Shown piece by piece: positions 1 through 64,000 of a stretch of 64,000 nt of DNA. Source of the stretch: Vicia villosa. Its lineage: Eukaryota; Streptophyta; Magnoliopsida; Fabales; Fabaceae. A model generated the notes under the pieces. It was not told the origin of the DNA. It saw only the letters and a list, made by a program, of their open reading frames with translations, and did no database searches. Each line of letters begins with the position of its first letter. The first letter of the stretch is position 1. Both the position numbers and the translations under genes were made by a program. The stretch spans positions 72,451,553 through 72,515,552 of the forward strand of contig NC_081185.1 of NCBI RefSeq assembly GCF_029867415.1, in the 5' to 3' direction.

Positions 1-191
1 AGCAAAAACCCATAACTATAAAAGCCCAAAATACATATTTTGGAACTAAATCAAATCTAATCTATTTTAAATCTAAATCAAATCTATCTAGATCTAAAAT
101 AAATTTATGTGTAACAAACTGTTACACACTTTGACACACCTTGTGTTCGAGAAACACCCTGCTTCAACACAAGGAATTACAAATTAATACA
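1..191 (-). repeat. 3' LTR of the old Copia element, truncated by window
   Basis: Matches 14725-14912 closely, including the stretch ACACACCTTGTGTTCGAG with a few substitutions. In element sense it begins TGTATTAATTTG, against TGTTAATTTG in the other copy. The polypurine-like AGGTGG lies just before it (192-197, complement). The remaining part of this LTR lies outside the window. Confidence 0.85.
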
Positions 192-195
192 CCAC

Positions 196-1423
196 CTAAT
201 TCATTGTGTCTGAGCTATCTACATTCATCATAGCTCCTAGTCTTCTGAATATTTCGACCAACACTCCCTTCGTCATGATATCTACAATCTGATTCTCAGT
301 TCTGCAGTGTTCCAAATTCATCTTCCCTTTAGCTACCTGCTCTCGAAGATAGTGGAGCCTCATTTCAATGTGCTTGCTTCGACCATGTGCTATCGGGTTC
401 TTCGCCAGATTGATAGCTGACATGTTGTCGATCTTCATGGTAATTGCTCCATGATATTTACCTGTAATTTCTTCGACTAAGTTCACCATCCATGTTGCTT
501 GACATGCACAAAGAGAAGAAGCTATGTATTGTGCTTCGCATGATGATAATGCCACTACTGGTTCCTTTCTTGAACTCCAAGAAACTATTGCACCACCTAG
601 CATAAACATATATCCTGTTGTGGATTTTCGATCCTCAGCATCACTACACCAACTCGAGTCGGTGTAACCCACTAATTTGCATTATTTTCCCTTATCAGCT
701 GCAGGAAACAGAATGCCATTGTCGAGAGTTCCTTTCAGATACCTCAGTATCCTTTTTGCCACTGCTAGGTGTGATACCTTTGGCTTCTGCATGAATCTAC
801 TTATCATACCTGCACTGTAAGCTAAGTCAGGTCTTGTGTGACAAAGGTATCTCAATGACCCAATAAGTCTTATGTATTGGGTTGGGTCGACATCCTTTTC
901 ATCTGGGTTCTTCGACAGTTGCAATCTTGTTTCAGCAGGTTTCGAAGTCGAATTGCATTCTTCCATCTCAAATCTCTTGATAATTTCACTTGCATATCTT
1001 CTTTGATGCATCATCAAGCCTCTACTACTCTTGTAGAATTCAATGCCAAGGAAGTATGAAATTTCGCCCAAATCCAACATTTCGAATTCATTGCTGAGAT
1101 CACCTTTGAAACCTTCGATCTCTTTCTTGCAGCTACCTGTTATCAACAAGTCATCGACATAGAGACATAGTATAAGAAATTCACTCTTGCTTCTTCTTAC
1201 ATATACCCCATGTTCAGTTGTGCACTTCACAAATTCTTTCTCCCTTAGGAAACTGTCGATCTTGTTATTCCAAGCTCTTGGAGCTTGCTTCAGTCCATAG
1301 GGCTTTATGCAGCCTGTACACTTTTCTCTCTTCGCCATGTTTCACAAACCCAACTGGTTGTGCAACATAGACTTCTTCGTCCAAGGGTCCATTCATGAAT
1401 GCACATTTAACGTCCATCTGACA
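196..1423 (-). pseudogene. Copia reverse transcriptase C-terminus and RNase H (old element)
   Basis: Continuation of the pol gene after the inserted Sirevirus. Visible motifs in order are [11 protein letters not shown] (1403-1423 region), [19 protein letters not shown] (RT active site YVDD) and then the RNase H signature DAEDRKSTTGY with SSCEAQY and KHIEMRLHYLREQ. The frame is broken twice. A one-base loss near 1298 disrupts the KALYGLKQ motif. An in-frame TAA at 682-684 separates RT from RNase H. Everything else reads in one frame. This is a typical Copia pol tail with no sign of host use. Confidence 0.92.
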
Positions 1424-1428
1424 CATGT

Positions 1429-2634
1429 TGAAGGATAGAAAAACACTTAGAAAGGGGGGGGTTTGAATAAGTGTAGTTTAAAAACTTGAACGATAAAAAC
1501 AAATTACACAGTTATTTTTATCCTGGTTCGTTGTTAACTAAACTACTCCGGTCCACCCCCTTGGAGTGATTTACCTCACCTGAGGATTTAATCCACTAAT
1601 CTCAACAAATTACAATGGTTTTCCACTTAGTCCGCGACTAAGTCTTCTAGAGTATCATGATCACAACCTGATCACTCCAGGAACAATTGCTTAGACACAA
1701 GCTAAGACTTTCTAGAGTATCCTGACCACCACGTGATCACTCTAGTTACAATTGCTTAGACACAAGCTAAGACTTCCTAGAGTATCCTGATCACACTTGA
1801 TCACTCTAGTTACTTACAAATTAATGTAATCAATTCTAAGAGTATTACAATGCTTCTGAAAAGCTATAATCACAACAATGATATTTCTCTTAAAGTTTAA
1901 GCTTAATCTCACTAATATATTACAACAGCAATGTAGTGAGCTTTGATGAAGATGAAGTTTGAGAGCTTTGATTTGAACAGCGTTTCAGCAAGTTAATTAT
2001 CAGCAGATTCGGTTACCTTGCTTCTCATCAGAACTTCATATTTATAGGCACTTGAGAAGATGACCGTTGGGAGCATTTAATGCTTTGCGTATTCCGTACA
2101 GCATTGCATTTAATGTTTCACTCTTTTGTCAACTACCTCGAGCCTTGTTTACGCTGTGTCTACTGACGTTGCCTTTAATAGCTTCTAACGTTCCTTTTGT
2201 CAGTCAGCGTAGCCTGCCATCTTGTACTTGCTTCTGATCTGATGTTTGTGTATACGACGTTTGAATATCATCAGAGTCAAACAGCTTGGTGCAGAGCATC
2301 TTCTTGTCTTCTGACCTTGAAGTGCTTCTGAGCGTGATACCATGAGAACTTCAGTGCTTCTGCTTCTGATCTCAAGTTCTTCTGATGCTTCCATAGACCC
2401 ATGTTCTGATTCTGCTTTGACCATCTTCTGATGTCTTGCCAGACCATGTTCTGATGTTGCATGTTGAACCTTCTGAGTCAAAGCTTCTGAGCGCTGATTT
2501 GTGCATACTCTTTATATATATTTCCTGAAATGGAAATTGCAGTGTATTAGAGTACCACATTATCTCACACAAAATTCATATCCTTGTTATCATCAAAACT
2601 AAGAATATTGATCAGAACAAATCTTGTTCTAACA
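1429..2634 (-). repeat. 3' LTR of the Sirevirus-like element
   Basis: In element sense it starts TGTTAGAACAAG and ends CCTATCCTTCA, a standard TG...CA pair. A TATA box (TATAAATATG, complement of 2037-2046) is present. Short ORFs in this LTR recur identically placed in the other copy and are not genes. Confidence 0.95.
1641..1813. repeat. 65-bp tandem repeat in the LTR, about 2.7 copies
   Basis: The word CTAGAGTATC recurs with exact 65-bp spacing (units start near 1646, 1711 and 1776). Each unit contains a TGATCA-type palindrome pair and the phrase TTAGACACAAGCTAAG, itself an imperfect inverted repeat (CTTAG...CTAAG). The same array is present in the other LTR at about 10595-10767. Confidence 0.9.
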
Positions 2635-3530
2635 ATCTCCCCCTTTTTGATGATGACAAAAACATATATAAATGATATGAATTTGCGATCAGAAAGAGCA
2701 GACGGCTAAAGACAATTACACAGCTAAAGTATAAGCATGTGAATATGTCTCCCCCTGAGATTTATAATCCCCCCTGAGATAGATAATCTCCCCCTGAAAT
2801 AAATACTAGAAGAATTTTAATAATAAAAGACTTCCCTGATTATTTCAGTAGAGACGTTCACAGAGCTTGATCTTCAGAACATTCATGACTTCTGATTCTT
2901 GCTTCCATAGGACAGCTTCAGAACTTGAATTTCTTTGATCTTCAGAACATTCACAGCTTCTGATTCTTGCTTTCATCGGACAGCTTCAGAACTTGAATTT
3001 CTTTGATCTTCAGAACATTCACAGCTTCTGATTCTTGCTTCCATCGGACAACTTCAGAACTTGAATTTCTTCTTACATCACTTCATGCTAGATTGTATCA
3101 GAACATTGTTGAATGTACCAGAGCATCATCAGAGCATCTCTACATCCTGAAATGTTACAGAACAACGCTAAACGACAAAAGTCAGCATGAATGAGTTAGA
3201 ACATATAACATGTATCAGAGCCACATAATATGTATCAGAACAAATGGACATAATGTTTCAGAGCATATTCTATCATCAGAATATCTGAACATTCTTCCTT
3301 CTTGCTTCTTGCTTCTAATTCTGAAGCTTCATAGCACTCAGCTTGCTTCAAGAATCCAAGAGCTTGATTCTTTAGAATTGCTTCTCCTTGAAGAGATCTT
3401 CAATTCCTGCAAGTCAACACTTAAAAACCATAGAACTTTGCAAGTTCTGTTAGAAATGTGGGGCCTTTTTACCCAGTAACTGATAATATTAATCAGATCA
3501 TTTATCACATTTTCTCCCCCTTTTTGTCAT
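2635..3530 (-). other. Non-coding 3' region of Sirevirus with repeated polypurine tracts
   Basis: In element sense the LTR is preceded by AAAAAGGGGGAGAT (2635-2648), the expected PPT. A near-identical tract lies 870 bp upstream (3513-3526), just after the env-like ORF. Three more G5-6 tracts of the form CAGGGGGAGA or CAGGGGGGA lie at about 2750-2795. Multiple PPT-like copies are a described feature of Sireviruses. No coding potential is visible apart from spurious ORFs. Confidence 0.8.
2869..3071. repeat. 68-bp tandem repeat, three copies
   Basis: The phrase GATCTTCAGAACATTCA starts at 2869, 2937 and 3005, a strict 68-bp period, with CTTCTGATTCTTGCTT in each unit. It lies between the env-like ORF and the 3' LTR of the Sirevirus-like element. 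The whole region is rich in TTCAGAA and CTTCTGA words. Confidence 0.9.
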
Positions 3531-3667
3531 AACATCAAAAACATAAAAGATGCAGATGTAGAAAACGACAAACAGAAGAACTTTTCATTAATTTGAAAGA
3601 GAAAGTACAAAAAAAATTTGCAGAACAAGCAGATGCAACAAAGAAAGAAAACTACAAAGACCAAAGA

Positions 3668-4972
3668 CTAAGACCCTAGCCTAGACAAAATCTGCGCCAG
3701 TATGTCATGAATCTCGTTAGAGCTTGTAGTTTGCCTTGCCATGAATGAGCGAAACTCAGCATTGGTTGCTTCTTGCGTGTTCAAACGAGAAGCTAGCATG
3801 GCTTGATTCTGATGTAGAGCTTCCAAAGTGTTCATCAGAGCTGAGGGTTCACCAGAAGAAGAAGCGCCAGAACTTCTGCCAACAGGGACAGCAATCTCAG
3901 CAGGGCGATCTTCTGGAAGGTCTTCAGCTTCTACACCTTCCATCTCAACATCTGAGTCAGACTCAGAGGCAGCCTCAGCATATTCTGGTTCAGGCAACTC
4001 AGAGGCTCCAACTTCCAACACCTGAAGAATAGCTGCAAGGTTTGTTGGAGGAGTTGGATCAGCAACTTCTGCAGGATAAACCACTTCTGGAAAGACCATG
4101 TGAGGAGCGCTTTCAGAAGGGTTCATTCTGAACCAATTAAACAACCATTGAAAGTCTCCAGTCAGCACTGGATACCATGGTCTCCATACCACGATGTCTC
4201 TGCAGGGATTTCCTTCTTCCATCTCATCTGCAGGTATCCTCTCTTCAAGAACTCTTCTGTTCCTGATGAGATGGTGATAGTTGCTTTCACCAACTTCCAA
4301 AAGAAGACCACGAGCACCAGGTGCTTCAGTCATGATCCTTCTCTGGACATCCCTAGCCCTAACCAAAAAATCCTGGCGAAAGGCTTCCCAGAGGTTGCAG
4401 GTAGCAGACTCATCCAGATGATTAAGGTGTGCAGCACCCAGAATCTCCAACCAGCTATTTACATCTGAGTGTAAAAGCTCTAGATAGGTATGAGTGGTGG
4501 GTGTTGGAGGGTTGACTGTGAATCTGGAATCAGGATACACACAGCTGTAGGGGTTAGGTGTTCTGGTGGGAAAAGGGTGTGAAAGAGGTGAGGAGATATC
4601 TGTGAGATGGGTTGAGGGGGAAGGGATATCAGACGGTGATGATGGTGGTTGCAGAGAGGTGAATGAAGAGGAAGAGGTGGTGGAGGTCTGTGAAGAGGAA
4701 GGTGATTGAGGGATACCTTCAAAGGGTTTAAACACACGTCTAGAGTAGTTTCCAGACATCATAGCTTCAAAAGGATTCACCTTGACAGGATCGTAGGTGA
4801 TCCTTATCCTTTTTGGTTTGTTTTCAGATTCTTCGGTTGCCTTTCTCTTTTGTTTACGATCAGTTTCTTGATTTGATGAGCTTGACGAAGGATTCATGGT
4901 GACTGCTAGGTTGAAGATGAATAAACTAGGGTTTATGCGAAATGCAGATAATGAAAGAGAAACTGAATGCAA
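3668..4972 (-). CDS. Sirevirus env-like extra ORF (ORF3), function unknown
   Basis: Intact 434-codon ORF downstream of pol in element sense, in the position of the Sirevirus env-like gene. From the first ATG it reads 25 residues with a hydrophobic patch before a second methionine (MNPSSSSS), which may be the real start. Visible parts: a lysine/arginine-rich segment (KQKRKATEE...NKPKRIRI, about residues 40-57) resembling a bipartite nuclear localisation signal; a long Ser/Pro/Thr-rich stretch (about 75-145); a folded-looking middle; an acidic segment (SESDSDVEMEG); and a C-terminal heptad-like helix. I see no clear signal peptide or transmembrane anchor when the second methionine is used. That argues against a simple envelope role. 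It is the only undamaged ORF of this copy. Confidence 0.8.
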   Translation of the reverse strand: MHSVSLSLSAFRINPSLFIFNLAVTMNPSSSSSNQETDRKQKRKATEESENKPKRIRITYDPVKVNPFEAMMSGNYSRRVFKPFEGIPQSPSSSQTSTTSSSSFTSLQPPSSPSDIPSPSTHLTDISSPLSHPFPTRTPNPYSCVYPDSRFTVNPPTPTTHTYLELLHSDVNSWLEILGAAHLNHLDESATCNLWEAFRQDFLVRARDVQRRIMTEAPGARGLLLEVGESNYHHLIRNRRVLEERIPADEMEEGNPCRDIVVWRPWYPVLTGDFQWLFNWFRMNPSESAPHMVFPEVVYPAEVADPTPPTNLAAILQVLEVGASELPEPEYAEAASESDSDVEMEGVEAEDLPEDRPAEIAVPVGRSSGASSSGEPSALMNTLEALHQNQAMLASRLNTQEATNAEFRSFMARQTTSSNEIHDILAQILSRLGS

Positions 4973-5351
4973 GAGAGAGAAATATAAGAGGGAAATGAAA
5001 CGTTTGAAGAGTATAAACAGAAAAAGAAATGAACTGAAATGATGAATGGCATTTAATGTTACGTGACATGAGGAGAGAGACTTATGACAAATGAAGTGAT
5101 TAGCACAGTTACCTAAGTAGGCGTCCCCTCAACTGCACGCATGCTTTTCCAGATATAGTGAATACGTGTTCATTTTCTGGAGAGAGTGGTGACAGCTGTT
5201 TTGCTTTAAAAAAGCTTCTGAATCAACTTAGACACTGAAATGTTAGTAATAACAGAATCATTACTTCTAATTGATTAAACTCAGAACTTCTTATGGCTGC
5301 CTAGTATTACCACATTTCAGAAGGTACTCGTACAAAGATCTTCTCATCTTC
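4973..5351 (-). other. Spacer between pol and the env-like ORF
   Basis: 379 bp, no conserved coding content. It would hold the leader for ORF3 if that is made from a subgenomic or spliced transcript. I see no clear TATA box or splice signal that I would defend. Confidence 0.6.
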
Positions 5352-8300
5352 TCATTCTGGGCACAAGTCCATACTGATATTCTTCAGAATGAACTTAAAC
5401 CTATCTTCAGCAAGGGGTTTTGTAAAGATATCAGCCCATTGATGGTCTGTATCCACAAAGTTTAAAGATATAACGCCCTTCTGAACATAGTCCCTTATGA
5501 AATGATGTTTAATCTCAATATGTTTAGCTTTTGAATGTAAGATAGGATTCTTTGATAAACATATAGCAGAAGTATTATCACAGAATATAGGAATGTTACT
5601 CTCATATATCTGATAATCTTCTAGCTGACTTCTCATCCAGAGCATTTGTGTGCTACAACCAGCAGCAGCAACATATTCTGCTTCTGTTGTTGAGAGGGCA
5701 ATAGTAGCTTGCTTCTTGCTGTACCATGAGATCAGATGACTTCCAAGAAATTGACAACTTCCAGAAGTGCTCTTTCTTTCAATTCTATCTCCAGCATAGT
5801 CAGCATCACAGAATCCTACTAAGTTGTATTCTTTGGATCTTCTGTAGACTAAACCAACATTAGTAGTACCTTTTAGATACCTCAGAATTCTCTTAACAGC
5901 AGTTAAATGAGATTCTCTCGGATCTGATTGGAATCTAGCACACAAGCAAACACTGAAGAGAATGTCATGTCTAGAAGCAGTTAGGTATAGAAGAGAACCA
6001 ATCATACCTCTGTACAACTTCTAATCTACCTTCTTACTTACCTCATCCTTACCTAGGACACATGTTGGATGCATAGGAGTTTTGGCTTCTTTACTTTCAG
6101 AAAGATTAAACTTCTTCAGAAGTTCTTTCACATACTTCGTTTGATGAACATAGGTTCCATCAGAAGTTTGGTTGATTTGAATCCCATGGAAATACTTGAG
6201 TTCTCCCATCATGCTCATTTCAAATTCAGCCTGCATAGACTCAGCAAACTCCTTTCCAAGTGTAGCATTAGATGTTCCAAAGATGATATCATCAACATAT
6301 ATTTGACAAATTAAAATATCCTTTTTAAAGGTTTTACAAAAGAGAGTAGTGTCCACTTTTCCTCTAGTGAAACCATTTTCCAGAAGGAAAGAACTTAAAC
6401 GTTCATACCAAGCTCTCGGAGCTTGCTTCAATCCGTATAATGATTTCTTTAATTCAAAAACATGATTTGGAGACATGGAGTCTTCAAAACCAGGAGGTTG
6501 ATGGACATAAACTTCTTCATCTATATAACCATTTAAGAAGGCACTCTTGACATCCATCTGATAAAGAGTGATGTTGTGTTGAGTAGCAAAAGAAATTAAT
6601 AGACGAATAGATTCTAACCTGGCCACTGGTGTAAAGGTTTCTGTGTAGTCAATCCCTTCTTGCTGACTATAGCCCTGAGAAACCAGTCTGGCTTTGTTTC
6701 TTACCACTTCTCCCTTCTCGCTTAGCTTGTTTCTGAATACCCACTTAGTGCCGATGATGTTAAATCCTTTTGGTCTAGGAACCAAGTCCCATACATCATT
6801 CCTTGTAAACTGATTGAGTTCTTCTTGCATGGCAATTATCCAGTCTGGATCTTCTAGAGCTTGATTAACAGAAGTTGGCTCAATCAAAGAAACAAGACCT
6901 AATTGACAGTCTGCATTGTTCTTAAGGAATGCCCTTGTTCTGATGGGATCGTCTTTCTTCCCAAGGATCACATCTTCTGAATGAGCTGATGCAAGTCTGG
7001 GTGATCTTCTGACTGTTGGCTCTTCAGGAATCTTGAGATTCTCAAAAGATGCAGCAACTTGATCTTCTGATCCATTGCTTCTGAGACTATCAGCTTCTGC
7101 AGCTTTGCTTCTTGGTTCTACTGCTTCTGATATATCAATATCAAAATCTGCAAAATTCTCAAACTGCTTTGGTTTTTCAAGACCAAGCTTATCATCAAAC
7201 CTGATATTGATTGATTCTTCTACAATCAATGTTTCAGTATTGTATACTCTGTAGCCTTTAGAGCGTTCAGAATATCCAAGAAGGAAACACTTTTGTGCTT
7301 TAGAATCAAACTTACCAAGATGATCTTTAGTATTCAGAATAAAACATACACATCCAAAAGGATGGAAATATGAAATGTTGGGCTTTCTGTTCTTCCACAA
7401 TTCATAAGGAGTCTTATTTAGAATAGGTCTGATAGAGATTCTATTCTGAATGTAACATGCAGTGTTTATTGCTTCTGCCCAAAAATGCTTAGCCATATTG
7501 GTTTCATTGATCATGGTTCTGGCCATTTCTTGTAGAGTCCTATTCTTTCGCTCTACAACTCCATTTTGCTGTGGAGTTCTAGGACAAGAGAAATCATGGG
7601 CAATGCCATTTTCTTTGAAGAACTCCTCAAAGAATTTGTTCTTAAATTCACCACCATGATCACTTCTAACCTTTATGATTTTGCACTCTTTATCAGATTG
7701 GATCTGAGTGCAGAATTCAAAGAACACTGAATGAGACTCATCCTTGTGTTTTAAGAACTTTACCCATGTCCAGCGGCTATAATCATCAACGATGACTAAT
7801 CCATATTTCTTCCCTCTGACAGATGCTGTTTTGACTGGGCCAAACAAATCAATGTGCAAGAGTTCTAACGGCCTTGAGGTAGACACAACATTCTTAGACT
7901 TGAATGCAGGTTTGGAGAACTTGCCCTTCTGACATGCTTCACAAAGAGCATCTGATTTGTATTTCAGATTTGGGAGTCCTCTGACCAGATTTAGTTTGTT
8001 AATCTGAGAAATCTTTCTCAAACTAGCATGTCCTAATCTTCTGTGCCAGACCCATTGCTCCTCAGAAACAGACATAAGGCATGTCACCTTCTGCTTCTCA
8101 AGATCTGAAAGATCAATCTTATAAATGTTGTTCTTTCTCTTGCCTGTAAATAGGATTGAGCCATCCTTCTGACTTACAGCCTTGCAAGACTTTTGATTGA
8201 AGATTATATCATAACCATTGTCACTTAATTGACTTATGGACAATAAGTTATGCGTTAATCCTTCTACAAGAAGTACATTAGTTATGGAAGGAGAGTTACC

Positions 8301-8486
8301 AAGACTTATGGTTCCAGAGCCAATGATTTTGCCCTTCTGATCTCCTCCAAACTTGACTTCTCCACCTGGTTTAAGCACCAGGTCTTGGAATGTAGACCTT
8401 CTTCCTGTCATGTGTCGCGAGCATCCAGAGTCCAGGTACCATGACATGTTGTGCTTTGTCTTCTTTGCAGCCAAGGATATCTGCAA
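5352..8486 (-). pseudogene. Sirevirus pol: protease, integrase, RT, RNase H with one nonsense codon
   Basis: Frame from 8486 down to 5352, about 1,044 codons. Order and motifs: protease WYLDSGCSRHMTG near residue 15; integrase HHCC (HRRLGH...CEACQKGK, about 147-190); integrase DDE with DLFGP, RSDHGGEF and PQQNGVVERKNR (about 215-315); RT with [19 protein letters not shown] and YVDDIIFG (about 643-735); RNase H with FCDADYAG, STTEAEY and HIEIKHHFIRD. An in-frame TAG at 6021-6023 (KKVD-stop-KLYRG) splits RT from RNase H; family context predicts Gln (CAG) there. The gag frame is offset by one base relative to this frame, with the switch at about 8470-8486. Confidence 0.93.
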
Positions 8487-10296
8487 TAGGAATAATCTTT
8501 TCCTTAGGTACCCACAATTTCTTGGGTCCTTTCTTGTTAGTTTTCCTCAAGTTCTGATTGAACTTGGGTTTAGCATAATATTTAACAGGAGGAACAACAT
8601 GATATTCTTTAGGTTTGTCAGCATGATATTTCTTAGGATGTGTCACATGCTTCTTGGTGTGAACAGTGTTAAAACTCTGTGCATGTGAAGTGAGCCTAAT
8701 ATCATGTGCATGGCCATATTTGAACTGGTCATACAATGGCTTGTATGTGATATTCAGATCATCAATAGGTTCAAATTTATGTGAGGTATCACCCTCATAG
8801 CCAAAACCAAACCTTCTGTTTCCAGAAACTCCATATATCATAGAAGCAAAATGACTTCTGCCAATACTTCTAGATAAGAACTTTCTGAAGCTCGAGTCAT
8901 ATTCTTTCAGAATATGATTGAGACTCGGAATGGATTTTTCTGTTTCAGAAGGAGATCCACTATCTTTGGATAGATTTAAAACTTTTTCCTTCAGTTCAGA
9001 ATTTTCCACTTCCAGCTTCTTAGTCTCAAATTCAAACTGCTTCTTCAGCTTTTTGTATTTGATACTAAGATGAGCCTTGAGTTCCAGAAGTTCTGTTAAA
9101 CTGGAAACTAACTCTTCTCTAGATAGTTCAGAAAATACCTCTTCAGAATCTGATTCTGATGTAGATTCTGATCCATCATCTTCTGTAGCCATCAGCGCGA
9201 AGTTGGCTTGCTCTCCTTCAGAGTGTGATTCTGATTCTGATTCAGAATCATCCCATGTTGCCATAAGACCTTTCTTCTTATGAAACTTCTTCTTGGTATT
9301 CTCCTTTTGAAGTTTTGGACATTCATTCTTGAAGTGTCCAGGCTCATTGCACTCATAGCAGACAGCCTTCTTCTTGTCAGATCTTCTGTCACCAGAAGAT
9401 TCTCCTCGTTCAAATCTCTTTGAACTTCTGAAGCCTCTGAACTTCCTTTGCTTGCTCTTCCAGAGTTGGTTTACCCTTCTGGAGATCATGGACAGTTCAT
9501 CTTCTTCTTCAGATTCTGATTCTTCAGGATCTACTTCTTCAGCCTGAAAAGCGTTAGTGCATTTTTTATAATTAGATTTTAATGCAATAGACTTACCTTT
9601 CTTCTGAGGCTCGTTTGCATCCAGCTCTATTTCATGGCTTCTCAAGGCACTGATAAGCTCTTCCAAATAAACTTCATTCAGATTCTTTGCAATCTTGAAT
9701 GCTGTTACCATTGGACCCCATCTTCTGGGTAAGCTTCTGATAATCTTCTTTACATGATCAGCCTTGGTGTAGCCTTTATCCAGAACTCTTAATCCAGCAG
9801 TTAGCGTTTGAAATCTTAAGAACATCTTCTCAATGTTTTCATCATCCTCCATCTTGAAGGCTTCATATCTCTAGATTAGAGCAAGAGCTTTAGTCTCCTT
9901 GACTTGAGCATTTCCCTCATGGGTCATTTTCAATGACTCATAAATATCATAGGTCGTTTCCCTGTTAGATATCTTCTCATACTCAGCATGAGAGATAGCA
10001 TTCAGCAAAACAGTTCTACATTTATGATGATTCTTGAAAAGCTTCTTCTGATCATCATTCATTTCTTGCCTTGTAAGCCTTACGCCACTAGCTTTCACTG
10101 GATGTTTGTAACCATCCATCGGAAGATCCCATAGTTCACCATCTAGACCAAGAAAGTAAATTTCCAGTTTATCTTTCCAGTATTCAAAGTTTTCACCATC
10201 AAATATCGGTGGTCTAGTATAACCATTGTTACCATTGTATTGCTCAGCAGAGCCAGATGTAGATGCAGGTGGGTCTGTTGGAATTTCACCAGCCAT
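8468..10296 (-). pseudogene. Sirevirus gag with CCHC zinc knuckle, one nonsense codon
   Basis: Starts at ATG 10296 (MAGEIPTD), about 70 bp after the PBS. The N-terminal part carries the Copia gag signature FDGENFEYWKDKLEIY. A TAG at 9871-9873 interrupts ALALI-stop-RYEAFKMEDDE; the expected residue is Gln (CAG). The rest reads to about 8470 with the zinc knuckle CYECNEPGHFKNEC, acidic Ser-rich stretches and a heptad-rich segment near LTELLELKAHLSIKYKKLKKQ. Gag-like coding similarity ends near 8470, where the protease frame takes over with a one-base offset. Confidence 0.9.
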
Positions 10297-10368
10297 CTTT
10301 TACTGAAGCGTTTTTCTCTTCCTGAATCTTTTCTAAACACGGTTAAGTGCTTGCACCTTAGAACCGGC

Positions 10369-10380
10369 GCTCTGATGCCA
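10369..10380 (-). other. Primer binding site, tRNA-iMet type (Sirevirus)
   Basis: Complement reads TGGCATCAGAGC, one base from the plant initiator-Met PBS TGGTATCAGAGC, and lies two bases inside the 5' LTR end. Confidence 0.85.
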
Positions 10381-10382
10381 AT

Positions 10383-11587
10383 TGAAGGATAGAAAAACAA
10401 TTAGAAAGGGGGGGTTTGAATAAGTGTAGTTTAAAAACTTGAACGATAAAAACAAATTGCACAGTTATTTTTATCCTGGTTCGTTGTTAACTAAACTACT
10501 CCAGTCCACCCCCTTGGAGTGATTTACCTCACTTGAGGATTTAATCCACTAATCTCAACAGATTACAATGGCTTTCCACTTAGTCCGCGACTAAGTCTTC
10601 TAGAGTATCCTGATCACAACCTGATCACTCCAGGAACAATTGCTTAGACACAAGCTAAGACTTTCTAGAGTATCCTGACCACCACGTGATCACTCTAGTT
10701 ACAACTGCTTAGACACAAGCTAAGACTTCCTAGAGTATCCTGATCACACTTGATCACTCTAGTTACTTACAAATTAATGTAATCAATTCTAAGAGTATTA
10801 CAATGCTTCTGAAAAGCTATAATCACAACAGTGATATTTCTCTTAAAGTTTAAGCTTAATCTAACTAATATATTACAACAGCAATGTAGTGAGCTTTGAT
10901 GAAGATGAAGTTTGAGAGCTTTGATTTGAACAGCGTTTCAGCAAGTTAATTATCAGCAGATTCGGTTACCTTGCTTCTCATCAGAACTTCATATTTATAG
11001 GCACTTGAGAAGATGACCGTTGGGAGCATTTAATGCTTTGCGTATTCCGTACAGCATTGCATTTAATGTTTCACTCTTTTGTCAACTACCTCGAGCCTTG
11101 TTTACGCTGTGTCTACTGACGTTGCCTTTAATAGCTTCTAACGTTCCTTTTGTCAGTCAGCGTAGCCTGCCATCTTGTACTTGCTTCTGATCTGATGTTT
11201 GTGTATACGACGTTTGAATATCATCAGAGTCAAACAGCTTGGTGCAGAGCATCTTCTTGTCTTCTGACCTTGAAGTGCTTCTGAGCGTGATACCATGAGA
11301 ACTTCAGTGCTTCTGCTTCTGATCTCAAGTTCTTCTGATGCTTCCATAGACCCATGTTCTGATTCTTCTTTGACCATCTTCTGATGTCTTTCCAGACCAT
11401 GTTCTGATGTTGCATGCTGAACCTTTTGAGTCAAAGCTTCTGAGCGCTGATTTGTGCATACTCTTTATATATATTTCCTGAAATGGAAATTGCAGTGTAT
11501 TAGAGTACCACATTATCTCACACAAAATTCATATCCTTGTTATCATCAAAACTAAGAATATTGATCAGAACAAATCTTGTTCTAACA
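10383..11587 (-). repeat. 5' LTR of the Sirevirus-like element
   Basis: 1,205 bp, nearly identical to 1429-2634. Contains the 65-bp tandem repeat and the TATA box. Bounded by the PBS on the left and the target duplication CATGT on the right. Confidence 0.95.
10990..10999 (-). promoter_or_regulatory. TATA box of the Sirevirus 5' LTR
   Basis: Complement is TATAAATATG, in the interior of the 5' LTR, about 600 bp from either end. It would drive minus-strand transcription into gag. The copy in the 3' LTR (2037-2046) is identical. Confidence 0.7.
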
Positions 11588-13448
11588 CATGTGCCAATTG
11601 TTCATGTTCGCCAGACCAACAACCAACCTGATCGTTTTGATCTTGGCAACAGGTGCAAAGACCTCATCGAAGTCAATTCCTTCCTTCTGAAGAAATCCTT
11701 TCGCCACAAGCCTTTCCTTGTGTCGAGTCACTTCACCTTTGGGATTACACTTCACCTTGTATACCCACTTCACATTAATTGCCTTCTTACCTTAAGGCAA
11801 TCCGACAAGTGACCAAGTATTGTTGTCTTCGATGGACTTCAAATTCTTCATTCATTGCTTTCACCCACTTCGAATCCTTGAATGCCTCAGTTGCATTGAC
11901 AGGGTCGACATCTGCGTACAAAGCGTAATGTACCAGCTCACCTTCATCATTGACTACATCATCTGATGTAATCACACATTCTTGCAACCTTGCAGGCATG
12001 TGTCTTGTTCTCTGAGGTCTTCCTGGGCCTGCATCACCTCTAACTTCTTCTTGTCGAACTTCTTCTCTTTCGACTTCAGTAGCTGGTTCGTCATAAAAAA
12101 TTCTCACTGAATCCTTCTTGACATTTTCAGTCCAATCCTATTCTTTAATATCATCTATGTTCACGTCCCTGCTGATCACTACTTGCTTGTTCACTGGGTC
12201 GAACAACTTGTATCCTCCAGTCGAATGATATCCTATAAGAATCATTTGACTCGACTTGTCATCAAGTTTTCTTCTTAACTGATCTGGCACATGTCTATGT
12301 GTTATAGATCCAAATACCTTCAGATGACTCAAGCTAGGTTTCACACCAGACTAACATTCTTCTGGAGTAATTCCTTCTAGCTTCTTTGTCGGGCATCTAT
12401 TTAGAATGTATGTTGCAGTCGATACTGCTTCTCCCCAAAATTCTTTAGGTAAATGTTTGCCTTTCAACATACATCTCACCATATTCATGATGGTTCGGTT
12501 CTTCCTTTCTGCAGTTCCATTCTGCTGTGGAGTGTAGGGTGGCACCACCTCATGTACAATCCTTTCTTTCTAACATAATATGTCGAAGTCTTTCGACACA
12601 TATTCTCCACCACCATCAGTTCTCAAAACCTCGAACTTCCGACCACTTTGTCTTTCGACCATAGATTTGAACTTGGAAAATACCTCAATCACTTCATTTT
12701 TCTTCTTGATCAGGTAAGTCCATAGTTTTCGACTGAAATCATCTATGAATGTAACAAAGTATTTGTTACCTTCATTCGAATCCACCTGGATTGGTCCACA
12801 TACATCAGAGTATATGAAATTAAGGATTTCCTTCGACTTGCTTCCTGCATCCTTGCTGAAGCTATTCTTGTGTTGCTTCGCCTGCACACATTCCTCACAT
12901 ACCTCGTTTGGAATGTCGATTTCTGGCAATCCTGAAACCATATTCTTTCTTTTCAAGTCTCTGATGTCTTTGAAGTTGAGATGTCCTAGTCGATAGTGCC
13001 ATATCCATTCATCTCTACTAGCTGCAGTTGCAAGGCACTCGTGCTCCATCATATTGAGTTCTATCTTGAAGGTTCTATTTTGAGACATAGGAGCCTTCAA
13101 GATTAACCTTCCACTTGCGTCGACGACTCTCATCATCTTGTCTTCGATCGACACTTTGTAATTCTTTTCGATCAACTGCCCAATGCTGAGCAAGTTGCTC
13201 TTCATGCCTGGTATGTACAACACATTGGAAATTAGTGACCTCTTACCATCTTTCCTCATGATTAGAACATCTCCAATACCTTCAGCTGCTAGAGTATTGT
13301 CATTTGCGAATTTCACCATGTTCTTCATCGAGGGCTTTATGTTGACAAACCAATCATTCCTTCCAAACATGTGTGATGAGCATCCTGAATCCAAGTACCA
13401 TTGGTCCTTGAATTTATCTTCATCTTTTGTTGTAACCATCAACAACAT
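11588..13448 (-). pseudogene. Old Copia protease, integrase and N-terminal RT, many breaks
   Basis: Protease WYLDSGCSSHMFG near the start, integrase zinc motif HYRLGHLNF...CEECVQAKQ, then YSDVCGP, RTDGGGEYVS and [16 protein letters not shown]. The RT start [14 protein letters not shown]...[13 protein letters not shown] runs up to the Sirevirus insertion. In-frame stops sit at 12570-12572, 12351-12353 and 12138-12140; the latter two are at expected Trp codons (TGG to TAG). A frameshift lies between about 11775 and 11850. The sequence resumes at 1423 on the other side of the insertion. Confidence 0.92.
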
Positions 13449-13472
13449 CTCTTCTTATTCTTGTTTTGCAAG

Positions 13473-14414
13473 CTATGCATCACTTTCTTGACTTTTATTC
13501 TTTTCTGGACAAGCTGTCGAATAGTGACCATACTTCTGACAGTTGAAACATTGAATGTGACTCTTGTCAGGCTTTCGACCACCACCTCTTCCTCTACATG
13601 CAGCACCACCTCTTTGGTTGCCTTGATATGAGGGTTTTCTCTGATTTGAACAATTTCCTTCTTGTTGATTTTGACCAGTCGAATTGTTGTAGCCACCTCT
13701 ACCTTTATTTCCAGTCCAGCTTCCTTTGCCTTTCTTTTCGTTTGCTGACTGAGCCTGCAGAGCCACATCGCTCTTCGACTTGCCTGCAGCTCTTTCAGCC
13801 ATTCTTTGTTCTTGAGATTCAAGCGTCCCTTGAAGCTCTTCTTTTGTCAACTTCGGCAAGTCCTTCGACTCTTCTATGACTACCACAATATGGTCGAACT
13901 TAGGGGCCAGAGACCTCAATATCTTCGAAACAACAACTTTTGTTGTTAACACTTCTCCACATATCTTGATTTGATTCACTAGTTTCGTAACCCTAGTGAA
14001 GAAATCAGTTATGCTTTCGCTATCTTCCATCTGAAGCAATTTATACGTTCTCTTGTGAGTTTGTAATCTCACCTCTTTTACCTTTTCTGCACCTCCAAAA
14101 GATTTTTCAAGAATCTCCCAAGCTTCTTTTGAAGATTTTATATCACTAACCTTTTCAAAATTATCTAGACTCAGAGATTGATGGATTATAAAGAGAGCTT
14201 CATAATCTTTCTTCTTCAATTCTTTATGTGCAGCCTTTTGTTCCTCCTTCGCACCTTCTGCAAGCGGTTATATCCCTTCTTTTACAAGATCCCAAAGATC
14301 TTGACAACAGAATATAACTTTCATCTGATTGCACCAATTCTCATAGTTATCTCCTTTCAGAATTGGTATTGTTGCTGGAAAATGCCCATTCGGATGATTC
14401 ATTGTCATCGCCAT
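13473..14414 (-). pseudogene. Old Copia gag (UBN2-type) with zinc knuckle
   Basis: Likely start is ATG at 14414 (MAMTMNHP, followed by the gag phrase LKGDNYENW). A TAA at 14268-14270 breaks the frame early. From 14219 it is open: long helical gag body (SLSLDNFEKVSDIKSSKEAW...), Gly/Arg-rich linker, and CCHC knuckle CFNCQKYGHYSTAC near the end. Stops at 13473-13475 and about 13461 separate it from protease in the same frame. In intact relatives gag and pol form one polyprotein. Confidence 0.9.
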
Positions 14415-14440
14415 TCTTCTTGCCTTAAATCGATTAACCA

Positions 14441-14455
14441 GAGCTCTAGATACCA
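14441..14455 (-). other. Primer binding site, tRNA-iMet type (old Copia)
   Basis: Complement TGGTATCTAGAGCTC resembles the initiator-Met PBS TGGTATCAGAGC with a small change. It lies two bases from the 5' LTR end. Confidence 0.75.
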
Positions 14456-14457
14456 GA

Positions 14458-14912
14458 TGTTGGAATTAGACTCTCAAACCTTTGAGTAATTCCTTATCGT
14501 TAAAGATGACAATGAAGAAAATTAGAAAAAAAGTAGGATTAGGGTTTGCGGAAATTAAAAGAGAAGAAGAAAGTATTTTCTGCAGAGTTTCTCTCTGCCC
14601 ACAATTTGTGGAAATTTTGTTATTCACTTGCAACTGCAACTTCTGTGAATTCAAGTTATTGACTTGATTACAAAATAATGAGGGTTACTCCCTATTTATA
14701 GATTTGGGTTAGTTTTCTCCCTAAGCCAAAACCCAAAACTATTAAAGCCCAAAATACCTATTTTGGAACTAAATCAAATCTAATATATTTTAAATCTAAA
14801 TCAAATCTATCTAGATCTAAAACAAATTTATGTGTGACAAACTGTTACACACTTCGACACACCTTGTGTTCGAGCAACAACCTACTTCAACACAAGGAAT
14901 TACAAATTAACA
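14458..14912 (-). repeat. 5' LTR of the old Copia element
   Basis: 455 bp. In element sense it begins TGTTAATTTGTAATTCC and ends CTAATTCCAACA. The right-hand flank ATAAT (14913-14917) would be the target duplication, but the left partner is outside the window. Confidence 0.9.
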
Positions 14913-15069
14913 ATAATTTGGTTTGAACTCGAAGCATTGGATTACCCCTAGTTGGTATGTTCTAATTTTCGGCAGTAAATATGATGCATTCTTCATAACT
15001 TGACCAATTTATTTGGAATAAGAAGGAATAATCTCTTGTCATATGTCTCTTTTCTTGGTTAATGGTTAT

Positions 15070-16442
15070 TATCATACCCCAATTTTTGCCCTACACATTT
15101 CATCATTCAAACGTGTCACATTCATCATTCAATCATCACATCGTTGCATATATTTTTTTTTTAAAAAATGACTTTTTATTAAAGTCAACTAAAAAATAGC
15201 TTGCATTTTGCATCTTTGCATATTTTTAGACGGTAAATATATTTTTTTTTTATTATTATCTTTTTTTAAAAAAGACATAAAATAAAAGTTTTTTTAAACC
15301 TTTCTTAATCAAATCAAAAGATCTAGTGACAATCGGTGAACGCCTTTTGAATATCTTTGATCTTTTGAGTTAAAACATTAATTAAACTTGGACAAAAAGT
15401 GACAATTGGTCTCGCTTCCTTTTGAATACCTTGGGTAAAGACGCGCTAGGTGAACACCTATGCTCAATCCTTTACTAAAAGTCCGTCAATATCCTCTTTT
15501 ACCAATGTGGATAACAAGTGCAATTGGGCTCGCATCCTTTTGAATATCTTGGGTAAAGACGCGCTAGGTGAACACCTATTCTCAATCCTTTACTAAAAGT
15601 CCTTCAATATCCTCTTTTACCAATGTGGGTAACAAGTGACAATTGGGCTCGCATCCTTTTGAATATCTTGGGTGAACAACGCGCTAGGTGCACACCTATG
15701 CTCAAAATGTTCACTAAACATCCCTTTAAAACACAACTTCAATTTCATTCAAACCTTTTGCCTTATCGCCTTTTTCATATTAAAACCTCCTTTCATAAAC
15801 GAGACACTTAGTCAATTTCATATACAAACATACTTCCACATGTGAAGATCGAATATCTTCCACTCGAATGCGATGATGGCCAAAATCTCGTCTTACTCTT
15901 GATTTAGTTATCCATTCTTGTAGTCATCCCATATCCATGTGCGCGTAGTATTGTTTCCATTTGAAAGCGATCGAGTACCTTTCACTAAAATCAATTAACA
16001 AACCATTCTGGTTCTTCGCCCGAACTGCGATTGCTCTGACTTTCCCATTGCACGAGGGAATACGTAGGCACAAGACACAAACGTCTTGGCAAGCACAATA
16101 ATAAAAAATCTTTTCTTTTTCTTCACAATAAACTTAAAACCCTTTCTTTTATCTTTTCTCGATTAATAAGCAAGAGAACGCAAACATCACGCTAACACTT
16201 AAACACGAAACTAACTAAATGGGTCCCATCGAGTACGATGGAGGTGAGGGGTGCTAATACCTTCCCCTTGCTTAACCGACTCCCGAACCCTAATTTGGTT
16301 GCGATGACCATCTTATCCTTTCCTTTTCTCTTCGTGGGTTTTATCGATATTTTCCCTTTCCTTTTTGGAATAAATAAAATTTGGTGGCGACTCTGTTGTA
16401 TTTCGAGTGTGTGAACACGTTCGAGTATTTTTTACCACTACA
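15070..16442 (+). mobile_element. Solo LTR, Ogre/Tat-like, 1,373 bp
   Basis: Begins TATCATACCCCAATTTTTGCCC (one change from the TGTCATACCCC start) and ends TTTTTACCACTACA. It is flanked by a perfect 5-bp duplication GTTAT (15065-15069 and 16443-16447), and no internal element sequence is present, so it is a solo LTR from unequal recombination. Near the 3' end are GGGTGCTAATACCTTCCCC and GGTGGCGACTC, phrases also present in complement in the long LTR at 39699-42974. Confidence 0.88.
15395..15712. repeat. 118-119-bp tandem repeat inside the solo LTR
   Basis: The phrase CTTGGGTAAAGACGCGCTAGG recurs near 15430, 15548 and (altered to GGGTGAACAACGCGC) 15667, with GGTGAACACCTATGCTCAA in each unit. 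About 2.7 units. Confidence 0.85.
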
Positions 16443-16582
16443 GTTATAGGGTGACGATCAGAGCAATGTTCGACTATGCTATACCAATTGATTATGTTCC
16501 AATGATTCATCCATATGTCATTACATATTTCACCATCCAGCCGCATTAAGTTGGACTCCTTGTGTATCCCAATGCATAAGCT

Positions 16583-16803
16583 CAGGGACGGCTCTACCTT
16601 GTAAACAATGGGGGCAGTTGACCCCACACCATATATATTTTTATATCTAATAATACACTATTTTTATATATTTTCTTATCACAACTAATTTTTTGTAATA
16701 TTTATTTATTTAAATCCATATAAAAAGAAAAGAAAAAACATCTTATAAATATTCATAATAAAAATTTTGACTCCACTTATTAAAATTTCTGGATCCGTCC
16801 TTG
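16583..16803. mobile_element. hAT-type MITE, 221 bp
   Basis: Ends CAGGGACGGCTC and, in complement, CAAGGACGGATC. It is flanked by CATAAGCT / CATAAGTT (16575-16582 and 16804-16811), an 8-bp duplication with one mismatch. The ends resemble the elements at 32380-33116 and 39487. No coding capacity. Confidence 0.8.
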
Positions 16804-16973
16804 CATAAGTTTGTAGGCGTTCGTCCAAAGTAAGAAACCTTCACAACATAATTTGTTAGGCAGTCTCTTGTCTCATTTTTCATTTTCTCCAAGAACCACA
16901 TTTAAGTCATCCACAAATATCCAAGGTCCTCTATGATTATCTTGGAGAAGTGTCAAGGACGCCCAAAAGAGTT

Positions 16974-17492
16974 ACACCCGAAAAAGTTACTTTGAGTTAA
17001 CAATGGTTCAAAAATAAGATGACATTATACTACTCAATCACTTTATGGATGCATATTTTACCAAACTCAACTTTAGATTCAAAGTTTATATTTGTTTCAT
17101 CCAAATTAAGGGTGTGACAATGATCGGAGTAGTCAAATGAAGAATTATTAGCTCTAAGGGCAACCAAAGATGATTCAGTTGAATCATCCCCAAGTTTGGA
17201 GATTCTCACAAGTCATTTTTATCACATTTGGTTGAAGCATTAGCTCTAATGTTTTATTTTAAAAGAAAATAAAGTTAATAGTTGAAGTATTACATTTGGT
17301 TGTAGTATTTATTTATTTTTTATTTTTTATTAAATCTTCGTCTCATAAAATTTATGCTATGAATATTTTATCGATAATTAGTGACCCATCAATCTAATCA
17401 ATAATTTAATATCTTAACCGAATAGATTATTATCTGGAATAAAAATAATTGAAATAATTTAGGAAGATGTAATAATGTAACGATTGTAGTAA
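16974..17492. other. Non-coding AT-rich stretch
   Basis: No coding sequence or repeat with defined ends that I can support. May include further decayed LINE sequence. Confidence 0.5.
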
Positions 17493-18185
17493 ATGTCAAC
17501 CTATAAAAAAAAGAAAAGTATTGCTTTTAAAAAAGGTTTTTACCGACATAACAGAAACAAAAAAAAGCACTCAGCCTTTTTAAAAAGTACAATTACACGT
17601 AAGTTTCAATTCAACTTCAAGCAAACTAAGAAGGATGTCAACATTCATCCGCGCCGGCCGTTTTCTATCAAGGAGGTTCTTTGGCATCCTCCTCTTCCGG
17701 GTTGGATTAAAGTTAACATTGATGGCTATGCCTCTGGTAATCCTTCCTTGATGGCGTGTGGTGTCATTTTTCGCGACGATAAGGCTTGTCATTTGGGCAG
17801 TTTCTGTGATTTTTTAGGTGATGGCAATGCTGCCTTGGCTGAGCTTTATGCAGCTCTTGTTGCTATGGATAAAATCACTACCTTTGGTTGGACCAAAGAT
17901 TGGATGGAAACAGATTGAACATTGGTGGTTAATGCTTTCCAGGATGCTTCCCTTGTTCCGTGGTCTATCAGATCTCGTTGGCTGCATTGTGTGGCGGTTT
18001 CTCGCACCATGGACTTCATGATATCCCATATTTATAGGGAGGCCAATTTTTGTGCTGATATGCTGGCGAACATCGGGTTTTCTTTGCGTAGTTATAATTG
18101 GTTTAATTTTGTTCATTCTTGTGTAGTTAAAGACTACATCTTAGTCTTAGAGGGCACTCCTAGGCTAAGGCTTTGTGGTTTGTAA
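17493..18185 (+). pseudogene. LINE C-terminal RNase H domain, one nonsense codon
   Basis: Typical plant LINE RNase H (RVT_3-like): WHPPLPGWIKVNIDGYASGN (first catalytic Asp in IDG), CGVIFRDDKACHLGSF, AELYAALVAMD (Glu), METD (second Asp), then after a TGA at 17916-17918 TLVVNAFQDASLVPWSIR and EANFCADMLANIGFSLR (last Asp). All four acidic positions are visible. The TGA replaces what is usually Ser or Cys in ETDS. The coding part upstream of about residue 30 is not recognisable, as expected for a 5'-truncated insertion. The product would be non-functional. Confidence 0.85.
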
Positions 18186-18295
18186 GGGGTTTTGTCTTGG
18201 TCCCCTCCTTTTCTTTTTGTTGTTTTGCTTCTTTTCGTTTAATGATAATTTTCAGTTTATAAAAAAAAAAAAATTAAAAAAAAAAAAAAAGAAAA
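17493..18295 (+). mobile_element. 5'-truncated LINE with poly(A) tail
   Basis: The 3' end of a non-LTR retrotransposon: an RNase H coding tail, a short 3' UTR (18186-18258) and an A-rich tail (18259-18290). A-rich AAAAAGAAAAG words occur before the coding piece (about 17507) and after the tail (about 18283). They may be the target duplication but are too simple to be sure. Strand is opposite to the LINE remnant at 14913-16973. Confidence 0.75.
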
Positions 18296-18299
18296 GAAA

Positions 18300-18778
18300 G
18301 TAAGAATACACTTGGAAAAGTGAGAAAAGAAAAGAAGATCAAATCACTTCGGTTACAATAATTTTTCTAGCAGTGTTAATTCACAAACATAAAATAAAGG
18401 AAAAATATTTCATATCTAGTTGAGTGTCGGTACTTTAAAAAAAATCAATTCAAATGATATGGATAATTTTTTAGCCATTTTTGGACAGAAGTAATATCTC
18501 AACTCTTTTTTAAATCAATTTATTCAAAAAAGTGGTGTATTTAGATGTTTCTTCGATGATTTAGTGTTTTGAGTGTCGTGCTGTTTTGATTGTCATTTCT
18601 GACCGAAGTTATAGGAGAAGAATAGCCTTAGTTCCATGTTGCTTATGGTACAAGAAATATATTTTCATCATGCATGGCAGCTTTTACATTTTATGTATCA
18701 TGTATAATTCAATTTTATAGAATAGTTATAGGTGATGACGTGGCATAATTAACTTTGATAATTGGTGTAATAGAGTAT
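18300..18778. other. Non-coding stretch
   Basis: No gene, structured repeat or element end recognised. Confidence 0.5.
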
Positions 18779-20735
18779 CACTACAACAAAATAACGCTTT
18801 TAATCTCGATCAAAGTAGCGAGGTAACGAAGGACATCATGAAAAATTTCGACTTAATACATCGGTGATTAAAAAATCAAGAGGTATAATTATATGCGCAT
18901 GAGTTCGAACGCCAACAGTTATACCTTTATTATTTTTAAAACTAGCGTATCTTTTATCTCGTTTTATTAAAAAAACTGAGAGTATGATTATTAGTTTTTT
19001 AAAAATTTGTTACATTGTTTATCCAGAATATTATATTGTTTACTCAATATTATATTGTTTACACAAAATATTAAAATTAAAATAAAAGTCAAATTCTCTA
19101 GAGTTCAAGATAAAAATCAAATTCCTTAGGGATCTAGAAGAAAATCAAACCCCCTCAAGATTTAGACTTTAAATCTTCTAATTATTGAATCTTGGGAAAG
19201 ATCTTCTGTTGAATCTTACATGCAATTGTTTCTGATGAAAAAATGGTAAGATAATTAATATAAAAAATCAAATCATTTTCGGTTCGAATAAATATTTAAG
19301 GAAATAAACCTTGAACCCAGAAAATTTTTCTGCTCTTGCAATCCATCGTAGAGAACTTTTCCAAGCGTCTTTAGGTTTCAAACGCTTCATATGTTTCATT
19401 TAGGCTAGATTTTCAATATTCAACGTGTTATTATAATGGATGTCCCTTAGGTTTCACACAGATCACTAATGGCAGCGTCTTTGGCGTTGATAATCATTAA
19501 ATGGACGACAAAGATTTGTTAAGGCCGGTGTATATAGTATAAAAAAATGTTTAACTATCATCTCAGTCATGAAAAATCACCGAGGTAAATGTGCATTTTT
19601 TTCTTAATTACATTGTTATCACATAATACTAAATTTACATTGTATGCAACAAATCTTCGATGATATCAAGATTTAGATGCTAGAGGTCTCATGCAAGATG
19701 CTAGAGATCTGTTTCCAGGGTCAATGGGAATTTTTATTTTTTGCACTTGCAATCCATCTCAGAGATATGTTGTAGCGGTGGTAAATATTTTCTCTCTTTA
19801 GGACGACTTCATATTATTAAGGATTAGGGTCTAATCTGTTTAACGAATATTTTTATAGTCAAATTTGATTATTATACCCCTGGATTTAACTATAAAATCG
19901 AGGTATATTATCATCTCCTTTAAACTATCACCTCGATTTTTGATTAAAATCGAGGTGAATAATTCCTTTTTTTTTAAATATTACAATGTTTACACAGAAT
20001 ATTAAGATAAATTGTTTACAACAAATCTTTTAAAAGGTTAAGCTCTCTTCTTTGTGTAAGTTGAATCTCCCTTCTGTATTTAAGTTCCAACTTCTAAAAG
20101 AATGATGCTTAAATGTCAGAACTTTGCATTCAAATTCACCATTTTTTAGTAGTTTGTTTGTTTGAAGAGAGAGGAGTACACAAGAAATGTCATACTATTT
20201 CTTTTATTAGAAATGTACAATAAATCTTTGAAGCAAGATTAATTTTCTTCACTTGCAATCTATCAAATGAGAAAAAATACAACAACAACATCAACACCAT
20301 TATGTGAGATAGATTTTAAGGGCAGAAAAAAGTTTTGTTCTAGATAGAAGAAAATTGAAGATTTTTTCTGTATTGCAATACATCCCAAAGAATGATGCAT
20401 GTGAGTTTTGGTGGCTTCATATAAGTAAGGATTAGGTTAAAATTTGTTTGATGAGTGCTTTTATAGTGAATTCTGGTTATTTGATCCCTCAGTTATATCG
20501 AAAAAACTGAAGGGTTAGTTCATTTAATTTACACTTATAAACAAATAAAAACAAAAACTTCAAAAGCTGGGATTCGAAGCGTGTCCTAATTTGTTTTTCC
20601 CTAGGTTTCTTAAAAACCAAAGGAATGTGTTATTTTTATTATTATTAAAAAAACATAGCGCACCAAGGCATAAAACCTCGTTATTTTTCGGCTGAGGCGA
20701 AAGCTTCACTATGAAATATATTATTTGTAGTAGCG
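18779..20735. mobile_element. CACTA-like non-autonomous DNA transposon
   Basis: Left end CACTACAACAAAATA and right end, in complement, CGCTACTACAAATAAT (one change from CACTACTACAAAT) fit CACTA-superfamily termini. The interior carries repeated short words such as AATCGAGGT and its complement, as in subterminal repeats of that superfamily (near 18810, 19900, 19945). No transposase ORF. The flanking trinucleotides (TAT left, CGT right) do not match, so the boundaries are tentative. Confidence 0.5.
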
Positions 20736-20823
20736 CGTGTTCGTCCTGCTCTATTTCTTTTGCGCTATCAACAGTTTTTCTTTGATTCCATTTTCATGGT
20801 GATCGCTTCAATATATAGTGATG

Positions 20824-23510
20824 CTAAAAATTGGTACAAGAAACATACATAAGCGGCAAATAAAAGGAAATAAAATCGTATACAAATCAACTCATGTTCA
20901 AAATGTATACAATACACTTGTCCATAACACTGCACAGTGGAAAGACATCGTCTGATGAGGTCATCCTGCCATCTGCTCGTCCACCGTCTTCAATAAGAAT
21001 CATCTAGAAATTATTCTACTTCTAAGCTGTTCTTGAAAAATAATAAGAGGATTGGGATGAGATTACTAAATCTCAGTGAGTTCCTCTATCTTATGGGTTC
21101 ACTCGATTCTACAGGGTGCATGCAAATAAACGGATCCACTGTGGATCCAGGATTTTCCTCACGGTCTGGTACAAACACACAATAAGAGGTAATATCTTCA
21201 TTGGAAGTCCCTTGACTAACCAATGAGATAACAACAAGCAAACAGACACACAGCCGATCATAAACAAGTATGCAGACTCGTACCCGTGTATGAGGAATCC
21301 AGAAGCACGTTAATGCCCCTACCTAGGTCACACAATCACACCCTCGATGGGTTACCTCATGTGTCTACGCGTCAAAAGACTTGCACATGCATACCACTAG
21401 ATGAAACAAATCATTCCTACATAGAATTCTATCCGTGATGATTTTACCCATTGTGACCTTGCCTAAGTGGCATCACAACACCATCAATCATCCATACACA
21501 GATGTGTTAAATGCTAGTGCAAATACGCTGTAATGATTACACAATTCCACCGGGTGAAAGCCTAATGGTATTGCCTATGTGGAACCACTAGAGGTGAGTT
21601 AATCTGAAGTGATGTAGCCTACATGGAATCACAACCTCACCATACCAAGCACTCATATGTTTTATCCACTAGAGGAAACACCATTATCAAGACCCTCTCA
21701 GCATATCGCAATGATAGCTCAGGTGTGTACAACATACCGATAACGTCAATGTTTTAACGACGAGTGGGAAACGCATTTTAAGACCCTCACAAGCACATCG
21801 CTATTGTATGAGCCTGTTGATCACACAGCCAGGGCAGACCCATTGATCACACAGCTAGGGTCGTACGTGATTTACACCTAGTAATTAGGCCAGCTTCAAT
21901 TCAAGCATACATCACAATCATATAAGAATGTTCAACGGGAAAAAACGAAAAACAAATGATCATTTCACAACATAGCATCAAGCCAAAAACAATCAATCAT
22001 CTCCGAACTTTCAACCGGAACAAACGGCCGTCAACAATGGTCATATCATATCACATTCACATAATGTGTTTCTAAAGTATACTTACACACAAATAGATTA
22101 AATTATCATAATTTGGTGTTCAACAATCCATATCATATATTAGAATCACACGGGACATAAGAGGCGTCGAATTTGCGTTACGGAACGAAATTGCACTCAA
22201 GGGAAACAAATCATGCAATTCCTAACATAATACATGCATTAGACATACACTTACCATATTTAATATCTGAACTAAAAGCATGATGTCTAAGCATATTCAC
22301 AAAGATCATTAAAATACCTTTCTAACGCTTCCAACCGTGCTTCATTTCGAGTTATAGAACTCAAGTTATGGCCGAAACAATAAAAATCACTTTTCTGTCA
22401 AGCAACAATCGATTTGCATCCTAATGCAATCTATTGGCACCTGAAGCAGAGCCAAAAACGACATATTTCTTGCATGAAAACAGTCCCAAGTTGTATCCTA
22501 ACCATATCCTAAGTCCCCTATCATGGCATAGACAATTCATCACCATAACAACACCAAAATAACATATGATTTCAGTTACCACACCTATGATTCCATTTGT
22601 TCATACTTAAAGAGGATTTTGACATCAATTCACTCAAACCCTTATCCCAACATGTAAACCCCAACATCATCGTTCAAGTACCAACATGTATTAACAATTC
22701 CAATAACACATTTAGGCATTATTAGAACACATTTCCATCAATTAATTCAAGTAAGCAATGACAAGAGTTCCATATAACTCAAAAACGAACACATAGCAAA
22801 CATTATCTCACTAACTCATTCATCATGCAATTAATCTCATTCCTACCTAAGTATTTAACTAATGGAACTCATATTTCTTAAATGGAGATTTGGATGATAT
22901 TCATGATACATTAGAACTCCCATTTTGGCCAAAATTCTACCTCTAACATTGTCAAACCCGTAACCACACTTTGATCCATTTCCAGCAAGAATTCCTGAAC
23001 TTTAATCGCATTTTCTCCTTCAATATAGAATTTATGAAAACGAAATAATTTATAAAATTGAATGGAATTTTGTGTAGATTTCAGAACTTCAAGAGTTTCA
23101 TAAATAGGAGTTATGAGCAAAAAATTATAACCTGTTTAGTGAGGGATGTTCCATAAGTGCGAAAATGGGTCTTGGAGATGACATGAACATTAGTTCTTCT
23201 TCTCCTCTCTTGCCTCTAAGATCTCCATTCTTCTTCCAATTATGATTTCTCACAAGCCAAACAACCCTTTTTATGTCATACTTTCTCCTCATATCTAAAA
23301 TGCTCTTTAACCAAGTAATATTTACAAGTTTGCCATCTAGTCCCATTCTAGCTAAGTTCCTTTTATTTAAACCATTCTTTAGTTATCAGTTGTGCCATTA
23401 GAGACATTCTAACCATTTCATTTATTTTATCTTGACAACTCTTAATATATAAATACATACTTAATTTAGAATTAATCCACTAATTCTTAGCAACCTTATA
23501 GTGATGTTAC
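20824..23510 (-). repeat. LTR-like segment, antisense, boundaries unresolved
   Basis: In complement the segment has the look of a long Ty3/gypsy LTR: TGTAACATCACT near 23512, ATAACTCGAAATGAAGCACGG near 22340 and a TCTCATCCCAATCC phrase near 21055. Its style matches the LTR at 59147-61099. No coding sequence. The 10-bp word TATAGTGATG occurs exactly at both sides (20814-20823 and 23497-23506). Confidence 0.4.
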
Positions 23511-23514
23511 AACG

Positions 23515-24060
23515 TAGTTGAAGGACAAAGATAATTTGAAAGAGGTAGATGAAATAACAACTATAATGTAGGAAGAGGAAGAAGAAATGTGAAGGTTTGT
23601 ACTTATTATGGTAAAATAGGTCACATCATTGACAATTGCTACAAGAAGCATGTATATCACTAAGATTTGGAAGAGGAAACTCGTATGTTAATCAAGTAGA
23701 AGGTGAAGATTCAAAAGCAAAATCAACAGTGGGATCAACTAGTGACAATGGCAGCATGACATTGACCAAGGATTAATACCAAAATATGATGACACTACTT
23801 TATAAGAACACATGATCAATCAACTTAACTAAGGGAGTTAATCCTTACATTGCAAGTTTTAATGTTCATAGTAGTGTAACTTGAATTTTGGACACAAGAG
23901 CTACACGTTACATATGTCCTTCTTTAGATTGGTTTGTTAAATATGATAAGATAAGTCCATAATAGTTAATCTACCTAACGGAAATTCAATAGTTACATCT
24001 ATATTTGAGAATGTGAAACCGTCTAATGATTTAATCATTGAGGATGTCCTTGACAGTTAC
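23515..24060 (+). pseudogene. Copia gag zinc knuckle and protease fragment
   Basis: Plus strand reads GRGRRNVKVCTYYGKIGHIIDNCYKKH, a CCHC knuckle with its second Cys changed to Tyr. Further on, ILDTRATRYICPSLDWF and LPNGNS...DLIIEDVL match the Copia protease region (family WILDSGATDHIC), with Ser to Thr and Gly to Arg in the catalytic triad. Several stops. Interrupted at 24060 by an LTR-like insertion. Confidence 0.7.
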
Positions 24061-25990
24061 TATAACACCCCAAAAATCTAGATTAATTATTTAATTAGTT
24101 ATTTAATTACTTTAGCGTGAATACATGAGTCCTTATGAAGTATTTGATGTTTTGATGATGGTATGTGATGTTTTGGTGATTTATGCGATGTTCATGTGTG
24201 TTATGAGGATTATTGAGGATTAAGGGTATTTTAGAATAATTAAAATAATTAGTTGGGATTATTTTAATTAGTGAAATAGAATAATATTGGTGTTAGAGAT
24301 GACAAGGCTAAGATATTCAATTAAAGGGGCTAATTGAGGGCAAAGGTAGAAGGACCGTATTTGGGGTCCAAGGGGTAAGTTTGACAAAAAAGATATATTG
24401 GAGTTTTAACTATTCATTTTATGAAATCGCATTTGAAGAAGAGGCTGGGAGAAGAATATAGCTAGGGCTTAGAGGAAGAGGAATGATAATCAAACTTCAA
24501 TCTAAGGTAATGGGATTTTAAAAGATGTTTTAGGGCGTGTCCAGGATGATGCAACAAGCAAACCATGTTCACATGGATTTGTCGGGCGAATGGACGTGTC
24601 CAGGACGTGCCGGGCGAGCGAGTAGGCGAGTGGAGGCAGAAGCTACTGGCTTCAGTCCCTGGGCAAATATATCCCCTCACCGGGTGAATATTGCCTAAAC
24701 CAAATAAGTTTGTAAAATTCATAACTTGAGTTGTAGGACTCCGATTGACTTGTTGTTCGAAGCGGTGCGAAGCTAGAGTAATAATCTATAATATAGTAAA
24801 ATAAAATAAACCATAGGACTCAGATTTATAGAAGTTATATCGTGATAAGATGATGATACTTAGTGATCATATACTAAGAAACGTGGTTTCCATCATGAAT
24901 TGAGTTAACTGGGCTTTGTTGTGAATTGATGTATGTTTTTATGATGATCTTGATGTTATGATATGCGTATTATGAAGCTTGTTGTGAGGTAAGATGAACA
25001 TGATGAATGATGATATGTTTTGACTAGTCGTGGTCCTATCTTTGTGTGTTGTTGCGCATCATGCATTCATAGCATTTGTCAGGACGAATATTCCAGTGAT
25101 GTTTTATAAGATATTGATCCGGAGATGTTTAAAGGACGATATGGCCCAGTGATGGCCTCAATCCCATAGTGTGGAGTGAGTGCAATTTTGTGAAATGATG
25201 TGGTTCCAAGCGGGAATCGATCCTATTGGTGGGGATCTTGGAGATAACGATGACTAAGTCATCAGTGATGTTTTGGTACCACATGCATGAGTTTAATGAT
25301 GTTGTATCTCATTATTTGTGGCATTGCACAATGTTTAAATTAGTGATGTGTTTAGTTTGATTTTTGATTTGTGGTGATTTGATGTGGAATACTAGTAATT
25401 GTTGTTATGCTATATATGTAGTAGATGATGTTATGTTGTTATCCCTATGTCATGACTACTATATCTATTACTTATGCTTTTTATAATGATTATGATTTAC
25501 TCACTCTTTCTGCTTGGAAATGTTGCCTCGAAACGTGGGTAACTTGCAGGTGATCAAGTTTAGCGCGAGAAGCTTGTAAGGTAGCTTCAGAGTGCGCTCG
25601 TTTAGTTTCTGTTGAGTCAAGTGGATCTTGTTCTGATATGTAACATCGGGGTTGGGATCGTTTGTTTTGGAACTATTATGTTCTTTGTTTTATTCGAAGA
25701 TCTTTGAATTACCATTTGTGGTGCTTAAACTATTTTTGAAGTATGACTTCATGGATGATAAAGTGTGATGAAATTTTATGAAGTATTTATTTTAATAAAG
25801 GTATTTTGAACTATGAATTCTGTTGCAATACGTGAAGTACTATATATTAATGGTAAAGAACTATCAGATTTATTTATTTTTTTGCAACCCGTGTTACGGA
25901 GCAGAACTGTATTATAAAATGTTATATGAAGATGTGTTGCCCTTTGATTTTAATTAAATTTTTATTTATTTTCGTAAAATATATGCGAAA
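24061..25990 (+). repeat. LTR-like insertion (TATAACACCCC start), right end approximate
   Basis: Begins TATAACACCCCAAAAATC exactly where the Copia protease reading stops. One change gives TGTAACACCCC, a common Ty3/gypsy LTR start. The interior contains the phrase AAAATTCATAACTTGAG, shared with the LTR fragment at 33266. I cannot place the right end to the base and see no PBS or gag after it. It may be a solo LTR. Confidence 0.5.
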
Positions 25991-26506
25991 TATGTTAGTG
26001 TACTATCTAAATCTTTACCTAACTTAATGATATATTATAAATTTAAGAGATGGGGACTCAAATGACTTTAGCATAGAGTAATAGGAAGAAACTACTTATG
26101 ATTATGATTGTGGAAAACTATCTCCTGAGTTGTTTGCAGTTTTGTCACAAGAAAATATTTAGATTTGGATGGTGTCTTTTCATTGGGTTCAATGGTGTCT
26201 ACCCATTGGGTTCAAAAGTTATACATTTACTAATTATAAAATAGTTGCTTCTACTTTTTTTAGTCAACAACCATGGTTGCAAATCTTTTACATCATTAAA
26301 TTCTATGGTCATATGTTTTCACTCAACATTCTCACGGTCACGGTCGACAATTTATCACCTTAAATTTAACGATCTACTTTTATGGTTGCAAATTTAAGTT
26401 TTTCTAATTACTGCGTGACTCCAAGAGTCGTGTTTATTTAATGAGAATAAAAAAAATTAATTTTGTATGTTTTTTGTTTTGCATACATGTTTTTTAATTT
26501 TTTATG
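25991..26506. other. Non-coding stretch, possible decayed Copia
   Basis: Might continue the Copia element interrupted at 24060, but I cannot support any conserved motif. Confidence 0.4.
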
Positions 26507-26514
26507 TATAAATC

Positions 26515-27930
26515 TAGGGATAGCAAAATGAGTCGTGGTCCGCCGGCTTGGCCCGCGCACCTGCCATAATATGGGGGTTGAGTTGAAATTTTGGACTCGC
26601 CGTCCACTAAAGTCTGTCCCGCTAAAATTTTTCGTCCGCCAATACTCGCTCTGCCAAAATCTGTCGCCCACCAAAGCCTATCTCGCCTATTCCTTTAGCC
26701 TATCTTGTCTTAGGGTGTGTTTGGTTCGGGGTAGATGGAGGGGAGGGGATATTTTTAATTAAATGTGTTTGGTTCAAATTTTATGAGGGGAGGGGAGGGA
26801 AGGGGAGGGGAGCAAAACCCCTCCAAAACACACTTTTTGCGTTCCTCCAAATCGGAGGGATTTGGAGGGGAGGGGAGGGAATCTCAACTTTAATATTTTA
26901 AAAATTATTATAATTACTATAATATCCTCTGTTTAATTTTAATATTTTAAAATTATTCATTTTCTTTTGTATTATTGCTCTATTCTGTGTAATATTTCTC
27001 GATTGCTTTTATCAACTTATTATAACTATTCTCCACCTTCAAATTGTTTTGAAATTTTTGTCCTTAATATAAATCATAATCATTTCACTTTTTTGATTTT
27101 TTTTTATAACTCTTTTATGTTTATTTATGTTTATTTTCTAATTTTGTTATGTATCCTATCATATTTTCTTTTATATCAAATTTTAAATTTTTCATTTTAA
27201 TTAATTTATTTATTTTATTAAAAAATTTAAACCATTTATATTTAATAATAAATTATTTTATATATTTTATGTGTTAAATAATTCATTACGGTTTCAAAGT
27301 TGTTATAGATTTTTCACATTTGAATATCATATTGTATCACTTATATAAGATAATAAGGATAAAAATGTAAATTATTAATAAAACTCCTCCCCTCCCCTCC
27401 TGAACCAAACATATTTTTAATTAAAATCCCTCCCTTCCCCTCCACTCCCCTCGTTTGAACCAAACACCCATCTGATTAAAAAAATCCCCTCACCTCCCCT
27501 CCCCTCCTCTCCCCTCCATTAAAATCCCTCCCCTCCCCTCCCCCTCATTTGAACCAAACACACCCTTAAGTCCATCATTTTTTTTAGTTAATTCTAGTAA
27601 TTTTAATTTTTTATGATTTAATTTATACATTTATTTGTGACTATATGCAACATTTTTGTAAGTAAAATTTTGTTTAAAAAATGCTTTATAAAAAATTGTT
27701 CTAAAAAATAAATGAAAATTTTAATCGAAAGGTAAAAAGATTTAATTAATTTATTAAAAAATGAAGAAAAAAATATTAATTAAAAAATAGGCGAGAAATC
27801 CCGGCAACCCGCCACCTTAGCGGGGCGAGTTTGATTCTTAGATTCGTTTAGACTTGGCGGACATGCCTGTCCCGCTTTTTTTTACGAACTTAAGACGGGG
27901 TCGACCGAGCGGCTGGTTTTGTCACCCCTA
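26515..27930. mobile_element. hAT non-autonomous element with nested MITE
   Basis: Perfect 8-bp target duplication TATAAATC (26507-26514 and 27931-27938), diagnostic of hAT. Ends TAGGGATAGCAAAA and, in complement, TAGGGGTGACAAAA. Subterminal CCGCC / GGCGG-rich words on both sides. No transposase. About 560 bp once the MITE at 26713-27565 is removed. Confidence 0.92.
26713..27565. mobile_element. Harbinger/Tourist-like MITE with G-rich arms, 853 bp
   Basis: Ends GGGTGTGTTTGGTTC and the exact complement GAACCAAACACACCC, flanked by TTA on both sides (26710-26712 and 27566-27568), as in PIF/Harbinger MITEs. Long runs of GGGGAGGGGAGG at 26740-26880 are mirrored by CCCCTCCCCTCC at 27384-27545, while the core is very AT-rich. 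Confidence 0.88.
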
Positions 27931-27938
27931 TATAAATC

Positions 27939-30900
27939 AATAACACACTTTTATATATAAAAAATGCTATTAATATTTACAAATTTAATAATACAACTAA
28001 AATAATCAATCAAAAAAATCAAACAAAAACTTTATTTTTTTTAAAGTGCTATCATTGGACTACCTATAAAAATGCTTTAAAATTCTAGAGTAGATAACAA
28101 TAACTTTAAAAAAAAAATTAGCATATTATTTCAAAATATAGAGAAAAAAACATAAAGAAAAGAATAAAAGAATTAAATAAGATGTTTAAAAAATTATTAT
28201 TAATGAAGATGCTTCTGTAAGTTTAAAATGTTGATTAATGTAATTTAAAAGTTATATATAAAATAATATATGTTACATTATTATTTTATGCAATTATCTA
28301 AACCAAATTATTTTTTATTTGATAAAAAATAATATATACACGCACCTTGCACACTTTTTTACACACGTTTCTTTTTATTTATAATATTAAAAAAATTATA
28401 ATATAAGAAAAAAGTTATGTTCATTCTTTCTAATCTGCCACGTCTATAATTGAGAGTTATTCTTAACCATTTTTTTATTTATTAAAGCCAATCAAATCTC
28501 TCTAAACCTCATGTATCCTTTGATTTAAATTTCACATTTGTTTGATTTATGTCATTTATTTTAAAAACTCCTTATGTTAATTTTTTTCCAAAAGTTTTTG
28601 TTTACTTTACTTTCTTGATGATTTGAGAATGATACCAACGTTACCTATCATGTATTTCTACAAGATTGAAATAAAAAAAAAAAAAAAGCAAACATATCTC
28701 TGGATATTTCTATTTTTCGATAAAAACTTTGAGGACATTCAAAAGAGAAAGGTGAATGATGACAGTAGTGTAATGGGATTGTAATGAATATTGTAGTGTT
28801 ATTTTATTTAAAATAATAATAATATAGTATTTTCAAAATAAAACTTTACTTTCCCAATTAAAATATTTAAAAATAAAAGAAAGATAATATATATCATTAT
28901 GAAAAAAATATCATTATAGTATTAAATGAATTAATCCTTATAATAATTTAAACTAATTAATTTACTCACTATAATACTCTATTTATATTTTAACTTTAAA
29001 CGGATTAATCTAATTATTGAAATAATATGCATGAAATAAAAAGTTTGATTATTTATAAAAATTTATATAAAATATTCAAACACAAAATACGTTAATACTT
29101 TACTAAACATATTATTTTAATATCTAATAATTATGTTTGTTGCCCTTATGTTTCTGTATTACATGATAACATTCATTTATATATTTTGTATTGTTATTGA
29201 ATGCGTTTTTTTTTCTACAGTGATGATTAATTTTTCAAACGATCACTAAATCATTTCTAATACTTCATTATAAAATTTTATAATTTCTAATACTTCATTA
29301 TAAAATTTTATAATGTGTAGTTAAAATATTAATGGAGTTATTAGTTTTAATTAAATTGTTGTTAAGGTAAAGTTTGAATTTTTTTTATAATAACTCAAAA
29401 TTCAAAAAAAAAATAGGAAAAATATTATTAATAAAATAATTTAAAGAATTTTTTTTGATAACTATCAAATTTTAAATAGTAAATTTTAAATAATTTTATT
29501 ATATTATAGACACCACTAAAACTATAAAGATCCAATAATATAATAGGAATTTTTAACTATTACTTACAGAATAATATCTTTATTTTATTAATTGTATTAA
29601 AATTTTATATAAAAAAATATATTGTCTTTATCATCAATTAAAAATAAATATTAATAAATAGATTATTTAGTTGATTATAGTTGCAGCTACTTATAAAACT
29701 ATAATAAATTTTGATAGTTATAGTAATTTAAAGGTCATAAAATTTTAATAAATTTTGTTTTCTTCTAAAAATTATATGAAAGGGTAAAAACAGAACTATT
29801 AATGGAAATATGGAAAACTATAAATTTATGGACCATTTTTCTAAAATATTTGAAAAATATTAGGGAGATTATAATAAGAGAGTTAGTATATATTTTAAAA
29901 TTGATTATCTTTTATAAAATAATTTTTTAAAAAAATTAAAATAATATTTTATTTAATATAATGTTAAATATATATTATTATTATTTATACATTCATTTGT
30001 ATTGCATAAATATATTTAATATATTTTATTATGTGTTAAATCTTTTTGATAAAGATGGATATTTATCAATTCACCTTATAAATAACACAAAAAAAAATCA
30101 ATATTTAAAATTTCAAAATTCGATATTAGATAATGATGTAAATTGTAAGAAGTTTGGTAGTTATAGTGACTCCATTGTATGAAATAAATGAAACTATAAA
30201 TTCAATATTAACAAATTAAAAATTTATCAATATTTTTTTAAAGTATGATAACTAATGCACGTATAAAATCATTATCTATGCATATATACAGATATTTTAA
30301 TAGTTTTAATGCATAAATAAATCACTAACATGTTTTATAAAAAAAATATTATTAATAATGACATTGTAATATCAGATGGGTTGAAAAGTTTAAAAACAAA
30401 ACTGGAAAAAAAATTTATAATGTTTTTTAAAAGCTATAAAATAGTTATATATTTTAATGGTGCAATAGCACCTTAAAACTTAATTAAAGGTCAAAAATGT
30501 ATAGTGTTTGTAAAATGAGAAGATAAAAAATAGAATGAAACAAATGCGATATCAAAATTAATTATTAGTAAAAATGTTTCCGTAAGTTTAAAATATAAAT
30601 TAATGTAATTTAAATTTATATATAATAAATACATTATTACATAATTTTATACAACTATTTAAATAAAATAGTTATTTAAATAGATAATATAGTATACAAT
30701 ATATTAATGTAATGAGGGCTAGAATTTACAACCATATTGTATTTTTAATATATATAATGTTTATTTTCACCTAACATGTATGATCTATTAGTCATATTTA
30801 AAACATGAAAAATTAAGTAGATTACATATTTTTTTATTGATGGGGTTGTTCAAGTAGTTGGTAGTATTTTTCGTAAAGAAATTTCATGATTTCAAAAGTC

Positions 30901-31129
30901 AAATTTAATTCTATGAAAATGAAAGAAAATCAGCTGTATATCATTTATAAAGTATTTATATTTTATTTATTTTTTATTTAAGCTTAATGATATATTACTT
31001 TTTTTTTATCGATAAGGAATATCTAAATATCTAATGTTTAATAATTTGGTAAGCAATATTTGAACCTCTCTAAAATTTATGTCCTATAATAAACAGTCCT
31101 ATTTAATAAAACTATCCGAATATTACAAG
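27939..31129. other. AT-rich non-coding region with dispersed short repeats
   Basis: About 3.2 kb with no coding signal. Two diverged copies of one sequence lie at about 28190-28330 and 30550-30690 (shared phrase GTAAGTTTAAAAT then ATTAATGTAATTTAAA), probably from one old element. Confidence 0.6.
29253..29312. repeat. Perfect 30-bp tandem duplication
   Basis: ATTTCTAATACTTCATTATA plus ten more bases is repeated once without change, 29253-29282 then 29283-29312. It looks recent. Confidence 0.95.
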
Positions 31130-31490
31130 TAGAACATTTTGGTACCGATTAAATCGTTGAATTAAGTTCATGAACCAAGCTAAATATGAGCTAAAATCTA
31201 AATCCGTTAACTAAATGAGTTTTAAATTATACATAGTTCGACTCGTTAGGTTTATGAGTCAATTCAATTATATATGAGATAATAATATTGTCTTTAAGAG
31301 TATGTTTAAAGATTTGCTCTAAATCTTAGTGTCATATTTTTTAATAACGGTTTTAATTGATAATTTATATTTTCAAGTGAGCAAAAAATTTCTACAAATA
31401 AAATTAACATTAAATTGACATCGTATAAATTACAATCTTATAACTTTTATTTATTTCTATCTGTTTAATTTAAAAAATATTAATTTAAAA

Positions 31491-31560
<70 letters not shown>

Positions 31561-31808
31561 CACTTTAAAAAATTATTTTTAAGTCCGTGAAATAAGTGAG
31601 TTGTATGAGATGTTTGTAAACTTCTAACAAGTCGAGTTTGAGCTGGAAAAAAAGTTTATGATGAATTCGAACTCAAACTCGGCTAATTCTTAACGAGTCG
31701 AGTTTGAGATGAAAAAAAAGTTCGTCATGAACTCGAACTCGGTCAATTCTTAACGAGTCGAACTCAGTTAAGTCGAGTTCGACTCGACCCGACTCATTTC
31801 CAGCCCTA
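31130..31808. repeat. Degenerate repeat with GAGTCGAGTTTGAG motifs and a TA microsatellite
   Basis: The right edge in complement reads TAGGGCTGGAAATGAGTC, a common plant transposon end, followed by three tandem-like units of about 60 bp with AACGAGTCGAGTTTGAG. A (TA) run of about 32 repeats lies at 31493-31557. The left end is unclear. Possibly hAT-related. Confidence 0.5.
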
Positions 31809-32379
31809 CATGTTAATCCGAAAAATTAATATTTATTTATTTCAAATTTATTACTTATAAAAAATAAATTTGAGGTCCCTATTTTTTAGGAAGAATTTAC
31901 ATGTCACCCTCATTTTTATACATGCCACACCCCTAAGGGATAAAATTTTACCATATTACCCCTGCAGAATACTGGATTTTTTTAAATTTCCGATTCCGTA
32001 TCAGAAATTTCACAAATGTATAAAATTAATGCGCATGATGATTCATACCGGAAATATAAAATTTCCGGTACCGAATATTTGAAATTTCCGGTACCGGATA
32101 TTTGAAATATCCGGTACCATAAATTTTACCAGATATTTGAAATTTTCGGTATGAATTCAGTGTATAAAACTACCGGAAATTTTAAATTTCCGGTAAAAGA
32201 AAAATACCGGAAATTTTAAATTTTCAGTAAAAGAAAAATACCGAAAATTTCAAATTTCCGGTAATACTGAGACTTAATTTTTTTTAACTTGAATAACATA
32301 AATGTCGGTAAAATATCAAACCGTCTTAATATATAAATAAAATAAATGTCATACATATCTATCATTACAACATCCCAAT

Positions 32380-33116
32380 CAGTGGCAGATCCAGAAATTT
32401 TCTTCAGTGGGGGATAAAATATTTTATATATTTGATTAAAGAATTTTTTATGATTTTTTAAAATACAAAAAAAAATCATATGAATTATATATTTTTTTCA
32501 TTTCCAACAACACCATCAAATATACTAGTTTTCATATTCTAACAATGTTTTATGACTTTTTTTTATCATCAACAATACTATCAAATATATTAGTTTATAT
32601 ATATAATTAGTAACTCAATAATCATTTAACAATTCATCCTTCATATGGTTGTGCATTCTATTTTTCACAAACTTTCTAATGAATAATTTCTTTTCAACAA
32701 TAACACATGCTACAAACATAAATCATTTTTAATAAAACTTATAACAAAAAATAATTCTTCCAAACTTACTTTTGTAGCAGAAATAAAAGGATAAACTTAA
32801 ATGTATTAAAATTAAATAATTAAATAAATAAAAGACAAAATCTATAATTTTAGCATTAAAAATCAAAATTTTATAGGTTGAAGTAAAACAACTGATAGAA
32901 AGTCAAAGAAAATGCCTAAAAATTAAGGAGTATAAATGTGTGGAGGTTTTAATTAAAGAGTTATAATATGACTTTATGGTAATTGAATAAGTGTAATATA
33001 ATGAATTTAATTAAATTTAATGGGGCTAAATAAATAATAATATAATACTTTAAATGAAATTGAAATTTTTTGTGGGGGCTTGAGCCCCCATCCTAGTATA
33101 CATGGATCCGCCCCTG
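32380..33116. mobile_element. hAT-type element, 737 bp, inside the MULE
   Basis: Ends CAGTGGCAGATCCA and in complement CAGGGGCGGATCCA. Flanks ATCCCAAT (32372-32379) and ATCACAAC (33117-33124) agree at 6 of 8 positions. The words GGGGGCTTGAGCCCCCA and ATAAAATATTTTATA lie next to the ends. Very AT-rich, no transposase. Confidence 0.75.
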
Positions 33117-33265
33117 ATCACAACAATTTTTGCATCCTTAGAAACATTTTTTCCAATGTTTGACTTTTCAGCCAGTTCTTACTAGTGTCTGAACCGACCC
33201 GCATATGCTGATTCTCATGTTTTTGCATTATTAGAACAATTATTCCTCCCACGATCAGTGACGGG

Positions 33266-34150
33266 TGTAATACCTCCAGTATTTTAATTAATTATTTTAT
33301 GGTGTGTTTGTGAATTATTTGATATAATTATGGGATTATTTAGCATTATGCTATTTTATTAATTAATTAGTAGTAATAATATAATGAGGTTATTAGCATT
33401 TGGGCCTAACATAGAGTTAGTAGTAGCATTAGTGGGGATGAGAGATTAAGCTCATTAGTAGCATTAGAAATTAGTAAGAATAATAAAACAAAAGAAAATT
33501 AGGAAAAGAAATTAGAATGGGCAATTGTGAAAGAAAGTAGAAGCAGAAGAGAAGAGAGAGCTAGGGCAATCCCATTGGAAGCTCATGGAAACCTTCAATC
33601 CAAAGTAAGGGTGAGGTTCTTTCATTATAAGGGTTTGTATGATGATAGTCTATGGTGGGGATTAGATTCCATGCTTTAATAACCATGTTTGCATAAAAAG
33701 TTGAATTTTGAGGTGTTGATGAATGTTGTGAATGATGTATGATTTCGGTGCAATTGATAGAATTGATGTGTGTGTGTTTGAATAATTACATGATACTGGT
33801 GTTAGACATGAAAAATTAGGACCTATAATGAATTTAAGGGATAAAAATCGTAACAAAGAAGTTGCAGGATTTTGGCTCTACAACAGTGAAGTAACCGATT
33901 ACCTATTTTGAAGTAACCTGTTACCTCGTGAAAAATTGTGAATTTTGGCCTTTGAAACATGAAGTAACCAGTTACTCGTTTTGAGGTAACCGGTTACCTG
34001 GGCGTGTTTTGGGAAAATTGGGTAAGGTTACAATAGAGTAACCGGTTACCAGATTTGAAGTAACAGGTTATCCAGTAGTTGACAGTACTTTTGTAAAACT
34101 TTGAAAATTCATAACTTTTGACTCGGGTGTCCCTTTGATGCAGTTGTCTT
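33266..34150 (+). repeat. LTR-like fragment with AACCGGTTACC words, inside the MULE
   Basis: Starts TGTAATACCTCCAGTA and runs to about 34150, where the MULE reading resumes (LGWGGDTCYDVRRQLHQ). It shares the phrase AAAATTCATAACTT with the LTR at 24061. Between 33890 and 34075 it has six to seven variants of AGTAACCGGTTACC. No internal retrotransposon coding. Confidence 0.6.
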
Positions 34151-36144
34151 CGAACATCATAACAAGTATCTCCCCCCCATCCTAAGCAGATGAAATACAA
34201 CGGAAACCATAATTTCCATCCGATTCAACATCAACAATGTCATTTAGAAAGCACGAAATTGTGAGAAGTACTTGGCTTTTGCAGAAGGTTGCTTCCCAAT
34301 CGGCATGGTTGACGATTGAATCCCACTTGGCTATGTTCATGATCTCTTTGTAGTATGACTCTCTGCGAAGCATCAGCATATTCCCACTGACTTGGATCAC
34401 GATGCACATCACTTTCTTCCCCTTTTCTACTCTTATTAACTCCTATCTTTGGCTTGTATTTCACCGGCGGTGGACACATTGAAGATGTGGATGGATAGGA
34501 AATATCATGAACTTTTTTCTTCAATGCCCTTTGACCCACAATATTCATAGTACTGAATTGTCGCTTCAACTCTTTGCACTCCTATTCTAAATCCCACTTC
34601 CCCTCGTTAGGACTCACCTCATATTCTAAAATTTGCATTTTTGTCTAAAACACATGAATATATTCCAAAGGTATAGGTATGCCTAGAATATGGTAGTCAG
34701 CGAGGTAACACACACATGGTAACCCATGTGTTGTTCTAATGTAACAAACACACCTCTGCTTGCTCGCACCAACAAACTTGACTCTTTCTAGTTCCTTTCC
34801 AATGATTTGTATACACTATCTTGAAACAAAACTGTGCAATTGAGAATATAATGGAATGTTATACCGATGCTTAATATTGACGATACTTTTTTGAAACGAC
34901 ACTCTTATGGAACCTAGATGCAACTTCAACATTGTGTTCACAGCCTCCCAGCTTGCGCATAAATCACCATGTACACAGCAAATGAGACGCATTTGGATAC
35001 ACGGAATCAATGGCATTCATTAAAGCAAGTTCTCGGTCCGTCACCATGACATCTGGTAGCAACTTCTTAGAATAGAACAACAACTTGAGCCTCTCTAGTT
35101 CCCATGTGAAGTTCTCCTCCCTTTCGTGTTCCAAATATGCAAAAGCAACTAAAAACATCATTTTTGATGATGTAACATCAATAATCTCAAGCAGTGGTAG
35201 CCGGTACCTGCACGATTAAAAAACACATTCATAAACTAGATCACTCTACATATTTTTAAGATGGGAGAAATTAATATTAATATTCTGACCTGTTTATCTT
35301 GTACGTGCAATCAAAAATCAACACCAGAGGAAACATCTTCAACAACTTGACAAAGTCAGGGTGTGTCCAGAAGATATCAGCCACAATATCTGAATTCTCC
35401 TTATTTCTAGACCAACACATGTATTTCTCTTGGTGAATAAGGCTCAATAACATTTGCATTTCTGTCAGTGCACCTCTCTTGCCCAGTCTGTATGTTGCTC
35501 TAGCTCGGTAAATCTGGGTAATATTCGTGAGATTTTCTGGGTCTTTGTCTTTCAAAGCAGACGCGATGTACCTTGGTTCCATATTGTACTTCATCATGTC
35601 ATTCACAAACTTTCTTTCATCATCTTTTAGACGCCCCAAGATGTCATGACCTAACATATCCTTATCTAGTCTATGATTATGCATCTCACATTTAACCACC
35701 ACCTTTCAACCCATACCACTCGGAGCAGATCTTAGCCTAAATGGACATCTAAGCCTCATAGTAGAATTGCCATCAGAAGGGGCCGCAACTTTATTTTTCT
35801 TTTTGTAATTTCTTCCTCGGTCACAGCCCATAATCAATTTATCCTTCCTCCATCGCATTCCATTAGCAGAATCGGATCGGATTGTAACAACAGCAACACC
35901 ATGAGTTCTTCCAATAGCACGTGCCCATTCTAGAACCGTATCTCGTGATTCAAAAATCTGACAATCACAAAAACATACAATCACATAGGTGCATTAATTT
36001 ATAAAAACAAAAAAAAATTGTGTATGAGTAAGGTAAACATACCGTATCTGTAACGAAGTACTGCGTAAGATCACTGCAAGAATCCGTAGAAGAAGCTGAA
36101 GTTGCCGGTTCAGGACCATAGAGATATAAAACTTCATCTGCCAT
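34150..36144 (-). pseudogene. MULE transposase with OTU-like C-terminus, introns visible, defective
   Basis: Exon 1 (36144-36043) starts MADEVLYLYG. A GTATGT...TTGTCAG intron (36042-35958, 85 nt) follows. Exon 2 (35957-35290) has the FAR1-like start IFESRDTVLEWARAIGRTHG, a TGA at 35706-35708 where Trp is expected, and LVLIFDCTYKINR. A 72-nt intron (35289-35218) joins exactly to YRLPLLEIIDVTSS in exon 3. Then VTDRELALMNAI and ASHLLC, after which the segment up to GDLCASWEAVNTML is missing: an internal deletion of likely more than 100 residues. Later come a SWIM-like CVCYIRTTHGLPCVCYL and an OTU-like DGNYGFR, with Tyr replacing the catalytic Cys of DGNCxFR. It cannot encode an active transposase. 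Confidence 0.82.
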
Positions 36145-36544
36145 ACCGAAAATTTTAGGTTTAAAGAAATTTCTGGTACACACCGAAATTTGAAATTTCC
36201 GGTAGCGGGTTATATACCCGAAATTTGGGAAATTTTCGGTATGGAGTAATGAGTTTTGTAAAAGTATCGGAAATTTAAAATCCCCAGTAAATCGTACCGG
36301 AAATTTGTAATTTCCGGTAAATATATACCAGAAATTTGTGAAAATTAAATAATTTTTGGTATCGCACAAATAAGGGTACCAGAAATTTGCTAAAGGGTAC
36401 CGAAAATTTACTTTTTGGCAAATTTTTCCAACAATAATTTTTTTTCAAAAATGATTAAAATTTTGAGTTAATAGTATCAGGGGTATTTTGAGAATATCAC
36501 AAATAGGGGGTGAAATGTAGATTCTTCATTTTTTTTAGAGACTC

Positions 36545-37394
36545 TGGGTCGTGGGCATAGTTGCCCAAGCCCAAAGTCAACCCTAACAACCACATAAAGG
36601 GTGTGATGTGGCACAACTTGAATATTCAAAGGTAATCGAATGTCAGATGTATTGTATGACTTGTATTAAATTTAATATTATATATGTTGTTGGTAGGTTA
36701 AATCAGGATACATGTAATCCAAATTTGTTAATAGTGTTAAAATATTTAAAATAGACAATTATTTATAACTTAACCTATAATTTTTTTTTGAAGATATATA
36801 TAAATGATAGTTGGGTAACGTATATAGATGATAATGTTTAATGAATGGATCTTCAACCTTGAGTTGAGTTCAAAGAAATAAACTTGCATTGCTAACTCCA
36901 TCATGACTAAATTTATTGTTCGGTCTATAGCTAGTAAAGAATCAAAATAACATACTTATTGTATGAGATACATATTTGGTCAAATTCAATGGCACTATGT
37001 ATCCATACATTGTGATAGTCAGTATACTCTATCAAAATAATATAGTCATGTATATAATAAAAAATCCAAACACATTGGTTTAGACATAATTATGTGAAAG
37101 ATACAATTTTGAATGGAGTAATCTCCATAGTGTTTGCAAGAATTGGAAAAAAAATGAGATTCTTTGGAAAAAAGTTTGACTAAGAACGTGGTGTTAAAGA
37201 CATCATTGGAGATTTGTCTCAAGCACATATCTAATTTATTAAAAACAATCTTGAATTCAATTGAAACTTGCCCTTTCGAATTGTAACATTGGTACTCATT
37301 ACTCAAAATCATTATATTCAAAATTAATCTATTTCTTCTATATTATTAATCATTTATATTAATTATTAATAAATAGTAATTAAATAAATAATTA
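36545..37394. other. Non-coding stretch
   Basis: Nothing recognised on either strand. AT content rises toward the right. Confidence 0.5.
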
Positions 37395-37403
37395 TTAAAA
37401 CAA

Positions 37404-37567
37404 GGGTTAATAGTAGTTCACCCTGTAATATTAGCGAATTTTGTTTTTTCTCCTCTCTATCTTTTGACAACGGTTTTTTCAAAAAACCGTTGCCAAAACC
37501 TGCCTTTGACAACGGTGGGATAAACTGAAACACGCTCATATTACCGGAGGTAAACTACTATTAACCC
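37404..37567. mobile_element. Mutator-type MITE, 164 bp, intact
   Basis: Perfect 9-bp target duplication TTAAAACAA (37395-37403 and 37568-37576). Ends GGGTTAATAGTAGTTCACC and in complement GGGTTAATAGTAGTTTACC. The core holds a second inverted repeat, TTTGACAACGGTTTTTT against its complement, so the whole element can fold as one hairpin. Confidence 0.93.
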
Positions 37568-37975
37568 TTAAAACAATAAAATAAAATAAGTAATTATTAT
37601 TGTGATACTTCAATACTATAATTAATTATTAAAATTAATTATTTATTAATAAAATGAATTAATAAATAGAATCATTATTCTATTTTAAATTTACATTACT
37701 ATAATTAAGTAATCATGAAAGTTGTCCTTAAGAATTTCAACAAATTGAAACTCGAAATCATTTAGTTTTAAAATTTGTATCTCTTTCTTCCTTATTATTA
37801 AATCATTATTATTAATTACTAATAATACTAATTAAAAAAAATATTGCAAGACTGATTTCTAAGAGTGCATTAATGCTCCTATTTTGACTTAATTCATAAT
37901 TTATATATTTTATTCAATTTTATTAATTATTTATTTGTAGTACGTTGCAATATTTATTTAAAATGTTCTTTATAC

Positions 37976-38078
37976 TTACAAGTAAAATGTAAAAAATAAA
38001 ATAAAATTGAATTTAAAGTAAAGTCAATTAATGTAATTCGTTCAATTTTATTTTATTTTATTTTTTACTATTTACTTA
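37976..38078. repeat. Inverted repeat with AT-rich arms
   Basis: Left arm about 37981-38013 (AGTAAAATGTAAAAAATAAA then ATAAAATTGAA) is mirrored by 38041-38078 (TTCAATTTTATTTTATTTTA then TTTTTTACTATTTACT), with a loop of about 30 bases. It may be a small MITE, but no target duplication is evident. Confidence 0.7.
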
Positions 38079-38508
38079 TCACATTCCATATTTCAAAAAC
38101 TTTTTCTTTAAAATTTTTCAATAATTGTTATTTGTCTAAGACTTGTCATAGATTCGTTATAAAATTTAACTGTGTTTAAATTTATTTTTTATTAGATGAT
38201 AAAATCATATAATATCAATAGGATCCATAAATTTACACTTCAAAAAATTTAAAAATTATAGGCATGTCCGACGGGCCGAACCTATTTTTCTGACGGGTAA
38301 CAAAATATTTACTTAAATTGAACAGATATTAGAGATAATATGTTTAATGACTTCTGAATTACTATAGCATGTAACTTCTAAAATACTACACAAATTTAAC
38401 AAACATAGTATTATTCAACTCATTAAAGCTAATCAAATTATTAAACCAACATGTTTATTTGTTGTATAATATGTTTTATTTTATAATATTTGTTAATAGA
38501 ATATTATT

Positions 38509-38900
38509 ATAAACGGGTACAAGAATACTACACAATATGTTTTTTGGGTGCATAATATTGATACAAATATTTTTATAAACGGGTAAAAGAATATTATTGA
38601 TGTGATTATTTTTATAAACGAGAAAAATTATATTGTTTGTACAAATATTTTTATTAACAGGAATAAACTTATTGTTGATACAAATAATCTATAAACTTGA
38701 AAAATTGTATTGTTGACACAAATAATTTTATAAACTTGAAAAATTGTATTGTTGAAAAAATTATTTATAAACGGAAAAAGGTGTATTGTTCAGACAATTT
38801 TTTTTTAAATGGAAAAATGTATATTGTTGATACAAATATTTTTATAAACGGAAGAACATTTATTATTGATACAAATATTTCTATAAACGGACATGTTTGA
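38509..38900. repeat. AT-rich tandem repeat, about 42-46-bp units
   Basis: Degenerate units of TATTGTTGATACAAATA followed by TTTTTATAAACGG recur about nine times, with two more units at 39262-39365. The array is bounded by CATGTCCGACGGGCCGAACC (38263) and CATGTTTGACGGGGCTGAACC (38892), themselves related, so the array may sit inside one larger element. A 67-codon ORF here only reflects the repeat. Confidence 0.7.
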
Positions 38901-39486
38901 CGGGGCTGAACCCGTTTTGCCTCCGATAATAATTTGTATCACTAATTGTGTGAATATTAGCTACTTAATATGATATTTAAAAACTTCCACTTATCTCAAT
39001 CTATTTTGAGTATAGTCATTCAAAATATTGAAAAATTTACTCTTAACATAATATTTCTATAATATATTATTTTATAATTTCTCCTTCAAAAATATATTAT
39101 TTCATAATCTCTTCTTTTAATAATATATTATTTTCTAATCTCTCCTTCAATAATTATTTTATCCTTCAATATTTCGTTTGTTTACTTAAAAAATATAATT
39201 TTTCCTTCATTAATTAATTTATTCTTCAATAATATATTATTTTTAAAATCCGAAAATAGTCAAATGTTGATAAAATTATTTTTATAAACGGAAATAAGTT
39301 ACAAATATTTCTTATTAACGAGAAAAAATCAACTGTCGATACAGTTATTTTCATAACGGAAATAAGTGACATATATTTTTTAAATTGACACATGAGTTCT
39401 AAAACCTTTCCCCGCCCTGCAAAATCATGGGTGTGGGATGGGATGGACACGCGGAAATTGTATATTTGTAACAGTATTGTGCAACC

Positions 39487-39698
39487 CAGTGGCGGAGCCA
39501 AAAATTTTAGGGAGCCTGTTTTTACTAATTTTACACACTATTTCTATTAGTTTTGTCCTTGATTTTGTCTAAAAAAATTGCCCTTAATTTTGTCTAAAAA
39601 ATTCACACTCTGTTTTTACTAATTTTACCCTTAATTTGTCTAAAAATTACTAATTTTGTCCCTAATATTGTCTAAAAATCAACTATTAGATGGGGAGT
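39487..39698. mobile_element. Truncated hAT-type element
   Basis: Starts CAGTGGCGGAGCCAAAAATT, the same end type as the elements at 16583 and 32380. Its repeated phrase ACTAATTTT...TTGTCTAAAAA fills the rest. It is cut at 39698 by the LTR of the Ogre-like element. Confidence 0.6.
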
Positions 39699-42600
39699 TG
39701 TAGCAACCTGCCCTAAAAAATTAGCTTTTAGAGTCGCCACCTATTCTACCAGGGCGAATAGGAAACCCTACGCAGTATAAAGATTTCTGGGTAAGTTATT
39801 ATAATCAGGCCAAGGGAAGGTGTTAGGCACCCTTAACCCTTTCCTAAGGTTTTGAATTGAGAGGCGGAGGTTTATGGCTAAAATTATTAAGTTAATAGCT
39901 AAAGAAGTGAATCAGGAAAAAATGAGATTTGAACGAATTAGGATTTAGGGGAAGGGGACTCGCCTTGTCGCCAAGTGCCTACGTACCTCCTTATGGAGGA
40001 TCAGAGTCTACGTAGTTCCGGGCAGGGTTGTACGCCTTAGATTTAGTATGAAGTTTGTTTGAAGGCATTTTGAGTTACCTTATCGAAGTGATGAAAATCC
40101 GTAGTTTTGCAAGGTATTTTGAATTACCTTATTCGCAGTTTTGGAATTCGCAATATTGAAGAGATGAGTATTTTAAGGTTTGGCGTACAACCCTAGTTTA
40201 ATATGTTATTGTTAGTTGCGATGATCAATAGGTTTGATCACCATAGTTAACGGATTGAAGGAAAGATTGCTAACCATTCTAATTGATAGATTCGATTATC
40301 ACGAATAGCAAATGAGTGTGTTTTAAATAATTAATAATTATTAATTTTATCGTTACCTCTCATAATCAATAGATTTGATTATTACATGATAACGAATTGA
40401 ATATGCTAATCATCGTAACCAATAGATTTGGTTAAAACCATTTAGCAAAATAGATTATTAACCATCGCGACCAATAGATTTAGTCGAAATGGATAATAAA
40501 TTAAATCCTAATATTTTGGCCAAATGGCCAGTGGGATTGGGCAAACCCTAATGCATTGGATAAATCTCTATAGAGTTTTTTGTGATTTTTAACGGTCAAA
40601 ACCAATTAAATAAATTAATCGAAATAATCGAATAATCGGGTGATAATCCCAAACTCTAGTCGTTAGCCTAATCCTAGTTAAATAAATTAATTAAATTAAA
40701 TATAAATAATTATCATTTAATCTAAATAATAAAAAATAAATAAAACAAATAAATAAATAAAAAAATTGTATAGAAACCTGGTTTTAATCTTGTACATGGA
40801 AGCCTTGAGGTCCATGGTGGAGCCTTGCAATTCTGATGCATTAGATTGGATTGTAGGAGATCCAATGGTGCATGAATCAGGGTTCACCGTGACCCTGTTT
40901 GAAGGCGCTGCATTGAATTCTTGAGTATGCATATGCAATGAATTTAATCAAAAATAAATGGAGACGCTGGGTATCGAACCCAGGTCCCAATGGCTGCATG
41001 ATCTTCACGTTCGCCACTTCTGCTGCAGTGGTTAGTTATATACAAAACCAAACAATTTAAATAAATAAAACAAAACACGGCCCAATGGAAAGTTCAACCG
41101 TGGGTCCCAGCATCTGGAGCGACGTCCAATGGAAAGCAGAGAGAGAGTAAGCTTCTCGTTGACCGTCCAATAGAATACGTCCACACACGCAATTGGCCCT
41201 TCCAAGAATTGCTCATCATCTTCTTCATTGGGCGTAATCTTTTAGCTACGATTTCGCTTGGCTTTTGCTACGGAATCTGTATAAATATTTCGTAGCGAAA
41301 CCCTTGAGATTTAAACCTGCAAAAATCATGATCAAACGAAACAACTAAACACCCAGATTCCCTTAAAATCACCCCCTGATCAATAATATGCCATTCGTTC
41401 AGTCTAAAAACCCTGGAATTATAAACTCGATGAAGGGACTCGATTTTTCCCTAACAATGGTGTGCCGAATTCTATACGTTAGCAACCCGAGCCAATGATC
41501 CAAACCTTCCCTAAAATGTTCCAGAAGCTCAAATAAATCGTTAGTGAAGATTGAAACTCAAAGAAAATCAAGATTTGGAAGTTTGAAATATGAACAAAAG
41601 TGTTGAACAAGGGGTATCTGTTTTACACGTTAGAAGACTTAGTTTATGATTCAATATTACCTTTTGATGCCCCTGGAGATGGATGGAACGAAAATCTGGC
41701 TTTGATAAAGGCTGTACGAATCAATCCGAATTCTCACTTTTCCTTGAATTTTTAACTTTCAAACCCTAGTCCATTGCAGCCATCTTTCGTCCCCCTTTTC
41801 GTCTGAAGTTATTGAGTATATATAGTGGATCAGATCAGGGTTGGAACCTTGAAATAAATCTATGATTGGCATGAGAAAATATTTTGTTTGAGAAAATCAT
41901 GCAAACTTGCTATTTTGGTATCTATCATATCTCTTTCTCTCTCCACGAAATTCCCTTGGTTTTTCCTAAATATATTGCTCCATATTTGATAGAAATAAGA
42001 TCTCACCCCAATCTTTGATTATTCTTATTATTTATTTAATTTAAATTGATTTTTTATGAATAAAACCTCAATATAATAAAATAAATAAGTAAGAGGAAAT
42101 AAAAAATGGAATTATGGGCTCATAATTTACTCATGATCCTGTTTAGAAACTTAAACTTAGGCCCATTAGCTCAAAAATCAAACATTGGCCACTTTACATT
42201 AGGTGCATTTCTTCAAAATCAACCAACTTATGCAAACCATAACTCATTCAATTTTTATCATATGGAGATGTTCTATGACTTTTTGGAAAGCTTAAAGAGT
42301 CCTCTAAATGACCCTTTTGGTTTCATCTCGATTGAAGCTTCCCTACTCAAGTTATGAGCTTTGACCCAAAAGATGTTTTTGTTGACTTTTTGGAGGACCT
42401 ATAATCTCTTTGACCATATCTCTTGAATGAAGCATTTCTAGCCTCGGCTTGTAAGAGGCAAAGTTGTAGAGGACTCAATTTCCTTCAAAATAGGCTTTGG
42501 TTGGGAAATTTTTGATACTCCATGTGAAAGTTATCACCAGTCAAAGTTGAGTTGACTTTCTCGTATAAAAACCCTAATTTGAACCTTTTGAATTTGTTCA

Positions 42601-42974
42601 TTTCTGAGTTTTTATTAATGGATCATGATCAACTTTTGATCAAATGATGAATATAACCTCAAATACTTGATGTTTACCAAAAGTCAGGAGTTTTGACTGT
42701 ACCTTGGCCATAGTTGACTTTTAGGTCAAACTAGTCGACTGTGGATCACCTGAGCATTTGAATGAGAAATCTTTGGAATTGAAGCTTGATAATTGACATG
42801 GAGATACCTTGAGACACATGAGACACCTTGAGATCCATTTGAGGCCTTAGAGATTCAAACTCCTTTGATAAAACGCAAACCCTAGTTTTGAATAGGAGAG
42901 AGTGCTTTTGAGAAAACCCTTGAACCTTGAGTCATTGAAAATGAAATGAAGAGGGCAAATTTTGGGGTATGACA
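39699..42974 (-). repeat. Long 3' LTR (3,276 bp), Ogre-like
   Basis: In element sense it begins TGTCATACCCCAAAATTTGCC and ends GGGCAGGTTGCTACA. The direct junction to a purine tract at 42975 identifies it as the 3' LTR. It contains ORFs up to 83 codons without any recognisable product. A tRNA-like T-arm lies at 40970-40990. It shares GGTGGCGACTC near its 3' end with the solo LTR at 15070. Confidence 0.75.
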
Positions 42975-42987
42975 GCTGCCCCTGTTC
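42975..42987 (-). other. Polypurine tract of the Ogre-like element
   Basis: Complement reads GAACAGGGGCAGC, immediately before TGTCATACC. Related CAGGGGCA words recur at 63337-63460. Confidence 0.75.
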
Positions 42988-43262
42988 AATCTTCTTAAAC
43001 CTGAAGAGTCAGATAGGCACGTCTGCCTATCGTGATTTAAAGGTAGAAGATGATTGAACACTGAAATGCCCTGAAATTTGCATTTGTTGGGAAGAAGTTC
43101 CTTGGGAGATGGGCTTAAAGATGTCATCCAAGGTAAATACCATTTTTCAGAATGTGAATCAAATGCTTTTTGGAAGGAACCAGGTGCTTTGATTGTAGCA
43201 TATCCTGAAAAGGCAACCTTATTTTTATGCAATGTTATGATGCATGTAATGTATGATGCAGT

Positions 43263-44225
43263 TGTTAGCTGAAGATTTCGTTTTGCAAACATGGTCCGAA
43301 GGATAAAAAATCGAAGGAAGGATGGTTACTGATGACCATCTTTGAAGATAAAAATGGCTCCTGATGGCCATGCTTCGAGAACGAAGATTTCTAAGTTATA
43401 ACGAAGATAGTGAATGCTGAAGCTAGTAGGAGTATATGTCTTCGAAGACTTAGACAGATTTCGTGAAATATGTTAAGTATTGACACTTAGCGTGCTTTTG
43501 TAGTGTTTTAATGTTAAATACACTGCCACGCGTCAAAGAAGGATTCAGGCGGGAGGATTTGAAATTCGAAGAAGTTTTCATAACTGTCCAGAGACAGATG
43601 GCTTTCCGAGGATTCTCATGAGAAACGTGGCATTAGATTAGCGTAGGACCGTTAAGGTCGAAACTAGTATAAATAAGGGTTCTAATGTTAGGATTCAGTG
43701 TGTTCATTTTGTACAAATCACTCACATATTACTCAAGTATCAAGTGTTAAAGAGAAAGAGTTCGCTGAGAAATGTACGTATGACACCAGCATTTTAATAC
43801 ATGTGTATTTTCCCTTTATTTTCAAGTATCTTTCAATATTATTGCATTCCATTTACTTCTTGCCATTTACTTCTTGCCATTTACGTTTTCGTACTCATTA
43901 TTTTTATGTCATTTATCTTTGAAGTATTTAACATTTCTGCACTTTAAGATTTCTGCACTTTTACAGTTTTGTCTCATATTTTATCTTGACTTACCTTTCG
44001 CTGAAGTTATACTCACGTGTATAACGAAGTAATTGCTAATTTTGTTTGTTTCGATCGAAGTAATTCTTATTGACAAGATGAATCGTAGATATGGTTCGAA
44101 TGACCATCAATAACAATCTTTTTGACTATGTCCTAGGATCAATCTAGTCGATCCTGCGAGTAACCAAATCATATTTATTATAGTTTGGAAGACTAGCGGT
44201 TGTTTACCGGAAATCACCGTAAACA
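43263..44225 (+). repeat. 5' LTR of the Tat element
   Basis: Starts TGTTAGCTGAAG and ends CACCGTAAACA. An identical 74-codon ORF appears in both LTRs (43698 and 58378) and has no family resemblance, so I treat it as chance. Confidence 0.97.
43668..43675 (+). promoter_or_regulatory. TATA box of the Tat 5' LTR
   Basis: TATAAATA, about 400 bp into the LTR, directed toward gag. The 3' LTR copy is at 58348-58355. Confidence 0.75.
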
Positions 44226-44228
44226 AAT

Positions 44229-44246
44229 TGGCACGCCCAGTGGGAC
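44229..44246 (+). other. Primer binding site of the Tat element
   Basis: TGGCACGCCCAGTGGGAC begins three bases after the 5' LTR end, the expected place and length for a tRNA-complementary PBS starting TGG. I do not assign the tRNA. Confidence 0.75.
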
Positions 44247-44310
44247 AGTGTCAAGCAGATTGTTTTTAATCAATTGTTTTATTTTTGTCTAGACAATATC
44301 AAGACCTTGT

Positions 44311-47300
44311 ATGAACCTTAGGAACGGTAAATTAACAAACAGTGCACAACCGATTCCCAAACGAAGGTACAACAGGAAAATGGTCGTCACGACCAATGCA
44401 GGGGGAAATCAAGATCCCCCACAAGGCTCAGGATCAGGAGCGGCAAATTCTGCGCACGTTTCGACTTCAACTCAAGGAGCGCGGGATACACCGGGACCAA
44501 ATGGATCGAGACCCACGGATAGTTCTCAGGCTATACCTGAGAATAATACAGAACCATCAGGGACTATTCCAGTTTCAGTGTCGACTACCGCACCTGCATC
44601 TACAAGCGCAAACGAGATACCACTTTTCTCGACAAATGCTGCAAATAACTTATTCAACCCAGGGTCGAACTCTGCGTTCGAATGGAGGCCAAACTACCCA
44701 TACGGAATGCCATATCCATATGGAACAGGCGTACGAGGAGCAGGACCTACATATACTACAACTAACAATGCGACGTTTTCGCCAAATGTCGGTTCAGTGG
44801 GTCGAAGTGCGCAAAATACTGGCTTCTCTGCCCAAATACCCAATTTCACCACAAGTAATCAAGCAGCATTCCGACAAGAAATGGATGCAAGCAACCATGA
44901 TATGTTAGGGGTCTTGGCCAAGGAACTAGCTTCAATTTTGAATCCGCTAGCAACAAATATTACTAGTACGAATCGAGAGAATGTGGAGATTTTCCAAAAG
45001 ATATCATCTCAAATGAATCGAATGGCAGATTTCATGGGAGTTCCACCACCTAGACGAAGAGACAAGCAACCCTTGTATCGAGAAGAAGGACCCATTATGG
45101 AACGTATTCAAGATATGGTCCCTCCGTCTAGGACAACTACTAATAATGTAGTTGCCCCACAAAGAACAGCGGCAATCGAAGGGAACCAAGTAATAGATTT
45201 GGAGGCTTTGAATCAAAGAGCTGTTCCTGTTCAACAGGAGATAGAGGAAGATCGACCCAGATTAAGGATAGTGGGTAGGAACGAACACCCAGATGAAATC
45301 GTCCAGAGAGTCAGAAGAGAAAATCTGGCTACAGAAAATAACCTAACTGCCATGATAGAAAGGGTTATGGCCAATAATGGCCTTAGTACTGGACTTCGAC
45401 GTCCAAATTATACATCCCCTATATCAGATTATATCATGCAAACAGAGTTGCCTAGAGGCACTAAAGTACCCAAGTTTACAAAGTTTTCAGGCGAAACTAG
45501 CGAGTCGACTGTGGAACATATTGTCAGATACCTGACAGAGGTAGGAGACTTAGCGGGGAACGAGGATTTAAGGATCAAATATTTCCCTAGTTCGCTAACA
45601 AAGAATGCTTTCATTTGGTTCACAACTTTGCCACCAAATTCGATAGATGCTTGGGCACACTTAGAAAGGTTGTTCCATGAACAATTCTACATGGGTCAAA
45701 CCAAGATAAGTCTGAAAGAATTGGCTAGTATTAAGAGGAAGTTTACAGAACCAATTGATGATTACTTAAATAGGTTCCGACGGTTGAAATCAAGGTGTTT
45801 CACAACAGTCCCAGAGCATGAACTAGTCGAAATGGCTGCGGGTGGTCTAGATTATTCAATTAGGAAGAAACTAGATACTCAATACCTTAGGGATATGGCC
45901 CAGTTGGCAGATAGGGTTCGACAAGTCGAACGCTTGAAGGCAAAAAAGGCTAAGGCAAATAAAAACTATAAAAAGGAAAGGGTAGCGTACGTCGAAGCGG
46001 AGGACACTGATGACGAGTCTTTTAACGACTCATACAACCCTGAAGAAGTCGAAATAGATTTGGCTGAACGGAAGGAAGCACCACCTTATGCCTGCAAACT
46101 ACTCAACCCTGCAAATGGAAAAAACCCAGTAGAAAGCGATAAGAATGATAGATTCCCTAAGAAAACTTACACATTCGACGTCACCAAGTGTGATGAAATA
46201 TTTGATTTACTAGTAAAAGATGGCCAAATGATACTGCCTCCAAATTCCAAAATTCCTCCGTTAGAACAACGGAGGAAGAGAGGTTTTTGTAAATATCATG
46301 GTTTTTTGGGCCATAAAACCTCACAATGTTTTCTTTTCAGGGATCTAATTCAAAATGCTATCAAAGATGGGAGGTTGAAATTTGCTGACAAGACCAAGAG
46401 CCACATGAGGGTCAACACAAATCCTTTGAACATTGCTGACGCTAGCCTCTGTGAGCCATTGGATATCAACATGGTAGAGGCATCTGAAGTCGAAGTTACG
46501 GAAACTAAAACGGTGTTCAATGGAGAGCAGGCTACTGAAAGCCTAAATGATGACGCAATCTTCAATACTGATGTTGAAGAATCTTCCAAGACAGAGATAA
46601 CTGAAGGTTCGAGGGGAGAGAATAGCGAGGCCACTGAAGACCTCAGGATGAAGCTCCAGAAAATCCAGATCTCTGAAGTTCCTCCAGCAGTTGTTAACAT
46701 GGTCAGCGCCAGACGTCCAGTGTCTGAATTTGGCGAATTGGAGACATGGTTGTCAAGGCAAAAGGGGGGCATCGAAATTCCTCCAAAAGGAGAAAGCCTC
46801 AAGGACTACCTCTGGAATTGCCATGAGAGGAATGGCGGAAGACAATGGATGTGTCCAAGATGTTCGATCATGCTGAATCGAAGGGTCGAAGCTAACTTCG
46901 AAAGGGCTCGACGCGAAAGATGGGAACACCCTGGGAGAGAACCAAACCCCCTGCTACAAGTGTACCCAAAGATGGAGGAAAGCTTAGTGGGATTTTTGGT
47001 CAGATGTCACAGGGAAAACACTGAAGTTGCACTCTGTCCCAGATGTGGGGCAGTCTATGATGAAATGCTGGCACGATCATTCGAACGTGTGTACTGCTAC
47101 ATGGGTCGAGAAACTCAGGGATTGCGTCCTAACCTATACGATTTCGACATATGGACCCCAACGAAAAGACCTGATAGCCCACATCCTAGAGCTCGAAGGG
47201 TAACATTCAAAGTTCCTGCGGATGTACCAAGGGACAGATGGGTGCAAGCTGGTGCAAGAACCAACAAATGGCGAAGTTGGGACCAAGGAGGAAGGACTGC

Positions 47301-48456
47301 AATGGCATATAGGAAGCAATTCCAAAAACCAAATCGAGAGATGTATCGATTGGAGAATTACAAAGGAAAAAATCCTATGTCCCGATCCCAGTGGAGAAGG
47401 CACCAGAGAATGAAAAAAGCTCAAAGGGAATATAGGCCAAGAGAAGTTGGAGAGTCTAGTAGCAACCAAGTCCCACATCAGGGGGCAAAGTCAAGCAAAC
47501 CTCCGGTGGAACGCAGACTATTCGAAGCTGAAAAGATCTTGGATGAAGAAGAAAAGATGCGTTCCAGTTCTTGGAAAGAAGAAGATAGAATGACAAATGA
47601 TTTCGATTCTGATGGGGTGTCATCTATAAACCTCAACTGCAACGTTGTATCTGTGCTCCCTCATGAGTTTAATCAGGAAACTGAAGTTGAAGACTGCGAA
47701 GAGGCTGATATCGAAGAAATGGCGAAACACAGGCCTGTGTGTTACTATGTGCTGAATAATGGTGCAATTGAAGAGCAGAACGCTTTCTTCGAGAGGCCCG
47801 ATGAAGGTATGCGAAATCACTTGAAACCACTCTATATAAGGGCTAAAATTGAAAATGTTGGCATTAATAAAGTCCTAGTCGATGGGGGGGCAGCAGTGAA
47901 CCTAATGCCCCAATACATGTTGAAGAGAATTGGTATGTTCGATACTGATATAAGGCCACACAACATGGTTTTATCTAACTACGAAGGCAAGATAGGACAA
48001 ACACTAGGAGTTGTTCAGGTGAATTTAACCGTGGGATCAGTCACGAGGCCAACTATGTTTATGGTTATACCAGCAAGAGCAAACTATAACCTTTTGCTTG
48101 GGAGAGAGTGGATCCATGGAGTTGCAGCTGTGCCTTCAACAATGCATCAAAGGGTAACCATTTGGAGAGATGATGGTATAGTAGAGAATATCGAAGGGGA
48201 TCAGAGTTACTATATGGCTGAAGTTAACCAAGTTAATAAAACTAACTTCGATAGAAACTTGGCAAACATAGGTCCTTGTCATGCTGCGGAGGAGATGTAT
48301 ACCCCAAATAAGAATGCGCTGTACTATTTAACTCTACACCCAAATGGATTCCAGTGGGACAGAGAGATCATGGATGGCCCAACAGATACAGCACCATTGG
48401 AGAATTATCCACCAATACGGCCAACAGGCTGGGACGATGACATTAATAATGTCTGA
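44311..48456 (+). CDS. Tat gag-protease polyprotein, 1,381 residues, intact
   Basis: First ATG after the PBS (MNLRNGKL). A low-complexity Ser/Thr/Pro/Gly-rich N-terminus reaches about residue 180. The capsid-like gag domain lies at about 375-540 ([19 protein letters not shown], then [20 protein letters not shown] and [14 protein letters not shown]). A zinc-binding [14 protein letters not shown] (CHHC order) is at about 658-671. Two similar CH...CPRC modules lie at about 836-850 and 898-912. The aspartic protease is at about 1170-1300 with [13 protein letters not shown] (DGG instead of the usual DSG or DTG, as in other Tat elements) and LLLGREW. It ends with TGA at 48454-48456 inside the overlap with pol. 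Confidence 0.92.
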
Positions 48457-51400
48457 GTCCTCCTTCTTCGAAAAGATTTCGGCTTACGTAGCCGAGAACA
48501 AAAGAAAGGCGGCTCTCGAAGCCGTATTATCAAATGTAATGATTAACACAGTTCTAACCAAAAAAGAAGTGACAGATCCAGAGATACATACGAGTTCTAA
48601 ATCCTTTGGAGATCCGGTTCAAGTCGAAGAGATCATAGGAGAGGAATCGAGTCTGAGGTTAGACGCAATTTACGATGAAGAGCCTCTGGGATTCGAAAAG
48701 GACCCAATGGCATCAAACATAAAGATGTTAGCCCAAGATCCACTCGAAGAAGTAAATCTTGGAGACGAAGGTCAAAAGAGGATAACGTACGTCAGCGCGA
48801 AACTAAAACCAGCACTAAAAGCAACGGTCATCAAAATGTTAAAAGAAAACAAAGATTATTTTGCTTGGGATTACGATGAGATGCCTGGGCTAGGAAGAGA
48901 TTTGGTCGAACTAAAATTACCAATAAAAGAAGGGAAGAAACCTATAAAGCAGACTCCCAGGAGGTTCGCGTCGGATATTCATTCAAAGATTAAAGCAGAA
49001 GTCGAAAGGCTTCTACGTTGCAAGTTCATCCAAACTACAAGGTATGTTGAATGGATTGCTAATATAGTACCTGTAATTAAAAAGAATGGTTCATTAAGAG
49101 TATGCATAGATTTTCGTGATCTCAATGCAGCCACTCCTAAGGATGAATATCCCATGCCTGTGGCAGAAATGCTAGTAGACTCAGCCGCAGGCTTCGAGTA
49201 TTTGAGCATGTTGGATGGATATTCTGGATACAATCAGATCTTTATTGCAGAAGATGATGTATCCGAAACGGCATTTCGTTGCCTAGGGGCAATAGGTACT
49301 TACGAATGGGTCGTAATGCCTTTTGGTTTAAAAAATGCCGGGGCAACCTATCAAAGAGCAATGAATTCTATATTCCATGACTTTATAGAAACATTCATGC
49401 AAGTATATATAGATGACATTGTAGTAAAGTCTACCTCAGATATCAGTCATCTCGATCATCTCGGCCAATCATTCGAAAGAATGAGGAAACATGGCCTGAA
49501 GATGAATCCCCTCAAATGTGCTTTCTTTGTGCAGGCGGGTGATTTCTTGGGTTTCGTAGTCCACGAGAAAGGGATAGAAATCAACCAAAATAAGACGAAA
49601 GCTATAATGGAAACCAAGTCTCCATCCACGAAGAAAGAACTGCAATCTTTCTTGGGAAAGATAAACTTCTTAAGAAGATTTATCTCTAATTTGAGTGGAC
49701 GCACGCAAGCTTTCTCACCTCTACTACGGCTTAAGCAAGGAAAATTTGAATGGCGTGCTGAACATCAAGAAGCTTTTGATAAAATCAAGCAATACTTGAT
49801 TCATCCACCAATTCTATCTCCCCCAAATGGGAAGAAACACATGCGCCTATACATCTCAGCTTCAGATAAAACAATAGGCAGCATGCTGGCACAAGAAGAT
49901 GAAAATGGCATCGAAAGAGCCATTTATTACTTAAGTAGAGTACTCAATGATGCAGAGACTAGATATACCGCGATAGAAAAACTCTGCCTTTGCTTGTATT
50001 TCTCTTGTATCAAACTTAAGTATTATATAAAGCCAGTTGATGTTTATGTTTCGTCTTATTGTGACGTTATTAAACATATGTTATCTAAGCCAATATTGCA
50101 TAGTCGAATTGGTAAATGGGCTTTAGCCCTTACTGAATATTCACTGATATTTCAGCCTCTCAAGGCGATGAAAGGTCAAATTGTGTCAGATTTCATTGTC
50201 GACCATGCAGTAGTTGAGAGTCATCAACAGTATGTGGATCTAAAGCCTTGGAAGTTATATTTCGATGGTTCAACTCATAGAGAGGGAACCGGAGTTGGAA
50301 TACTAATAATTTCTCCTGATGGAATTCCAACAAAGCTTAAGTATAAAATCGAAGGCCCTTTATGCTCCAATAACGAAGTTGAATACGAAGCATTAATCGC
50401 TGGACTTGAAGCTTTGTTAGAATTGGGGGCAACCAGAGTCGAAATTAAAGGAGACTCTGAATTGGTCATTAAACAACTGACAAAGGAATACAAGTGCATC
50501 AAAGAAAATTTGATCATGTACTTTGTCATAGCAAATAGGTTGCTCAAGAAATTCGAATATGTGGAATTAAAACACGTCTCAAGGACCAACAACCAAGAAG
50601 CGAATGACTTGGCACAGCTAGCTTCAGGATACAAGGTATCAAAAGAGAAGTTAGAAGAATTGATTGAAGTAAGAGGGAGAGCAATGTCTACTAAACTTTC
50701 CCCAAGTGACCTGGAGAATTCACAATTAGGTTACGCCAACAAAGAAGAGTTCGAAATACTAAACATAGACTCATTGACAGATACAGATTGGAGGAGTCCA
50801 ATAATAAACTATCTAAAACATCCTTCGACAGATACAGACAGGAAGGTAAAGTATAGAGCCCTGTCATATTTCCTGATGGGAAATGAATTGTTTAAGAAAA
50901 CTCCTGAAGGTGTATTGTTGAAATGCTTGGGTGAAGCAGAAGCATGTTTAGCTCTTTCGAATGTACACAGTGGAGCATGTGGCGCACATCAAGCAGGACA
51001 CAAAATGAAATGGATTCTGTTTCGTTATGGAATGTATTGGCCTTCCATGTTAAAAGACTGCATAGAGTTTGCGAAAGGGTGTCAAGAATGTCAAGAACAT
51101 GCAGGTATCCAACACGCCCCAGCAAACGAATTAAGTACAATAGTGAAACCCTGGCCTTTTAGGGGATGGGCACTAGATTTGATTGGAGAAATTCACCCCA
51201 AGTCTTCTAAAGGTCAAAGATACATATTAGTAGGAATAGACTACTTCACAAAATGGGTCGAAGCAATACCACTGGCGAATGTGGATCAAGAGGCCGTGAT
51301 TGAGTTTATTCAGAAACATATTATATACAGATTTGGAATCCCAGAAAGTATAACTACTGATCAAGGATCGGTCTTTACTGGGCGGAAAATGCAAGACTTC

Positions 51401-51973
51401 GCCAAAGAAATAGGTTTCAAATTATTTACTTCTACACCTTACTATGCTCAAGCAAATGGACAAGTTGAAGCAGCAAACAAGATAATAATTGGCCTTATCA
51501 AAAAACATGTGGGGAAGAAACCCAAGAATTGGCATAAAACTTTAGACCAAGCACCTTGGGCTTGTCGAACGTCTCCAAAGGAAGCTACAAATACAACGCC
51601 TTTCCAACTGACGTTTGGTCATGACGCAGTGCTCCCAATCGAGATATATCTGCAGTCAGTAAGGATACAAAGACAGGCAGATATTCCTCCCAACGTATAC
51701 TGGGAGTTAATGATGAATGAGTTAGTAGATCTGGACGAAGACAGACTTCGAGCGTTGGAGATGATAAAAAGACAAAAGGAAAGAGTATCCAGAGCATACA
51801 ACAAAAAGGTGAAAGGTAAAACATTTATTAATAATGACCTAGTTTGGAAAGTTATTTTACCTATAGATCGAAAGAATCAGGCACTTGGTAAATGGTCCCC
51901 ACACTGGGAAGGACCCTTTCGAATCTTAAAGGTATTTTCGAATAATGCTTACGAAATTGAAGAATTAGCATAA
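48344..51973 (+). CDS. Tat pol: RT, two RNases H, integrase
   Basis: 1,209 codons from the first ATG, one base ahead of the gag frame, overlapping it by 113 bp. RT motifs [21 protein letters not shown] (about 255-275), [14 protein letters not shown] and YIDDIVVKS (about 353). Ty3 RNase H about 495-575. A second, archaeal/plant-type RNase H at about 633-765 has [25 protein letters not shown] and NNQEAND. Integrase HHCC ([13 protein letters not shown]...CQECQEH) at about 872-915, catalytic D, D, E in ALDLIG, TTDQGS and GQVEAANK (about 943, 1005, 1041). TAA at 51971-51973 ends the frame; 28 more codons to 52057 (DRRILRVNKKYLKRYKP) continue the family C-terminus, so this stop is probably a mutation. 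Confidence 0.93.
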
Positions 51974-52057
51974 GATCGTAGGATCTTAAGAGTAAACAAG
52001 AAATATCTGAAGAGATATAAACCAAGCATGTACGAAGTAAAGATTGCAAAAACGTAG

Positions 52058-52276
52058 ATATTCAAGGTACTACGAAAGCCAAAATGGTCAAACCATTACC
52101 AAAATGGCTTTATAATCAAAATATATGATAGTTAAAGTAAAGAGACAGAGAAACACCAAAATATTTGTCATTTAAAAGGCAAAAGTGCATGCATTACAAA
52201 AGAGATCTAAGAACGTGACCCAAGAACATTTGAGATTACAAAAAAAGAAAACATGAAAACCTAGGGCAAACACTTG
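52058..52276. other. Gap between pol and the antisense genes
   Basis: 219 bp, AT-rich, where sense pol and antisense transcripts converge. No clear poly(A) signal that I would defend. Confidence 0.5.
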
Positions 52277-53071
52277 CTAATTGATCCTTTGATCTAAACC
52301 TTCCAAAGCCAGCAGGGGCAAGCTCTCCGCTTCGAACATATCCATGGACCCAGAGCTGCGCATCCTTCTCACTATACCCTTTTTGAGGAATATGTAAGAT
52401 AGGAGTCTCCCGTATGGAAGACACGTCACAACCCCTTGACGAGCAACAACCATAGAGACTGCCTCAACAAGCCCTTTGAAGATCATCAAAGGAAAGTTGA
52501 TTTTCTTCCCACGAAAGCCACAGAGTATAAACTCTAAATCTTCCACCATGATGCTATTTTGATCATGGTTTCGTGGACGAAAATTACCCACAAGGAGTTG
52601 GTGCCAAATCCTGATGACCTTGGCGCTAAAAGGGTCATTGTCCATGAGAGTCCTTAACAGAAGGTGAGTGGTCATGTTGAAGCTGTTATCATCAAAGGTC
52701 TCCCCAGAGTTGTTGCATCTCATAAGGTTAGAGATAGTGGTGGGAGTGATCCTAATGTGTGCACCTCGAACCTCAGAGATTATGGTGGTTCTACCTTCTG
52801 GATCTATGCGTAAAGACGCAAACATCCAGAAATCAGCCAGCATGTTGGGATAAACTGGTCCCTCCAAGATTTCATAATAGAAATCAAGCTCTTGGTTGAC
52901 AAAGAAAGCACTAATGCTTATGGAGTTGTTTTCAAAGTCTTCTTCAGAAACCTTGAACTCTTTTTTGATGCAAGCTCTGATATTGTTATAAGTGAGGGGT
53001 ACTGCCATTTTGTAGAAAAAATTTGGAAATGTTTTCTGGTTTTGTGTTGAAGAAAATGCAAAAGGATGCAA
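52277..53071 (-). CDS. Antisense single-exon gene in the Tat element, unknown product
   Basis: 264 codons from ATG 53071, or 243 from an internal Met at 53008 (MAVPLTYNNI) that may be the true start. No stop or frameshift. The middle reads YPNMLADFWMFASL...EVRGAHIRITPTTISNLMRCNNSGETFDD. It weakly recalls the retroelement-associated plant transposon protein domain in which a core helix is followed by a VRG...ITPxxI strand-turn. I do not assign a function. A TATA box lies 60 bp upstream. Convergent with pol and tail-to-tail to it across 52058-52276. Alternative: a detached exon of the larger antisense gene, but the separate TATA box argues against that. Confidence 0.7.
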   Translation of the reverse strand: MHPFAFSSTQNQKTFPNFFYKMAVPLTYNNIRACIKKEFKVSEEDFENNSISISAFFVNQELDFYYEILEGPVYPNMLADFWMFASLRIDPEGRTTIISEVRGAHIRITPTTISNLMRCNNSGETFDDNSFNMTTHLLLRTLMDNDPFSAKVIRIWHQLLVGNFRPRNHDQNSIMVEDLEFILCGFRGKKINFPLMIFKGLVEAVSMVVARQGVVTCLPYGRLLSYIFLKKGIVRRMRSSGSMDMFEAESLPLLALEGLDQRIN

Positions 53072-53130
53072 CGAAGGTTCAAGATAAGGTTCTGTGGAAT
53101 AAAGGTGAAGAAAAGAAGTGTGATGTTAAC

Positions 53131-53140
53131 CTCTTATATA
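53131..53140 (-). promoter_or_regulatory. TATA box for the 52277-53071 antisense gene
   Basis: Complement TATATAAGAG, a near-perfect plant TATA box, 60 bp upstream of ATG 53071. It would place a start site near 53105. Confidence 0.65.
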
Positions 53141-53609
53141 GACCTGGGGACAGGAGGGGAACGGTTTAATTTTTAATGTGTGATTAGACTGCGTTTGGTA
53201 TTCCAAAGAGGATTTATGGCTTCCGCCGTTTCCCGCCCTTGGAAGTTGAGATGCAATCATGAAAAAATGATGCACGCACGTCTTAAAGAGATGTTTTGGA
53301 GAAAGTGATGTCATCACTTAATAATGATTACGGCTAAGGGAGTGGAAACGTCAAGTCTAAGTTAAAAGGTGCGAAGGATGGTCAGATCACGTGTTTTACA
53401 TTAATTAAAATTACTGTGGCAAATCAGGAAATAGATTTTGGCGAAATCTGGAAGATTTGCTAAAATTACTGTTTGCGAGGATTGCAAAAATATGAACAAA
53501 GTGGGAGATAAAAGCTAAGATAAAAGTTGAGCATACATATATATTCTACGAAGAGTTTGATTACAAAGCAAAAGTACAGCATGATAATGAAGTACAAGGT
53601 GTGAGATAA

Positions 53610-56600
53610 CTAATTAAAATCTTTAGGGAGACTATCTTTTATCTTCGAATATTGAATCTCCCAGGAAGACATGCGAAGTTCAATCAGGGCCCTTTGTTTC
53701 TTCAGTTCGTCAATTTCAGGAACTAGTTTTCGTGCAGCCTCGAAATGTTGGATTCCTAAACGTGCAACTTCAGTCAATTCCTGTTCACTGGTTTGTTGAA
53801 GAGTTGCCTTACGAGATTCAGCCTCCTTTATCTTCTCTTCGAGCAGTTTTATCTCTTGCTTCCAGGAGTTGATGCTCTTCTCACATTCGTCATATGCTTC
53901 CTGGTTCTTCGAATATTTAAGCTTAAGGGCTTCACCCTGTTTAGTTGCATCAATAGCAGATTTCCATGAAGAATTATGAGAGGCCATTTTCGCAGTCAGT
54001 TGTTCGTCGACATTGTATTTTCGAAGAATATTGGCCTGGAGTTGTTCGATCAGGGAACCCAGCAAAACAATCACCTCTGAGACTTCTTTCGAAACTAGGA
54101 GTATATCCACCTTTTTCAGAAGTTGATTCAAGCTGTGACTTTTGATAGGATCCTTGCTAAGAGTTTCGACGAGGTTGGTTTCGAAGAACTTTTCCTTTAT
54201 CTGATGAAGAAGGACAGAAGTATCCTCTTTATTACCAGATGCTGGCTGTACAGCTAGAGAAGTTTCGAGCTCAGAAGGTGAAGTATTATCAATATCCATC
54301 ATAGCCTTGAGGAAGCTGAGAGGATCGGTTTGTTTAAGCTGCTCCAATTCTGAAGGAGTAGGCTTTGTTGGGACAGGAGTCGAAGTAGTTTCAGGAGAAA
54401 CTATGGTCCCAAAAGTTGTGGTTTCGTGAGAAACTACTGTGGTTAATTTGGAGGTTTCTTCCATGACATCTTGTTCAGATAAAGTGTCCTCACTACCAGT
54501 TGGATGAACAGCTGCATTGTTGCTACCTGAACATTGTTGGTCTGCTTTTTCGCTCTTGTGGGTAGGTGGAGAATCATTAGTTGAATGGCTCCCTTCGACT
54601 GCTGTACTAGGAATGATAGTCGCAAGAGGTTGAGCGTCCTCGACCACTGGTGAAAGCACATGAGATTTACCTGCATGGAATAATTAGAACATGTCATGGT
54701 AAGGAAAGTTGCAAGAAATTTCTTCGCTGTAAAAAGAATATGCATTTACCTTGGAGTTTATCAAGATCAATATTAAGAGTGAAGGGTTTGAGGTCGGAAG
54801 TGGCTGTGCCAACATCATCCTACAATCATAAGGTAAAACGTTAACTTAATTATTTTAAGTTAAAAATTTATAAAGATGAGCAGGTTGGGAAATCCAAATA
54901 CCTTAGTTAGGATGTTATCTGGGCTCGAATTGTGGCTCTCAACAACAAAAGCGGTACTACCACCTTTCAAAGGTGATTCTTCAGAAGATACCTTGTCACC
55001 CGGTGAAGTAACTTTCGAAGACCCAGATCCCTTTTCTTTTCTTGAAGGAGTAGCGGCCTTCTGCTTTTTCTTTTGGGCTTGTCTGGTTCGAGGTGGAGAT
55101 TTGTCTTCCTCATCTGAGACAACTACTGGAGAGGTTTTTCGCTTCGAATGTGGTGGAGGCTTCGAACTCTGAAAATATAAATTGGGTAAGGTAAGGATGA
55201 TTCATACAAATGAAAGATAAAGTATGTACATACCGTGGTTTTCTTGTCAGCGGTGAAAGAGTCACTCTCACTGGGCTTGTTGCTCTGCGAAACTTCAGAA
55301 GCTTTCTGCGCAGGGAGCTGTTTAATCTTTCTCCTTCGAGCGACAGCTGTAGTTGGAACTGGAATTAGTATTTCAGCAGAAAAGGAACGTTAGTCAAAGA
55401 ATTTTGTCTGAATCCAAACCTTCAGGTATTGGAGTCAAGACACGAACATGTTCAAGATTTATATGGAGATGTCCTTTGAAAGTATCCAGGGTATGCTTAG
55501 TCGGGACCACTCGTTCAGCGCGTTTTTTAGTACTTTCCTGAAGAATTTTAAAAGCATTCCCACACACGAACCGGTCTGGGAAAGGAGGGCTTAAAGCCAC
55601 ACCAAAATCAGCGCTTGGCAGTGGAGGGAATTTTGGAGGATTAAGTTTGAAAGCCACTTCATAACGCAGTTCTGGTCGAACAGACGAGGGTAGTTTCAAC
55701 TTATCCAGTTTAGCATAAAACTTTTCGCGCAAAGTGACTGCAGCTTCACGAACGGTCCGACTAAGGTCATCAGGCCTGTAAATGGTTTCAAAGAACTTTT
55801 GGAAGGCTTGTATTTCTTTAATATGAGTCGAAGTACCTTTTTGAAATTTTTCCTGCACATCAGCAAAAGCTTCAGTTAGTTCGCGAGTAAGGCTCTCGGC
55901 GTCAAAGATTTGCGTGGTGTAATAGTCCGTCCACCATTGTTGAAAATCTGGAGTAGAGTAAAATACGGGATTGAAAGGGATAGGCGAAAGATTGGTCACA
56001 TCAGCATATCTAGCAATTTTTTACTCACACTCTTCTTCAGTCAGATATAAAGTGTGCAAACACATGTGGTTCCTTTTCTCGTATAGACACTTGGGTTTTA
56101 TTTGAACCAGTCCAAATTGTCTCGAAACCAGATTTGGTTGGTAGCAGAGGAGAACATATTGGCTTTTGGAGGGGCGAAGACGGTGATAGAATAATCTTGG
56201 GGCAAGGAAAGCTTCCCAAATAGTCATGGATTCAGTCTCTTGATCTTGAGATGTTGGTGGGAACTTTCGAGTGAACCATTCGGGACCCACTGTCCTGTTT
56301 ACGAACGGAGCCATCGAAGGGCTGAATTGATGACACCGAGCAAACATCATGATATATGCTAGAAAATGCTCGCGAAGTTTACCAGTCTCTTCTTTTGGAG
56401 TTAGCGAAGCCAACCTGGTTCCTTCTACAGTTCGATTTTTAATATCCGGATTTTCTTCGTTCACAACACCTCGAAATGGGAGCTGAGTCTCGAAAGTAGC
56501 ATTGAGCCATAGTTGTAACAGCCAGAAAGGGCCAGTGAAAAGCAAAGAACCTGTTTTATAATTCTTTACAAGGTCTGTTGCTTCACCTAGGTTCTCGTAG

Positions 56601-57508
56601 AGAAACCCTAGAATTAACTGGCTCAGGTTTAGTTTTGTTCCGGCATGGAGTTGATTAGCCATACAGAGATATCTTTTTGCTACTTGTATGGACCTAGAAC
56701 AGAAGACGCACCTCGAAAGCCATAAGGCTAAGAAAGCAATGTGCTCTTCGTCTGAGACTACCTCATTATTTTCGTCATGATACTGTTGAATGAATGCAGT
56801 ATAAGTAACAGTTGCCTCATTGAAGTTAATAGTATCAGTGTCCATGACGTTGGGGTCGAAGGGTTCTCCAGTTGGTCGAAGCCCCGTAATGGCAGCTATG
56901 TCGAAAAGCGTGGGGGTGACCATTCCACATGGAAGATGGAAAGTGTTGTGGGAAGCATCCCAAAAATAAACTGACGCAACTAACATGGTTTGGTTGTATT
57001 CTAAACCAGTCTTGGACAGTTGGATTAAATCATAAATGCCCAGTTCTTTCCAGAAAGCAGCCTTGTGTTTCTCTACTCTTGCCAACCAGGCATAGTATAG
57101 TTCAGGGTCTTTTGCTAAGGGAATTGACCTAAAAACTTTCACAAAATTGGTTACATAGTCTAACCTAATTTTCTCTAGGGCTGAAGGGTTTTCGGTCGAA
57201 GATTTTTCCGTATCATCAGGCTTTGCTGAAATAGGACGGCCATCTTCATCTATTTTGTTCTTACTAACTAACGGCCTAGTTTTATAATAAGCAGGAAAGA
57301 ATTTATTCAGAGAAGGGTTAGTTTCTCCTGGTAACGGACCCATGAAAGCATGAGTTTTTCCAGAAAGTTCAAAAGGGATGATTACCTGAGAAGCGTAAAT
57401 GGCGCGCACTTCCGCAGAATTTGGGTTTGGTACGCACTCTTGATCCCCCATCTGTGTAGATTGTTGAAGTTTCAGAGCTGGTTGAAGAACATTTGAGGAA
57501 GACGCCAT
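53610..57508 (-). CDS. Antisense spliced gene in the Tat element: PMD-like domain plus coiled coil
   Basis: Model on the minus strand: exon 1 57508-55420, exon 2 55358-55234, exon 3 55168-54902, exon 4 54819-54750, exon 5 54670-53610. All four introns are GT-AG with lengths 61, 65, 82 and 79 nt. Exon lengths sum to 3,612, divisible by three, and phases agree at every junction. Exon 1 encodes a plant mobile domain-like region (ASHNTFHLPCGMVTPTLFDI then AAITGLRPTGEPFD near residues 185-220; LALWLSRCVF; WLLQLWLNATFE), then FNPVFYSTPDFQQWW. Exons 2-3 are basic and Ser/Pro-rich with NLS-like KKKQKAATPSRKEK. Exon 5 is a long coiled coil (KQEIKLLEEKIKEAESRKA). One TAA at 56021-56023 lies in exon 1; see findings. 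PMD proteins occur both as host genes and in transposons. Confidence 0.72.
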
Positions 57509-57615
57509 GAGTAAGTTTGATTTTTTGGAATGGGTTTTGAATATAATCAGGAGTGTTCTTTTTGTGGAGAAATAAGGAAATAAGAGGTGAAAGTTATGTG
57601 AAGGTTAAAGTTTCG

Positions 57616-57624
57616 GTATTTAAA
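57616..57624 (-). promoter_or_regulatory. Candidate TATA box for the antisense PMD gene
   Basis: Complement TTTAAATAC about 110 bp upstream of ATG 57508. A second candidate, ATATATA, lies at 57731-57737. Both sit between the gene and the 3' LTR. Confidence 0.45.
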
Positions 57625-57929
57625 GGTCTAACGGAAACCCTTTCAAATCTTTTGGGTAAAAACCAAGAGACACGCGGCAGGCGTTGATTTCATCCAACGG
57701 CGGTCGAATAGTTATTAGCTTTACTCCTAGTATATATGAGTAATGATCAGAAAGTAAGACCAAAACGTGGGAATGTAAGTTATGAGTAGACATCTTTGAA
57801 AATGACAAGACGTTTTGGAAATAGGGTCATCAATGATTATGACGTCAGTCAATGATCTTGGAACTCTAAAAACGAAATCTTATTACAACAAGAAACGCCT
57901 ATTTCTCTTGTTTTTCGAAACAGGCATTT

Positions 57930-57942
57930 ATTGGGGGCAATT
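57930..57942 (+). other. Polypurine tract of the Tat element
   Basis: ATTGGGGGCAATT directly precedes the 3' LTR start TGTTAG. Confidence 0.75.
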
Positions 57943-58905
57943 TGTTAGCTGAAGATTTCGTTTTGCAAACATGGTCCGAAGGATAAAAAATAGAAGGAAG
58001 GATGGTTACTGATGACCATCTTTGAAGATAAAAATGGCTCCTGATGGCCATGCTTCGAGAACGAAGATTTCTAAGTTATAACGAAGATAGTGAATGCTGA
58101 AGCTAGTAGGAGTGTATGTCTTCGAAGACTTAGACAGATTTCGTAAAATATGTTAAGTATTGACACTTAGCCTGCTTTTGTAGTGTTTTAATGTTAAATA
58201 CACGGCCACGCGTCGAAGAAGGATTCAGGCGGGAGGATTTGAAATTCGAAGAAGTTTTCATAATTGTCCAGAGACAGATGGCTTTCCGAGGATTCTCATG
58301 AGAAACGTGGCATTAGATTAGCGTAGGACCGTTAAGGTCGAAACTAGTATAAATAAGGGTTCTATTGTTAGGATTCAGTGTGTTCATTTTGTACAAATCA
58401 CTCACATATTACTCAAGTATCAAGTGTTAAAGAGAAAGAGTTCGCTGAGAAATGTACGTATGACACCAGCATTTTAATACATGTGTATTTTCCCTTTATT
58501 TTCAAGTATCTTTCAATATTATTGCATTCCATTTACTTCTTGCCATTTACTTCTTGCCATTTACGTTTTCGTACTCATTATTTTTATGTCATTTATCTTT
58601 GAAGTATTTAACATTTCTGCACTTTAAGATTTCTGCACTTTTACAGTTTTGTCTCATATTTTATCTTGACTTACCTTTCGCTGAAGTTATACTCACGTGT
58701 ATAACGAAGTAATTGCTAATTTTGTTTGTTTCGATCGAAGTAATTCTTATTGACAAGATGAATCGTAGATATGGTTCGAATGACCATCAATAACAATCTT
58801 TTTGACTATGTCCTAGGATCAATCTAGTCGATCTTGCGAGTAACCAAATCATATTTATTATAGTTTGGAAGACTAGCGGTTGTTTACCGGAAATCACCGT
58901 AAACA
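57943..58905 (+). repeat. 3' LTR of the Tat element
   Basis: 963 bp, same length as the 5' copy with about nine substitutions and no indel seen. Confidence 0.97.
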
Positions 58906-59146
58906 GCAGTGAGCTCCTCAAAATAAATGAGAGCCATGTATGTATATGCACTATGTATGAATGAGGTATGTAATTTAAATGATGCATGACTATTAACTAT
59001 ATTAGTCGAAGTATGTTAGTAACTTTGGAAAAGAAAAATAAAACCTTTGTTTGTTATTGATGAAGTTTTGGAGAAGATCACTGCCGAGGGACTAACGTGA
59101 TGAATAACCCCAATTGAGAAACCCTTTGAAAAACCCTGTTGTAAAA

Positions 59147-61099
59147 TGTAACACCCCTCTAATAACCCACGGCAAATAACAGTATATTAAATCAGAGTAA
59201 CATGTAGAGAGGCATCACAATTATATAAATGATAAAACACACGTCGATACATATCATGCATTCACTGAAACAACTGAAATTATAACTCATTAATTAAAAT
59301 CATGTTTTACACAGCGGAATCAAAAACATAGAGTCAACATCCATCATCAATGTATCCGACTCAACCAACAAAACCAATTAGAGTTATAATCAACTCAAAA
59401 CAAACGTGTTCCCAGTGTTACATCTACCAGAGCATGACACCGACACTATAACTAAAAAAAAACCGACTTATGAGCTAATCCTCACCAAGTCGCGCCGCTA
59501 TCCTCAATCTGAAAATGACAACAAGTAAGGGTGAGTCTCATCACAGTTAACCAATGTTATTGCATCATAAATAATAACATATCATAGTTATATCATTCGC
59601 CCAATTGTTTCATATTCAGACAAATCATCATTCACACATCCACAAATAAACAGACAGTCAACATGTACCATATATCATTATGTTATAAACAAATCATGCA
59701 CATGTATGAAACTGACACTATGCATGTGGTACCAATCATCACCAGTGGAAATCTTCCACCGACCGATCTATCATCATCCAGATACGGCCCTGCCAGCACC
59801 AATTCCACACAATGGGAATTCTGCCCCTCGCTGAATCCTCTCATCATATAGGATTCAGCCCATGTTTATGAATGCATGCAAGATATATATAACATACTTT
59901 CATCATTACCATTCTATGAGTAGCATCATCTATACTCATTTCATCATCATCATCATCAACAATACTAAGCATGTTCATATATACATTACATCATTCAATA
60001 CAATCAATCATCAGTAAACCACAGAATCACATCACAGGGTTTACACAGTCTAAAACAGCATGCAAACAGGCCTACAAATCGAAAGTTACTCATCATTGAA
60101 CTTTTCAGAAAAATCACAAAACAGAAATTTCACCTACAGAAAGCCATACGCGTATCATAGGGCTCATACGCTCCCATACGCGTATCCTCTTGCCTCATAC
60201 GCGTATCATACGCATTTCAACAGATTCAAATTTTGCCTACAAGCAACCTCATACGCGTATCGGTACAGCCATACGCGTATCATCAGAAATATTTTCCTCT
60301 TTCCAAATTCCCATACACGTATGAGCATCCTCATACGCTCTCATACGCAAAACACCAGTACGTGGTATTTGGGACAGGGCAACTGCGTATCGTACGCGTA
60401 TAGCCCATTGGGAGTGTCCCCCATACGCGTATGACCTCATCCCATACGCGTATGGCACTGTTTCATACGCGGAACACCAGAAAATGCCCAGAACCTGCAG
60501 AATTCGTGACAGTCCAAAACCCATTCGTTTTTACTCATACCAGTCCACGATTTTGAGTCTAAAAACCAGAAAAATCACATCTAAACAGCATACGAATTCG
60601 CCAATAACCATAGTATATGATTCCCTACCAATTCTATTCATCATACCCTAAATCTATTAGTTATTAGGGATTAATAGTTCAATTTTTATGATGAACACAG
60701 ACACAATTTTCAGAATATAGAATCAATGGATCCAACCATACTCCTAATCCATACTATCACCTATAATACGATAAAAGAGATTAAATGGAGAGTCTCCCCT
60801 TACCTCGGATAAAAGTCTTGGTTCTTGGTCTCTCCCTCTACAGTTCTCCTTCACGTTCCTTGTTCCCAATTCCGTTCTTTCACGTTCTTTCTTTCCCAAT
60901 TCCCAATTCTGATTATTTTATGAAAAATAATATTAAATTAGTAAGGGCTTTACTACACCACACCCCTTCTTCTTACTAATTTCACACATGGCCCAAATGC
61001 CATTAACCATCATTTTCCTCTTATTTTCATAAAATCCATAATAATAATAATTATTAATCTAATATTCAAATTAAAAATTAAAATTATACGGGTGTTACA
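59147..61099 (-). mobile_element. Solo LTR, 1,953 bp, with perfect target duplication
   Basis: TGTAACACCCCTCT at the left and GGGTGTTACA at the right, flanked by TAAAA on both sides (59142-59146 and 61100-61104). No PBS, PPT or coding sequence. Phrases such as GGTGAGTCTCATCAC and the terminal words match the style of the LTR-like segment at 20824-23510; orientation is inferred from that. It is inserted in the 3' region of the Ogre-like element. Confidence 0.9.
60145..60475. repeat. Cluster of ATACGCGTAT palindromes
   Basis: Eight copies of TACGCGTAT (seven as ATACGCGTAT, one as GTACGCGTAT) with degenerate neighbours such as CATACGCTC and CATACACGTATG, at irregular spacing. CpG-rich compared with its surroundings. 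Overlapping ORFs on both strands here (60060-60434, 60249-60524) exist only because the palindrome reads Tyr-Ala-Tyr. Confidence 0.95.
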
Positions 61100-61181
61100 T
61101 AAAACCCTTTGTAATCTGTGAAAACCCATTTACTATAGTTCTAGTAAGTTCTTGTAGTTTGTGTAACCCAAAAAAATATCA

Positions 61182-61815
61182 CTTGCTATAGTTCTAGCAA
61201 GTTCACCTGCACCAATAGGATCACTTGTCCTGGTTCGGACAAATTTACCTGCACCAATAGGATCCTTTACCCTGGTTCGGACAAGTTCACCTACACCAAT
61301 AGGATCACTTGCCCTGGTTCGGACAAGTTTACTTGCACCAATAGGATCATTCGCCCTGGTTCGGACAATTTCACCTGCACCAATAGGATCACTTGCCCTG
61401 GTTCGGACAAGTTCACCTGCACCAATAGGATTACTTGTCATAGTTCTGACAAGCTCACCTGCACCATTAGGATTATTTGCCCTGATTCGGACAAATTTCA
61501 CCTGCACCAATAGGATCACTTGCCTTGGTTCGGACAAGTTTACCTGCACCAATAGGATTACTTGTCATAGTTCTGACAAGCTCACCTGCACCATTAGGAT
61601 TATTTGCCCTGATTCGGACAAATTTCACCTGCACCAATATGATCACTTGCCCTGGTTCGGACAAGTTTACCTGCACCATTAGGAGTTACTTGCCCTGGTT
61701 CGGACAAGTTTACCTGCACCATAAGGAGTTACTTACCCTGGTTCGGACAAGCTTACCTGCACCAATAGGAACCATCTGCTATAGTTCTAGCAAACTCACC
61801 TGTATGAAAAAGATT
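61182..61815. repeat. 42-bp tandem array, about 15 copies
   Basis: Unit CACCTGCACCAATAGGATCA followed by CTTGCCCTGGTTCGGACAAG and two or three bases. The second half is a small inverted repeat (CTTGTC...GACAAG in several copies). Because 42 is 14 codons, the minus strand shows a periodic ORF. A block of three units is itself duplicated 127 bp apart (TTACTTGTCATAG at 61431 and 61558), an incipient higher-order repeat. Confidence 0.95.
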
Positions 61816-61829
61816 CACTTGCTATGAGA

Positions 61830-62200
61830 CTCACGACTCGAGGGTCGAAGAAAATAGCATGTCAAATACTCACGACTCGAGGGTCAGAAAACAAACCAAT
61901 CACAACACGAGGGTTGGAAACTCACGACTCGAGGGTCGGAAAACACACCTATCACAACACGAGGGTTGGAAACTCACGACTCGAGGGTCGGAAAACAAAC
62001 CAATCACAACACGAGGGTTGGAGACTCATGACTCGAGGGTCGGAAAATAAACCAATCACAACATGAGGGTTGGAGACTTACGACTCGAGGGTCGGAAAAC
62101 AAACCAATCACAACACGAGGGTTGGAAACTCACGACTCGAGGGTCGAAAAACAAACCAATCACAACACGAGGGTCGGAAACTCACGACTCGAGGGTCGTA
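61830..62200. repeat. 52-bp tandem array, about 7 copies
   Basis: CACGACTCGAGGGTC recurs every 52 bp from 61871 (61923, 61975, then altered copies at 62027 and 62079, then 62131, 62183), with a partial unit at 61829. Each unit is a dimer of two diverged halves, CACGACTCGAGGGTCGGAAA and CACAACACGAGGGTTGGAAA. Confidence 0.95.
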
Positions 62201-62397
62201 AACTGGGCTTTTTGTAGTATGTGAATGCGCTAGATGATATGCATATGCTGATGCGTATGTATGTATGCTGATGCAATCCCGAGATTTTATCTCCTTATTG
62301 AACCTGATTAAACCATATTTGCACTTATACCACGGCTATGCTTATGCCGGCTTGGTAATGTGGATAATGCTTATGCTTATGCGTATGCGTAGTTTGA

Positions 62398-62705
62398 ACA
62401 GCAAGGTCGCTATCATCGGTAAGGTTACCGGGATACATCAATCAGGTGATTGGGGTGAATATCTCTGTAAGGTTGCTATCATCGGTAAGGTTACCAGAAT
62501 ACGTCAATCAGGTGATTGGAAATAAACCAACAGTAAGGTTACTGTCATCGGTAAGGTTACCGAAAAGCATCAATCAGGCGATTGGAAAATAAACACTCAG
62601 TAAGGTTACTGGCATCGGTAAGGTTACCGGAAAGCATCAATCAGGCGATTGGGAAGAATATCTCAGTAAGCTTACTGGCATCGGTAAGGTTACCGGGAAG
62701 CAGGT
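62398..62705. repeat. 66-bp tandem array, about 5 copies
   Basis: CATCGGTAAGGTTACC recurs at 62414, 62480, 62546, 62613 and 62679. Each unit also has GTAAGGTTACTG and ATCAATCAGGCGATTGG. Confidence 0.95.
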
Positions 62706-64000
62706 GGATAGTATGGTTTAGTACCAGAGTGATGACTTGGATGTTGTAATGTATTAACCAATGTATGTAATGCATGACTTATATGTATTTGCATGATGCT
62801 CCAATGATAGGTTGTTGATAACCAAAGCGTATATAGCTCGCTGGAGTTGTAAGGTTGTTGGATGCTAGCGCGATTTCCCAATGCCTGTTTTTTAAACTTT
62901 GAAGACCGTAGTTAGGAGAAAGATTTGTTCGATGTTTGTAAAGTGTGAGAATGCCTTTTCCTTATGTTGTGCGCCTTGCCCCGGTTTAACCCTTTGAATT
63001 ACTCAACGCCTTTGAATTTTCGAGGTTCTCCATGCTTTTCACCTTTTGCAATTCGCACCTTTAACCTTCTCGAGATTCTCCACACCTTTAACCTTTCGAG
63101 GTTCTCCACACCTTTAACCTTTTGAATTGTTTACCTTATGGATTTGATATCCAATGCCCCAATGTTTAGTGGAAAAAGATGCCTATGATCTCCAAGCCAT
63201 GAAGGAAGTGCCCCAAGAAATAACCTTGTCATATGCTTCAACGTTTAGATTGAAGGGTATGCCCTTGATCTCCAGGATATGGAGGGCTATCCATAGTGTT
63301 CTATCCTTTTGAATTTGAATTCTTCCCATGTTTGACATGCCCCTGTTTGTTATTGTTTCGAGATGTGACCCAAGTCGATTGAACCTTAGGAAGAATGCCC
63401 CTAGTAAATAGGATGTTTGATTGTATGCCCCTGTAATCCTTGGAATTTTGCCCCTGTTTAGGAGAACCCTCTAGATGTGGTTCCCCCATGCAAAGGTCTT
63501 TATTAGAAGTGATCGCCCTTGATTAACCAATTTCGAGATTTCCTTGATGCTAAGTGTATATTCGTAGATGACGTTATACCCTTTGAGAAGTAACTCCAAT
63601 GCGATGCGTGTGCAAGTTTTGGAATCGAAGTCCGTTATGAACTAGGACTGGATAATTAGAAATGAATGCTTGAAGAAACGTATTGGTTAGAAATAGTTTT
63701 AACAAACCTAGGAGTCAGTATAAAAAAATCCTGCTTAATATGATTTCGTAGTTAACCTTGCCTCAATTAGGACTTTTGAATGTTGTAATTTGGCCTGGTT
63801 CGTGGTTTGAGAAACAATGAATATAAGGCTCAAAATTTATTTAACCCACCCCTTTCTCCTTGATATTCTCCGAATCCTAAAAATTTGCCTAATCCAATGA
63901 TTGCGCCTTGTTTGCAAGAGAATCGCTTCAGTTTTGATGTTGAGCAGAAGCCTTAGTAGAGATCCAAACACCGATGAGAAATGTTGTAAAGATCCAAGCA
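62706..64000 (-). other. Non-coding 3' region of the Ogre-like element, PPT-like words
   Basis: No coding frame. A 26-27-bp repeat with CACCTTTAACC occurs three times at 63056-63120. Complement words of the form CAGGGGCA occur at 63340-63347, 63427-63434 and 63449-63456, plus TAGGGGCA at 63398-63405, resembling the terminal PPT at 42975. Confidence 0.6.

Follow-up and report, generated by a model that had tools for sequence, protein, structure and literature searches.

Structure of the Host Element

The window, the whole stretch of 64,000 nt of DNA analysed here, contains a retrotransposon with two genes on its minus strand, between pol and the 3′ LTR. Extra ORFs that encode a PMD were reportedly described for Ogre/Tat Ty3/gypsy elements in Steinbauerova 2011. 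The element and its plus-strand features are as follows:

43263..58905, Tat-type Ty3/gypsy retrotransposon, LTRs 99.1% alike
43263..44225, plus strand, 5′ LTR, 963 nt, ends TGTTAGC...GTAAACA, nine mismatches to the 3′ LTR
44293..48456, plus strand, gag-protease ORF, 1387 aa; Retrotrans_gag match of 48 bits, gag-asp_proteas match of 18.5 bits, below its cut-off
48332..51973, plus strand, RT, RNase H, second RNase H and integrase ORF, 1213 aa; matches to RVT_1, RT_RNaseH, RVT_3 and rve
57943..58905, plus strand, 3′ LTR, followed by GCAGT

The GCAGT at 58906-58910 was also found directly before the 5′ LTR (43258-43262) as a target duplication; this duplication, the LTRs and the gag-pro-RT-RH-INT order were all present and fit the Tat lineage of Ty3/gypsy elements. 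A second (archaeal-type) RNase H between the RNase H and the integrase is the criterion of the Tat lineage (Ogre/Retand) in the accessible part of PMC6317226. The profile matches revealed exactly such a domain, as in the pol ORF RT_RNaseH (501-603) is followed by RVT_3 (644-763) and then by the integrase domains (874-1038). In the same portion of that paper, the gag-pro and pol ORFs of the Ogre clade are set apart by a region of 274 bp on average, an intron where tested, and 57% of Ogre elements are reported to have a PMD eORF. The PMD eORF was present in our element; the Ogre label within Tat is nevertheless provisional, because its gag-protease and pol ORFs overlap by 125 nt (48332-48456), with no separating region. 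A scan of six translated element pieces, with exons 2-4 of the PMD gene outside it, gave no PF04195 match up to an E-value of 1 for the antisense Transposase_28 ORF of Retand.

Predicted Exon–Intron Structure of the Antisense PMD Gene

A five-exon gene lies on the minus strand of the element and encodes a PMD, then a basic linker and then a long helical tail. It was compared with same-family copies (34 in the alignment, that is, the window and 33 of the 40 matches listed, six partial matches being left out) and with one copy from each of four other families at 72–78% DNA identity, of which parts of the exons were fetched.

55420..57508, minus strand, exon 1, with the PMD (PF10536) match; in this copy a stop at 56021-56023
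55347..55419, minus strand, intron 1, 73 nt; donor GT and the AG at 55347 each in 34/34 copies and 4/4 families
55234..55346, minus strand, exon 2, containing the basic word RRRK; dN/dS 0.21-0.44 versus the four families
55169..55233, minus strand, intron 2, 65 nt in the window copy and 72 nt in 24/34 copies; GT and AG positions shared by 4/4 families
54902..55168, minus strand, exon 3, basic S/T/P-rich linker; dN/dS 0.05-0.37 versus the four families
54820..54901, minus strand, intron 3, 82 nt; GT and AG in 34/34 copies and 4/4 families
54750..54819, minus strand, exon 4; dN/dS 0.11-0.35, 22 codons
54671..54749, minus strand, intron 4, 79 nt; GT in 34/34 and AG in 33/34 copies, both in 4/4 families
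53610..54670, minus strand, exon 5, encoding the long helical C-terminal part up to the stop codon; dN/dS 0.18-0.36 over 54668-53903

The preliminary description had proposed four GT-AG introns of 61, 65, 82 and 79 nt that join five minus-strand ORF pieces into 3612 nt. The four introns and five pieces were present, and the recomputed total was divisible by three, but intron 1 probably ends at 55347 and not at 55359, so that its length would be 73 nt and the coding length 3600 nt. Both AGs occur in 34/34 same-family copies, and the family alone was not decisive; 55347 is preferred because an AG stands there in the window and in all four other-family copies, while only one of the four has an AG at 55359. 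The AG of intron 4 lies 12 nt earlier in all four other families. The joined pieces also contain an in-frame TAA that had gone unmentioned, at codon 496 in exon 1 (56023-56021). This stop was found in 5/34 copies, the window included, and was absent from 29/34; the window copy's own PMD gene is broken by it.

The summed scores of the eight splice sites originally proposed (28.9) equalled those of the highest-scoring open GT-AG chain in the region, and among 200 dinucleotide-shuffled versions of the middle part none reached this value (best 21.7). Some open chain was possible in every shuffle, so only the scores are informative, and the splice matrices behind them are approximations. The donors ranked at the 97th–99th percentile among 190 GT sites of the minus strand, and the acceptors of introns 1–4, with the original acceptor for intron 1, at the 85th, 99th, 99th and 100th percentile among 264 AG sites. 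The T content was 38–46% in the introns and 18–29% in the exons. A chance ORF was rejected on account of the near-open state of only one of the six reading frames, with one stop versus 31–51 in exon 1 and none versus 11–33 in exon 5.

As the sequence indicates, the encoded protein would have about 1199 residues. The PMD motifs noted earlier were borne out by a profile search, in which PF10536 matched with 118.2 bits (cut-off 34.9). An AlphaFold model of the C-terminal 212 residues gave helices of 77 and 45 residues, with block pLDDT values up to 96 and a mean of 69.6. For the coiled coil proposed for this part, the heptad test was weak (41/500 shuffles as high), and the modelled tail is best described as long helices that are probably coiled. 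The single-sequence model of the PMD was unusable (mean pLDDT 35.8). No relatives of the protein were found in viral contigs, prokaryote contigs gave a single weak match of 28% in a bacterial MAG, and a search of solved structures by sequence gave no match.

The Antisense Genes as a Probable Exchanged Cassette

Three further minus-strand features complete the region between pol and the 3′ LTR:

52277..57942, minus strand, candidate exchangeable antisense cassette of ORF A, PMD gene and upstream region, delimited by identity steps and dS contrast
52277..53008, minus strand, ORF A, second antisense gene, 243 aa, distant Transposase_32 match
57509..57942, minus strand, presumed promoter and 5′ leader of the PMD gene, with TATA-like CCTTTAAAT near 57618-57626

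ORF A matched PF20167 with 41 bits, below the cut-off of 45, and was open in 7/8 copies (window included), with a large deletion in the eighth. About 130 nt upstream of it, near 53140 in the window, TATATAAG was found in 7/8 copies and was partly deleted in one. Upstream of the PMD gene, CCTTTAAAT was found in 34/34 copies, and the first 300 nt held 15 shared versus 87 private variants, compared with 38 versus 101 in the downstream flank (p 0.027). These sequence features only suggest that the PMD gene has its own promoter.

The two antisense genes together span 52277-57508. In four sister-lineage copies, dS was 0.56–0.72 for pol, versus 0.047–0.065 for the PMD gene and 0.075–0.128 for ORF A; in three same-lineage controls, it was 0.034–0.049 for pol and 0.028–0.032 for the PMD gene. 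The pol baseline comprised 13 of 32 fetched pieces, 16 having been dropped by length or identity limits and three showing no match to the piece from the window. Of the pieces left out of this baseline, many turned out to be sister lineages. Identity changed stepwise at about 52290-52300 in 4/4 sister-lineage copies and at 57943 in 3/4, the fourth having no LTR match in its piece. The PMD-gene introns of these copies differed at four to nine of 287 positions. In the gene tree, which omits three rows for which pol was either not fetched or not assigned to a lineage, the pol lineages were interleaved. Judged from sequence, the two antisense genes very likely behave as one cassette exchanged between retrotransposon lineages, which is new here; the exchange would probably occur by template switching between two element RNAs packaged in one particle.

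Strong DNA-level conservation could also make the cassette similar between lineages with no exchange, and it is consistent with the little-changed upstream region and introns and with the conservation of a part of the LTR (about 58250-58500). We consider this improbable, since it would require synonymous sites (dS about 0.05 vs. about 0.6) and introns to stay fixed across 5.6 kb, while these introns and sites diverge freely between other families, and since pol lineages are mixed in the gene tree.

Predicted Splicing and Selection of the PMD Gene

The splice sites of introns 1–4 were conserved across the 34 same-family copies, as tabulated above, and indels in the exons were private, apart from a 3-nt indel shared by two copies. 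Only 5/34 copies lacked in-frame stops and gaps throughout; private mutations after insertion can explain the broken copies. Nonsynonymous and synonymous variants numbered 90/102 in the shared class versus 388/212 in the private class (OR 0.48, p 1.5e-5), the shared class being blurred by recurrent mutation and recombination. The depletion was stronger for variants in at least three copies (OR 0.33, p 1.4e-6) and weaker with transitions alone (OR 0.63, p 0.012), while the same shared/private test in the two shifted frames gave OR 0.95 or higher. Six stop-changing variants were common to two or more copies versus 36 that were private. By part, at a minor count of at least three, OR was 0.25 for the PMD and 0.09 for the tail from codon 941; within the family, no significant constraint was detected for codons 480-696 (OR 0.53, p 0.19), exons 2–4 (OR 0.76, p 0.63) or the first 90 codons of exon 5 (OR 2.0, p 0.51). 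Constraint on exons 2–4 was visible only between families.

In all four other-family copies, introns 1–4 were at the same places, and dN/dS was 0.05–0.44 for each of the five exons over the parts fetched. Intron 2 differed in length by +9 to +12, in two of the four by a number that is not a multiple of three, and exons 2–4 showed a single length difference, of −3. Every one of these copies had a frameshift or stop in its fetched piece. A chain search in the four pieces proposed extra introns in all of them; in L089 it did not recover the acceptors of introns 1 and 2, and in L092 it placed that of intron 3 elsewhere. We take these discrepancies as noise and decay. Two further possible relatives, L043 and L044, turned out to be members of a different PMD family and gave no usable information on intron places. 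Decay of a once-continuous ORF was rejected, as 13/16 intron length differences versus the four families (with corrected acceptors) did not come in triplets.

The same length differences bear on whether the gene is spliced at all. Exon 1, encoding the PMD protein, and exon 5, encoding the helical protein, might be separate antisense ORFs with a non-coding stretch between them, as exon 5 contains its own ATG (codon 920 of the joined frame) and the most constrained part, from codon 941 on, follows a stretch (exons 2–4 and the start of exon 5) with no significant constraint within the family. Such an arrangement would leave unexplained why exons 2, 3 and 4 keep their frame under low dN/dS in four other families and vary in length by one triplet only next to introns that vary freely, why donors and acceptors keep their places across families, and why the splice chain outscores 200/200 shuffles; we regard it as slightly less probable than conservation without exchange. 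Slimmer again is the chance that the antisense transcript acts as RNA, by pairing with genomic RNA, feeding small RNAs or hindering reverse transcription, and that its coding appearance is a relic. Such a role is possible for antisense transcripts of LTR elements and may co-exist with a coding role, according to the available part of PMC7264820, but frame-specific selection within and between families would be unexpected for a function in RNA only. The conserved splice sites and the non-neutral exons, both put forward as checks in the preliminary description, support its proposal of an intron-bearing antisense PMD gene carried along by the element, and indicate selection at the protein level. 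We are highly confident, from sequence comparison, that the element carries a selected five-exon minus-strand gene.

Persistence of the Introns and Origin of the Gene

The introns were present in all 34 aligned copies, and for the spliced exon 2-exon 3 junction, the one junction searched, no genomic copy was found within three mismatches of the window's word. This fits the earlier suggestion that the introns survive because the element's genomic RNA would hold only their complement, which would remain unspliced there.

The element's PMD shared 24–27% identity with four further PMD genes from the genome, and these four were 32–72% alike among themselves. They were taken from at least 204 PMD matches and may themselves lie within elements, and a closer relative may exist among the others. 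In the consulted portion of PMC5418596, PMD-A clades are said to occur in gypsy elements exclusively. The recent capture of a host-type gene, as had been proposed, was accordingly not upheld. Least likely of all is a recently captured host gene that merely hitch-hikes without a role for the element: it would have introns, as host genes do, but the low identity to the four genomic PMD genes, the motif-found relatives in further families and the selection on the protein argue against it.

Proposed Role and Relation to Known Systems

A promoter of the PMD gene's own, directly inside the 3′ LTR, may drive its transcription; the transcript would then be spliced, and the gene's product would be a nuclear protein that dimerises via the helical tail. 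Such a protein could regulate element expression in trans, and interference with silencing by the host PMD pathway (MAIN/MAIL1-PP7L) would be its most plausible mode of action. MAIN and MAIL1, which have a related domain, act in silencing, and TE-encoded PMDs were earlier suggested to counteract silencing, both in the available text of PMC5418596 and PMC8616336; the antisense gene23 of Grande is described as having a nuclear product and its own promoter (PMC7264820, available part). An anti-silencing role of our antisense PMD protein is possible but less likely than not. As a whole, a spliced selected gene in an exchanged cassette, with a proposed trans-acting nuclear regulator as its product, is in our judgment the best explanation and a probable one. 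The most complete formulation is more tentative still, namely that a two-gene antisense cassette, one gene of which has spliceosomal introns, is an exchangeable gypsy module moved between lineages by recombination, that its host-PMD-like protein counters PMD-dependent silencing, and that the introns are kept since antisense messages never become genome.

Antisense PMD genes in Ogre elements are already known (PMC6317226, as far as its available part goes). Our gene resembles these Ogre/Tat PMD eORFs (also clades PMD-A1/A2 in the seen part of PMC5418596) in lying outside gag-pol of a Tat-type gypsy element, and differs from them, described there as ORFs, in its four introns, helical C-terminal half and block exchange between lineages. 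The surveys of extra ORFs sought single open frames of at least 250 codons (PMC6317226) or at least 600 bp, in the passages seen; a multi-exon antisense gene would thereby be fragmented and its joined protein missed. Maize Grande gene23 (PMC7264820) and the Retand Transposase_28 ORFs (PMC11963269) are likewise antisense genes between pol and the 3′ LTR, but have other or no recognised domains, and introns are not mentioned in the accessible parts of these papers. With the Arabidopsis silencing genes MAIN and MAIL1, which are host genes, the shared feature is the PMD domain. The ORF3 modules of rotifer retroelements (PMC5408684, in part) similarly place one accessory ORF in different lineages and point to gene sharing; those lineages and classes are unrelated, whereas here the lineages are close and the module is antisense, with two genes, one of them intron-bearing.

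If the cassette truly passes between lineages, accessory genes would have an evolutionary fate of their own, as in viruses, and the function of TE-encoded PMDs would be directly testable beside MAIN/MAIL1. An antisense gene that appears to have been swapped as a block also offers a way to study what passenger genes do, and a conserved intron-bearing accessory gene provides a clean junction test in RNA and a clean protein to tag. An intron within an Ogre-type element is known from the protease-RT region in pea and Medicago, where, in the available part of PMC6317226, it is spliced from part of the sense transcripts; the introns of our element are on the other strand, which offers a natural contrast between a spliced antisense message and an unspliced genomic RNA.

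Host Element of the Antisense PMD Gene

The PMD (plant mobile domain) gene sits within a single 15.6-kb LTR retrotransposon (43263-58905), which is flanked at both ends by GCAGT. Its LTRs, 963 nt each, differ at nine sites, and assuming 1.3e-8 substitutions per site per year, this divergence would give the element an age of roughly 0.36 million years. The following features were located, the two sense ORFs by domain matches:

43263-44225, 5' LTR
44293-48456 (+), gag-protease ORF
48332-51973 (+), RT-RNase H-second RNase H-integrase ORF
52277-53008 (-), ORF A, a second antisense gene
53610-57508 (-), five-exon PMD gene
57943-58905, 3' LTR

A second RNase H was placed between RNase H and integrase, an arrangement that is reported to distinguish Ogre and Retand, the Tat clades of angiosperms (PMC6317226). 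Within Tat, the label Ogre is provisional, because the PMD, published for Ogre elements in the same report (PMC6317226), fits that clade, whereas the gag-pro/pol overlap disagrees with its description. The two ORFs share 125 nt (48332-48456), where the Ogre-type separating region is absent, and a pol-frame ATG overlaps the gag-pro stop (ATGTCTGA), which suggests a frameshift, reinitiation or a short splice. Enrichment of the pentamers TTCGA/TCGAA was common to coding and LTR sequence of the element (8.4-11.4 per kb in LTR, gag, pol and PMD gene; 4.1 in ORF A), as compared with 1.6 per kb outside it (14300-43000).

Exon-Intron Structure

Five minus-strand pieces totaling 3612 nt and joined across four introns of 61, 65, 82 and 79 nt, as proposed in the preliminary description, were recovered in the window. 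That proposal had omitted an in-frame stop in exon 1 (codon 496, TAA, 56023-56021), which is missing in 29 of 34 copies (window included in the count); the joined exons were free of any in-frame stop or gap in 5/34, counted likewise. The five copies with the stop include both length alleles of intron 2, and may reflect recurrent mutation or exchange between copies. When scored with approximate plant splice matrices, the proposed chain was the best-scoring open chain in the region and beat 200 of 200 shuffles, with the intron 1 acceptor, at the 85th percentile, as its lowest-ranked site. An HMM search gave a clear PMD match in the portion of exon 1 preceding the stop, as had been claimed, and Pfam scans of exon 1 after the stop and of exon 5 gave no match over the cut-off. 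The C-terminal 212 residues were modeled as long helices, but the heptad signal was weak, so that the proposed coiled coil is better described as long, probably coiled helices.

A genome-wide DNA search with the window gene returned at least 40 matches. After exclusion of six partial matches, 33 copies with 97.0-98.6% identity were aligned with the window; one copy is short, covering 3728 of 3899 bases. The proposed splice sites were kept: all four donors were GT in 34/34 copies, and the acceptors of introns 1-4 were AG in 34, 33, 34 and 33. The sole indel within the gene common to many copies (7 nt, 24/34) lies in intron 2; exon indels were private to single copies, apart from a 3-nt indel found in two, and the flanks carry shared 1-nt indels, e.g., at 57563 and 53520.

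The strongest evidence that the five exons would encode one protein came from other families. A degenerate motif, built to avoid the codon used by the window family for one glutamine, matched 350 genomic places and had no control matches. All four 2-kb pieces taken from these places (L089-L092) were relatives, sharing with the window an identity of 72-78% over the main stretch and 66% over one further stretch. The donors of introns 1-4 and the acceptors of introns 2 and 3 were kept in all four, and the intron 4 acceptor lies 12 nt earlier in each, adding four codons to exon 5. For intron 1, the proposed donor was borne out, but its acceptor was moved to 55347 as the more probable site, because AG is present there in 4/4 pieces and at the original site in 1/4; intron 1 thereby becomes 73 nt and the coding length 3600. 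Under the corrected model, intron lengths in the four families differed from those of the window by something other than a multiple of three in 13 of 16 comparisons. Exons 2 and 4 showed no length differences, exon 3 a single -3, and exon 5 +6 in 4/4. Single-base frameshifts occurred in three other-family copies, and a 76-nt gap reflects the late start of L091. An unaided chain search on these pieces added extra introns, taken as noise, and missed introns 1 and 2 in the decayed L089.

Selection on the Coding Exons

As listed below, dN/dS values against the four other families were 0.05-0.44, indicating non-neutral evolution, with some dS near saturation and L089 (four stops) and L092 (one stop) partly decayed.

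Table. dN/dS of the exons, L089-L092 versus window.
Exon 1 tail: 0.11-0.22
Exon 2: 0.21-0.44
Exon 3: 0.05-0.37
Exon 4: 0.11-0.35
Exon 5 (54668-53903): 0.18-0.36

Within the family, nonsynonymous/synonymous (N/S) counts were contrasted between variants in at least two copies (mostly pre-insertion) and private variants (mostly younger). The predicted frame gave N/S of 90/102 for shared versus 388/212 for private variants (OR 0.48, p 1.5e-5); requiring presence in three or more copies changed the shared count to 36/59 (OR 0.33, p 1.4e-6). The two shifted frames gave OR of at least 0.95. The effect was smaller, and still present, with transitions alone (OR 0.63, p 0.012; at least three copies, OR 0.41, p 0.0002). 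By region, again with variants in at least three copies, none of five shared variants upstream of the PMD was nonsynonymous (p 0.007), and the OR was 0.25 in the PMD part and 0.09 in the tail from codon 941; codons 480-696 and exons 2-4 (0.69 and 0.70) and the first 90 codons of exon 5 (4.2, the opposite direction) were not significant. As expected, the opposite-strand frame that shares third positions echoed this signal, with OR 0.57 in exon 1 (p 0.017) and OR 0.53 in exon 5 (p 0.045). A pol piece in 14 sequences gave OR 0.19 in the same test; therefore, pol looks more constrained than the PMD gene.

Probable Exchange of the Antisense Cassette between Element Lineages

The pol piece 49000-50700, originally taken to calibrate selection, was collected for 32 copies. 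At 96% identity, 18 grouped with the window, eight stood at ~90% to it and four at ~88%, and two were unplaced, despite all 32 having been found through an antisense gene 97-99% identical. Four of the 12 sister-lineage copies and three same-lineage controls were then each compared with the window. In the sister lineages, pol dS was 0.56-0.72 versus 0.047-0.065 for the PMD gene, ORF A dS was 0.075-0.128, and the introns differed at 4-9 of 287 positions; the controls gave 0.034-0.049 for pol and 0.028-0.032 for the gene. At the 3' end of ORF A (about 52290-52300), all four copies showed a step in identity from 78-82% up to 96-100%; identity dropped at the LTR start (57943) in three, the fourth having no LTR match in its piece. 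In those three, the outer parts of the LTR were 83-85% alike and the middle 94-96%. When 31 rows were placed in a gene tree, one clade (100/99) inside the window-type genes held 11 of the 12 sister-lineage genes, and within this clade one 90%-type gene joined the 88% type (100/100). The twelfth, of 90% type, fell among window types, where support was weaker (96/77). The simplest reading of these data is that the antisense block (52277-57942) was recently and repeatedly exchanged between element lineages, and a midpoint root would make the window-type lineage the source. Separately, the 3' LTRs of seven copies (L003-L009) were 92-96% identical to the window LTR and their antisense genes 98.3-98.6%, and the LTRs may thus also have a separate history.

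ORF A, Upstream Words and Proposed Working

ORF A resembles Transposase_32, below the curated cut-off; it was open in 7/8 copies, the eighth having a large deletion, and a TATA word (TATATAAG) upstream of it was whole in 7/8. For the PMD gene, a TATA-like word was present in 34/34 copies, the ATG context was identical in 33/34, and shared variants were rarer upstream than downstream (p 0.027). At the level of sequence, these comparisons show a selected, intron-bearing antisense gene that, with its neighbor, is inherited as a block. Both genes would be transcribed from private promoters and the PMD transcript spliced; since the element's genomic RNA contains the complement of antisense introns, these can be retained. 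Of the four junctions, that between exons 2 and 3 was searched in the genome, and no copy of the window's word was found at up to 3 mismatches. The PMD protein, with one RRRK word and a basic linker, may be nuclear and could act in trans. An anti-silencing role, already suggested for TE-encoded PMDs in parts of two reports (PMC8616336, PMC5418596), would apply here as that published suggestion.

Antisense extra ORFs of LTR elements are published, including Grande gene23 with its own promoter, and Vicient and Casacuberta call for a search of antisense and spliced transcripts (PMC7264820). In the literature searched, no LTR element was found to be described with an antisense gene of several exons, and no plant lineages were found to be described as exchanging a block of this kind. 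The closest published case to the cassette exchange is gene sharing among rotifer retroelements (PMC5408684).

Other PMD Genes and Neighboring DNA

A PMD gene cluster at 131-134 Mb of one contig (G000 C3), with scores up to 387 bits, is probably host-type. A high-copy family, in pieces L043 and L044 and many other places, has an interrupted PMD, many copies scoring 166.3 bits, and is distinct from the element's PMD; L043 also contains an ORF that we take to be Mago nashi-like. Outside the element, the window holds two tandem arrays at 61136-62231 (spacing 42 and 52 nt) and, at 682-14267, minus-strand remnants of copia-type elements, probably two or more.
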